Shown here piece after piece: positions 1 to 47,093 of a stretch of DNA of 47,093 nt. Origin of the DNA: Tindallia sp. MSAO_Bac2 (GTDB lineage Bacteria > Bacillota > Clostridia > Peptostreptococcales > Tindalliaceae); contig QYZZ01000088.1 in assembly GCA_003838145.1 (NCBI GenBank), forward strand, positions 1 to 47,093, written 5' to 3'. The position numbers were made by a program, and so were the translations under genes. The first letter of the stretch is position 1, and every line of letters begins with the position of its first letter. The notes beneath the pieces are model-generated. The model was not told the origin of the DNA, ran no database searches, and worked only from the letters and a program-made list of their open reading frames with translations.

Positions 1-3000
1 GCCATCCTGTATGCCAATCAGGTAGGACTCTTAATGGATCGGGAAAAAGCCGTGCAAGAGCTGCAAAAGGAGCGGGACCTCTTTGTCTCCGGTCCAGTCT
101 TTACCATTGCCTGGAATCCGGAAAAATCCGGACAAATACTGCAGGTATCCCCCAATATTACAGAAATACTGGGGTATACCCCGGAAGAGATGACCCGGGA
201 AACCTTCAGCTATGATGCCATCGTTCATCCGGAAGACCAGGAGAAAGTTCGCCGGGAATCCAATCATTACCGTAAAAGAGGTATCCATCGGTACAGCCAG
301 TCTTACCGTCTGAAAACCAGCAGCGGCGACTATCTTTGGTTCTATGATCAAACCCAGTGCGTAACCGACCAGAAAGGCAACATCATCGAACACCGGGGTT
401 ACCTGGTGGATCAGACGCCCCTGAAAGAAGCCGAGGAAACCCTGATTCAGCAGCGTCAACGGCTTCAGGATATTATTGAAGCTACCAATGCCGGCACCTG
501 GGAGTACAACCTGCAAACCGGACTCATGCTGGTTAACGAAAAATGGGCAGCACTTATTGGCAGGACCGGTTATAACAAACGGCCACTGACAAACCGGGAG
601 TGGGAAAGTTGCATCCATCCGGAAGACCTGGCCCTGGTTAAGGAACATCTGCAGCATGCTCTGGAAGATAAAAACGTATACGAACTGGAATACCGGAAAA
701 TCCATCATAATGGCTCAGTAATATGGGTGCACGACATCGGCAAAATCACTCACCGGGATCGTCGGGGAACCCCCCTGATGATGAGCGGTACACAAACCGA
801 CATCACCAAACGCAAAGAAGCAGAAATAGCCCTGGCAGAAAGTGAGAAAACATATAGAAACTACATAGACTACTCACCCCTGCCCATCTTTGTGACCAAC
901 GGTCAAAAACAATACCTGCGGGCCAATCCGGCAGCCTGTCAACTGACGGGGTACACAGAAGAAGAATTAAAACAATTAACAGTTGACGATCTGGCACCAA
1001 CGGAGGAAGTGGATAAGACGAAAAATGGTTTGGTTGAAATGGAGGATGAACAAACCAAATCCGGTTATTTTGTCGGGCTGAAAAAGAACGGAGATCACTA
1101 CCATGGGCAGATTCATATCTCCCGCATTAGCGAAGAGGAAGCAATCTGCTTTGTGGAAGACATCACGGAACGGAAACGTATAGAAGATGAACTGGCAGCC
1201 AAACAAAAAGAACTGGACCGGTACTTTACCGCCAGTCTGGACTTGCTTTGCATCGCCAATACCAAAGGTGAATTTATCCGGCTGAACCCGGAATGGGGTA
1301 AAGTGCTGGGATACGCCACAGAAGAGCTGGAAGGAAAACGATTTTTGGACTATGTGCATCCGGATGACATGGAAACCACCATGGAAGCCATTGAGAAACT
1401 CATCAACCAAGAGGAAGTGGTGAAATTTACAAACCGCTACCGATGCGCTGATAGCAGTTATCGATGGATCGAATGGCGAAGCCGGCCGGAGGGAGAGTTA
1501 ATTTATGCCGTAGCCCGGGATATAACAGAACGAGTTCAGTATCAGGAAGCACTGGCCCGACGGGACCAGCTGCTGACAAAGCTTTCCCAACAGGTGCCGG
1601 GAGCGATCTACCAATATCAGCTCTTTCCGGATGGTACCTCCTGTTTTCCCTATGCCAGTGATGGAATCGATTACGTGTATGAAGTAAAACCGGAGCAGGT
1701 TAAAAAAGATGCAGCACTGGTATTTCAAAGGATTCACCCGGAGGATTCAGACAGAGTATCTGCTGTCATTCAAGCTTCTGCTGATACCATGAAAATCTGG
1801 CAGGATGAGTATCGTGTCTTTTTACCGGAAAAAGGCCTTCGGTGGCTGCAGGGTACCGCCCGACCGGAAAAGCAGCCAGACGGCAGTGTTCTCTGGCATG
1901 GATATATTCAGGATATTACAGACCGTAAAAAATCCGAAGCAAAAATTGAAGAATATGCCTCCATGCTGGAATTGAATAACCTGGAACTGGAACTGGCCAG
2001 CCAAAGGGCCGAAGCCGCCAACCAGGCCAAAAGCCAGTTTCTGGCCTACATGAGCCACGAAATCCGCACCCCCATGAACGGCATTTTAGGCTTTTTACAG
2101 CTGCTGGAAGAAACCGACACCGACCCCCAGCAGACCAAATACGTGGACTACATCAAAACCTCCTCAGAAACCCTGCTGGCTCTGATCAACGACATTTTAG
2201 ACCTGAGCAAAATCGAATCCGGAAAAATGGAACTGGAACACATCCCCTACGACCTGCGGTCCACCATTGAAGATGCCATCATCCCCCATCACCACCGGGC
2301 CCAGAGCAAAAATGTGGAACTGCAACTGCACATCCATCCCGGACTCCCCCGGCAGGTGAAAGGCGACCCCACCCGGCTGAGACAAATCCTCACCAACCTG
2401 GTGAGTAACGCCGTGAAATTCACCGAAGCCGGCCACATTACCGTAGAATGCCGGGCCGAAGAAGGAGAAGAAGACAAAAGCACCATCCAGCTCAGCGTCC
2501 GGGACACCGGCATCGGCATCCCGGAAGAAGCCATAGAAACCCTGTTTGAAACCTTTAGCCAGGCAGACGCCTCCAACACCCGGGAATACGGCGGCAGCGG
2601 CCTGGGACTCACCATTACAAGAGACCTGATTAACCTGATGAAAGGTACCATCAACGTTGAGAGCACCCCGGGCAAGGGCAGCACCTTTACCGTCACCATC
2701 CCCATGGAAAAGGAAGCCATTTCGAATAATCGGGAAATAACACCAAAATTCCTGAAAGCAAGTGAATTCAAATCCCCGGCAGGGGAAGAAATTTCAATTC
2801 TGCTGGTGGAAGATCAGGCCATTAACCGGGCCCTCATCGTCCAGCTGCTGCAAAACAGAGGCATGCGCTGCGACATCGCCGGGAACGGCCAGGAAGCCCT
2901 GGAAGCCTGCAAAAGTAAAACCTACGACCTGGTGCTGATGGACATCCAGATGCCGGTAATGGACGGCCTGGAAGCCACCCGGCAGATACGGCAGTTACCG

Positions 3001-3519
3001 GAAATAAACCAACCCACCATCGCCGCCATGACCGCCCATGCCATGAAAGAAGACCGACAGCGGTGCCTGGAAGCCGGCATGGACGCCTACCTGTCAAAAC
3101 CCATCAACTTCGACCAGGTGAACGCCCTGTTACAGGAAAACATGGTCACGGTGCAGGAAGCTACAGAGACAAGAACCCTGAAAAAAAAGGAAGCAACACT
3201 GGAAGACGCTCTGACACTACTGATTAAAGAAACCGGCCTTGAAAAAGCCACCGCTGCCTCATTGCTGAAAGAAGGAATCCAGTCCTGCCTGGAGACCAGC
3301 TCCAAGGCTCTGGAAGCCCTGGAGGAAAAGAACCTGCCCAAAGCCAAAGAGAGGCTTCACAGCCTGAAAGGAAGCGCCGGGAACCTGCGGATAGTGACCA
3401 TCGCCCAGTGGGCTGCAGAAGGAGAAGTACTGGCAGAGGCAGAAGCTTTAGAGGAACTAAAAAAACTACTGCTGAAAACACGTCGCACCCTGGAAGCCTG
3501 GGAAAAGCATGGAGTATGA
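1..3519 (+). CDS. Hybrid sensor histidine kinase, multi-PAS, REC and HPt (5' end outside window)
   Basis: Signal-transducing hybrid kinase. The frame is open from base 1 and reads AILYANQVGLLMDREKAV, which looks like the last helix of a GAF domain, so the gene starts upstream and the ATG at 34 is probably internal. Counting from that ATG, five PAS/PAC units follow (about 18-130, 144-265, 273-385, 395-505, 515-640), each closing with a DITxRK-like PAC motif. Then come HisKA with the phosphoacceptor in [11 protein letters not shown] (His675), a HATPase_c domain with DTGIGIP and a GSGLGL lid, a receiver with LMDIQMPVMDG (Asp970) and a C-terminal HPt with RLHSLKGSAGN (His1109). No membrane segment is visible, so this part is cytosolic. 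The His-Asp-His relay means an outside response regulator should be the final target. The kinase, last receiver and HPt are close paralogues of those at 5930-8804. Ligand unknown. Confidence 0.9.
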   Translation, partial: AILYANQVGLLMDREKAVQELQKERDLFVSGPVFTIAWNPEKSGQILQVSPNITEILGYTPEEMTRETFSYDAIVHPEDQEKVRRESNHYRKRGIHRYSQSYRLKTSSGDYLWFYDQTQCVTDQKGNIIEHRGYLVDQTPLKEAEETLIQQRQRLQDIIEATNAGTWEYNLQTGLMLVNEKWAALIGRTGYNKRPLTNREWESCIHPEDLALVKEHLQHALEDKNVYELEYRKIHHNGSVIWVHDIGKITHRDRRGTPLMMSGTQTDITKRKEAEIALAESEKTYRNYIDYSPLPIFVTNGQKQYLRANPAACQLTGYTEEELKQLTVDDLAPTEEVDKTKNGLVEMEDEQTKSGYFVGLKKNGDHYHGQIHISRISEEEAICFVEDITERKRIEDELAAKQKELDRYFTASLDLLCIANTKGEFIRLNPEWGKVLGYATEELEGKRFLDYVHPDDMETTMEAIEKLINQEEVVKFTNRYRCADSSYRWIEWRSRPEGELIYAVARDITERVQYQEALARRDQLLTKLSQQVPGAIYQYQLFPDGTSCFPYASDGIDYVYEVKPEQVKKDAALVFQRIHPEDSDRVSAVIQASADTMKIWQDEYRVFLPEKGLRWLQGTARPEKQPDGSVLWHGYIQDITDRKKSEAKIEEYASMLELNNLELELASQRAEAANQAKSQFLAYMSHEIRTPMNGILGFLQLLEETDTDPQQTKYVDYIKTSSETLLALINDILDLSKIESGKMELEHIPYDLRSTIEDAIIPHHHRAQSKNVELQLHIHPGLPRQVKGDPTRLRQILTNLVSNAVKFTEAGHITVECRAEEGEEDKSTIQLSVRDTGIGIPEEAIETLFETFSQADASNTREYGGSGLGLTITRDLINLMKGTINVESTPGKGSTFTVTIPMEKEAISNNREITPKFLKASEFKSPAGEEISILLVEDQAINRALIVQLLQNRGMRCDIAGNGQEALEACKSKTYDLVLMDIQMPVMDGLEATRQIRQLPEINQPTIAAMTAHAMKEDRQRCLEAGMDAYLSKPINFDQVNALLQENMVTVQEATETRTLKKKEATLEDALTLLIKETGLEKATAASLLKEGIQSCLETSSKALEALEEKNLPKAKERLHSLKGSAGNLRIVTIAQWAAEGEVLAEAEALEELKKLLLKTRRTLEAWEKHGV

Positions 3520-3537
3520 TAAAGAGAGGATGAAATT

Positions 3538-4926
3538 ATGTTTTTCAAAAGAGAAGCACAAAAACCAACAGCGTCATCCAAAGCAACACTGCATCAGGAA
3601 GCCCTGCTGCAGGCCATGAAAGCAGCATCTCATGGCGACTGCAGCCCCCTAAAAGAAGAAGACTGCGGTTCAAAAGAACTGGCAGAAGCCTGGAATACCA
3701 TGATGAACAGCTGGAAAAAAGAACGACAGGAAACCACCCTGCAGGTGAACCACCTACTTAATCAGGTAACCCGGATGGATTCCGTCCGGGACATGGTGGA
3801 AAGCGTAACCAAGCAAACCGACTCCCTGCATACCATGCTGGCCAACAGCGAAGAACTGGGAGCCTCCATTCAGGAAGTCGCCAACAGCTCCACCGACGTT
3901 TCCTCCAAAACCAACGAAACCAGCGACCAGGTCATCGAGAGCGTCAAACAAATGAACCAGTCCATGGAATTTGTAGTACAGTCCTTTGAAGAAATAGAAA
4001 GAATCGATAAAGATATACAAGGCGTAAAAGTGCAGACAGAAGACATCGGCCAGATTATAGATATTGTTAAAGGCATCGCCGAACAAACCAACCTGTTAGC
4101 CCTGAATGCCGCCATCGAAGCCGCCAGAGCAGGCGAACAGGGTCGGGGCTTTGCCGTGGTGGCCGAAGAAGTGCGAAAACTGGCAGAACACACCTCCGAG
4201 TCCGTCGTAAAAGTACAGCAGAATATATCCGAGCTGCAAAAACACATTGACACCACCTCCAAAAGCATGTCAGAAACCGCCTCCAGACTGAACGCCGGAA
4301 AAGACATGGTAGAAAAAGCCACCGAATCCGTCAGCAGCATCAGCGAATCCATCGACGTCATCAACGACCATACCATGCAGGTAGCCGCCAACATGGAAGA
4401 ACAGTCCGCCGCCACCGAAACCCTGAACGAAAGCATGAGCCAGATCTCCGAAGCATCCGATTTTCTGGCCAGAGTATCCCAGGAAACCGGCGGAGCCATC
4501 TTTGGAGCCAGTAAAAAACTGAATGATATACGAATGGCACTGCTGAAACACAGCGACTGCCTGGATAACCAGCAAATGATCGAAGTATACAAAACCGACC
4601 ACCTGCTGTGGCGCTGGCGCGTGTACAATATGCTGCTGGGTCTGGAAAACGTGGATGATTCCATGGTTGCCAACTATCAGGAATGCCGTCTTGGCAAATG
4701 GTATTACAGTGTAGAAGACGAAATGCTGAAAAAGCACAGCGCTTTTGCCAATCTGGAAAGCCCCCATATCCAGTTGCATCAGATGGCTAAAAAAGCTTCC
4801 GATGCCTATAAGGCCGGGAATATGACAGAAGCAGACCGGGCCCTGGAGGAAATGGACCGTTACTCCAAAGAAGTATTCCGGTGCCTGGATGAAATCAGTG
4901 CAGCACTGACAAATACAGACAAGTAG
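3538..4926 (+). CDS. Soluble methyl-accepting chemotaxis protein with C-terminal CZB domain
   Basis: Cytoplasmic chemoreceptor of 462 residues that would control CheA through its hairpin tip. No signal peptide or membrane segment is visible. Residues about 60-330 are a long heptad-rich coiled coil containing the conserved tip, with [19 protein letters not shown] followed by [15 protein letters not shown]. Residues about 350-455 match the chemoreceptor zinc-binding (CZB) domain: a His in [15 protein letters not shown], a Cys in CRLGKWYY and two His in [13 protein letters not shown], the expected 3His/1Cys zinc site. CZB domains in other proteins respond to zinc or to oxidation of the cysteine. 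It starts 18 bases after the kinase gene behind an AGAGGATG-type ribosome site, and with the following hemerythrin and CheX genes it probably forms a taxis operon responding to oxygen, oxidants or metal. Confidence 0.93.
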
Positions 4927-4950
4927 ATTATAAAAGGAGCGTGTCAAATA

Positions 4951-5358
4951 ATGATGTGGAAAGAAAGATATCGAATTGGCGTTGAAATCATTGATGAGCA
5001 GCATAAGGAACTGTTTCAGAGAGTACAGGAATTTTTAGCCGTGATCAATGGAACAGAAGCCTGGGAAGGCCGGAAAAGGAAAGTTGAAGAAACCATGGGT
5101 TTTATGGAAGAGTATGCCGTCAAACATTTTACCGACGAAGAAAACTTATTTCAGGAAATTAAGTACCCGGACGCAGAAGCCCATAAAAAAGCCCATGAAG
5201 AATTTGCGAAAATGGTGAAGGAATACAAAGTACGTTTTGAAGACGGAATGAAAGAAGAAGACGTTCAGGAGTTCGGGGGACGGCTGATGAGCTGGTTGAT
5301 TATGCACGTTGGAAAAGAAGACCAAAAGCTTGGTGAATTTATCAACAGGGAGGTTTAA
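4951..5358 (+). CDS. Bacteriohemerythrin
   Basis: Small (135 residue) non-heme di-iron oxygen-binding protein. It begins MMWKERYRIGVEIIDEQHK, the usual N-terminus of the family, and shows the iron ligands in order: His in IDEQHKELF, His and Glu in KHFTDEENLF, two His in AEAHKKAHEEF, and His and acidic residue in MHVGKED. It is a single-domain protein with no receptor or kinase fusion. GGAG at 4936-4939 lies 11 bases before the first of two adjacent ATG codons; the second ATG (4954) is also possible. Its place between a CZB chemoreceptor and CheX suggests that it delivers or buffers oxygen for an oxygen-avoidance response, but that role is inferred from context. Confidence 0.95.
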   Translation: MMWKERYRIGVEIIDEQHKELFQRVQEFLAVINGTEAWEGRKRKVEETMGFMEEYAVKHFTDEENLFQEIKYPDAEAHKKAHEEFAKMVKEYKVRFEDGMKEEDVQEFGGRLMSWLIMHVGKEDQKLGEFINREV

Positions 5359-5362
5359 AGCT

Positions 5363-5827
5363 ATGAAAGCAGAACATTTAAATCCATTTGTAAAGGCAGT
5401 CAACGACGTCTTTACCACCATGTTTGATGTCCAGCCCGAAAAAAAGAGCGTTTTTGTCAAAGAAGACATGGTTTCCAGCAACGAAGCCAATGTATTGTTA
5501 GGCGTGACCGGCGACCTGGAAGGAGCCATTCTTTTTGGATTTCCAAAAGAAATGACCTTTGAAATGATTCGAAGTATGTCCGGTATGGAAATGACAGAAA
5601 TCAACAGCTTTGTCGCCTCCGCCCTGGGAGAGGTTGCCAATATTATTTCCGGGAACGCCATGATCATTTTGCATGATTCAGACCTGGTTTGTGATATCCT
5701 ACCGCCCAAAGTTATGGTAGGGCAGTACCAGACATTTTCTGAAAAAGAAGAGAAAATCGTAGCCCTAACCATGGCAACGGACTTTGGCGAATTTGATTTA
5801 AACCTGATGTTGAAAGAACAGAAATAA
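5363..5827 (+). CDS. cheX: CheX-family chemotaxis phosphatase
   Basis: CheC/CheX/FliY-family protein of 154 residues that dephosphorylates CheY-P. The active-site signature ExxN is present in ALGEVANIISGNA, and the overall length fits single-site CheX. The frame is open from 5309, but GGGAGG at 5348-5353 sits 9 bases before the ATG at 5363, giving MKAEHLNPFVKAVNDVF, the normal CheX start, so the longer version is rejected. It follows the hemerythrin gene by 4 bases and is probably translated from the same message. No CheA, CheY or CheW gene is in the window, so it must act on proteins encoded elsewhere. Confidence 0.88.
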   Translation: MKAEHLNPFVKAVNDVFTTMFDVQPEKKSVFVKEDMVSSNEANVLLGVTGDLEGAILFGFPKEMTFEMIRSMSGMEMTEINSFVASALGEVANIISGNAMIILHDSDLVCDILPPKVMVGQYQTFSEKEEKIVALTMATDFGEFDLNLMLKEQK

Positions 5828-5929
5828 TAAACGCAAAAAACAGCGAATTAGTTCAGAGATGGCATTCAGTAAGCTGGCTGGCACGCAAAAAATTGATTTG
5901 ATTGTTTGTGAAAAAAGGAAGTGTTAAGG

Positions 5930-8230
5930 ATGCAGCATGGTTCAAAAGACAAGCTATATACACAATTAAAAGAAGCTGAAAAGAAGCTGAACGCAATCAC
6001 AAATTCTACAAACGAGTCGATCATTATGATGGATACTGAGGGCTGCATCTCTTTTTGGAATCCAGCCTCCGAAGCTATTTTTGGTTACACTGAGCAGGAA
6101 GCTTTGGGTGAGGATCTTCATTTGTTAATAGCGCCAAAAAAATACTTATCAGATCATCAGAAGGCCTTTGAACATTATAAAAAAACAGGAGAAGGAAATG
6201 CCATCGGTAAACGATTAGAACTGGAAGGGAAACACAAAAATGGAACCGTATTCCCCATAGAGCTTTCACTGTCGAGCACACGACTGCAAGATGGATGGCA
6301 CTCCGTTGGGATTGTAAAGGACATCACCGACCGCAAACAAACAGAAAACATGATCCAGGCACGAGTGAACCTTTTAACCTTTGCCTCCGGCCACTCCCTG
6401 GACGAAGTACTTCAGAAAACACTTGATGAAGCCTGTGCCATGGTCAACAGCCCAATCGGATTTTATCATTTCGTCAGTGAGGATGAAAAGACACTTACAT
6501 TAAAAGCATGGTCAACGGATACCTTAAACCATTTCTGCCAAATGGGAGATAAAAGAGGCATGCATTACAGCGTAGATGAGGCTGGCGTTTGGGTGGATGC
6601 TACCAGAAAAAGGCGTCCTGTCATCCACAACGATTATGCATCCCTGAGCCACCGCAAGGAAATCCCCGAAGACCACGCCTTCGTAAACCGGGAATTAGTG
6701 GTCCCCATCATGCGCAGTGAACGTATTGTAGCCATCCTTGGCGTAGGAAACAAACCAAAGGACTACACTGAAAAAGACATTCAAATTATATCTTTTTTTG
6801 CAGATGTTGCCTGGGAAATTGCAGAGGACAAATTCGATGAACAAAGGTTGATCGACTACACAAAGAAACTGGAAGAATCAAAAATCCAGGCCGAAGTCGC
6901 CAATCAGGCCAAAAGCCAGTTTTTGGCCAATATGAGCCACGAAATCCGCACCCCCATGAACGGCATTTTAGGATTTTTGCAGCTGCTGGAAGAAACTGAA
7001 AAAAGCGGTCAGCAGGCCAAATACATCGACTATATCAAAAACTCCACTGACACCCTGCTGTCCCTCATCAACGATATCCTGGACCTGAGCAAAATTGAAT
7101 CCGGGAACATGGAACTGGAAATGATTCCCTTTGATTTGCGGTCCGCCCTGGAAGATGCGGTGCTTCCCCAAAGCCAACGGGCTCAAAGTAAAAACATTGA
7201 CCTTAATTTATACACATCTCCCGGCCTGCCCCGGCAGTTGAACGGTGACCCCACCCGGTTGCGGCAGATCATTACCAACCTGGTCAGCAATGCCGTCAAA
7301 TTCACGGAAAAAGGCAGCGTCACCGTCCAGTGCCGACCTCTGGAGAGAACAGACTCAACTGCCAGGATTGAAATAAACGTCATTGATACCGGGATCGGCA
7401 TCCCAAAACCCGCCCAGGAAAAACTCTTTGACGCCTTCACCCAGGCAGACCTTTCCAATACCAGGGAATACGGCGGCACCGGCCTGGGCCTTGCCATCAT
7501 AAAAGACCTGACCCGCCTGATGAAGGGCACTGTTCAGGTTAGCAGCACCCCGGGAGAAGGCAGTACGTTTACCGTTACCCTGCCCCTGAAAATAGACGAT
7601 CGGCCAGTAAAGAACCTGGCAGATCAAAGAATTCTGAAGGGCAAACACATCGTCATTGTAGATGATACAGCCCTGAACCGGGAAATGCTGCGCAGCTACC
7701 TGGAAGAAGCCGGCTGTCAGGTATCTGAAGCCAGCCGGGGAAGGGACGCCGTCAGCCTGCTCATGAAATATAACCGTCAGGACCAGCCCGTCCACGCCAT
7801 CATTACAGATCAGCAAATGCCCGGCATGACCGGCGACGATCTGGCCGCCGTCCTGCAGGCCAACCCGGCGACCCAAAGGATCCCTCTGTGCCTGCTGACC
7901 TCAGCCGTAACTGCCAATAGCAGCCGACAGGCCAGCGAAGAAGGATTTCGCGCCTACCTGACCAAGCCGCTGCGACGACGGGACCTGTTGGACACCATGG
8001 CCAGCCTGGTCACCGAAGAGAAAGAGAGTCCTAAAACACCCCCCGGCCATGATTACCCGGCATACCCTGCGGGAAGCCCAGGATCAGAACAAGATCAACG
8101 TACTGGTCGCGGAAGACCAGGAAACCAATCGGGCCCTGGTGGTGCAACTCCTTCAAAACCGCGGCCTGCGCTGCGACGTGGTGGAAAATGGCGAAGAAGC
8201 CGTAGAGGCCTGCCAGCAGAAAGAATATGA
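5930..8230 (+). CDS. Hybrid sensor histidine kinase, PAS-GAF-HisKA-HATPase-REC1 (frameshifted from REC2-HPt)
   Basis: Cytosolic hybrid kinase. AAGGAAG at 5915-5921 favours the ATG at 5930 over the in-frame GTG at 5921, which overlaps that site. The domains are PAS (about 25-140, ending DITDRKQTE), GAF (about 150-305, with [19 protein letters not shown]), HisKA with [11 protein letters not shown] (His337), HATPase_c with DTGIGIP and GTGLGL, and receiver 1 with [10 protein letters not shown] (Asp627). After about residue 703 the frame runs into low-complexity Gly/Pro/Arg-rich sequence with no family resemblance and stops at 8230. The missing second receiver and HPt are encoded in the +1 frame from 8049. 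Dropping one C from the C6 run at 8039-8044 would fuse the two into one roughly 958-residue protein. The last 60 or so residues here are therefore probably a frameshift tail. Confidence 0.85.
8039..8044 (+). other. C6 homopolymer at a kinase frameshift junction
   Basis: A run of six C lies where the PAS-GAF kinase-REC1 frame stops making sense and just before the start of the REC2-HPt frame. Removing one C gives the uninterrupted reading [20 protein letters not shown], which leads directly into receiver 2. This could be a sequencing or assembly error, a fixed mutation, strand-slippage phase variation or translational frameshifting. The sequence alone cannot separate these. Confidence 0.7.
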
Positions 8231-8804
8231 CCTCATTCTGATGGACGTTCAAATGCCAGTGATGGACGGCCTGGAAGCTACGAGAAGGATCCGGAATCTT
8301 CCTCAGAAGCACCAGCCCATCATCGCCGCCATGACCGCCCATGCCATGAAAGAAGACAAAGAAAGATGCCTGGAATCCGGCATGGATGAATACCTGAGCA
8401 AACCCATCAACTTTGATCAGGTAAATGCTCTTCTTCAGGAAGGCATCCACGCAGAACCGCCACTGGAAGATGAGCCTGTTCCGGTGGGTTCCGTTGAAAC
8501 CCCCGAAAGAGAAGCCATCAACAACCTGATCCAGCATATTGGGTTTGAGGAAGAAGAGGCCAAAGAACTGCTGAATAAGGGGATCGAAAAGTGGCAGGAA
8601 CTGATCACAGAGGCCGAAAGGGCCCTTCAACAGGAAGATGTTGAAAAAGTCAAAAGCCATCTTCACGCTCTGAAAGGAGCTTCGGCAAATCTTTACATGA
8701 AAAAAACAGCCCAACTGGCAGCAAAAGCAGAAATCTTTGCCGCCACAGAGGAGACAAAAAAACTAAAGGAAGCCCTGGCAGAACTGCGAAAAACCCTCTG
8801 TTAA
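8049..8804 (+). CDS. Receiver-HPt phosphorelay module (REC2-HPt part of the upstream kinase)
   Basis: Receiver plus histidine phosphotransfer module in the +1 frame relative to the kinase at 5930. The receiver (about residues 17-135) has the acidic pair in [11 protein letters not shown], the phosphoacceptor in [11 protein letters not shown] (Asp66), a TAHAMK switch region and SKPINFDQ. The HPt (about 155-251) has [10 protein letters not shown] (His206). The stretch is nearly the same as the C-terminus of the first kinase in the window (receiver 2810-3130, HPt 3210-3519), so it was clearly once the end of a hybrid kinase. No Shine-Dalgarno sequence precedes the ATG at 8049; upstream is only a C-rich stretch. 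Independent translation is thus doubtful, and the module is more likely made by frameshifting or coupled re-initiation, or is a separated remnant. Confidence 0.75.
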
Positions 8805-8956
8805 GCAATGCCCAGGTTCCCGGTGTATTATAAGAGGATCATCATACCTCATATGCATTCGTTGAAAAATAGTTGATAAAAACCAATGTAATGAGAGAAT
8901 CATTAAACCCTTGAAAAGGTAAAGACGGCATTAAATAGGAGTTTATATTTAGCGGA

Positions 8957-9057
8957 CACCGTGATCTCTTGGTTATATCTGGACGCTTTTAGACTAAGAG
9001 GGAGTGAGTAGCGTAACCGGTCGCCGAGCACTCTACAAGCCTGGGAAAATCACGGTG
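8957..9057 (+). ncRNA. Candidate structured leader RNA, family not recognised
   Basis: The 276-base gap between the second and third kinases contains a possible three-way junction just upstream of the third. P1 is a perfect 9-bp pairing of CACCGTGAT (8957-8965) with ATCACGGTG (9049-9057). P2 pairs CTCTTGGT (8966-8973) with ACTAAGAG (8993-9000), with one G-U. P3 pairs GGAGTG (9001-9006) with CACTCT (9029-9034). P1 ends about 12 bases before the gene's AGGGAGG site, the right distance for a riboswitch-like control element. It does not match c-di-GMP, SAM, TPP, glycine, guanidine or yybP consensus sequences that I can recall. The rest of the gap (8805-8956) shows only a weak TTGAAA/TGTAAT promoter-like pair near 8862-8886. 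Confidence 0.35.
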
Positions 9058-9080
9058 AATGATAAAAAGGGAGGCAAAGG

Positions 9081-11306
9081 ATGAAAAAACTAGGCATTCA
9101 ACGCAACAAAACAAATAAAAAAGATATAACAAAGGACAAAAGAAAAATCGCTCCCCTGACAGCATACTTTCAGCAGGCGACGCATCTGGTCCTGCAGCGA
9201 TACACCTTGGAAGGCACCGTCCTGTACTGGAGCGAAGGCTCTGAAGCTTTGTATGGATACAAGGCTGAAGAAGTGCTGGGAAAAAACGTGCTGGATCTGA
9301 TGATTCTCCCGGAAGACCGAAACCGGATTAAAAGAGAACTGGAAGCAATTAAAATTACCGGGCAGCCCGTGCCCCAGCGGGAAATTACCCTGCAGAGAAA
9401 AGACGGTACCTATGTACAGGTATATACCAACTTTATTCTTGTTGAAAATCCGGAAACAGCCACCGTGGAACTACTCTGCATCGACATGGACCTGACGGGA
9501 GAAAAAAGAAAACAGGAGGAACTGCAGGCAAAAGAAACCAAAACCCGGCAAAAACTGGAAGCCATTCTGGAACCGGATGGCGACATCGAAGAGCTGCCCC
9601 TGGAATCCATGCTGGACATCCCTGTACTGAAAGAAATGATGTATGCAATGCACCAGGCAACCGACCTTCCGTTAGCCTTAGCAGATTTGTCCGGAGAAAT
9701 ACTAATCGGGTTTGGCTGGCAGGAAATCTGCAGCCAGTTTCACCGGCAACACCCGGAAGCCAGCAAGGCCTGCCGGGAAAGTGATATACAGCTTTCATTA
9801 AAGACTCTGCCGGGTCAGTGCCAGGCTCATAAATGCCGAAACGGTTTATGGGACCTGGCCCTCCCGGTAATGGTAGGCGAGAATCGAGTAGGCAGTCTGT
9901 TTTTTGGCCAGTTTTTTTACGAAGATGAAGCCATCGACTGGGACTTTTTCCGAAAACAGGCCCGGCGGTTTGGCTTTTCAGAAAAAGAATATATGGAAGC
10001 CCTGGAAAAAATACCACGACTGAACCGGGAAAAAGTAGACCATATCATGAAATTTTACAACCACCTGATTCAGAACATCACCTCACTGGAATACAGCAAT
10101 TTACTGCTGACACGAAACCTGGAACAGCAACAGCTGCTGGAACAGCAACTCCTGGCCTCCATCAAAAAAGCAGAAATAGCAAGCGAAGTCAAAGACCGTT
10201 TTATGACCAATATGAGCCACGAACTGAGAACTCCCTTAAACGGACTGATGGGAATGCTGCAGCTGACGGAGATGACAGAGCTGACAGAAGAACAGCGAGA
10301 GCTGATTCAACATGCCCTGCAATCCTGCCATTCCCTGACAGACGTGGTAGAAGACATCCTGAACCATACTGGACTGGTACAAAGAGACATCCCGGTAGAA
10401 GAAAAACCCTTTAACCTGAAAAACGTAATGCAGGAAGTAAGAGACCTGCACCAGGTAACCGCCTTTCAAAAAAACCTCCACATACACATAAGCCTGGCCA
10501 GCAGAATACCAGAGGAATTATTAGGAGACCGTTACAAAATCAAACAGATCCTGAACAACCTGGCAGGCAATGCCGTTAAATTTACAGACCAGGGACATAT
10601 CCACCTGTATGCAGATATGTACATCAGTAAAGACGACCAGTACACCCTTGAACTGCGGGTAAAAGATACCGGCACCGGCATTCCGGAAAGTTTGCATGCC
10701 CATATTTTTACAGCCTTTACCCAGGCGGACAACTCCAGCACCCGTGCCCACGACGGCCTTGGGCTGGGGCTTTCCACCGCAAAAAAACTGGCCGAAATCC
10801 TGGGAGGAAGCATAACCCTGGAAAGCAGCCCCGGAAAAGGAAGCACTTTTATCGTTCATCTAAAGGTGAAAAAGCCACAGGCAGCCTATCGATATGATCA
10901 TACCCTTGAAACCCTGGATTTAGATCTGAGAGAACCTCCCCGGATCTTAGTGGTGGACGATGAACTTACAAACAGAAAACTGTTAAACAACGTACTGGCA
11001 AAAGAAGGGTTTCAGGCAGAGATGGCCAACGACGGGCTGGAAGCACTGACAAAAGCAAAGGAAACACCCTATACAATTATCTTGATGGATCTGAATATGC
11101 CCAACCTGGATGGATTTGAAGCCACAAAAGAAATACACGCCACCACGGCGAATCCACAGACACCCATTATTGCCGTAACAGCCATGGATCTGCCAAACAT
11201 CAGAGAACGCTGCCTGGAGGCCGGAATGAAAGACGTCATCATCAAGCCGGTTGATATGGGAGAACTAAAATGGAAAATCCGCGAATGGATGGTGGAACCA
11301 GAATAA
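9081..11306 (+). CDS. Hybrid histidine kinase with PAS, PocR-type sensory domain and receiver
   Basis: Cytosolic hybrid kinase of 741 residues, starting at ATG 9081 behind AGGGAGG at 9068-9074. The domains are a Lys-rich N-terminus, PAS (about 30-145), and a region from about 185-330 resembling the PocR ligand-binding domain: LPLALADLSGEILIGFGWQ, then Cys-containing segments around ASKACRESD and GQCQAHKCRNGLWD, then VGENRVGSLFFGQFFYE. HisKA follows with MSHELRTPLNG (His380), HATPase_c with DTGTGIP and GLGLGLS, and a receiver with LMDLNMPNLDG (Asp670). There is no HPt, so phosphate must pass to a separate protein, conceivably the REC2-HPt module at 8049-8804. PocR domains elsewhere bind small metabolites such as propanediol-type ligands; the ligand here is unknown. 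A long intrinsic terminator follows at 11396. Confidence 0.88.
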   Translation: MKKLGIQRNKTNKKDITKDKRKIAPLTAYFQQATHLVLQRYTLEGTVLYWSEGSEALYGYKAEEVLGKNVLDLMILPEDRNRIKRELEAIKITGQPVPQREITLQRKDGTYVQVYTNFILVENPETATVELLCIDMDLTGEKRKQEELQAKETKTRQKLEAILEPDGDIEELPLESMLDIPVLKEMMYAMHQATDLPLALADLSGEILIGFGWQEICSQFHRQHPEASKACRESDIQLSLKTLPGQCQAHKCRNGLWDLALPVMVGENRVGSLFFGQFFYEDEAIDWDFFRKQARRFGFSEKEYMEALEKIPRLNREKVDHIMKFYNHLIQNITSLEYSNLLLTRNLEQQQLLEQQLLASIKKAEIASEVKDRFMTNMSHELRTPLNGLMGMLQLTEMTELTEEQRELIQHALQSCHSLTDVVEDILNHTGLVQRDIPVEEKPFNLKNVMQEVRDLHQVTAFQKNLHIHISLASRIPEELLGDRYKIKQILNNLAGNAVKFTDQGHIHLYADMYISKDDQYTLELRVKDTGTGIPESLHAHIFTAFTQADNSSTRAHDGLGLGLSTAKKLAEILGGSITLESSPGKGSTFIVHLKVKKPQAAYRYDHTLETLDLDLREPPRILVVDDELTNRKLLNNVLAKEGFQAEMANDGLEALTKAKETPYTIILMDLNMPNLDGFEATKEIHATTANPQTPIIAVTAMDLPNIRERCLEAGMKDVIIKPVDMGELKWKIREWMVEPE

Positions 11307-11395
11307 GAGGCTGTGGAAGAGTTCCGACAGGAGGACTCCGGTAAAAGAGTTTGAAATGCTTCTGGAAAGGATGGAGCAGGAAAGTGAATAGTCTG

Positions 11396-11446
11396 AGCAC
11401 AAAACCTGGCATCTCTAAACTCGAGATGCCAGGTTTTGTGCTTTTA
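11396..11446 (+). terminator. Strong intrinsic terminator between convergent genes
   Basis: Twenty-base arms AGCACAAAACCTGGCATCTC (11396-11415) and its exact complement (11423-11442) surround a 7-base loop and are followed by TTTTAT. It ends the kinase transcript. Because the arms are perfect and the opposing gene ends at 11456, it may also work on the minus strand. Confidence 0.85.
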
Positions 11447-11455
11447 TGTTGCTTA

Positions 11456-11899
11456 CTACTCTCTTAAATGGTTTTCTTTCCTTCTATAAGAAATATAGGG
11501 CAAAATAATGGAAAGAGCAAAGAATACCATCATGCCGACAAAAACAGCAAAAATATCCTGCAGGCTTTCAAGAGACCATGCTCCGACAAATACCATAATG
11601 GCGGTAAAAATCAGGGTTGAAATAATACCTCTCCACACCGCTTTGCGGGTATTGAAGCTCCCCCCTTTTTCCAGCTCCGGTTCATGCATACTTCCCTGAA
11701 GCGCAAACCGGATCACCAGATAGAAACTGGACAGAAGAAAAAGCAGGGAAATGTCCCAGATGCTTTGGCTGGGGTGATTAAGCAACAGCCCGCGCACAAT
11801 CACCATTAGCATTAACCCAAAATACAGCAGATAAAATCCTTCCGCATATATTTCTTTTTCGCTTTTCCGGTTTCTTTTGAGATTTTGTATCAAACTCAT
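11456..11899 (-). CDS. Small integral membrane protein, possibly DUF6773-like
   Basis: A 147-residue protein with a charged N-terminus (NLKRNRKSEKEIYAEGFY), four predicted membrane helices at about 20-40, 47-67, 88-107 and 113-135, and a basic C-terminus (YRRKENHLRE). The YAEGFYLLYFGLM start and general plan recall uncharacterised Firmicute membrane proteins of the DUF6773 type, but I hold that only loosely. The ATG is preceded by GGAGGG at a 6-base gap. No catalytic motif is visible. It is transcribed away from the cinA-like gene's end and against the kinase operon; function unknown. Confidence 0.65.
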   Translation of the reverse strand: MSLIQNLKRNRKSEKEIYAEGFYLLYFGLMLMVIVRGLLLNHPSQSIWDISLLFLLSSFYLVIRFALQGSMHEPELEKGGSFNTRKAVWRGIISTLIFTAIMVFVGAWSLESLQDIFAVFVGMMVFFALSIILPYISYRRKENHLRE

Positions 11900-12024
11900 T
11901 AAAGACCCTCCATTGTTCTTTTGGCATCACCCTAACATACAGAAGGCATTTTTTCAATGAAAAATACACTGTTCTGAAAGGATACTATTCCATCGGATTT
12001 CATCCGAATAAATATATCTTTAAT

Positions 12025-12840
12025 CTACTTACTGACAGTAAACTCGCCCTCCTCAGCCAACCACTTCATCAGATCTCTCAGTGCATTGCTTAACAGAGAC
12101 TCTGTCTTTTCCTGGTTTTCATCGCTGGCAGATAAAACCAGCGTCAGGTGCGGGGTTTCCTCAATCATACCGGAACGGGCCTTCAGGTAAATTTCCGGGT
12201 AGGTATTATTAAACCGCTTGAAATATGGATCCAGCAAGGACTCATCATTGCACTGCACCACCAGATGTTTCTCGGAAAAGCTTCCGGCACTGAAGGTTTC
12301 TGCTATAAAATCCTCCAAAGACTCTTCCACGATGCTCTTTAGCTCCCCGGGGACTCCCGGCAGGCAAATAATGGTGCTGGACTGATGGGTGAAGAAAACG
12401 CCTGGTGCAGTTCCGGCAGGATTTACCAAAGGTTCGGCACCCTCCGGAAGCCAGGCCATTTTTTCCCGTCCGGCATTAAGGCCACCCTGGGAAAAAACGC
12501 CTTTGGAAGCAAAAAAATCATAGCTTTCCCGGATCATTTTTCTGGCTTCTTCGTGGAGCTTCAGTGGAACTCCGGCTCCCTTTGCCACGGCAGCCAGGGT
12601 TAAGTCGTCGGCTGTAGGACCCAGGCCGCCGGCGACAAATATAACCCCGGTTTTCCTTTCCAAAGCACCGGCTACTTCCCGGGCAATTATTTCTTCGTCA
12701 TCCGGCACCAGGACGGCCCGCTGAATATCTCCTCCAAGATCGGTGAATTTCTTACAAAACCAGAAAGTATTGGTATCCTGAATGGCACCGTTCAACAGCT
12801 CGTTTCCGATAGCGATAATTTCGATACTTGTCTTATTCAA
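12025..12840 (-). CDS. CinA N-terminal / molybdopterin-binding-domain protein
   Basis: Protein of 271 residues built on the MoaB/MogA fold. It begins with IEIIAIGNELLNGAIQDTN and has FVAGGLGPTADDLT and a Pro-rich ICLPGVPGELKSI segment, all signatures of CinA-type proteins. It lacks the C-terminal nicotinamide-nucleotide amidase domain of full CinA (about 410 residues), so it belongs with the shorter stand-alone proteins annotated as competence/damage-inducible protein A or molybdopterin-binding protein. The start chosen is TTG at 12840, because AAAGGGG lies 8 bases upstream of it; an upstream in-frame ATG at 12879 has no such site. It is divergent from the molybdenum hydroxylase operon, which could hint at a cofactor-related role, but that is inference. 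Confidence 0.8.
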   Translation of the reverse strand: MNKTSIEIIAIGNELLNGAIQDTNTFWFCKKFTDLGGDIQRAVLVPDDEEIIAREVAGALERKTGVIFVAGGLGPTADDLTLAAVAKGAGVPLKLHEEARKMIRESYDFFASKGVFSQGGLNAGREKMAWLPEGAEPLVNPAGTAPGVFFTHQSSTIICLPGVPGELKSIVEESLEDFIAETFSAGSFSEKHLVVQCNDESLLDPYFKRFNNTYPEIYLKARSGMIEETPHLTLVLSASDENQEKTESLLSNALRDLMKWLAEEGEFTVSK

Positions 12841-13050
12841 TATAACAGCCCCTTTCTTAAAACTAAAAATATGCGACAAAACCCTGTTTATCCTTCTGCT
12901 CTTTTAATTATTCTCCATATATCAGAAGATTAAACGGTTATTCTGATGGTTATATTCACGTTGAACTGTGATAAAATAGTCGTTAAAGAGCAACTTTTTA
13001 GAGAAAAGAGGAGCGCTGCATCAAAGGCGAGAGAAAGGCTGGGGAAACCA

Positions 13051-13542
13051 ATGCGGGAGATCAGGATAGAAATTAACGGTTCAAATTATACTTCAAGGAT
13101 ATCGGATAATTTGACATTGCTGGATTTTATCCGGGAAGAAGCTGGAATGTCCGGAACAAAAAGAGGATGCGACAGTGGTCATTGCGGCAGCTGCACAGTT
13201 TTACTTGAAGGGCGGCCGGTATATGCCTGCATCACCCTGGCAATCCAGGCGGAGGGGAAGAAGGTGACCACCGTTGAAGGGCTTGAAGGAGATGCAGCAG
13301 GACAACTTCACTATATTCAGCAGGCCTTTATTGATCATTACGGAATTCAGTGCGGCTTTTGCACACCGGGTATGCTGATGGTGGCAGCGGCACTGCTGGA
13401 GGAGAAGCCATTACCGGAAACGGAGGATATTAAGGCCGCTATATCCGGCAATCTTTGCCGCTGTACCGGGTATACCAACATTGTTCATTCCATCAGAATG
13501 GCGGCAGAAGACAAGCTGAAACAGGAGGGAGGGGATGAATAA
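13051..13542 (+). CDS. Molybdenum hydroxylase small subunit, [2Fe-2S] protein
   Basis: Electron-transfer subunit (163 residues) of a xanthine dehydrogenase/4-hydroxybenzoyl-CoA reductase-type enzyme. The N-terminal plant-type ferredoxin domain carries CDSGHCGSC and a fourth Cys 11 residues on (GRPVYAC). The C-terminal helical domain carries the second cluster motif in QCGFCTPGM and LCRCTGYTNI. The frame is open from 12946, but MREIRIEINGSNYT at 13051 is the normal family start; the 35 residues before it look unrelated, and a GAAAGG/GGGG purine stretch precedes the ATG. The stop overlaps the next start as TAATG, so the two are translationally coupled. Confidence 0.93.
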   Translation: MREIRIEINGSNYTSRISDNLTLLDFIREEAGMSGTKRGCDSGHCGSCTVLLEGRPVYACITLAIQAEGKKVTTVEGLEGDAAGQLHYIQQAFIDHYGIQCGFCTPGMLMVAAALLEEKPLPETEDIKAAISGNLCRCTGYTNIVHSIRMAAEDKLKQEGGDE

Positions 13543-15866
13543 TGTCGAAATACAGAGTAGTAGGTAATTCTCACCCCGGATTATCCGTTGCGGAAATAGC
13601 CACAGGCCGTGGGCGATATACGGATGACTGGAAGCTTCCGGGAATGGTTTATGGGATGATTCTCAGAAGCCCTTTCGCCCATGCCATTGTCAAATCCATT
13701 GATACCAGTGAGGCTGAATCCGTACCGGGAGTATTGAAAATACTACTGCCCTGGGATGTGCCTTCAAAAAGATATAATTGTTCCGGTAACCCGCCATCTC
13801 CTCTCCTGATTCAGGATGAACCAATATTAACAGACCATCCCCTTCATATGGGGGATCGGATTGCTGCGGTGGCTGCCACCAGCCGTAAAGCATGCCGCGA
13901 AGCGCTGATGCAGTTAAAGGTGGAATATGAAGAGCTAAAACCTGTCTTTGACGTAATGAAAGCATTGGAAAAGGATGCGCCTTTGCTCCATCCGGAAATA
14001 GGAGGCAGCAATCTGGTTAAAACAATGGAAGCGGCAGAGGGAAATATCAATACAGGCTTTGAGGAATCTGACTATATATTCGAAGAAATATATGAAACAC
14101 CAGCCATTCAGAATGTTTCTCTGGAACCCAACGGCTGCATCTGTGATGCATCGGTACCTGGAAAAATGACAGTCATCAGCACATCCCAGACACCTTTTCA
14201 GGAAAGAAGAATCCTGGCGGATTTAATGGGATTAAGCGAAAATAATGTTCGGATCATCAAACCCTTTATGGGCGGCGGCTTTGGTGAAAGACAGCAGCTT
14301 CACAGCCAGCCGGTGGCTGCTTTGTTATCCAGGGCCACAGGCCGACCGGTGAAAATCATTCACAGCCGGGAAGAACAGATGACTGCATCCGTAGTTCGGC
14401 ACAGCACCCGTATCCGAATGAAAATGGGTGTGGCGAAAGAGGGTCTGATTCGGGCTATGCAGGTGGAAGCCTGGTACAATACAGGTGCTTATGCCACCCA
14501 TGGTCCTATTGTGGTGGCTGCCGGCAGCCGAAAAACAAATTATAGAATTCCGCACTATGAATTTAAGGGGCACTGCGTCTATACCAATGGCCCTGTCAGT
14601 GGGGCTGTGCGGGGCTATGGCAACCCGCAGATAACTTTTGCCAGAGAATCCATGCTCAACATGGTTGCCCAAAAGCTGGGGATGGACCCGATCGCTCTAA
14701 GGCTTAAAAACCATGTACAGACCGGCGACCGTTTGCCGGGAACAGACCATCCTTTACTTAGCTGTGCTGTGAATTCCTGCGTTGAAAAAGGCGAAACCCT
14801 CCGCAAGGCCATTGAAGAAGAGGACATGAAAAATAATGGACAGCAAGGTTTGTCCCATCCGGAAAAGAAAGCCTGGGGGGTTGCTTTTTGCTGTCATACC
14901 TCCGGTCCTTCCAATCGGGAAGGCATGAGCTCCAGTATTGTGATGGTGAATGATGACGGGTCAGTAAATCTACTGATGGGATCCGCCGACATTGGACAGG
15001 GAAGCGAAACCGTACTGGCACAGATAGCGGCGGAAGGCTTGGGGATTGGTCTGGAAGAAATATCCGTGACAGCTGCTGATACTGCAACAACACCCTATGA
15101 TACAGGAACCTTTGCCAGCAGCCAGACCTATGTGGGTGGAAATGCTGTGGCGCTGGCAGTTGAGGATGTAAAGAAAAAAATGATTCAAAGGCTTTCAGAA
15201 ATACGGAAGCTGCCTCCGTCGGATATTACTTTTGAAAATGGGCGTTTTACTGTTTCTGGCCCGGAGGGATTGGAACATCTCACCCTGAAAGATGCGACAA
15301 AGCAGATTACCTTTGGTGCCGGCGGCAGTATTATTGCTGGCAGCTCCAGTTATAAAGCCGTGGAGGCACCACCGCCTTTTGCGGTTTGCTGGGCCCAGGT
15401 GGCTGTTGACATGAAGACTTTAAGCGTCCGGCTATTAAATATCATTGAAGCTGTAGACGTCGGAAATCCGGTAAATCCGGAAAAGGTAAAGGCGCAGGTT
15501 CATGGAGGTGTCAGCATGGGGGTAGGATACGCCATGATGGAGGAAATCCAGGTGGATCAACGAACCGGGAAGCAGATTTCTTCAGACTTGCTGCATTATC
15601 AGACGCCCTTATCCCGGGATATGCCAGGGATTCATGTATGCCTGGCGGAAGGCTGGGAACCCAGCGGTCCCTTCGGGGCAAAAAGTGTGGGAGAACTGGC
15701 AACGGTGCCGGTGGCAGCTGCCATCACCAACGCCATAGCCCAGGCAACAGGAACTGCCATTACCCGTATTCCCATTACGGATGCTTTCCGGCCGGCGGCA
15801 TCCCCCTGGCCGAAGAGGGCTGCTACTGAGAGTCCGGCTGTTACAAGTGAGAAAGAAGGTGTTTAA
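13542..15866 (+). CDS. Molybdenum hydroxylase large (molybdopterin) subunit
   Basis: Catalytic subunit of 774 residues in the xanthine dehydrogenase/aldehyde oxidase/4-hydroxybenzoyl-CoA reductase superfamily. An N-terminal a/b hammerhead domain (about 15-130, with VAEIATGRGRYTDDWKLPGM) is followed by the molybdopterin-binding region with FMGGGFGER (about 244), VRGYGNPQ (about 353), a GSADIGQGSETVLAQIAAE segment (about 481) and GPFGAKSVGELA near the C-terminus. Glu718 in GELA is in the position of the catalytic base. It belongs to the CoxL-like single-polypeptide subunits, without fused FeS or FAD domains. Substrate cannot be read from sequence. It overlaps the small subunit by TAATG and is followed after 1 base by the FAD subunit. 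Confidence 0.93.
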   Translation: MSKYRVVGNSHPGLSVAEIATGRGRYTDDWKLPGMVYGMILRSPFAHAIVKSIDTSEAESVPGVLKILLPWDVPSKRYNCSGNPPSPLLIQDEPILTDHPLHMGDRIAAVAATSRKACREALMQLKVEYEELKPVFDVMKALEKDAPLLHPEIGGSNLVKTMEAAEGNINTGFEESDYIFEEIYETPAIQNVSLEPNGCICDASVPGKMTVISTSQTPFQERRILADLMGLSENNVRIIKPFMGGGFGERQQLHSQPVAALLSRATGRPVKIIHSREEQMTASVVRHSTRIRMKMGVAKEGLIRAMQVEAWYNTGAYATHGPIVVAAGSRKTNYRIPHYEFKGHCVYTNGPVSGAVRGYGNPQITFARESMLNMVAQKLGMDPIALRLKNHVQTGDRLPGTDHPLLSCAVNSCVEKGETLRKAIEEEDMKNNGQQGLSHPEKKAWGVAFCCHTSGPSNREGMSSSIVMVNDDGSVNLLMGSADIGQGSETVLAQIAAEGLGIGLEEISVTAADTATTPYDTGTFASSQTYVGGNAVALAVEDVKKKMIQRLSEIRKLPPSDITFENGRFTVSGPEGLEHLTLKDATKQITFGAGGSIIAGSSSYKAVEAPPPFAVCWAQVAVDMKTLSVRLLNIIEAVDVGNPVNPEKVKAQVHGGVSMGVGYAMMEEIQVDQRTGKQISSDLLHYQTPLSRDMPGIHVCLAEGWEPSGPFGAKSVGELATVPVAAAITNAIAQATGTAITRIPITDAFRPAASPWPKRAATESPAVTSEKEGV

Positions 15867-15867
15867 T

Positions 15868-16866
15868 GTGATTCAGCATGAATTTACCTGCCATTCCCCG
15901 ACGGATCTGAATCAGGCATATGCCTGGGCCGAAAGGATGAAGGACTCTATATATCTGGCAGGGGGAACGGACCTGGTACCACTGATGAAATATGGTGTCA
16001 AAAAACCGGAAAACCTGATCCGCCTTGACCATCTGCCGGAGCTGAAAATCATCGAAAAAAGAAAGGGAGGCCTTTACGTAGGAGCGATGCTCACCCTGTG
16101 GGAGATTCAGAGACATCCGCTGATAAAGGCGGAATTTCCCTCCCTGAGGCTTGCCTGTCAAAAAGTGGCTTCCCCGCAGATTCAAAGTCAGGGAACCCTG
16201 GGCGGAAATCTGCTTCAGGATCGTCGATGTATTTATTATAATCAGTCGGAGGAATGGAGAAGCTCTATTTCACTTTGTTATAAAACAGGTGGAACTATGT
16301 GTCACCAAGCTCCAGCTTCAGACTACTGCAAAGCCCTTTATTATTCTGATGTAGCACCGGTATTATGGAGCTTAGGTGCCCGGGCCGTTGTTTTTGACGG
16401 AGATGAAAAGTGGATGCCTGTAGAGGAACTTATTCAGGAACATGTGGAAAGAAACGGGCTCGTGAAAAGAGAAAAGCGGATTCTGAAAGGCTTCTGGATT
16501 CCGCAGCCGCCGGAAAGAGCGTTAATGAAGTTTGAAAAACTAAGCCTGAGAGGCTCTTTGGTATTTCCTGTAATGAATATTGCTTTTCAGCTGTCACCCT
16601 CCCTGGAAGGGATTCAGGGTTCTTTAGTGGTGGGAGGCACAGCTCCTGCACCGATTTTACTGGAAAAAACAGTAAAAAGAATGGAGCTATCCAAGGCATT
16701 TACTCCGGAAGAAAGAAAAAAAACCGGTGAACTTGCTCTGGAGGAACTGCTGGAAAAAAGCCAACTGGTAAGGGAAAGCGGCATTTCCCTCAAGGTCAAA
16801 AGAAATACCCTTAAACATGTGAGCACAGTGGTGGAACAACTAATGGAAACGGAGGTCTGGTCTTAA
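15868..16866 (+). CDS. Molybdenum hydroxylase FAD subunit with HcrB-type [4Fe-4S] insertion
   Basis: FAD-binding medium subunit (332 residues) with the two FAD motifs LAGGTDLVPLMKYG and QSQGTLGGNL and a CO-dehydrogenase-flavoprotein-like C-terminal domain. Directly after the second FAD motif is an insertion with Cys121, Cys137, Cys145 and Cys154, i.e. C-x15-C-x7-C-x8-C. As I recall, the extra [4Fe-4S] cluster of Thauera 4-hydroxybenzoyl-CoA reductase beta subunit uses Cys122/138/146/155, exactly the same spacing. Ordinary xanthine dehydrogenases lack this loop. The start is GTG 15868, one base after the large-subunit stop, with AAGGTG 7 bases before it; the longer frame from 15781 lies inside the previous gene. 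The stop overlaps the ammonia-lyase start as TAATG. Confidence 0.92.
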   Translation: MIQHEFTCHSPTDLNQAYAWAERMKDSIYLAGGTDLVPLMKYGVKKPENLIRLDHLPELKIIEKRKGGLYVGAMLTLWEIQRHPLIKAEFPSLRLACQKVASPQIQSQGTLGGNLLQDRRCIYYNQSEEWRSSISLCYKTGGTMCHQAPASDYCKALYYSDVAPVLWSLGARAVVFDGDEKWMPVEELIQEHVERNGLVKREKRILKGFWIPQPPERALMKFEKLSLRGSLVFPVMNIAFQLSPSLEGIQGSLVVGGTAPAPILLEKTVKRMELSKAFTPEERKKTGELALEELLEKSQLVRESGISLKVKRNTLKHVSTVVEQLMETEVWS

Positions 16867-18506
16867 TGGAAAAGAAGGCATTGTCAGCAAAAAAAGAGGT
16901 AGTTCTAAACGGGTGTGAATTAACCATTGAAGAAGTGGTGAAGGTAGCCAGAGAATATGCTCCGGTGTCTATTGATCCGGAGTGCAGGAAGGAAATCCTG
17001 AGAGTCAGGGAACAAATCGAGAAACAATGGATTTCGGAGGATGCGCCGCCGGCTTATGGTTTTAACACCGGGGTGGGAAAACTGAAATACACAGCCATCG
17101 ACCCGGAGCAAAATGATTTATTTCAGCATCACCTGGTGATGTCACATTGTGGCGGGGTGGGTGAACCACTGTCGGAAGAAGTGGTGAGGGCCACAATGCT
17201 GGTGAGACTGAATGCTTTTTGTCAGGGCGTTTCAGGATTACGGTGGGAAGTCATTGAACGGCTGATGACCATGCTTAACAAAGGGGTTCATCCGGTCATT
17301 CCATTACAGGGCTCTGTGGGAGCCAGTGGAGATCTGGCACCCCTGGCTCATATGGTATCTGTGTTGATTGGTTATGAAAAGGCAGAAGCCTTTTATCAAA
17401 GCCAGCGGATGTCGGCAAGGGAAGCTCTGGAACAGGCGGGCATTGCACAGGTAGCCTTTGAACTGAAAGCCAAAGACTGTCTGGCGCTTATCAACGGCAC
17501 CACGGTTTTTGCTGCTATGGCTGCTTTGAATTGTCACGACGCCGAAAAACTGGCCAACACCTGTGAAATTTCCGCTGCCCTCAGTTTGGAAGCCGTTCGA
17601 GGTGAGACAGCAGCCTTTGACCCGCGGATTCATAAGGCCCGTCGCCACAAGGGTCAGATAGACTGTGCTCATAATATCCGAAAACTGATAGAAGGCAGCG
17701 GCAGAGTGACGGAAGAAGCCAGAAAAATCCGGTTACCCCACGATGTGTTGCATCCGGAATACAAACCCCGGGTACAGGATTTATATTCCCTGCGCTGTGT
17801 TCCTCAGGTGCAAGGCGCTGTAAGGGATAACCTGGAATACGTACATCGGCTTATTGAAGAGGAGATCAATGCAGCTACTGATAATCCGCTGGTTTTTTGG
17901 GAGGAAGATGGAAGTCTGATGTTTTACAGCGGAGGGAACTTCCATGGACAATCCGTGGCTTATGCCATGGATATTCTGGCGATGTCCGTAGCGGAGCTGG
18001 GAAGTATATCCGAAAGAAGGACTTTTCAAATGTTGGATCCGACCCTCAGTTACGGCCTTCCCCCCAATCTGGCCGGCGAACCCGTGGGGCTGAATTATGG
18101 CTATGGCATTATTGCCTGCTCGGCTTCTGCTCTGGTTTCTGAGAACAAAACCCTGTGTCAGCCAGCCAGCGTGGATTCCATTCCCACTAAAAGCAATCAG
18201 GAAGATCATGTCAGCATGGCTCCCTGGGCGGCACGAAAAGCAGGGATGGTTATCGACAACGTTGAAAAAATCCTGGGCATTGAATTGATGATTGGCGCCG
18301 AGGCTATTTCTCTCACGGAAACATCCCTGGGATCCTTTTCCCTGGGGATCGGAACCAATGCTGCCTATCAGCGAATCCGCCAGGATATAAAGGCAGCCTA
18401 TAAGGATACCTATATGCCGGATCAGTCCCTTCCGGCTATTAAGCTGGTTAAAGAAAGGCATATCCTTCAGGCAGTGGAAGAGGCCGTTGATGGATTGAAG
18501 TTCTGA
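16866..18506 (+). CDS. hutH: Histidine ammonia-lyase
   Basis: MIO-dependent aromatic amino acid lyase (546 residues) that removes ammonia from histidine to give urocanate. The cofactor-forming triad is Ala153-Ser154-Gly155 in GSVGASGDLAPLAHM. Two selectivity positions favour histidine over phenylalanine or tyrosine: Ser-His in LVMSHCGGVG, and the Glu in SNQEDHVSM. YGFNTGVG supplies the conserved loop tyrosine. It is slightly longer than the usual 500-510 residue HutH because of a Lys-rich N-terminal extension. It is the last gene of the molybdenum hydroxylase operon (TAATG overlap), and no urocanase, imidazolonepropionase or glutamate formiminotransferase gene is present, which is unusual for a hut locus. 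The 94 bases after it contain no clear terminator. Confidence 0.9.
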   Translation: MEKKALSAKKEVVLNGCELTIEEVVKVAREYAPVSIDPECRKEILRVREQIEKQWISEDAPPAYGFNTGVGKLKYTAIDPEQNDLFQHHLVMSHCGGVGEPLSEEVVRATMLVRLNAFCQGVSGLRWEVIERLMTMLNKGVHPVIPLQGSVGASGDLAPLAHMVSVLIGYEKAEAFYQSQRMSAREALEQAGIAQVAFELKAKDCLALINGTTVFAAMAALNCHDAEKLANTCEISAALSLEAVRGETAAFDPRIHKARRHKGQIDCAHNIRKLIEGSGRVTEEARKIRLPHDVLHPEYKPRVQDLYSLRCVPQVQGAVRDNLEYVHRLIEEEINAATDNPLVFWEEDGSLMFYSGGNFHGQSVAYAMDILAMSVAELGSISERRTFQMLDPTLSYGLPPNLAGEPVGLNYGYGIIACSASALVSENKTLCQPASVDSIPTKSNQEDHVSMAPWAARKAGMVIDNVEKILGIELMIGAEAISLTETSLGSFSLGIGTNAAYQRIRQDIKAAYKDTYMPDQSLPAIKLVKERHILQAVEEAVDGLKF

Positions 18507-18600
18507 TACAATTGCCAGCACTTTTTTCATTTGCTATCATAGTGTGCAAATGATAATGCAATATAATAATGAAATACAAAAACTGTAGGGGGACCTGAGA

Positions 18601-19059
18601 ATGAACGATCTGTTTGTATTTTTGATCCTTATGCTGGGTTTTGTTGTCGGAGCTTCTAAAAATACTCAGCGCTCCAAAAAGCGTTTACAGAAAGCTGAAA
18701 TACCTTTTTACAGAAAAATGGAGGCTGGCGCTGCTGTGCTACTGTTAGCTATAGTAGCAGTTTTGGGCGGAAACCATGGAGGTCATTACATGCTGGCACT
18801 GATGGCGGGAGCCTTTATCCTTTCCGGTGCTGTCTCTGCCGGGATTCATCCGGAGGGAATTTTGTATTTTCATGGAACTTCTGCCTTGTTGAGAATAGAA
18901 AAATGGGAAGAAATAAAAGAGGCAAAGATAGAGGAGACCAGTGACAAAACGGTTCTTTACTTTAAAGGAAAAAGAGGACAATGCCAGCAGGAATATCCCA
19001 AAGAGTGTGCGGGAGAAATCCGGCAACTGATCAGGAAAAATGCGCCAAGACTTTTGTAG
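18601..19059 (+). CDS. Hypothetical membrane protein
   Basis: A 152-residue protein I do not recognise. It has an N-terminal hydrophobic segment (about 3-18), a basic loop (KNTQRSKKRLQK), two closely spaced membrane helices at about 42-58 and 63-80, and a soluble C-terminal half (about 85-152) that alternates strands and helices, resembling the small PH-like domains of bacterial membrane proteins (GIHPEGILYFHGTSALLRIE, then WEEIKEAKIEE). The start ATG follows GTAGGGGG with an 8-base gap. Upstream, 18531-18575 holds promoter-like AT-rich sequence (TATAAT at about 18563) without a good -35 element. No link to the neighbouring operons is evident. Confidence 0.6.
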   Translation: MNDLFVFLILMLGFVVGASKNTQRSKKRLQKAEIPFYRKMEAGAAVLLLAIVAVLGGNHGGHYMLALMAGAFILSGAVSAGIHPEGILYFHGTSALLRIEKWEEIKEAKIEETSDKTVLYFKGKRGQCQQEYPKECAGEIRQLIRKNAPRLL

Positions 19060-19159
19060 TTAATGATCCTGGATGATAAGTAGTTTTGATTCGGCGATGA
19101 ATGTGATATAGTTAAATAGAGAGTTGAAGCGGTCGAATATTTTGCCGGGAGGAATGATT

Positions 19160-19762
19160 ATGAACAGCGAAATTGATGCAAGGGGGCTGCAGTGCCCGAT
19201 GCCATTAATAAAAACAAAAAAAGCCCTGGAGGCTATCGAAAAAGGGAACGTGACGGCTATCGTAGATAATGAAGTGGCAAAAGAGAACATTTCAAAATTT
19301 GCCAAAAGCATGGACTACAAAGTTACGATAAAGGAAAGTCAGGGGGACTTTTATATCGATATATTCAAGGAATATAAATACCGGGAGGTAAAAATGATAG
19401 ATCTGGAACCTGACTCAAATATCCTTGGGGATCTGGTGGTAGTAATTGGCAAGGACTACCTGGGGGAAGGTTCCCGGGAACTGGGCGAGATTCTGATGAA
19501 GGGCTATCTTTATACTCTGACGGAAGTGCAGCCACTGCCAAGGACTGTTATTTTCATTAACAGCGGGGTCAGGCTGGCCTGTGCCGGTTCAGAATCCCTG
19601 GATAACCTGCGAAAGCTGGAAGAATATGGGGTGGAAATTATGTCCTGCGGCACCTGCCTGGATTATTTCCGTATAAAACATGACCTGATGGTTGGCGGTG
19701 TCAGCAATATGTATACAATCGTTGAAGCCATGAATAAATCGAAAAACACAGTACAGCTTTAA
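19160..19762 (+). CDS. yedF: YedF-type selenium metabolism protein (TusA-like plus DsrE-like)
   Basis: Two-domain protein of 201 residues. Residues 1-70 are TusA/SirA-like with the signature Cys-Pro in DARGLQCPMPLIKTKKAL, the site that carries persulfide or selenide. Residues about 85-200 are DsrE-like and include GVRLACAGSESLDNL and VEIMSCGTCLDYF. This architecture defines the family annotated as sulfurtransferase-like selenium metabolism protein YedF, often near selenium genes. GGGAGG at 19147-19152 is 7 bases from the ATG at 19160 but only 1 from the ATG at 19154, so 19160 is chosen over both that and the frame start at 19124. It is followed by a DUF3343 gene, a combination known from clostridial genomes. 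Confidence 0.87.
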   Translation: MNSEIDARGLQCPMPLIKTKKALEAIEKGNVTAIVDNEVAKENISKFAKSMDYKVTIKESQGDFYIDIFKEYKYREVKMIDLEPDSNILGDLVVVIGKDYLGEGSRELGEILMKGYLYTLTEVQPLPRTVIFINSGVRLACAGSESLDNLRKLEEYGVEIMSCGTCLDYFRIKHDLMVGGVSNMYTIVEAMNKSKNTVQL

Positions 19763-19804
19763 AAGGATAAGACAATCGGAAATGGAATTGGGGATGAACT
19801 ATTA

Positions 19805-20113
19805 ATGAAGCGGGAATATTTACTGGCCTTTCATTCAACGCACCATGCCATTGCCGGAGAGCAGATCCTGAAGGAAAAAGACTATCCGGTAGGAATCATC
19901 CCAACTCCGCGTGAAATCACTGCCAGCTGTGGCCTTTCACTTCGCTGGGATGCGGAGGCAATAGCCGCCGGAAAAGACGAAATGCTTAAGCTGTTGCAAA
20001 AAAAACATGTGGAATGGGCCGGCCTTTATACGCGTTGCCGGGAAGAGGGAAAAAACAGCCTTTGGACGCTGGCGGAAAATGCAGAAAAATCACTTCAGGG
20101 GGATGATGAATGA
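19805..20113 (+). CDS. DUF3343 protein (putative Se/S carrier)
   Basis: A 102-residue protein beginning KREYLLAFHSTHHAIAGEQ with the DUF3343 core IIPTPREITASCGLSLRW. Its single conserved Cys in SCGLSL is the candidate carrier residue; the family has been described as putative selenium/sulfur carriers and often sits beside YedF, as here. It lies 42 bases after YedF. Its stop overlaps the MscS start as ATGA, so the two are coupled. The ribosome site is weak (GGGGATG, about 10 bases upstream). Function is inferred from family and neighbourhood only. Confidence 0.82.
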   Translation: MKREYLLAFHSTHHAIAGEQILKEKDYPVGIIPTPREITASCGLSLRWDAEAIAAGKDEMLKLLQKKHVEWAGLYTRCREEGKNSLWTLAENAEKSLQGDDE

Positions 20114-21042
20114 AAACCATAATGAACAGCGTGATTGGACCAATCATCAGCACTTATGAAATGATAACAGAACTTGAATATATCGGCGGTGCCATTGCCA
20201 TCACTTTACAGGTAGTATTTCTGTTGATTCTGGCGAAAATTGCTATTCGGGTACTGCGAGGATTTATACGTCGTGTTTTTGCTTCGAAGAAGCATTTTGG
20301 AATAGACGCAGATGATGCCCGGATCAAAACACTGGAAGGTCTTCTCCACAGTATCGTCCGGTACATCATTTATTTTGTGGTAGGTACTTCCATCCTCAGC
20401 TCCTTTGGCGTTCAGGTAGGGGCTTTGTTGGCGACGGCGGGGGTTGGTGGACTTGCCATTGGTTTTGGAGCCCAGAATCTGGTAAGGGATATTATTACAG
20501 GGTTTTTTATACTGTTCGAAAATCAGTTTACCGTGGGCGATTATGTGGAAATAGAAGGTTCCGGTGGAATTGTGGAGGAAATGGGACTTCGAGTCACCAA
20601 AGTCCGGGATTTTACCGGAGATCTTCATATTATGCCCAATGGAGCGATTTCCAAGGTAATCAATAAAAGCAGCGGTAAAATGTGGGCCTGGGTTAATATG
20701 CCCATCGCCTATGAAGAAGATATTGACCATGCCATAAAAGTGCTGGAAGACGCCAGTAAAGAGCTGGCCAAAACCAACGGAAATATTGTGGAAGGTCCGG
20801 AAGTGCTGGGAGTTAACGAGCTGGCTGATTCAGGCGTTCTCATTGCAACCATGGCCTACGCAGCTCCCATGACCCAGTGGTCCGTGGCCCGCGCCATGCG
20901 AAAAGCCTATAAACAGGCCTTCGATCGTGAAGGAATTGAAATTCCTTACCCAAGAAGAGTGGTTATTATGGCGAATGGAGAAAAAGAGGAGGTGGAGGGA
21001 CATGCCCATGCAGCTGAATCCGGGGGACCGGGTAACGCTTAA
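20110..21042 (+). CDS. mscS: Small-conductance mechanosensitive channel, MscS family
   Basis: A 310-residue channel protein with three membrane helices (about 25-50, 75-100 and the pore helix 105-130). The pore helix is Gly/Ala-rich: ALLATAGVGGLAIGFGAQNL. It is followed by the beta domain (FTVGDYVEIEGSGGIVEEM) and the C-terminal vestibule domain with RVVIM at the end. It opens on hypo-osmotic shock to release solutes. The start is the ATGA overlap with DUF3343. The last 41 bases overlap the start of the DUF951 gene in another frame. The order DUF3343-mscS-DUF951 is, as I recall, common near the chromosome partition genes of clostridia. Confidence 0.93.
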   Translation: MKTIMNSVIGPIISTYEMITELEYIGGAIAITLQVVFLLILAKIAIRVLRGFIRRVFASKKHFGIDADDARIKTLEGLLHSIVRYIIYFVVGTSILSSFGVQVGALLATAGVGGLAIGFGAQNLVRDIITGFFILFENQFTVGDYVEIEGSGGIVEEMGLRVTKVRDFTGDLHIMPNGAISKVINKSSGKMWAWVNMPIAYEEDIDHAIKVLEDASKELAKTNGNIVEGPEVLGVNELADSGVLIATMAYAAPMTQWSVARAMRKAYKQAFDREGIEIPYPRRVVIMANGEKEEVEGHAHAAESGGPGNA

Positions 21043-21220
21043 AAAGCCGCATCCCTGTGGCAGCAAGGAATTTGACATTCTGCGAACCGGCGCAGATTTT
21101 CGGATTAAATGTGTTGGCTGCGGTCATGAAATATGGATCACCCGCCCAAACCTGGAACGAAGAATCCGTAAAGTCGAGACAAAAGAAAATAGAGAAGAAA
21201 CACAGCGAAAGAGCGAGTGA
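21002..21220 (+). CDS. DUF951 small protein
   Basis: A 72-residue protein with the DUF951 pattern: LNPGDRVTLKKPHPCGSKEFDILRTG, read as GDRV, KKPHPCGS and then FRIKCVGCGHEIWITR. The three Cys suggest a metal-binding knuckle. The frame extends back to 20927 inside mscS, but MPMQLNPGDRV at 21002 is the family start and GAGGAGGTGGAGGG lies immediately upstream; ATG 21008 is a second option. It overlaps mscS by 41 bases and is therefore co-translated with it. Function unknown; the tail (ETKENREETQRKSE) is charged and probably disordered. Confidence 0.83.
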   Translation: MPMQLNPGDRVTLKKPHPCGSKEFDILRTGADFRIKCVGCGHEIWITRPNLERRIRKVETKENREETQRKSE

Positions 21221-21322
21221 TCACTAAACTTTTCAGGCAAATTGATACAGATAAAGTGATATAAAAAAATGAAAAAAGCTGTATAAATAAAGAGGAAAAA
21301 GGTTTGCAAGGAGGACTGTAAA

Positions 21323-22504
21323 GTGAATATTAAATATGCAGATCGAATGAACAATATGAAGGCTTCTGAAATAAGGGAACTGCTCAAACTGGCAGAAAGA
21401 CCGGAAATTATTTCCTTTGCCGGTGGCTTGCCGGCCGCCGAAATGTTCCCGGTGGAGGAAATGAAAAAAGTAGCGGTTAAGGTACTGGAAGAACAAGGGG
21501 AAAAAGCATTGCAGTACAGTGCGACGGAAGGTTTTAAGCCCCTCAGGGAAAAAATTGCCGAGCGAATGAAAGCCGTCGGGGTGGAAGCCGGGATTGACAA
21601 TGTACTTATCACCAGTGGATCACAACAGGGACTGGATTTTGCCGGAAAAGTATTTTTAAATGAAGGGGACATTGTCATTACGGAGAAACCCAGCTACCTG
21701 GGAGCTATCATGGCTTTCAAAGCTTACTCACCTCAATTTCTGGACATTCCCATGGATGATGACGGCATGGATATGGGGGAATTGGAAGAGGCATTGAAGA
21801 CAAAAGAAAATGTCAAATTTATCTACGTTATTCCGGATTTTCAGAATCCAACAGGAAAAACCTGGTCTGTGGAAAGACGAAAAAAACTGATTGAACTGGC
21901 GAATCAGTACGATATACCGGTTATCGAGGATAATCCCTATGGAGAGCTGCGTTTTGAAGGAGAAAGACCACCGGCGGTTAAATCCTTTGATACAGAAGGA
22001 AGAGTTATTTACCTTGGCACTTTCTCCAAAACCTTCTGTCCAGGACTCCGACTTGGATGGACTCTGGGCGAGGGTGAGCTGCTTAACAAATTTGTATTGG
22101 TAAAACAGGGATCGGATCTTCACACCAGCTCTCTCAGTCAGCAGGAACTGAACTGTTTTATGGAAGACTACGATATGGATGAACATATTGGTAAGATTCG
22201 GGAAGTATACCGTAAACGGCGGGATATTATGATGAAAACCATGGAAGAAACCTTTCCGGACAGCGTTAAATTCACCTATCCAAATGGTGGACTTTTTACC
22301 TGGGTGGAAATGCCGGAGCATATGAATGCCCGGGAAGTGTTTAAAAAAGCCATTGAGCATAACGTGGCCTTTGTACCGGGAGATTCTTTCTATCCCAACG
22401 GCGGTGTGCATAACACCATGCGCATCAACTACTCCACCATGCCGGAGGATAAAATTGTGGAAGGAATCACCAGACTTGGAAAAGTGCTTCATGAAATGAT
22501 TTAG
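21323..22504 (+). CDS. PLP-dependent aminotransferase, class I/II (LysN/2-aminoadipate type)
   Basis: Fold-type I aminotransferase of 393 residues. Visible features are the N-terminal PEIISFAGGLPAAEMFP, the cofactor ring stack in EKPSYLGA, the Asn/Pro motif IPDFQNPTGKTWS, the Asp in VIEDNPYGELRFEG, the Schiff-base Lys in GTFSKTFCPGLRLGW and a C-terminal Arg in NTMRINYS. The GGLP start and overall length resemble 2-aminoadipate/branched-chain aminotransferases of the MocR-related group, without the DNA-binding domain. The start is GTG 21323, with AAGGAGG 8 bases upstream. It stands alone between the DUF951 gene and a strong terminator. Substrate cannot be fixed from sequence. Confidence 0.9.
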   Translation: MNIKYADRMNNMKASEIRELLKLAERPEIISFAGGLPAAEMFPVEEMKKVAVKVLEEQGEKALQYSATEGFKPLREKIAERMKAVGVEAGIDNVLITSGSQQGLDFAGKVFLNEGDIVITEKPSYLGAIMAFKAYSPQFLDIPMDDDGMDMGELEEALKTKENVKFIYVIPDFQNPTGKTWSVERRKKLIELANQYDIPVIEDNPYGELRFEGERPPAVKSFDTEGRVIYLGTFSKTFCPGLRLGWTLGEGELLNKFVLVKQGSDLHTSSLSQQELNCFMEDYDMDEHIGKIREVYRKRRDIMMKTMEETFPDSVKFTYPNGGLFTWVEMPEHMNAREVFKKAIEHNVAFVPGDSFYPNGGVHNTMRINYSTMPEDKIVEGITRLGKVLHEMI

Positions 22505-22528
22505 GACAAAACATGATATAGAGCAAAG

Positions 22529-22564
22529 AAAAAACCGCCGAATCAAATTATTCGGCGGTTTTTT
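22529..22564 (+). terminator. Intrinsic terminator after the aminotransferase gene
   Basis: A 15-bp perfect stem, AAAAAACCGCCGAAT at 22529-22543 with its complement at 22550-22564, and a 6-base loop. The A-rich and T-rich flanks allow function in both directions. Confidence 0.88.
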
Positions 22565-22585
22565 ACTATACAATGAAATTGCTTT

Positions 22586-22624
22586 AATTTAATTCATAAT
22601 CCTTAATTCTTCATTCACAATTCA
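22586..22624. repeat. Degenerate AT-rich repeat, AATTCATAATCC-type
   Basis: Short sequence made of near-copies of AATTCATAAT / TTAATTCTTCATT / CACAATTC. It resembles the dispersed AATTGTGAATTATGAATTA repeats seen in many Firmicutes and the block at 26969-27076 in this window. No gene content. Confidence 0.45.
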
Positions 22625-22646
22625 AAAAAAGTGCACTGCGACTTTT
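22624..22646 (-). terminator. Intrinsic terminator for the gbsR-proX pair
   Basis: On the minus strand, AAAAGT (22646-22641), a GC-rich loop and ACTTTT (22632-22627) run into a seven-T tract (22630-22624), 4 bases beyond the stop codon at 22650. Confidence 0.6.
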
Positions 22647-22649
22647 GGT

Positions 22650-23678
22650 CTATCTATATGCAGCTTCAACAGCTTCGCTGGCGTCTCCGCCGTCAACAGT
22701 TTTAACACCATCAACCCATGCCAGAACCATATCTATATTCTCGCTGACCCACTCTGCGGCATACTCTTCCGGATCTCTTTCTTCATATCCAAAAGCATAA
22801 ACCCATTCATTTACATCTTCAATTTCAATCTTAAACTGCTTATAGAATTTTGCCAGGTTAGGACGCTCTTCTTCCAGTCCTGGTCGGGAAATTGTTGCTA
22901 CGAACTCTGGTTCTTCGCCCCAGATTCCTTCCGGATCATCCAGGTATTCCATATCAAAGATAACATTCATGTAATGTGGTTCCCATCCACTGAAAACAAC
23001 CCACTCTTCTTCTTCAATGGCAACGCTTACCTCGGTAATCATGGCTGCTTCGTTGCTTTCAACAATTTCCCAGCCGCTGAGACCATAGATGTCGTTTTCA
23101 AAGGCGTCCAGCATGATCTCATTTCCGTCGTTGCCAGGCTCAAGACCATAATAGGTGTAATCGAATTCTTCTGCATAGTCTGCCAAGTCTGCAAGAGAAG
23201 TAACGCCGGCTTCATACACATAAACCGGTACGGCAGGAGCATAGTTTACATTTTCCAGATGCGTATCTAAATGAATAACACGTCCTTCATCTACAGCTTC
23301 CTGCAGCGGTGTTCCCCAGGTAACCCACCATGCATCGGCAAAGACATCAAGCTGTCCGTCACTCAACCCTTCCAGAATTATCGGTAATGAGTAACTTTCA
23401 AGATTAACATTGTAACCAAGGGTTTCCAGTATTTCAGCGTGAATGTACCCTTTTTGGGTTGAACAAGTCCAGTCAACCATTGCCAGATTTACGTCTTCAG
23501 GAATGTCCTGTTCTTCTGTTGTATCTTCCTCAGTTGATGCTGGTTCTTCCGTTGTGGCAGGCTCTTCCTCTGCCGGAGCCTCTTCCCCACCACATCCTGT
23601 CAGTGCAACGGATGCTAACAAGGCGAATATAAGCGCCAATACCAGTATTTTTGTTTTTGTACTTCGAATTTGATTCAT
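22650..23678 (-). CDS. Glycine betaine/choline-type ABC transporter substrate-binding lipoprotein
   Basis: Extracellular binding lipoprotein (342 residues) of the ProX/OpuAC class. It has a signal peptide (about 5-28) with lipobox LTGC and lipidated Cys29, an acidic Glu/Thr/Pro linker (30-58), then the mature domain from VNLAMVDWTCSTQKGYIHAEI. The family's aromatic box for quaternary ammonium groups is suggested by Trp residues in FADAWWVTWGTPL and SGWEPHYMN. No permease or ATPase gene is adjacent, so it is an orphan binding protein or feeds a distant transporter. It lies 27 bases after the GbsR-like gene on the same strand, and the AOR/alcohol dehydrogenase genes diverge from the pair. All of this points to choline or betaine. 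The strongly acidic composition is notable. Confidence 0.88.
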   Translation of the reverse strand: MNQIRSTKTKILVLALIFALLASVALTGCGGEEAPAEEEPATTEEPASTEEDTTEEQDIPEDVNLAMVDWTCSTQKGYIHAEILETLGYNVNLESYSLPIILEGLSDGQLDVFADAWWVTWGTPLQEAVDEGRVIHLDTHLENVNYAPAVPVYVYEAGVTSLADLADYAEEFDYTYYGLEPGNDGNEIMLDAFENDIYGLSGWEIVESNEAAMITEVSVAIEEEEWVVFSGWEPHYMNVIFDMEYLDDPEGIWGEEPEFVATISRPGLEEERPNLAKFYKQFKIEIEDVNEWVYAFGYEERDPEEYAAEWVSENIDMVLAWVDGVKTVDGGDASEAVEAAYR

Positions 23679-23705
23679 AACGAATAAAATCCTCCCTTTG
23701 TTTTG

Positions 23706-24263
23706 TTACTCTTTATCCTTTGGAATAAACTGAAAAATCTCATGTGAATAAAAGCTGTCCACTAATCGCTCCAGCCAGTGATAATACCTCTTGGAGTCTT
23801 CGATCTGGTTATAATACTGTCTGGCTTCTTCCCTCATGGCTTCATCACAGGTTTCATCATCAATAATGGTTTTTAACACTGCCAGCGATTCTGATATGGC
23901 CTGCAGGTTTTCCTTGTACTCTCTTTCCCACCGTTTGCAGTAAAAACTGATAAAGGATTTAAAGAAGTCTTTTTCTGCAGAGTACTTGTTTTTGCGAGAG
24001 CCCTTTTCCCAGATTCGATTTACCATGCCGTTTTCCTGTAAGGCACGTACTCCTGTACTCATGCTGGGTTTACTCATTTCCAGCATATCCTTCATTTCGT
24101 CCAGGGTAATGGGCTTGTCTACAAAATACATGGTTGCGTAAAGCCGTCCGACGGACGGTGCAGCGCCATAAATATCCATGGTTTCTGTAATAGCCTGAAT
24201 GACAATGTCTTTTGCCTGTTCAATTTCTTCCTGTTCCTTCTTTGTAGCGAGTGGATCATACAT
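23706..24263 (-). CDS. GbsR/MarR-family transcriptional regulator
   Basis: Winged-helix regulator of about 185 residues. The HTH spans about 38-100, with IYGAAPSVGRLYATMYFVDKP, the recognition segment MLEMSKPSMSTGVRALQE and the wing WEKGSRKNKYSA, matching the GbsR/OpcR group that senses choline and represses betaine synthesis and uptake genes in Bacillus. The C-terminal half is helical (KRWEREYKENLQAI). AAGGAGG at 24281-24275 lies 11 bases from the ATG at 24263 and 5 from an in-frame TTG at 24269; I chose the ATG. It is transcribed with the binding protein, from the promoter at 24374-24402. The likely targets are its own operon and the divergent AOR operon. Confidence 0.87.
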   Translation of the reverse strand: MYDPLATKKEQEEIEQAKDIVIQAITETMDIYGAAPSVGRLYATMYFVDKPITLDEMKDMLEMSKPSMSTGVRALQENGMVNRIWEKGSRKNKYSAEKDFFKSFISFYCKRWEREYKENLQAISESLAVLKTIIDDETCDEAMREEARQYYNQIEDSKRYYHWLERLVDSFYSHEIFQFIPKDKE

Positions 24264-24373
24264 ATTCAAAATAGCCTCCTTAAAATATCTCCCGTCAGTA
24301 GTGCTTATAGAATCAGTGACAAATATAGATTTAAGATATTTAGTAAATTTTAAAATTATTTAATTCACTTAAT

Positions 24374-24402
24374 ATGGTATTGCTTTTTGATGTATTTGTC
24401 AA
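24374..24402 (-). promoter_or_regulatory. Sigma-A-type promoter for the gbsR-like operon
   Basis: On the minus strand, TTGACA (24402-24397) is separated by 17 bases from TACCAT (24379-24374), about 110 bases upstream of the regulator's start codon. Confidence 0.6.
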
Positions 24403-24413
24403 TGAAAGCTGAT

Positions 24414-24486
24414 ACTGAAAGGTCAGGCTACCCCGAAAGCACCCTTGAACCAATTCGTCTACGGTCACCTCCTTCTGGGTGAAAAT
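24414..24486. other. GC-rich block in an AT-rich intergenic region
   Basis: About 70 bases of clearly higher GC lie in an otherwise very AT-rich 570-base gap (24270-24839). The block contains TCACC (24465-24469) pairing with GGTGA (24478-24482) around a TCCTTCTG loop, an anti-SD-like TCACCTCCTT, and the direct repeat GGTCA (24421, 24463). On the minus strand a short reading frame (VTVDELVQGCFRGSL and onward) has an SD-like AAGGAGG but no properly spaced start codon. I see no known family. It could be a gene remnant, a dispersed repeat or a small RNA. Confidence 0.3.
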
Positions 24487-24529
24487 GTTGGAAGAAATTG
24501 ATAAATTAAAAAAATTAATACATTCAATA

Positions 24530-24558
24530 CGTTAAGTATAAATTGAACAAACTTAACG
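24530..24558. promoter_or_regulatory. Candidate operator, inverted repeat CGTTAAG-N15-CTTAACG
   Basis: A perfect 7-bp inverted repeat (24530-24536 and 24552-24558), with half-site centres 22 bases apart (about two helical turns), sits between the gbsR-like gene and the AOR operon. A related GTTAAAT...ATTTAAC repeat at 24751-24786 overlaps the presumed transcription start of the AOR operon. Both could be bound by the GbsR-like regulator. In AT-rich DNA chance is a real alternative. Confidence 0.35.
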
Positions 24559-24713
24559 ATTTAGGATTATCATATAGACTTTCAAAAGATTTGTCAAATA
24601 AATACTTTGTTAAACAATAAACAATAGCAATTGGAAGCATCAGCTGATTTAGTGAAATCAATTAACTGCTGGAAATTTTTATGTGAGAAATAACGGAAAA
24701 AATTTTTTTAAAC

Positions 24714-24743
24714 TTGACAGAGAAAAATAAATTATGATAGAGT
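24714..24743 (+). promoter_or_regulatory. Possible promoter of the AOR operon
   Basis: A consensus TTGACA at 24714-24719 is followed by ATGATAGAG around 24733-24742. The -10 element is imperfect: TATGAT is too close at 13 bases, and ATAGAG is at 17. It is about 100 bases upstream of the AOR start codon, and no better candidate is seen. Confidence 0.4.
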
Positions 24744-24839
24744 TCTATGTGTTAAATAAATTCAAAACGTTTAAAAATAATTTAACGAAAAACCTATGAT
24801 TTTGACCTGATCAAAATAACAATACGAGGAGGAAAACCA

Positions 24840-26735
24840 ATGACAACTTTTCCAGATGCAAAAATTCTTGATGTGGATTTGACATCCGGCAAAATTGAAA
24901 CCAGAACGATTCCTGGCGAAACATACCGGTTGTATCCGGGAGGTTCAGCTTTGGGTCTTTACCTGATACTTCAGGAAATGAAACCGGGGATTGACCCGTT
25001 ATCACCGGAAAACATGCTGGTTTTTTCAACATCTGTTGTAACCGGACTTCCGGTAAGTGGACAAAGCCGCCTGATGATTACAACAAAAAGTCCGTTAACA
25101 GACACCATCGGTGACAGCCAGGCAGGAGGATTTTTCCCGGCACACCTGAAGAACAGCGGATATGATGCGGTGGTTTTCAAAGGAAAATCAGAAAAACCTG
25201 TTTATCTGTACATTGATGGTGACAAGGTGACGTTAAAAGACGCATCCGCTGTTTGGGGCACTGTAACCGGAGAAGCGGAAAGAATCATCCGTGAAGAACT
25301 GGGCGAAAAACAGTTGGAAATTGCCGAAATAGGACCAGCTGGTGAAAATCTTGTAAAATATGCTGCCATTATGAACATGGCAAATCGTGCCAATGGGCGT
25401 AACGGAACCGGCGCTGTTATGGGATCCAAGAATCTGAAGGCGGTTGCTGTTAAGAAGGTAAAAGCTCGCAAGCCTTTCGATCCGGAAGGATTTAAGCAAC
25501 TGAGCGGAAACGTTAAAGAGCGAATTGAAGAGAATCCAAACATTCAGGGTCTGGGCCTTCATGGAACCGACGGAGAACTGGCACCCACCAGTGCGGAAGG
25601 ATTCCTGCCAACCAGAAACTTCCTCTCCGGATACTTTGGAGAAAAAGCAGATAAAATTGATGGTACAGTCATGACGGACACCATTCTGAAGGAAAGAGAT
25701 ACCTGCTACGCCTGTGCCATCAACTGTAAACGAGTGGTTGAAATAGAAGGAAAAGTGGATCCGCTTTACGGCGGGCCGGAGTACGAAACTGCCGCCACCT
25801 TTGGATCTTACTGTGATGTTGGCAGCCTGGAGGATGTTTCCATCGCAAATCAGTACTGTAATATGTACGGACTGGATACCATCTCCTGCGGAGCAACCAT
25901 AGCTTTCGCCATGGAATGCTACGAAAAAGGCCTGCTGACAAAAGAAGATACAGATGGTATGGAGCTGGCCTTCGGAAAATCCGAGTACTTCCCGGAGCTA
26001 ATCGAAAAAATAGCACTGCGAAAAGGTTTTGGAGACTTATTGGCAGAAGGAACCCACCGAGCTGCAGAAAAAATAGGTCCAGAAGCAATGCCGCTGAACA
26101 TGTGTGTGAAAAAGCAGGAACTGCCGGCCCATATGCCGCATTATAAGCCAGCCATAGGTCTTCTTTATGCCGTTAACAGCTTTGGGGCAGATCATCAGTC
26201 CTGTGAGCACGATCCTTTCCTGACCATGCCGGAAGACTCCTTCGAGCGAAAAAGACTGGCGATGATCGGGATAGATAAAGGCTACGAAGATTCCTTCTCC
26301 ATGGATGATGACAAAGTCCGATTTGCCATCGCCGGTCAGAAGATGTTCTCAACCATGGATGTCCTTGGTCTTTGCCAGTTTGCCTGGGGACCGTCATGGC
26401 AGCTTTATGGCCCGGACGATATGATCCATCTGTGCAAAGCCGGAGTAGGCTGGGAAGCAAGCATCGATGAACTGCTGGAAATTGGTGAAAGAAGAATTAA
26501 CATGATGAGGTTCTTCAACATGAGAGAAGGCTTCGACAAAAAGGACGATTATTTACCGGAACGGATGTATGAGCCACTTCCTGACGGACCTCAAAAAGGT
26601 TTCCAGTTTGACAAAGACACTTTTATGAACTTCAGAGATAAATATTATCAGTTTGTTAACTGGGATGAGAATGGAAATCCGACAGAAGAAACCCTGAAAA
26701 AACTATCCCTTGGATGGCTTCTGGAAAAGAGGTAA
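24840..26735 (+). CDS. aor: Aldehyde:ferredoxin oxidoreductase (tungsten type)
   Basis: Cytosolic tungstopterin [4Fe-4S] enzyme (631 residues) that oxidises aldehydes to acids with ferredoxin, or the reverse. The N-terminal domain has the pterin-binding run YPGGSALGLYL, TGLPVSGQSR and GDSQAGGFFPAHLK, then NRANGRNGTGAVMGSKNLKA. The cluster ligands are Cys289, Cys292 and Cys296 in CYACAINC and Cys512 in VLGLCQF. Length and all motifs are normal. The start ATG follows GAGGAGG with a 7-base gap. A ThiS/MoaD-like gene follows after 7 bases, as is common for AOR loci, and an iron alcohol dehydrogenase comes next. With the GbsR-like regulator and betaine-binding protein upstream, the aldehyde could be betaine aldehyde; that substrate is inference. 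Confidence 0.95.
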   Translation: MTTFPDAKILDVDLTSGKIETRTIPGETYRLYPGGSALGLYLILQEMKPGIDPLSPENMLVFSTSVVTGLPVSGQSRLMITTKSPLTDTIGDSQAGGFFPAHLKNSGYDAVVFKGKSEKPVYLYIDGDKVTLKDASAVWGTVTGEAERIIREELGEKQLEIAEIGPAGENLVKYAAIMNMANRANGRNGTGAVMGSKNLKAVAVKKVKARKPFDPEGFKQLSGNVKERIEENPNIQGLGLHGTDGELAPTSAEGFLPTRNFLSGYFGEKADKIDGTVMTDTILKERDTCYACAINCKRVVEIEGKVDPLYGGPEYETAATFGSYCDVGSLEDVSIANQYCNMYGLDTISCGATIAFAMECYEKGLLTKEDTDGMELAFGKSEYFPELIEKIALRKGFGDLLAEGTHRAAEKIGPEAMPLNMCVKKQELPAHMPHYKPAIGLLYAVNSFGADHQSCEHDPFLTMPEDSFERKRLAMIGIDKGYEDSFSMDDDKVRFAIAGQKMFSTMDVLGLCQFAWGPSWQLYGPDDMIHLCKAGVGWEASIDELLEIGERRINMMRFFNMREGFDKKDDYLPERMYEPLPDGPQKGFQFDKDTFMNFRDKYYQFVNWDENGNPTEETLKKLSLGWLLEKR

Positions 26736-26742
26736 TCAGAAA

Positions 26743-26943
26743 ATGATTACAATCCGGGTGAATAACAAAGAAATGACCGTTGAAACGGATTGCACCGTGG
26801 ATAAGCTGCTGGAAAAACTTGATTATTCTCCAAGATCTTCCGTTTGGATCAATGGCAGGCAATTACTACTAAAGGAGTATACGGAAACAATTCTTCAGGA
26901 CCGGGATCAGGTGAAACTGTTGAGGATACTTGGTGGAGGATAG
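26743..26943 (+). CDS. ThiS/MoaD-like sulfur carrier protein
   Basis: Ubiquitin-fold carrier of 66 residues, beginning MITIRVNNKEMTVETDCTVDKLLE and ending LLRILGGG, with the terminal Gly-Gly that becomes a thiocarboxylate. Such small genes next to AOR probably supply sulfur for the tungstopterin dithiolene. The frame opens at 26710 inside aor, but the ATG at 26743 gives the family N-terminus, and AAAAGAGG overlapping the aor stop acts as the ribosome site. The C-terminus has an extra third Gly compared with typical ThiS; whether it is trimmed is unknown. Confidence 0.85.
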   Translation: MITIRVNNKEMTVETDCTVDKLLEKLDYSPRSSVWINGRQLLLKEYTETILQDRDQVKLLRILGGG

Positions 26944-26968
26944 ACACGGTGTCTACCTTAATTGATAA

Positions 26969-27076
26969 TTGATAGTGAATAATTGACAATTAAAATCAAA
27001 ATCTGGAATCAAATTCTTGAGAACCAAAATTAAAATTGATAATTGACAATGTATGATTGATAATTAAAATCAAAAA
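26969..27076. repeat. Degenerate ATTGATAATTGACAATTAAAATC repeats
   Basis: AT-rich gap with several near-identical units: AATTGACAATTAAAATCAAA at 26981-27000, AATTGATAATTGACAATG at about 27034-27051 and ATTGATAATTAAAATCAAAA at 27056-27075, plus a similar unit at 26969-26990. These look like slipped copies of a dispersed clostridial repeat. They separate the ThiS-like gene from the alcohol dehydrogenase gene. A TTGACA occurs in one unit, but no good -10 follows. Confidence 0.6.
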
Positions 27077-27132
27077 CCATAAAACAGTGGGCACAAAGAA
27101 TAATGCAAACATAAACTAAGGAGGAATTTATA

Positions 27133-28341
27133 ATGGCAATGAATATGGGATTTGAAAACATGACTAACCTGCACACTTTCGAGGTGCCAACAGTAATTAA
27201 GCATGGTATTGGTGCTATCAAGCATGCAGGAGAAGAAATTAAAAATCTGGGTGTCAGCAAAGCGCTGCTGGTAACAGATCCGGGAATCTACGAAGCAGGC
27301 ATCACCAAGCCAGTGGAAGACTCTTTAAAGGAAGCTGGTGTGGAAGTGGTTGTCTTCAACCAGGTAGAACCAAACCCAGCTGTTAAAGTAGTAGGTATGG
27401 GAAGTAAAATGTATAGCGATAACAACTGTGATGGACTGGTAGCCGTTGGTGGCGGAAGCTCCATGGATACTGCTAAGGCCATTGGGGTAGAAGCGGTTCA
27501 TGAAGGTACAGTACTGGAATACGAAGCAGCGGAAGGCAAAAAGCCGCTGGAAAACAGAATTCCACCACTGACTACTATTCCAACCACAGCCGGAACCGGT
27601 TCCGAGGTAACCCAGTGGGCGGTTATCACAGATACAGAAAGAGAGTTTAAGTTTAACACCGGTGGTCCGCTGATCGCTGCACACCTGACCATCATCGATC
27701 CGGAGCTGCATGTTTCCATGCCGCCAAGAGTTACCGCGATGACGGGTATGGACGTACTGTCTCATGCTGTTGAGTGCTATACCATGCACTTTGCCCAGCC
27801 GGTAACCGATGCAGTGGCACTGCTGGCCATTGAATATACAGGAGCATACCTGAGAAGAGCTTATGCCAACGGAAATGACATAGAAGCCCGTTATGGAATG
27901 GCTCAGGCAGCCATGCTGGCCGGTCTTTCCTACGGAAGCGAATCTGCCGGTGCAGGCCATGCCATGGCACAGACTCTGGGTGGAATCGTACCCGTTGCTC
28001 ACGGCGAATGCGTCGCCACAATGATGGGGCCAGTAATGGAATATAACTGGAAAGCTGCACCCAAGAAATTTGCCCGCATTGCACAGGCATTAGGCGTAGA
28101 TACCTATGGTATGTCTGAAGAAGAAGCCGCTAAAGCAGCTGTTCGGGAAGTATACCAGCTGGCGGAAGACCTGGAAGTAAGAAATTTGGAAGAAATGGGC
28201 GTATCCAGTGATATGATCCCAAGACTGGCAAAAGAAGCCATGAAAGATCCTCAAACTGTTGGAAATCCAAGAATTCTGAACGAAGAATCCTACAAATGGA
28301 TTTACAACCGTTGCTTTGACTTAGTACCATGCACCCTCTAG
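27133..28341 (+). CDS. Iron-containing (type III) alcohol dehydrogenase
   Basis: NAD(P)-dependent group III alcohol dehydrogenase of 402 residues. The nucleotide site is GLVAVGGGSSMDTAKAIG (about 98-115), followed by PTTAGTGSEVT. The metal ligands are expected at Asp and His in TGMDVLSHAVE, His in AGAGHAMAQTLGG and His in PVAHGECVATMM. AAGGAGG lies 9 bases before the ATG. GbsB of Bacillus subtilis, which oxidises choline to betaine aldehyde, is of this family; together with the GbsR-like gene, betaine-binding protein and AOR nearby, a choline dehydrogenase role is plausible. Ethanol or butanol dehydrogenase is the plain alternative. A terminator follows at 28385. Confidence 0.92.
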   Translation: MAMNMGFENMTNLHTFEVPTVIKHGIGAIKHAGEEIKNLGVSKALLVTDPGIYEAGITKPVEDSLKEAGVEVVVFNQVEPNPAVKVVGMGSKMYSDNNCDGLVAVGGGSSMDTAKAIGVEAVHEGTVLEYEAAEGKKPLENRIPPLTTIPTTAGTGSEVTQWAVITDTEREFKFNTGGPLIAAHLTIIDPELHVSMPPRVTAMTGMDVLSHAVECYTMHFAQPVTDAVALLAIEYTGAYLRRAYANGNDIEARYGMAQAAMLAGLSYGSESAGAGHAMAQTLGGIVPVAHGECVATMMGPVMEYNWKAAPKKFARIAQALGVDTYGMSEEEAAKAAVREVYQLAEDLEVRNLEEMGVSSDMIPRLAKEAMKDPQTVGNPRILNEESYKWIYNRCFDLVPCTL

Positions 28342-28384
28342 AACAAGAGATCCCCTTCTCTTTATAATAAACATATCATTAGGG

Positions 28385-28414
28385 CCAGGCGATGAACCAT
28401 TGCCTGGTTCTTTT
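28385..28414 (+). terminator. Intrinsic terminator after the alcohol dehydrogenase gene
   Basis: Stem CCAGGCGATG (28385-28394) with CATTGCCTGG (28398-28407), including one G-U pair, a 3-base loop, then TTCTTTT. Confidence 0.75.
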
Positions 28415-28498
28415 GCGTTTCCTAAATTTTACATAGAATTAACATGAAAAAAGGGTATAAACGATATAATAACCTTAAAAAGAAGGAGGGCGGCACCA

Positions 28499-30067
28499 AT
28501 GAGCCGAAAACGAAAACCGACGGTGATGAGTGCCATTGACATTGGTTCTTATTCTCTGAAAATGCGTATCGTGGAAATAGATGACTCAGGCAACATCAGG
28601 TTGCTGGAACGGGTGACAAAACCGGCAGCTCTGGGGAGAGATACCTTTTCCACCGGCAAGGTAAGCTATGAAACCGTGGAGCATATATGTGAAATTCTGA
28701 CAGGCTTTCAGCAGCTAATGCAGGAATATGGATCCAGGCATTATCGGGCGCTGGCCACCAGTGCTATACGGGAAGCGGAAAATCAGGAATACCTGATCGA
28801 TCAGATAAAACTTAAAACCGGACTCAAGGTGGAAGTCATTAACAATGCCCAGGAGCGCTATCTGACCTACAAAGCCATTCGGGAAAATCTGCCGGACCAT
28901 CAACGGGTCCAGGAAGAAGGGGTCATGGTGGTGGAGGTTGGTTCCGGAAGCGTTGAGATGACCATTTTTCACCAGGGACTCCTTCAAATCACCCACAACA
29001 TCAAACTGGGCCACCTTCGCTTAAGAGAAGTACTATCAGATCTGGAAAAACGAACCCTGGATTTTCCTCAGCTGCTGGAAGAATATATTGAAAGCCATCT
29101 GGATGTCATCGATTATATTAAAGAAACCTACGACATAAAACACTTCATCGCTCTGGGAAGTGAAATGAAAGCCATCAGCCGGCTTTGCAACGGCCCTGAA
29201 GCTCCGGAAGGGACAAACACCATATCTCTGGAATCCTTCGACGAACTATACCGGGAAATTCTGGAAAAACCTGTGGAATACATTGCGGAAGTATATCAGA
29301 TTTCCATGGATTTGGCCTCTATCCTCCTGCCTTCCCTGATGATTATGAAAAAATTTGCTCAGATGACAGAAGCAGATCAGTATTACACCCCCTTGGTATC
29401 CCTCAGCGACGGCATTGTATCGGATTTTATTGACCGCCGCTTCAACACCAGCCGCTTGCAGGAGTTTAACGAGGATATCCAGCATCAGGCCCTTAATCTG
29501 CTGAGAAAATACCATGCGGATGAAAAGCATGCCCTGGACGTGGAGGAAAAATCCAATATCCTCTTTGATGCACTGAAACGCACCCATGGCATGAAAGACC
29601 GGGAAAAATTTCTGCTGCAGCTGGCCTGCAAAATGCATGATATTGGTAAATTCGTCAACCTGAATAAGCATTACGAGCATTCCTATACCTTGATCAAAGC
29701 ATCACCTATCCTCAGCTTGTCTGAAGAAGAGCTGGAAATTGTAGCCAATGTATCCAAATACCATAGCAGCCGCACACCCCAAAAAAGCCACGAATCCTAT
29801 CTGCGACTTAAGGGGAAGGATCGGGTGACGGCAGCAAAGCTGACAGCTATTATCCGCCTTGCTGACGCCATGGACCGGAGCCACCGGCAGAAAATAAGCC
29901 AGATAAAAGTAAAACAGCAGGAGAAGGAGATGATTATCTCCGGAAATGCATTGGAGGATACCCTGCTGGAAGAGTGGACCTTTGAAGTAAAAGCAGAATT
30001 TTTTCAGGAAGTTTTTGGCATTAAACCAACACTGAAAATAAAAAGGAAGATGTCTAATGGAGCTTAA
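28499..30067 (+). CDS. Ppx/GppA-HD paralogue with altered active site
   Basis: A 522-residue protein with an N-terminal Ppx/GppA actin-like ATPase-fold region (about 8-310) and a C-terminal HD domain (KMHDIGKF, then a second His in SKYHSSRTP). The fold is clear, but key motifs are degraded relative to the paralogue at 32264-33781: DIGSYS instead of DLGSNS, EVGSGSVEM instead of DIGGASTEI, and NNAQERY instead of SGEEEAY, so the expected catalytic Glu is Gln118. It may be a regulatory or phosphate-binding protein rather than an active exopolyphosphatase; the HD site looks intact and could be a separate phosphohydrolase. The start ATG has AAGGAGGG upstream. It overlaps ppk1 by 11 bases, so the two are coupled. 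A TATAAT at about 28466 is a possible -10 element. Confidence 0.85.
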   Translation: MSRKRKPTVMSAIDIGSYSLKMRIVEIDDSGNIRLLERVTKPAALGRDTFSTGKVSYETVEHICEILTGFQQLMQEYGSRHYRALATSAIREAENQEYLIDQIKLKTGLKVEVINNAQERYLTYKAIRENLPDHQRVQEEGVMVVEVGSGSVEMTIFHQGLLQITHNIKLGHLRLREVLSDLEKRTLDFPQLLEEYIESHLDVIDYIKETYDIKHFIALGSEMKAISRLCNGPEAPEGTNTISLESFDELYREILEKPVEYIAEVYQISMDLASILLPSLMIMKKFAQMTEADQYYTPLVSLSDGIVSDFIDRRFNTSRLQEFNEDIQHQALNLLRKYHADEKHALDVEEKSNILFDALKRTHGMKDREKFLLQLACKMHDIGKFVNLNKHYEHSYTLIKASPILSLSEEELEIVANVSKYHSSRTPQKSHESYLRLKGKDRVTAAKLTAIIRLADAMDRSHRQKISQIKVKQQEKEMIISGNALEDTLLEEWTFEVKAEFFQEVFGIKPTLKIKRKMSNGA

Positions 30068-32219
30068 ACTGCCAAAAGAAAACCCCAAACCCCCGGAAAA
30101 ATATGAAAGCAGTCATTTTATTAACCGGGAACTAAGCTGGCTGGAGTTTAATCATCGGGTACTGGAAGAAAGCCGGGACAAAAACAACCCGCTTTTTGAG
30201 CGCCTCAAATTCCTGGCCATTGTGACCTCCAACCTGGACGAATTTTTTATGGTGCGGGTAGCCTCACTGAAGGATCAGGTTAACGCTGGCTTTGACAGGA
30301 CGGATCCCTCCGGATTAAGCCCGAAGCGACAGCTAAAGGAGATTTCGATAAGGGTTCATCAAATGGTTAAGGATCAGTACAACACCTTTAACAAAAGCCT
30401 GATGCCCCTCCTGAAAAAAGAAGGGTTCTTTTTGTTGCGCCGGGACCAGATTACTTCGGAGCAGCATTCTTTTCTGGAGGACTTTTTCAGAAAAATGATT
30501 TATCCGGTACTGACACCCATGGCTGTTGACAAAAGCCGGCCCTTTCCCCTGATTTTAAACCGAAGTCTGAATATAGCACTGCTGGTAAGGGAAAAGCCCA
30601 AAGATTTGCCAACCTTTGCCACGGTCCAGGTTCCGTCCATGATTCCGCGGATGATAGAACTCCCTTCCGAAGAAACAGGGCGCAGCTTTATCATGCTGGA
30701 AGAAATCATCATGCTGTTTGCCCAACGGCTGTTTTCCGGCCATCAGGTATTATCGGCTTCCCCCTTCCGGATCACCCGCAATGCGGATTTATCCCTGGAA
30801 GAGGAAGAGGCGAAGGATTTACTGATTGAAATAGAAAAATCCATTAAGCGCCGCCGATGGGGAGCTGCTATCCGGCTGGAAGTAGACGCTGACATGGATG
30901 CTTCCCTGTTGGACTTATTGCAAAGGGCCCTGGAAATACATAAAGGTGAAATATATTCCATAAAAGGCCCTCTGGATCTGAGTTTTCTCATGAAAACCAG
31001 CAAACTGGGAGGTTTTGACCATCTGCAGTTTGAGCCGGCAGAGCCAGCCATGCCGGAGCCTTTTATGGGAGAGGAAAGCATATTTTCTGTCATATCAAAG
31101 GGAGACCGGCTTTTGCATCATCCTTACGACAGCTTCGAGCCAGTGATCCGGTTTGTTCAGGAGGCTGCGGCGGATCCCAGCGTGTTGGCCATCAAGCAGA
31201 CCCTTTACCGGGTCAGTGGTGATTCACCTATTATCGCAGCCCTGGCTGAAGCAGCAGAAGCCGGCAAGCAGGTAACGGTCCTGGTGGAAGTGATGGCCCG
31301 GTTTGATGAAGAAAATAATATTATCTGGGCAAAGAAGCTGGAGCAGGCTGGATGTCACGTTATTTACGGACTGGTGGGGCTGAAAACCCACTCTAAAATC
31401 ATATTGGTTGTCCGGAAGGAAGAAGGCAGGATCAAAAGGTACCTGCATCTGGGAACGGGCAACTATAACGATAGTACGGCGAAGCTTTATACGGATATGG
31501 GTCTGCTGACCTGCAACGAATATTACGGCACCGAGGCCTCTGCCTTTTTTAACATGTTGACAGGCTATTCTCAGCCGCCGGATCTTTATAAACTGATTGT
31601 GGCGCCGCTAAACCTGAGAAAAACCTTTAACCGGTATATCCGACGAGAGGCAGACCATGCCAGACAGGGGAAAAAAGCAGAGATCATCGCACAAATGAAT
31701 TCACTGGTGGATCCTCAGATTATTACAGAGCTCTATGATGCTTCCCGGGCGGGTGTTCAGATAAAGCTGCTGGTACGCGGCATCTGCTGCCTGCGCCCCG
31801 GTATTCCGGGAATCAGTGAAAATATTGAAGTGCGCAGCATCGTGGGAAGATTTCTGGAGCATCCCAGAATCTATTATTTCCATAATGATGGCGAGAAAAA
31901 TATATATCTGTCCAGTGCCGACTGGATGACCAGGAACCTGGACCGGCGCATTGAGCTGATGTTTGAGGTAGAAGATAAAGGGCTGAAGACCAAAATGGAA
32001 GAAATCCTGGAGGTAATCTTCTCCGATACTCAAAAAACCAGAGTGCTGGGAAATGACGGTTTATACAAAAGGATTGACCGCCGTGGTAAAATAAAGCTGA
32101 ATGCTCAGGAATACTTTTTGGGTCGTTCAAAAGAACAAAGCAAGGCGGCCTGGAAAAGGGAAGAGAGCAGAAAAGTGGGAGAACCCATCACTTCCAGTGA
32201 TGACGTGAAAAAGCTGTAA
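30057..32219 (+). CDS. ppk1: Polyphosphate kinase 1
   Basis: Reversible polymerase of ATP gamma-phosphate into polyphosphate, 720 residues, normal length. The N domain begins FINRELSWLEFNHRVLEE and has TSNLDEFFMVRV. The catalytic half contains ADPSVLAIKQTLYRVSGDSP, the phospho-accepting His445 in GLKTHSKIILV, RYLHLGTGNYND, and the second active-site His609 in YYFHNDGE, with SADWMTRNLDRRIELMFEV near the end. The start ATG at 30057 lies within the preceding gene, with AAGGAAG upstream. It is flanked on both sides by Ppx-like genes, giving a closed synthesis/degradation module. Confidence 0.96.
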   Translation: MELKLPKENPKPPEKYESSHFINRELSWLEFNHRVLEESRDKNNPLFERLKFLAIVTSNLDEFFMVRVASLKDQVNAGFDRTDPSGLSPKRQLKEISIRVHQMVKDQYNTFNKSLMPLLKKEGFFLLRRDQITSEQHSFLEDFFRKMIYPVLTPMAVDKSRPFPLILNRSLNIALLVREKPKDLPTFATVQVPSMIPRMIELPSEETGRSFIMLEEIIMLFAQRLFSGHQVLSASPFRITRNADLSLEEEEAKDLLIEIEKSIKRRRWGAAIRLEVDADMDASLLDLLQRALEIHKGEIYSIKGPLDLSFLMKTSKLGGFDHLQFEPAEPAMPEPFMGEESIFSVISKGDRLLHHPYDSFEPVIRFVQEAAADPSVLAIKQTLYRVSGDSPIIAALAEAAEAGKQVTVLVEVMARFDEENNIIWAKKLEQAGCHVIYGLVGLKTHSKIILVVRKEEGRIKRYLHLGTGNYNDSTAKLYTDMGLLTCNEYYGTEASAFFNMLTGYSQPPDLYKLIVAPLNLRKTFNRYIRREADHARQGKKAEIIAQMNSLVDPQIITELYDASRAGVQIKLLVRGICCLRPGIPGISENIEVRSIVGRFLEHPRIYYFHNDGEKNIYLSSADWMTRNLDRRIELMFEVEDKGLKTKMEEILEVIFSDTQKTRVLGNDGLYKRIDRRGKIKLNAQEYFLGRSKEQSKAAWKREESRKVGEPITSSDDVKKL

Positions 32220-32263
32220 ATGGCAAGGTTCTTCAATATACACAGCTAAGAAAGGAAATAACC

Positions 32264-33781
32264 ATGGATAAAAAAATTGCCATCATCGATCTGGGCTCCA
32301 ACTCTATCCGAATGCTGCTGATGAAAGTTTATGCAGACGGCTCTTATAAAATGCTGGATCAGGTTAAGGATATGGTGCGACTCAGTGAAGGCATGGGGGA
32401 AGAACGAACCCTGAAGCCCATGCCCATCAAACGGACCATGAACACCCTTAAGCTTTTCCGAAAGCTGATTCAGGTACACAGGACAGACTATGTGATTCCT
32501 GTGGCCACAGCCGCTGTTCGTGGTGCTAAAAATCAAAAACAGTTTCTTGAAAAAGTAGAGGCTGAAACCGGCTTTCAGTTTCGGGTTATTTCAGGTGAGG
32601 AAGAAGCTTATTACGGATATATGGGAGTTATCAACACACTGCCGGTGGAGCGGGGTATTACTATCGATATCGGCGGTGCCAGTACTGAGATAGGCTGGAT
32701 CGAAAAAAATCAGCTGAAAGAAGCTGTATCTCTGGACTTTGGAGCCGTAACCCTCACCGAAAAATACATTGGCCGGGAAACCATTTCACCGGAAAAGGTG
32801 GCAAAGGTGGAAGCGTGCATAACAAAAGAGCTGGAAAAGCTGGAATGGCTCAAAGCTTTAAAGCACTACCCGGTGATTGGATTGGGAGGTACCATCCGTA
32901 CTCTGGCTAAAATGGATAAGCATAAAATTGGCTATCCCCTGGAAAGCCTGCATAACTACCAGATGACCTTTGACGAGGTGGAAGAGGCCTACAGCAAGGT
33001 GACCAGGGGGACAGTGCCGGAAATTAAAAAACTGCCGGGCATTAACAAAGACCGTGCAGATATCATTGCCGCCGGACTGGCGCCGGTGCATGCGCTTATG
33101 AAACGCATGAAAACGGAAAAACTGGTTATTAGTGGTAATGGTCTGAGAGAAGGGGTTTTCTTCGAACAGTACCTTAAGGAAATCGACTACCCAAAACCGG
33201 TGCTGGAAGATGTGCTTTTTCATTCGGCAGACAATATTATAAAAAACTTTGGCATGAACGAAAAACACTGCCATCGAGTCAAGAAGCTGGCTCTGGCACT
33301 TTTTGATCAGACCAGCGAGCTGCACGGGATGGGAGAAAACGAGCGAAAACTCCTGGCAGTGGCTGCTTTGCTTCATGATCTGGGCATGTGTATCGATTAT
33401 TATAACCATCATAAGCACGGATTCTATCTGGCACTGAATGTTCGCATCAACGGCCTGAGAAACCGGGAGCGGGTAATGGTGGCATACCTTGTAGGCTCTC
33501 ATCGGGAAAGCAACTTAAAAGAAGACTGGAAGCAGTTTGATATGTTAATTAAAGAAGCGGATATGGAAAAAGTGGAAAAAATGAGCATTTTCCTGAAAAT
33601 CGCAGAAAAACTGGACCGGAGTGAATATGGCAGCGTGGAAGATCTGGTGTGCTATATCACGGAAGAAGATGTTCAGGTGATGGTGAAGTCAGAAAACGCA
33701 CCGGAGCTGGAAGTCACCAGTGCCATGACCTTTAGCAAGGAATTCAAGAAAATGTACCATCGCAAGCTGTTTATTGTTTAA
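32264..33781 (+). CDS. ppx: Exopolyphosphatase, Ppx/GppA family with HD domain
   Basis: A 505-residue enzyme likely to release phosphate from polyphosphate and/or convert pppGpp to ppGpp. The canonical motifs are present: IIDLGSNSIRMLL (phosphate 1), ISGEEEAYYGY with the catalytic Glu, TIDIGGASTEIGW (phosphate 2) and GLGGTIRTLA. The C-terminal HD domain has AALLHDLGMCIDYYNHHKHG. It starts 44 bases after ppk1 behind AGAAAGGAAA and belongs to the same operon. In contrast to the paralogue upstream of ppk1, every active-site motif is intact, so this is the likely working phosphatase. Confidence 0.93.
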   Translation: MDKKIAIIDLGSNSIRMLLMKVYADGSYKMLDQVKDMVRLSEGMGEERTLKPMPIKRTMNTLKLFRKLIQVHRTDYVIPVATAAVRGAKNQKQFLEKVEAETGFQFRVISGEEEAYYGYMGVINTLPVERGITIDIGGASTEIGWIEKNQLKEAVSLDFGAVTLTEKYIGRETISPEKVAKVEACITKELEKLEWLKALKHYPVIGLGGTIRTLAKMDKHKIGYPLESLHNYQMTFDEVEEAYSKVTRGTVPEIKKLPGINKDRADIIAAGLAPVHALMKRMKTEKLVISGNGLREGVFFEQYLKEIDYPKPVLEDVLFHSADNIIKNFGMNEKHCHRVKKLALALFDQTSELHGMGENERKLLAVAALLHDLGMCIDYYNHHKHGFYLALNVRINGLRNRERVMVAYLVGSHRESNLKEDWKQFDMLIKEADMEKVEKMSIFLKIAEKLDRSEYGSVEDLVCYITEEDVQVMVKSENAPELEVTSAMTFSKEFKKMYHRKLFIV

Positions 33782-33784
33782 GAA

Positions 33785-33820
33785 CCCTCTCCCCTGGCGG
33801 GAGAGGGCAGGGTGAGGGGG
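33785..33820. repeat. REP-like palindrome CCCTCTCCC...GGGAGAGGG
   Basis: Perfect 9-bp inverted repeat (33785-33793 and 33799-33807) around CTGGC, followed by CAGGGTGAGGGGG. This resembles the widespread dispersed palindrome of the form CCCTCTCCC-GGGAGAGGG-TGAGGG. It lies between the convergent ends of ppx and pyrI and could also stop transcription, although it lacks a clear T-run. Confidence 0.55.
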
Positions 33821-33828
33821 ATATAGAA

Positions 33829-34257
33829 CTACAACTTATACTCCGTCAGCGTCCCGCAGTAAGAACATTTATACTGAATTTTCCCGTTGGGAACCAGCGT
33901 AAATTCAGGCACAGCGCAATCATCCACCCCGGTTATGCACCGGGGATTTTTGCATTCAAAAAGCCCCTTCACCTTCTGAGGAAGTCCGGCCAGCTGTTTT
34001 TCGATAATCTCTTCATTTTCAATATAATTTACTGTAATTCCCGGATCAATGAGTCCAAGAATCCGCAGATCCACCGTTAAATCATCCTGGATTTTGATGA
34101 TATCCTTAGAGCCCCGCTTACGACTCTTAACATGCATCAGGAGTACTGCCTGAGCCTGATGACGATCCAGCCGAAGCTTCTCGAAAATCCTAAGTCCTTT
34201 TCCGGCCGGAATATGGTCAATAACAATTCCCTTCTTAATAGCAGTAACCTCTAACAT
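33829..34257 (-). CDS. pyrI: Aspartate carbamoyltransferase regulatory chain
   Basis: Allosteric subunit (142 residues) that binds nucleotides and holds the PyrB trimers together. The nucleotide-binding domain begins EVTAIKKGIVIDHIPAGKG and the zinc domain has four Cys in CKNPRC and CSYC, with GLFECKNPRCITG preceding EFTLV. The gene overlaps pyrB by 7 bases. The presence of PyrI together with a PyrR-type attenuator means the pathway is controlled at both enzyme and transcript level. Confidence 0.95.
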   Translation of the reverse strand: MLEVTAIKKGIVIDHIPAGKGLRIFEKLRLDRHQAQAVLLMHVKSRKRGSKDIIKIQDDLTVDLRILGLIDPGITVNYIENEEIIEKQLAGLPQKVKGLFECKNPRCITGVDDCAVPEFTLVPNGKIQYKCSYCGTLTEYKL

Positions 34258-35186
34258 GGCAACTCCACCCCCAATACAGCGCAGATCAGCGCCATTCGAA
34301 TATATACACCCATTTTAGCCTGATCAAAATACCGGGCTCTCGGATCTTCGTCCACATCGTACTGTATTTCATTTACTCTTGGCAGTGGATGCAGCACCAG
34401 CAAGGATTCTTTGGCAGGGGCCAGTTTATCTCTGGAAAGGATAAAGCTGTCCTTCAGCTTAATATATTCTTCCTCATTGAAAAACCGCTCCTTTTGAATT
34501 CGCGTCATATACAGAAGATCAATCTCTTCGATACAGTCCTCCAGCTGACTGGTCTCAGTAATTTTAACATCATACTCGTACAAAAGCTCCTCCTTCAGAT
34601 GAGACGGAATGCGCAATTCCGGCGGTGACACAAGAAAAAACTCCATTCCCGGAAAACGGCTTAAGGTTTTGATTAAAGAATGCACCGTGCGTCCAAAGAG
34701 AAGGTCGCCGCAAAAAGCCACTTTAAGATTTTGTATTTCTCCCAAATGCTTTTTAAGGGTCAGCAGATCCGTTAAAGTCTGAGTCGGGTGCTGATGCCCG
34801 CCGTCTCCACCGTTAATCACAGGCACTGTTGCATATTCTGCAGCCAGCTTCGGGGCACCCTCCCGGGGATGTCTCATAACCAGGACATCCGCATAATCAT
34901 CCAGTACCCGGATGGTGTCCGCCAGGCTTTCTCCCTTGGAAGCACTGCTGGTAGCAGCATCAGAAAAACCCAGCACCCGTCCCCCAAGCCTCAGCATAGC
35001 TGATTCAAAGCTTAATCGGGTACGGGTGCTGGGTTCATAAAACAAGGTTCCCAGAATTTTTCCGCGGCAGGTTTGATCAAAAACAGCAGGCTTCTCATAC
35101 ATAGCAAGCCCTAAGTCAAGCAATCCATTAAGTTCGTCTAATCTCAAATCACGGGGATCAATCAGATGCCTTCCTTTTAAATCCAA
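34251..35186 (-). CDS. pyrB: Aspartate carbamoyltransferase catalytic chain
   Basis: Catalyses carbamoyl phosphate plus aspartate to N-carbamoyl-aspartate, the first committed step of pyrimidine synthesis. The motifs are FYEPSTRTRLSFESAMLRLGG for carbamoyl phosphate, GDGGHQHPTQTLTDLLT, GDLLFGRTVHSL and LHPLPRVNEI. I place the start at TTG 35186 (about 311 residues, normal for PyrB) because GGAGG lies 8 bases upstream of it; the longer frame from 35222 also begins with TTG, but there the codon falls inside the T-tract of the attenuator and has no ribosome site. It is transcribed with pyrI. Confidence 0.93.
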   Translation of the reverse strand: MDLKGRHLIDPRDLRLDELNGLLDLGLAMYEKPAVFDQTCRGKILGTLFYEPSTRTRLSFESAMLRLGGRVLGFSDAATSSASKGESLADTIRVLDDYADVLVMRHPREGAPKLAAEYATVPVINGGDGGHQHPTQTLTDLLTLKKHLGEIQNLKVAFCGDLLFGRTVHSLIKTLSRFPGMEFFLVSPPELRIPSHLKEELLYEYDVKITETSQLEDCIEEIDLLYMTRIQKERFFNEEEYIKLKDSFILSRDKLAPAKESLLVLHPLPRVNEIQYDVDEDPRARYFDQAKMGVYIRMALICAVLGVELPC

Positions 35187-35220
35187 AAAGAATTCCTCCT
35201 CTGTATCCCTTTTTCCCGGC

Positions 35221-35259
35221 AAACAAAAAGCCTTTTCATTCCCTGGGGAACAAAAAGGC
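35221..35259 (-). terminator. Attenuator terminator of pyrBI
   Basis: On the minus strand, GCCTTTTTGTTCC (35259-35247), loop CCAG and GGAATGAAAAGGC (35242-35230) form a 13-bp stem with two G-U pairs, followed by TTTTTGTTT. It lies between the PyrR site and the pyrB start, the correct place for regulated termination. Confidence 0.85.
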
Positions 35260-35287
35260 AGAAACGTCTCCTGTTTATTGTTGCATG

Positions 35288-35318
35288 CCTTTCTGGCCTC
35301 ACGGGACCAGGTTAAAGG
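35288..35318 (-). promoter_or_regulatory. PyrR-binding anti-antiterminator
   Basis: Minus-strand GGTCCCGTGAGGCC (35308-35295) fits the PyrR loop consensus ARUCCNGNGAGGYU, with the end pair A-U replaced by G-C. It sits in a stem CCTTT...AAAGG plus CTGG...CCAG. The AAAGGCA arm can instead pair with the TGCCTTT of the terminator, forming the antiterminator. When UMP is high, PyrR should bind here and let the terminator form. Confidence 0.85.
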
Positions 35319-35341
35319 GAATATTCACTTGCATTTTTCTT

Positions 35342-35370
35342 AGAATAACACGACCTGGGGAGATCGTCAA
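35342..35370 (-). promoter_or_regulatory. Promoter of pyrBI
   Basis: TTGACG (35370-35365) and TATTCT (35347-35342) are separated by exactly 17 bases on the minus strand, placing the transcript start about 15 bases before the PyrR stem. Confidence 0.75.
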
Positions 35371-35372
35371 GA

Positions 35373-35430
35373 CCCACCCTGTCATTTATGTCCCACCCTG
35401 TCATTTATGGCCTGCCCGGTCGTTTGCTGG
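35373..35430. repeat. Tandem repeat CCCACCCTGTCATTTATG
   Basis: Two exact 18-base copies (35373-35390 and 35392-35409) with a 19-base period, plus a decayed third copy (35411-35430), immediately upstream of the pyrBI -35 box. The rest of the gap to 35551 is AT-rich, with AAAGGGG ahead of the next gene. Confidence 0.8.
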
Positions 35431-35551
35431 TGTCAGGAAAACAATGGGCTGAATATGGTATGATAATAACAATATAGCGTCAAGGTATAGTTATCTGGTA
35501 ACATATTCAAAAATAATAAGCATATCCTGTTAACGATGAAAGGGGCAGAAA

Positions 35552-36571
35552 ATGAAATCATTCAAAGCATTTCTAAGGAAGAAAAACATTGAATTTTCAC
35601 TGAAGCGCTATGGTATTGAAGCGCTGGGAGCTATGGCCTTAGGCCTTTTTGCTTCATTAATTGTTGGCTTAATTCTTAACGTGCTGGGAGAACAGCTGGG
35701 TTTAGAGGTTTTGGAAGAAATGGGAAGCATGGCCATGAGCATGGCAGGTCCTGCCATTGGTGTGGCTGTTGCCTATGGATTGAAAGCGCCGCCCCTGGTA
35801 ATGTTTACCTCTGCCGTAACAGGGATGGCTGGTTATCAGATGGGTGGTCCGGCTGGTTGCTTTGTGGCGGCTGTTATCGGAGCTGAATTTGGAAAGCTGG
35901 TTTCCGGCGAAACCCGGGTGGATATTGTCGTAACACCAGTCATTACCATGGTGACGGGCGTATTGACCGGTATGTTCATCGGGCCTGTTATCGGTGGGCT
36001 GATGGTGCAGCTGGGAGCCCTGATCATGGTTATTACAGAAATCCATCCCCTTCCCATGGGCATGCTGATCGCTGTCATAGTCGGAATGTCATTGACTCTG
36101 CCTATTTCCAGTGCAGCCCTGTGTATCATGCTGGATTTAAGTGGAATAGCTGCCGGTGCAGCCACTGTCGGCTGCTGTTGCCAGATGATTGGATTTGCCG
36201 TTTCCGGTTATAAAGATAATGGAGTCGGCGGCCTTATTTCCCAGGGACTGGGAACCTCCATGCTTCAGATCCCCAACATTGTTCGCAATCCCCTTATATG
36301 GATTCCGCCTACTGTGGCATCTGCCATTATCGGACCTCTTTCCACCACTGTTCTCCGAATGGAAAACGTCCCTACCGGTGCCGGAATGGGTACCAGCGGC
36401 CTGGTGGGCCAATTTGGGACCGTTGAGGCCATGGGCATGAGCGGCGAGGTAATAATGAAAATCGGACTTCTTCATTTTCTTCTTCCAGCGGTGGTAACCT
36501 ATATTATTTACAGATTCATGCGGCAAAAGGGCTGGATTAAGGATGGCGATATGAAGCTGGATCGAGAATAA
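35552..36571 (+). CDS. PTS EIIC-like integral membrane protein (PTS_EIIC_2 type)
   Basis: Polytopic membrane protein of 339 residues with 8-10 hydrophobic segments rich in Gly and Ala, such as IEALGAMALGLFASLIVGLI, PAIGVAVAYGLKAPPLVMF, GVLTGMFIGPVIGGLMVQLG and HFLLPAVVTYIIYRF. The GMAGYQMGGPAGCFVAAVIG and GTSMLQIPNIVRNP segments fit the small EIIC-like family (PF13303) often annotated as PTS sugar transporter subunit IIC. No EIIA or EIIB gene and no phosphorylation site is present, so sugar phosphotransfer is doubtful and the transported solute is unknown. It is a single gene with AAAGGGG upstream. Confidence 0.8.
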   Translation: MKSFKAFLRKKNIEFSLKRYGIEALGAMALGLFASLIVGLILNVLGEQLGLEVLEEMGSMAMSMAGPAIGVAVAYGLKAPPLVMFTSAVTGMAGYQMGGPAGCFVAAVIGAEFGKLVSGETRVDIVVTPVITMVTGVLTGMFIGPVIGGLMVQLGALIMVITEIHPLPMGMLIAVIVGMSLTLPISSAALCIMLDLSGIAAGAATVGCCCQMIGFAVSGYKDNGVGGLISQGLGTSMLQIPNIVRNPLIWIPPTVASAIIGPLSTTVLRMENVPTGAGMGTSGLVGQFGTVEAMGMSGEVIMKIGLLHFLLPAVVTYIIYRFMRQKGWIKDGDMKLDRE

Positions 36572-36761
36572 TATAAAACCAAAGGAGATACGGTTAAGTA
36601 AGCGATTCTTTTACTGTTTATCAGAGAATAAGATATTGATATTGCGTGTAATGTTTTTATATTGAAAAATGGTTATCATTATTATGGCTGGGTAACATAT
36701 TAGTGTAAGAGTAGAAATGATATAATTTAGATCAAGCGACATAAAACATGACCCTAGGAAC

Positions 36762-36790
36762 TTGACTTTGCATGGTAGAATTGATATTAT
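36762..36790 (+). promoter_or_regulatory. Strong promoter of the abiF-associated RNA
   Basis: TTGACT (36762-36767) is followed after 17 bases by TATTAT (36785-36790). The expected start near 36797 begins the small structured RNA directly. The 190 bases before it (36572-36761) are AT-rich and show no gene. Confidence 0.75.
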
Positions 36791-36796
36791 AAATGA

Positions 36797-36863
36797 GCAA
36801 ATAGATGACAACACTCCCGCTGCCGAAAGGCCAGGCAAGCCCTGATGCGGGAGTTATTTTTTT
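36797..36863 (+). ncRNA. abiF-type small structured RNA ending in an intrinsic terminator
   Basis: A compact transcript of about 65 bases is predicted between a promoter and a T7 tract. P1 pairs ACTCCCGC (36813-36820) with GCGGGAGT (36847-36854). Inside are two small hairpins, GCC-GAAA-GGC (36822-36831) and CAGG-CAAGC-CCTG (36832-36844), forming a three-way junction. TTTTTTT at 36857-36863 follows P1, so P1 doubles as terminator stem. AbiF genes are known to be preceded by a conserved ncRNA motif, and position and size fit that. The next gene's ribosome site begins 3 bases after the T-run, so abiF translation depends on read-through or on a regulated balance with this RNA. Confidence 0.75.
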
Positions 36864-36880
36864 ATCCGGAGGTTTTGACT

Positions 36881-37873
36881 ATGAGAGAATATAATCATTT
36901 ATCCTTCCTTGATCAGGTGAATCTTTTTGAATTACGTGGAATGACAATCGAAGATAAGGGGAAGGCTGAACAAAAGCTCCGTTTTATTAGCTATTATAAA
37001 CTTAAAGAACTTGCGTACCCTTTTTATATTAAAAAAGAAGGAGAAATGCAATATACCAATATATCATTCGATACACTGATTAAACGGTATTATCAAGACA
37101 AACGTCTTAGAACGTCTATTTTATATTGTTTGGAAAAAATTGAAGTTGCGTTTAAAACTCGTTTTGGCTATCAACTTGGAAATAGGCATGGTGCTTACGG
37201 GTACCTTAACTTTTCAAATTGGTGCAATAAAGAAGAGTACTGCAAACACTATATTTCTGAAAAACAGGGTGTTTTTAAAAAAGATCTTAAAGATAAAGCG
37301 CATTTATATAAAAATCGCTGTATAGATGATCATTTTAATAAAAACCCTGAACTAAATAAGGATCCTACAAAAATTCCCATTTGGATGTTAGTAGAAGTCA
37401 TGACCTTTGGTGAGGTTTTGCAACTGTACAAACTGATGTCTAATAAGAACAGGGAAAGTATTTCCAATGAATTTAAATGCACACCAACAGAGCTTGAGTC
37501 TTGGCTGAATGGGTTAAAATTTGCCAGAAACAAATGTGCGCACAATGCTAATGTTATTGACTTAAAACTTAAGACCAAAACAAAGCTCAGAAATGAGTGG
37601 AAGAAATATATTTACATAGAGACTAAGAATAATCAATCTACCGGGGGACTGTCTGACATTATCATTCCGATGGTACACTTAACCACAATAATAAATGAAT
37701 CATTTCAATTTAATGAAATACAAAAAGCGATCAATACGATTGTTGATCGGGATGATGAAAGTGCAATTAAATTTGGATTTGCGAATGCACATGCTTCAGT
37801 ACATGCCATTAGTGATATGGGTGGACACTTTAAGCAAAATTACAACTCAAAACAAACAAAAAATCGTCTTTGA
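36881..37873 (+). CDS. abiF: AbiF/AbiD-like abortive infection protein (Abi_2, HEPN)
   Basis: Predicted anti-phage protein of 330 residues. The N-terminal half has the Abi_2 pattern: FLDQVNLFELRGMTIEDKGK, then AEQKLRFISYYKLKELAYPF, then IKRYYQDKRLRTSILYCLEKIEVAFKTR. The C-terminal half carries a HEPN ribonuclease-type motif R-x4-H in KFARNKCAHNAN (about residues 219-230). The start is ATG 36881, with CCGGAGG 8 bases upstream; the frame back to 36845 runs through the ncRNA and is not used. HEPN Abi_2 proteins are thought to cleave RNA on infection, and this group is regarded as related to the ancestor of Cas13; RNA cleavage here is inferred. It is more AT-rich than the genes to its left and opens a defence island continuing into CRISPR-Cas. 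Confidence 0.88.
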   Translation: MREYNHLSFLDQVNLFELRGMTIEDKGKAEQKLRFISYYKLKELAYPFYIKKEGEMQYTNISFDTLIKRYYQDKRLRTSILYCLEKIEVAFKTRFGYQLGNRHGAYGYLNFSNWCNKEEYCKHYISEKQGVFKKDLKDKAHLYKNRCIDDHFNKNPELNKDPTKIPIWMLVEVMTFGEVLQLYKLMSNKNRESISNEFKCTPTELESWLNGLKFARNKCAHNANVIDLKLKTKTKLRNEWKKYIYIETKNNQSTGGLSDIIIPMVHLTTIINESFQFNEIQKAINTIVDRDDESAIKFGFANAHASVHAISDMGGHFKQNYNSKQTKNRL

Positions 37874-37915
37874 TTTAATTTATAAACATTATAACGGCTT
37901 GAAATAAAACTAAAG

Positions 37916-37952
37916 CTACCTGAACTGTTAGCAAAAACACAGGTAGTTTTTT
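37916..37952 (+). terminator. Intrinsic terminator after abiF
   Basis: CTACCTG (37916-37922) pairs with CAGGTAG (37940-37946), followed by TTTTTT. It isolates the abiF unit from the CRISPR-Cas operon. The gap 37953-38075 holds a weak TTGACG at 38040 but no convincing -10 element. Confidence 0.75.
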
Positions 37953-38075
37953 GTATGCAAAAATTAAATTTTAAAAATAGTGAAAAAATAAAGGAAATAA
38001 TTGGCGGATATAGAATCAGTATATGAGGGGTATAACTATTTGACGTTAGGCCAATTCTGGAAATAGGTGAGATAG

Positions 38076-40538
38076 ATGATGAATAAATACATACAAAATG
38101 CAAATAATTACATGGCTCATTACCGCCCTGAAGATTGTACTGTTCAGGATGTTTGGGATCACTTACTTAATGTCGGCGAAAGATCAGAAAAAATAGCATC
38201 GAAAATTGGTTTGGCCTCTGCAGGCAAAGTTTGTGGTCTTTTGCATGATTTGGGAAAAGCAACACAGGCATTTGATGCATATATTAGAAAATCTGAAGGG
38301 CTGGAAATTTCTTATGAAATGCCAATAATTAACAAAATAGATCACTCAACTGCTGGAAGTCAATGGTTATATCAGAAGCTGGCTGGTAATCAAAAAAATC
38401 TATTATCAACTTCAATGCTTCCCCTGATTGTTGCTTCTCATCATTCTGAACTGATTGATTGCCTGAATCCTCGCGGGGAGAGTCCTTTTCTCCAGCGGAT
38501 GAATAAAAATTACACTGAAACACGACTGGATGAAGTTGTTGAGAATATGCCGGATTGGTTTTTACAGGAGTTGAACACCTATTTTGATGAAGAAAAACTG
38601 GAAAAATCTTTACAGAAACTGTTAGAAGCAGCAAAAGAAGAAATTGATTGTCGTCAGGAAAGTTACTTCAAGCTGGGGTTATTAACGCGATTTTTATTTT
38701 CTGCAGTCATTGATGCAGACAGAACCGACACCATTAACTTTATGAACCCGAGTTGTGCAATTCAAAGACCTGATGGACACTACACACCTTGGAAAACGCT
38801 GATTCAACGTATTGAAAGCAGAATAAGTTCTTTTAAAGTCATCAACAAAATTGATGAGCACCGCCAACAAGTTTCTAACAACTGTCTTGAAAGAGCTGCT
38901 ATGAATAAGGGGGTATTCCGCTTGTCGGTGCCAACCGGAGGCGGTAAAACGTTGGCAAGTTTAAGGTTTGCACTGCATCATGCCGAAAAACACCAGATGG
39001 ATCATGTCTTTTATATCATTCCCTATACATCGATTATTGATCAAAACGCCAAAACCATTAGAGACATATTGGAAAAAAAGGGAGAAGAAGGGCGAATAGT
39101 TTTAGAACATCACTCCAATCTGCACCCAGATAGTTCAGAAACAGATGAATATCAGTTATTATCTCAAAACTGGGATACTCCGATAGTGATGACAACCATG
39201 GTTCAGCTTTTGGAAACTCTCTTTGGATCTGGCACCAGCTCGGTGAGAAGGCTCCATCAACTGGCGAATTCAGTTATTATTTTTGATGAAATCCAGACAC
39301 TTCCAATACGTTGTGTTCATATGTTCAATGTAGCCATGCGGTTTTTAATCAAAGGATGTGGTGCTTCCGTAGTATTGTGCACAGCTACACAGCCATTATT
39401 AGATCAAGTGAAACCTGCATCAAGAGCGCTTCCATCCAACGAAATCAGTGAAATAACCAGTGATGTTAAAAAGCTTTATAAAGAATTCAAGCGGTGCACA
39501 GTGGAGCATATCGAATCTGCAGGTGGAATCCAACACGATCAACTTGCAGAAAAAGCGGTGGAAGCGGTTGAAGAGGATCAATCCGTATTGATTATTGTGA
39601 ACACAAAAAAAGACGCTTCGTTATTATTTGACGAAATAAAATCAATTACATCAGGTATTCCGCTATTTCACTTAAGTACCAGCATGTGTCCTGCGCATCG
39701 GATGGAGTCCTTAAAAAATTTGCGCGAACTGTTGGATATGGGAACCCCTGTTATCTGTGTCAGCACACAGTTAATCGAAGCAGGAGTAGATGTCGATTTT
39801 CATGTAGTCTTTAGAGCGCTTGCGGGACTGGATTCTATTCAACAAGCGGCAGGGAGATGCAATCGACATGGGAAAAGAAGTACAGGAAAAGTATACTTAT
39901 TCGAATTAATAAACGAAAACCTGAAACACCTTAAAGACATCCAAAAAGGTAAAGAAATCACCAAAAGAGTACTTGGTGAGTATGAGGACAACCGGGCTTT
40001 CTTTGATGATGACATACTTGGAATTGAAGCGATGAACCGATATTACGAGTACTATTTCTTCCAGCGTCAGGAAGAAATGAGTTACCTGTTGAATGGGCAG
40101 GAAGATACCCTGAAGAATAGAACCTTGTATGAGTTATTATCGGACAATTTAAGTGCTGCAGCTGCATATCAAAGAAAAAATGAAAAAGAACCAAAGGTTT
40201 TTCTTCGGCAGTCTTTCCAGACGGCAGCTAAAGCTTTTCATGCTATCGATCGAAAAACCCAAGGAGTTATCGTGCCCTATGGTGAAGAAGGCGAAAAAAT
40301 AATCCAGGAGCTATGCGCTTTGAAAGCTTGGGAATACCCGTATGAGTGGATTAAACGAGCGCAACAATATTCAGTGAATTGTTATGTACATGAATTGAAC
40401 CGACTAAACCAGCAAGGCACTGTTTTCGAAACCCAGAAGGGTTCTGGAATCTATTATCTGGATAGCAGGAATTACTCGGCAGAAAAGGGATTAGTGATAG
40501 GTGGCAGTGAAAAAATATTGGAAACATTAGTAACTTAG
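38076..40538 (+). CDS. cas3: CRISPR-associated helicase/nuclease Cas3 (HD plus DExH), type I-C
   Basis: Effector nuclease of 820 residues, recruited by Cascade to nick and degrade the target. The N-terminal HD nuclease has His in VWDHLLNVGERS, GLLHDLGKATQAF and a later metal-binding ASHHSELID. The superfamily-2 helicase has Walker A VPTGGGKTLASL (about 287-298), DEIQ as the DExx box, CTATQPLL, STQLIEAGVDVDF and QAAGRCNRHGKR. The domain order HD-helicase is standard for I-C. The start is the first of two ATG codons, behind AGGTGAG. It heads an operon in canonical I-C order. Confidence 0.96.
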   Translation: MMNKYIQNANNYMAHYRPEDCTVQDVWDHLLNVGERSEKIASKIGLASAGKVCGLLHDLGKATQAFDAYIRKSEGLEISYEMPIINKIDHSTAGSQWLYQKLAGNQKNLLSTSMLPLIVASHHSELIDCLNPRGESPFLQRMNKNYTETRLDEVVENMPDWFLQELNTYFDEEKLEKSLQKLLEAAKEEIDCRQESYFKLGLLTRFLFSAVIDADRTDTINFMNPSCAIQRPDGHYTPWKTLIQRIESRISSFKVINKIDEHRQQVSNNCLERAAMNKGVFRLSVPTGGGKTLASLRFALHHAEKHQMDHVFYIIPYTSIIDQNAKTIRDILEKKGEEGRIVLEHHSNLHPDSSETDEYQLLSQNWDTPIVMTTMVQLLETLFGSGTSSVRRLHQLANSVIIFDEIQTLPIRCVHMFNVAMRFLIKGCGASVVLCTATQPLLDQVKPASRALPSNEISEITSDVKKLYKEFKRCTVEHIESAGGIQHDQLAEKAVEAVEEDQSVLIIVNTKKDASLLFDEIKSITSGIPLFHLSTSMCPAHRMESLKNLRELLDMGTPVICVSTQLIEAGVDVDFHVVFRALAGLDSIQQAAGRCNRHGKRSTGKVYLFELINENLKHLKDIQKGKEITKRVLGEYEDNRAFFDDDILGIEAMNRYYEYYFFQRQEEMSYLLNGQEDTLKNRTLYELLSDNLSAAAAYQRKNEKEPKVFLRQSFQTAAKAFHAIDRKTQGVIVPYGEEGEKIIQELCALKAWEYPYEWIKRAQQYSVNCYVHELNRLNQQGTVFETQKGSGIYYLDSRNYSAEKGLVIGGSEKILETLVT

Positions 40539-40563
40539 GCGATAAAAATGAAGGGGGGATAGC

Positions 40564-41286
40564 GTGAAAAAAACGAACACCGTTGATTTTGTAGTGCATG
40601 GTCGCTATGCGTTGTTTTCAGATCCATTAACAAGAATAGGAGGTGAAAAATCTTCTTACCAGGTACCGACTTATCAGGCCTTAAAAGGTATCCTGGAATC
40701 CGTTTACTGGAAGCCCACGATCCAATGGGTCATCGATCGGGTAAGAATTGTGAATCCGATTCGGACAGAAAGTAAGAATGTTAAGCCAATAAAGTATGGT
40801 GGGGGCAATGAGCTATCAATTTATACTTATTTAAAAGATGTTGAATATCAGGTGCAGGCACACTTTATCTGGAACGAACACCGAGAAGACTTAAAACAGG
40901 ACAGAAATGAAAACAAACACTATTTTGTTGCGAAGAGAATGATTGAAAGAGGAGGACGCAGGGATATTTTTCTTGGCACCAGAGAATGTCAGGCTTATGT
41001 GGAACCGTGTCAGTTTGGTGAAGGGGAAGGCTTTTATGACGAATACGATCAGCTGAGTTTTGGGCTGATGTTTCATGGATTTGATTATCCGAGCGAAACA
41101 GGTGAAGAGTTGTTCTCATCCCGATTTTGGACACCGCATATGCAAAATGGAATCATAGACTTTATTGCGCCAGAGGAATGCACTATCCGCAAGAATATTC
41201 GTCCCATGTCCATGGAGAAAATTGATGCTTTGTCTTTGGAGGAAGACTTATCTCTTGGGGACTTATGGCAGGGGGATTTTTCATGA
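40564..41286 (+). CDS. cas5c: Cas5c (Cas5d) pre-crRNA endoribonuclease
   Basis: In type I-C systems this Cas5 variant (240 residues here) replaces Cas6: it cuts the repeat RNA and remains in Cascade at the 5' handle. The N-terminal RAMP core is visible in [26 protein letters not shown] followed by [17 protein letters not shown]. Lys-His in [12 protein letters not shown] corresponds in position to the catalytic pair known in Bacillus Cas5d. GTG start at 40564 with AAGGGGGG upstream. The stop overlaps the cas8c start as ATGA. Confidence 0.95.
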
Positions 41287-43220
41287 GCTGGATACAAAAG
41301 TTGTATGATACCTACGAAGTGAACAAAACCTTGGCAGGCCGAATAATGGGCGAAGGTAGTCCTGTGCTGCTTCCAATTTGCCACACGACTCAAAGAGCTC
41401 ACATTACAGTGGTACTGGACAAAGATGGTAACTATAAAAGAGCAACACTGGTTGATCCTGAAGATAGTCGTACCATCATCCCGTGCACAGAGAAATCAGC
41501 GTTTCGAGTGGGTACTAAGCCACCTAACCACCCATTAGCAGACAGTCTGCAATACGTGGCAGGTGATTTTGTTGATTTTGGTGGCAAGGTAACTTCCGGC
41601 TTTTCGAAAAAACCACAGGAACCTTATTTTTCATATTGTGAAGAGCTTGGAAAATGGTGTCATTCGGAGTATTCGAACCAAAAAGTGATAAGTGTTTATA
41701 AATATGTTCAAAGAGGAACACTAATTCGCGATTTACTAAACGACGGAATGCTGTGTGCTGATGAAAATGGAATGCTATTGGAGACCTGGGCAAAAGATGA
41801 CAAAGATAATATGCCGGAATTATTGCGTATTATTGGAAATGACCAGCCTCAATCGAAAGCGCTTATTCGGTGGGCGGTGGAAATTCCTGGCGAACTGCAA
41901 AGTGAATTATGGAAGGACGAAAGCGTTTATGATTCCTGGATTAACTATTATATTGCTAACCAAACATTAAAAGATATTTGCTATGTAACCGGCGAGTCCA
42001 GTAATCTGGCGCAGGGGCATCCCGCTAAAATAAGAAACCAGGGGGATAGCGCCAAACTTATTTCTTCTAATGATACCAGCGGTTATACTTACCGTGGACG
42101 TTTTAAAGAAGCGTCTGAAGCTGCGGGTGTCTCCTTTGAGGTTACGCAGAAAGCTCATAACGCTCTTCGTTGGCTGATTGAAAAACAGGGTGTTAGAAGC
42201 AGTGACTTGGTGATTCTGACCTGGGCAGTAGAGGGATTAAATCCACCAAATCCGGCTGACGACACGGCATCTTTTATGGCTGGAGGAATAGAAGAAAAAT
42301 CCAGTTACACAGCAGATGAATTTTCGGAAAGCTTACGGAAAAGCCTCTATGGATATCAAAAACAACTGGAATCATCAAGAAACATAATGATTATGATGAT
42401 GGATTCAGCTACACCAGGACGACTATCCATCAGACTTTATCGGGAAATGTTACCGGAAAGCTTTGTAAAACGAATCGAAAACTGGCATATAAAAACAGCA
42501 TGGATTCATCGATATCGTGGAGCCAAGTGGACAGATAGAATTAAGGAGATAGTGCCGGAAGAATATGTTTCTGCTCCGAGTGCCTTCGATATAGCTGAAG
42601 CAGTCTATGGCAAAAGAATTGATGATAACTTGAGAAAAAAAGCGCTTGAAAGAATTGTAAGATGCCTGTTGGATGGGCAAAAAATACCGCGAGACATGAT
42701 GGAAGCTGTCATTCGAAGAGCGTGTAATCCTGTAGGGATCGATACGCATTGGGAATGGATGAAAACACTAACTATTGCCTGTTCGATGTATCGGAATGTT
42801 AAAGAAGAGGAGGGGTATGCGTTGGCACTGGAAGAAAAGAGAAGATCGAGAGATTACTTGTATGGGAGATTATTGGCGCTGGCCGACAGTCTGGAAGAGT
42901 GGGCACTTCGAGAGGGTGGAGAAAAACGACAAACCAATGCCTTGCGTCTGATGCAACGTTTTTCGGAAAGACCGTTTTCAACTTGGAGGAATATTGAATT
43001 ATCACTGGCTCCATACAAAGCAAGGCTGGGTGGGAAAGGCAAAGGGCTGACTAATCGAATTTCAGAAGTGATGGAGCTCTTTGACAGCGAAGACTTTGTT
43101 TCGGATAAAAAATTAAGCGGAGAGTTTTTGCTCGGATACCATTGTCAGAAACGAGCACTATGGAAAAAGGAAGAGGTTGAGCAGGAACAAACAGAAACAA
43201 TTGAAGGAGGCGACATGTAA
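41283..43220 (+). CDS. cas8c: Cas8c (Csd1) Cascade large subunit
   Basis: A 645-residue Csd1-family protein beginning [19 protein letters not shown]. It recognises the PAM and holds the non-target strand in type I-C Cascade. It contains [41 protein letters not shown] and a helical C-terminus ([18 protein letters not shown]), all usual for Csd1. The ATG at 41283 overlaps the cas5c stop (ATGA) and is chosen over the in-frame start at 41265 inside cas5c. I-C genes of this type may also contain an internal start for a Cas11c-like small subunit near the C-terminal helical part; I cannot place one with certainty. Confidence 0.95.
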
Positions 43221-44077
43221 TGAAATCCATTGCTAATAAGATTGATTTTGCAGGTGTAGTAGTAGTGAAAAATGCTAATCCTAACGGAGACCCACTGAAT
43301 GGAAACAGGCCAAGATTGACTTATGAAGGGCTTGGTGAAATATCCGATGTTTGCCTTAAAAGAAAAATAAGAAATAGAATTTTAGAAAAAGGACATGGCA
43401 TTTTTGTTCAATCGGATGATTACAAAGTAGATGATTACCCAAGCCTTTCCAAGAGAGCAGAAGGAGAACTGAGTAAAGAAGCTACAAAAGATAAAACAAC
43501 TTTGATTCAGGAATCCTGTGAAAAATGGTTTGATGTAAGGGCTTTTGGCCAGCTCTTTGCTTTTTCCGGTAAAGATAAAGCAAAAGGAGTTTCTGTTGGT
43601 ATTCGGGGGCCTGTTTCTATCCACTCAGCGTTTAGTGTTACGCCGGTTAATGCATCCAGTCTTCAGATTACGAAATCAGTTAGCAGTGAAGGGGACGGAA
43701 CCAAGCGTGGCTCTGATACTATGGGAATGAAACATCGGATCGATCACGGTATCTATGTTTTCTATGGGAGTATTAATCCGCAATTAGCAACGAAAACTGG
43801 ATTTAGCCGGGAAGATGCTGATACTTTAAAAGATGCCCTATTAAATATTTTTGAAAACGATGCATCATCAGCAAGGCCTGAAGGCAGTATGGAATTAAAC
43901 AAACTGGTATGGTGGGAGCATGATAATCCTTCAGGTCAGTATTCATCAGCTAAAGTTCATCGTTCTTTCAAAGTGACTCTGGCTGAAGGGGTAACGGAAC
44001 CCAAAGATATTGATGACTACGATATTCAACTGGAAGAGCTGGAAGGGTTAAAAGCGGAAATGATCGATGGAAAGTAG
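43220..44077 (+). CDS. cas7c: Cas7c (Csd2) Cascade backbone subunit
   Basis: RAMP protein of 285 residues that polymerises along the crRNA. The N-terminus has IDFAGVVVVKNANPNGDPL followed by NRPR, typical of Csd2, then WFDVRAFGQLFAF and VGIRGPVSIHSAFSVTPV, and GMKHRIDHGIYVFYGSI. The start ATG overlaps the cas8c stop as TAATG, indicating coupled translation. Length is typical. Confidence 0.96.
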   Translation: MKSIANKIDFAGVVVVKNANPNGDPLNGNRPRLTYEGLGEISDVCLKRKIRNRILEKGHGIFVQSDDYKVDDYPSLSKRAEGELSKEATKDKTTLIQESCEKWFDVRAFGQLFAFSGKDKAKGVSVGIRGPVSIHSAFSVTPVNASSLQITKSVSSEGDGTKRGSDTMGMKHRIDHGIYVFYGSINPQLATKTGFSREDADTLKDALLNIFENDASSARPEGSMELNKLVWWEHDNPSGQYSSAKVHRSFKVTLAEGVTEPKDIDDYDIQLEELEGLKAEMIDGK

Positions 44078-44085
44078 GGCTTTTC

Positions 44086-44739
44086 ATGCTGGAAAATGAT
44101 TACCTTCAGTTGAGCGGAATTCAGCACTTTTCATTTTGTCCACGTCAATGGGCACTTATACATCTGGAAAACTGCTGGCGAGAAAATGTACTGACCTTCG
44201 GTGGGAGAAAGCTGCATGAAAAAGTAGATGATCCGGAGTTTCACGAAAAACGGAAGGATATTTATATTTCGAGAGCTGTACCTATTAGATCAGATATCTT
44301 AAAACTATACGGAGTAGCAGACGTCGTTGAATATCATCAATCAGAAGAAGGAATCGAACTTCCTGACCGAGCTGGTTATTGGAGACCATTGGTTGTGGAA
44401 TATAAATTTGGGCAACAAAAAATATTTCCGTGGGACCGAGTTCAATTGTGTGCCCAGGCTGTATGTTTGGAAGAAACTTATGGGATGAGAATTGAAAGCG
44501 GGAATATTTTTTATGGCAGGACTCGCAGGAGAGAAATGGTTCAGCTTGACGAAGCTTTGAGAGAAAGAACGGCGATAACAGCTGAAGCAATGCATCGATG
44601 CCACCTCGAGAGGCAAACGCCACCAGCCGAGTATCGGAAAGCTTGTGATAGCTGTAGTTTGTATGAAGATTGTCAGCCAAAACTTTTTAAGCGGCAAAAA
44701 GCAACCTGTTATGTGAGAAAAATATTAAAAGAAGATTAA
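44086..44739 (+). CDS. cas4: Cas4 adaptation exonuclease
   Basis: A 217-residue RecB-family nuclease with a [4Fe-4S] cluster. It trims prespacers and helps select PAM-bearing spacers with Cas1-Cas2. The cluster ligands are Cys18 in FSFCPRQWALIH and Cys187, Cys190 and Cys196 in KACDSCSLYEDC. Nuclease motifs are GVADVVE, VVEYKFG (motif III Glu-x-Lys) and the QLCAQAVCLEE helix. It starts 8 bases after cas7c and sits just upstream of cas1, as in most I-C loci. Confidence 0.95.
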   Translation: MLENDYLQLSGIQHFSFCPRQWALIHLENCWRENVLTFGGRKLHEKVDDPEFHEKRKDIYISRAVPIRSDILKLYGVADVVEYHQSEEGIELPDRAGYWRPLVVEYKFGQQKIFPWDRVQLCAQAVCLEETYGMRIESGNIFYGRTRRREMVQLDEALRERTAITAEAMHRCHLERQTPPAEYRKACDSCSLYEDCQPKLFKRQKATCYVRKILKED

Positions 44740-44759
44740 AGAGGGGAGGTCGGAGGTCG

Positions 44760-45791
44760 GTGAGAAAATTATTAAACACCCTCTACGTTACGTCTACGGA
44801 AGCTCATCTTGCGAAAGAAGGTGAAAATGTTCTTGTGCTTGTAGGGGATGAAAAGAGATTTCGAGTACCTGTGCATAACCTGGAAAGTATTGTAACGATG
44901 GGATACACAGGTGCTAGCCCTGCTTTGATGAATCTTTGTGCAGAAAAAGGCGTTTCGCTGGCATTTCACACACAAAATGCCAGACTGCTAGCGAGGTTAG
45001 AGCCAGCGAATAAAGGAAACGTACTGCTTCGGAAACGTCAATATGAGCTGCATGATGATAATGAATGCTCTGTTAACATTGCTAAATGCGTCATTATAGG
45101 AAAATTGACAAACTGCAGAACGGTGCTGAGGAGATTTATCAGAGACTATAGAGTGAATCCTGAAATAGATACAATAGAAAAAGCGGCAGACTATCTTAAG
45201 CGACTAATGGAAAAAGCATTCGAATCCAATTCACTGGATGAACTTCGTGGAATTGAAGGAGATGGTGCTAAAACATACTACAGTGTATTTCAAAACTTAG
45301 TATTGGATCAAAATAAGGACTTCAGCTTTTATGGTAGAAATAGACGGCCGCCGACAGATAGAGTAAATGCACTGCTTTCTTTTGCTTACAGTCTACTAGC
45401 ACACGATTGCACGTCGGCTTTGGAAACAGTTGGATTAGATTCACAGGTTGGATTTTTGCATCGACTAAGACCTGGAAGAGCAAGTTTGGCGTTGGATTTA
45501 ATGGAGGAACTTCGGCCTTATGTAGCGGATAGGCTTGTTCTCTCTTTAATCAACAATAGAATGATTCTCCCAAAAGATTTTACGGTAAAAGAAACAGGAG
45601 CTGTACTTCTGAAAGACGAGCCCAGAAAAACAGTCATTGATGCATGGCAAAAGCGTAAACAGCAACAAATCACACATCCATACTTGCAGGAAAAAGTTGA
45701 AATCGGATTGTTGCCTTACTGTCAGGCGTTGTTAATGGCAAGGCACATTCGAGGAGATTTGGAATTGTACCCACCATTCAAGATGAGTTAG
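44760..45791 (+). CDS. cas1: Cas1 integrase
   Basis: Spacer integrase of 343 residues (type I-C subfamily). The metal-binding residues are Glu in LRGIEGDGAKTYY, His in VGFLHRLRPGRASLALD and Asp in the same segment (LDLMEELRP). The start is GTG 44760, preceded by GAGGGGAGG and by a small tandem duplication of AGGTCGG (44747-44760) that carries a second GGAGG; the resulting spacing is unusual. An alternative start downstream is unlikely because MRKLLNTLYVTS is the family N-terminus. It ends 13 bases before cas2. Confidence 0.96.
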   Translation: MRKLLNTLYVTSTEAHLAKEGENVLVLVGDEKRFRVPVHNLESIVTMGYTGASPALMNLCAEKGVSLAFHTQNARLLARLEPANKGNVLLRKRQYELHDDNECSVNIAKCVIIGKLTNCRTVLRRFIRDYRVNPEIDTIEKAADYLKRLMEKAFESNSLDELRGIEGDGAKTYYSVFQNLVLDQNKDFSFYGRNRRPPTDRVNALLSFAYSLLAHDCTSALETVGLDSQVGFLHRLRPGRASLALDLMEELRPYVADRLVLSLINNRMILPKDFTVKETGAVLLKDEPRKTVIDAWQKRKQQQITHPYLQEKVEIGLLPYCQALLMARHIRGDLELYPPFKMS

Positions 45792-45804
45792 GTGGTGATG
45801 AATA

Positions 45805-46095
45805 ATGATGGTTTTAGTAACATACGATGTTAATACGGAGAATTCCGAAGGAAGAAAAAGATTGAGACAAGTGGCAAAAGTGTGTGTAAATAAAGGGCAA
45901 AGAGTTCAGAACTCGGTATTCGAATGTTTATTGGACCCAACGGAGTTTGCAATATTTAAAGATGAACTGGAAAAACTGATAGATCCTGAAAAAGATAGCC
46001 TCAGATATTATTTTTTGGGTAAAAACTGGAAAAAGAGAGTTGAACATGTAGGGGCAAAAGAAACATATGATCCTGAAGGTACCATGGTAATTTAG
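45805..46095 (+). CDS. cas2: Cas2 adaptation protein
   Basis: A 96-residue ferredoxin-fold protein that bridges two Cas1 dimers in spacer integration. It begins MMVLVTYDVNTENSEGRKRLRQ, with the Asp of YDV, and has GQRVQNSVFECLLDP and the SLRYYFLGKNWKK strand. Two adjacent ATG codons (45805, 45808) are possible starts behind GGTGGTG. It is the last cas gene, with the leader and array beginning directly after it. Confidence 0.96.
   Translation: MMVLVTYDVNTENSEGRKRLRQVAKVCVNKGQRVQNSVFECLLDPTEFAIFKDELEKLIDPEKDSLRYYFLGKNWKKRVEHVGAKETYDPEGTMVI

Positions 46096-47093
<998 letters not shown>

Follow-up and report, generated by a model that had tools for sequence, protein, structure and literature searches.

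The question raised by this locus is which compound is handled by a molybdenum enzyme whose genes are joined to the gene for a lyase resembling histidine ammonia-lyase (HutH). The window, by which we mean the whole 47,093-nucleotide stretch of Tindallia sp. MSAO_Bac2 DNA that was analyzed, corresponds to contig C84 of a genome that totals 2.48 Mb (129 contigs, 97.5% complete). Between positions 13051 and 18506, a check of open reading frames (ORFs) and their junctions found four intact plus-strand ORFs, encoding FeS, molybdenum and FAD subunits and the HutH-like lyase. Specifically, a [2Fe-2S] small subunit of the xanthine oxidase (XO) family (13051–13542, in a frame open from 12946; Fer2_2 at 2.6e-31 and 108 bits, together with Fer2) is followed by a molybdenum-binding large subunit, here termed MoA (13542–15866; Pfam scores of 246 for MoCoBD_1 and 216 for MoCoBD_2), a FAD subunit with an HcrB-type loop for an extra [4Fe-4S] cluster (15868–16866, GTG start; FAD_binding_5, 118), and an MIO-bearing lyase, here termed HutH2 and predicted to be a 2-thiohistidine ammonia-lyase (16866–18506; Lyase_aromatic, 594 bits). 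The TAATG overlaps at 13542 and 16866 and the 1-base gap at 15867 agree with the layout described in a first-pass annotation of this DNA, and its suggestion that the four genes serve one pathway is very probably correct. A scan for promoter-like sites returned 7 against 6.6 expected, and scans for terminator-like sites (12 against 7.0 expected) and for inverted repeats upstream of the operon were uninformative.

The operon is followed (18601–19762) by two further genes, one encoding a small protein and the other a selenium-metabolism protein of the YedF type (TIGR03527, 227 bits against a cut-off of 110). Elsewhere in the window, a Ppx/GppA, polyphosphate kinase, Ppx/GppA cluster occupies 28499–33781, and the stretch 36845–45791 carries an Abi_2 (abortive-infection-type) gene and, after it, a CRISPR cas set that includes Cas3-like and Csd1 ORFs and others and that we take to be of type I-C. 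A hybrid sensor kinase frame with a receiver at its end (5921–8230) overlaps a receiver–Hpt frame (8049–8804), and the two frames possibly represent a single gene interrupted by a frameshift or assembly error.

Our preferred answer, to which we assign a probability of just under 0.6, is that the operon degrades 2-thiohistidine through thiourocanate to urocanate, with HutH2 performing the deamination and the HcrB-type molybdenum enzyme a reductive desulfuration. The substrate class would be ring-thiolated histidine with a non-methylated alpha-amine, and the MIO group of HutH2 would take NH3 from 2-thiohistidine (2-mercaptohistidine) to give thiourocanate. Low-potential electrons would enter the XO-family enzyme through the HcrB-type [4Fe-4S]/FAD subunit, and the molybdenum enzyme would reductively strip the C2 sulfur from thiourocanate to release urocanate and H2S. 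Canonical HutU, HutI and formiminotransferase, encoded on another contig, would complete urocanate breakdown. We infer the substrate, the direction of the molybdenum reaction and the electron donor, and the exact substrate is the weakest link of the proposed route.

The window lacks hutU, hutI and a formiminotransferase gene, as the first-pass annotation had remarked; for the genome as a whole the remark does not hold, since all three are located on contig C6. There, a single run comprises a BTAD/AAA regulator, hutH, a Na_H_antiporter-family permease, a racemase-like protein, hutU, hutI, ftcD and a cyclodeaminase, with NCBIfam scores above the cut-offs for hutH (712.6 against 539.15), hutU (457 against 375), hutI (469 against 298) and ftcD (448 against 221), and an FTCD_C score of 235 bits for the cyclodeaminase. 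The ORF between the permease and hutU (L116:13086–13928) is weakly histidine racemase-like (168 bits, cut-off 400). It follows from this complete locus that hut genes absent from the window are not absent from the organism, and that the window lyase is a paralogue. A plain histidine-to-urocanate operon is rejected on this ground, and the earlier assignment of the lyase as an ordinary HutH producing urocanate from histidine gives way to that of a divergent paralogue with an altered ring pocket.

The pocket was compared in an alignment of 134 lyases, with positions given in what we take to be P. putida HAL numbering. All seven HutH2 rows keep Tyr53, His83, the MIO triad (A-S/C-G), Asn195, Tyr280, Arg283 and Glu414. 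Position 382, by comparison, is occupied by Met in all 116 HutH rows and by Gly, Pro, Ser or Asn in 7 of 7 HutH2 rows, while position 410 is Lys in every HutH2 row and in none of the 116 HutH rows, 108 of which carry Ser. The residues of the window lyase itself are Gly414 at the Met382 site and Lys442 at the Ser410 site, and Lys410 is predicted from sequence to lie in the ring pocket. In ergothionase, both the MIO Ser and Met382 are missing (11 of 11 rows each), and Lys is found at position 386 in 10 of 11. Because its MIO triad is kept while Met382 and Ser410 are replaced, HutH2 looks like an MIO enzyme for a primary amine whose ring pocket is altered in the same sense as that of ergothionase, and this pairing of a changed pocket with an intact triad supports the 2-thiohistidine route. 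Assignment of HutH2 as an ergothionase is rejected on account of the kept triad.

Four further rows labeled as HutH lack MIO and have Met382, which completes the four possible pairings of MIO state and pocket type. These lyases form one clade (L149:2250–3746, L150:4556–6106, L152:7995–9539 and L153:7542–9086, all on the minus strand); a BCCT transporter is encoded near those of L149, L150 and L153, and an ergothionase also near those of L149 and L150. We regard the four as candidate trimethylamine-lyases acting on hercynine (histidine betaine).

Phylogenetic placement also sets HutH2 apart. In a tree of 61 of the 134 aligned rows, seven different HutH2 rows, including two near copies, form a clade with support of 100/100 that is separate from 43 HutH and 11 ergothionase rows. 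The window protein is 46–49% identical to the HutH of its own genome, and among solved structures it scores 190 bits with ergothionase 6s7j and 323 with HAL 6v6h. The clade is sparsely distributed: it is present in 3 of 297 genomes of the order (the window's own, G057 and G095), where the two relatives are 66–67% identical and the next lyase matches listed reach at most 50%, and the 331 class genomes contained no copy at E ≤ 1e-150 other than that of the window. Named genome contigs yielded two, in Rhodoplanes tepidamans and an Oscillospiraceae metagenome-assembled genome (MAG; 63% identity each), among the best 80 of 591 loci. With the Rhodoplanes protein as the query, 7 of 701 plasmid records exceeded 60% identity, all from Agrobacterium vitis or Allorhizobium ampelinum.

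With respect to the molybdenum enzyme, the HcrB-type character reported in the first-pass annotation is well founded. The best solved match of the FAD subunit is 1rm6_B, the beta subunit of 4-hydroxybenzoyl-CoA reductase, with which all four loop Cys residues align, and the best solved relative of MoA is the alpha subunit of the same enzyme (1rm6_A, 337 bits). This loop suggests reductive electron flow. All three subunits score below the NCBIfam cut-offs for 4-hydroxybenzoyl-CoA reductase (alpha 504 of 995, beta 172 of 405, gamma 187 of 257.8) and also below those for xanthine dehydrogenase (XdhA 633 of 780, XdhB 66 of 310, XdhC 175 of 217), and the latter scores, together with gene context, lead us to reject a purine hydroxylase. 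No XO-family NCBIfam model was matched above its cut-off by the operon, nor any small-subunit model by the [2Fe-2S] protein, and no model named thiourocanate desulfhydrase was among the NCBIfam matches obtained. The first-pass annotation had proposed that a complete hut operon elsewhere, combined with clear orthology to a characterized xanthine or nicotinate hydroxylase, would speak against a new pathway; the former was found, whereas the XO-family matches are all below cut-off, with no nicotinate model among them.

The company kept by this enzyme and its relatives points to a sulfur-bearing substrate. At E ≤ 1e-150, MoA is found in 3 of 297 order genomes, namely the window's, a genus mate (G047, 77% identity) and G057 (52–53%); the 331 class genomes yielded it once, in the genome of the window. 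The contig of the genus mate ends inside the molybdenum gene, and a search of that genome revealed no FAD subunit and no HutH2. Outside the genus, the closest MoA relative detected, on contig C20 of G057, belongs to a same-strand run of a sigma-54 activator, FeS subunit, MoA, FAD subunit, BCCT betaine transporter and ergothionase. The lyase of this run scores 507 bits with ergothionase 6s7j and 226 with the next chain, a HAL-type protein, and its FAD subunit also has the HcrB-type Cys loop.

A second molybdenum enzyme type, MoB, is about 32% identical to MoA, so that it is an assumption that the two catalyze the same reaction. HcrA is the top match of MoB, too, among solved structures (278 bits), and the HcrA match is consequently not specific to MoA; the three FAD subunits of MoB that were aligned lack the HcrB-type loop. 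MoB accompanies ergothionase at 7 of 9 loci (G016, G095, G487, G401, G445, G514 and G374), adjoins HutH2 and a Na_H_antiporter-family transporter on contig C27 of G057, and has neither lyase beside it in G526. Taken with the window and the C20 run, these neighbors show that each molybdenum type pairs with each lyase type. Among the 331 class genomes, ergothionase (E ≤ 1e-90) occurs in four and MoB (1e-200) in six, and all four ergothionase genomes have MoB directly beside it; the chance of this overlap is 3e-8 under the assumption, itself not valid, that the genomes are independent. In G374, a fifth MoB genome, the ergothionase gene is cut by the contig end and falls under the threshold. The ergothionase–MoB block lies between the end of hutH and hutU in G016 and at the end of a hutU–ftcD–hutI–fchA run in G095, and the corresponding locus of G004, from the same genus, is without it. 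This position within hut loci places the product of the block at urocanate. Both the block's position and the constant presence of MoB beside ergothionase in the class support the 2-thiohistidine route. Five plasmid neighborhoods of ergothionase matches had little bearing on the role of the operon.

The loci of HutH2 in other organisms give a more mixed picture. A molybdenum operon adjoins HutH2 at two of six distinct loci (the window and C27 of G057), which counts against the preferred reading, as does the lack of a transporter gene in the window operon. In G095, HutH2 is adjoined by a regulator and a Na_H_antiporter-type transporter, and MoB is at a separate locus. The Oscillospiraceae contig ends in HutH2 and carries transport genes of the branched-chain amino acid type and a Cucumopine_C protein; the latter, a Cucumopine synthase C-terminal domain protein (L035:4006–4587), has similar ORFs nearby. 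Cucumopine is made from histidine. In Rhodoplanes, the neighbors are a thiourocanate hydratase (1021 against a cut-off of 930; also above that of hutU, 713 of 375), a thiohydantoin desulfurase (594 against 440), a partial M20 hydrolase, UbiD and a TRAP transporter. In Allorhizobium, they are ErtD (745 against 600), ErtE (576 against 520, with a general Zn-hydrolase model scoring higher at 702 against 486), UbiD and UbiX, and neither hydratase nor desulfurase was found within the ~38 kb tested. UbiD adjoins HutH2 in both alphaproteobacterial loci (L034 and L154/L156) and is accounted for by none of the readings considered here. UbiD also follows a hydratase of the Rhodoplanes type in Thalassospira.

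That HutH2 and ergothionase replace one another both beside the two molybdenum types and in Ert-type clusters argues for the 2-thiohistidine route, and it is the partners, namely ergothionase, thiourocanate hydratase and thiohydantoin desulfurase, along with the HcrB-type FeS loop, that suggest a substrate substituted at position 2, probably with sulfur, and a reductive step. As a control, ten plasmid thiohydantoin desulfurase loci were inspected within 9 kb; five contained an ergothionase-like lyase (best match among the reference lyases, 28–40% identity), none HutH2, and five neither. No thiourocanate hydratase above cut-off was present in any of ten genomes (the window's, three genus mates, G057, G095 and four class genomes), each of which has a match to this model of ~290–322 bits, like the HutU of the window's genome; this is consistent with desulfuration to urocanate followed by HutU. 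G445 also encodes a second hydratase-like protein beside hutI (thiourocanate hydratase 598 of 930, hutU 632 of 375, S-methyl model 644 of 880).

The main rival, which we judge unlikely, is that HutH2 converts 2-oxohistidine, a product of protein oxidation, into 2-oxourocanate, which the molybdenum enzyme would reductively dehydroxylate to urocanate. Reductive dehydroxylation is known in the XO family from 4-HBCR and Ucdh, according to passages of PMC12771579, and the Allorhizobium cluster, lacking hydratase and desulfurase, fits 2-oxohistidine as well or better: a hydantoin-5-propionate hydrolase (ErtD) and ErtE with no desulfurase nearby would be expected if hydration gave hydantoin-5-propionate directly. 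The thiohydantoin desulfurase in the Rhodoplanes cluster speaks for sulfur instead, as does the pairing of both molybdenum types with ergothionase, whose known substrate bears sulfur. It is quite unlikely that the operon serves another ring-modified histidine with a free amine, such as an ovothiol-type 5-thiohistidine, S-methyl-2-thiohistidine or N-methylhistidine, with the molybdenum enzyme acting on the corresponding acrylate. The pocket change alone leaves the ring position unfixed, and NCBIfam does hold models for an S-methyl thiourocanate pathway; the Rhodoplanes neighbors, however, score as the non-methylated families, being under the S-methyl cut-offs for both the hydratase (777 of 880) and the desulfurase (274 of 450), and an N-methyl or 5-thio product would presumably not feed HutU directly.

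The first-pass annotation had favored a new branch of histidine degradation, in which HutH makes urocanate and the molybdenum enzyme oxidizes urocanate or a derived imidazole. Part of this survives, in that the lyase product, which would be an imidazole acrylate, is the probable substrate of the enzyme, judging from gene context. The oxidative step is unsupported, given the partners and the HcrB-type loop with its suggestion of reductive flow, and we consider the branch as a whole decidedly improbable. In its favor, window HutH2 passes the TIGR01225 hutH cut-off, albeit narrowly (551.8 against 539.15), a point that also counts against the 2-thiohistidine route, and the operon genes overlap or nearly touch. 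Two HutH2 orthologues, on the other hand, fall below the same cut-off (536.6 and 534.4), the ring pocket is changed, and a canonical HutH, scoring 713 on this model, is already encoded elsewhere in the genome along with a full hut locus. A coincidental operon of a redundant histidine ammonia-lyase and an unrelated purine or aromatic molybdenum enzyme would suit the low count of HutH2–molybdenum adjacency and the fact that neighboring operon genes can be unrelated, and is rendered very improbable by the independent pairing of two molybdenum types with two lyase types and by the constant ergothionase–MoB association in the class.

In terms of published chemistry, the 2-thiohistidine route gains from passages of PMC12771579 describing a gut XO homologue that reductively cleaves an aromatic C–S bond in ergothioneine catabolism. 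A thiourocanate desulfhydrase is named in passages of PMC13405746 and credited there to Feng et al. 2025 (JACS 147:257), and the same passages describe ergothionase as being without MIO. The conversion of thiourocanate to urocanate suggested by gene context is thus supported by these passages, and the molybdenum step is not new in kind. What could be new, and we offer this tentatively, is the activity of HutH2, as a so far undescribed MIO-type ammonia-lyase acting on 2-thiohistidine, and with it an operon that would bypass ergothionase, presumably under anaerobic conditions, to convert thiolated but not N-methylated histidine into urocanate and H2S through an HcrB-type molybdenum enzyme distinct from MoB, the type beside most of the ergothionases encountered here. 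No 2-thiohistidine ammonia-lyase is described among the literature matches listed, a weak negative as subscription literature lies mostly outside their coverage, and the literature passages and listings examined mention no natural source of free 2-thiohistidine, which counts against the route. If correct, the proposal would define a distinct family of lyases that currently carry the histidine ammonia-lyase label, the Allorhizobium record being an example, together with a free-amine counterpart of ergothioneine breakdown; it would also add a substrate to the range of MIO chemistry and a further potential source of H2S. We also suggest a simple code of two letters for HutH-like lyases, one for the presence or absence of MIO and one for Met382 versus a small residue plus Lys, that would predict the histidine derivative split.

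Compared with known systems, the operon shares with the gut ergothioneine pathway, as described in the passages cited above, an XO-family molybdenum enzyme and a lyase, which in the operon is predicted to yield an imidazole acrylate as well. It differs in having the MIO-bearing HutH2 in place of an MIO-less ergothionase, no betaine transporter and an HcrB-type FAD subunit, with the comparison to thiourocanate desulfhydrase being one of descriptions only. 4-Hydroxybenzoyl-CoA reductase (HcrABC) is likewise of the XO family, the best solved match for the large and FAD subunits and the bearer of the same four-Cys loop; its NCBIfam models are not satisfied by any of the three subunits, and context and presumed substrate differ. 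Relatives of HutH2 reside in clusters of the Ert pathway (thiourocanate hydratase, thiohydantoin desulfurase, ErtD and ErtE) in Rhodoplanes and Allorhizobium, whereas the ten genomes tested, including the window's, have no thiourocanate hydratase above cut-off. With HutH, HutH2 has in common the MIO triad, Tyr53, His83, Asn195, Arg283 and Glu414, and it departs in its separate clade and the replacement of Met382 and Ser410. Ergothionase (6s7j) and HutH2 are alike in the loss of Met382, the gain of a Lys near the ring pocket and their partner enzymes, and of the two it is HutH2 alone that keeps the MIO Ser/Cys.
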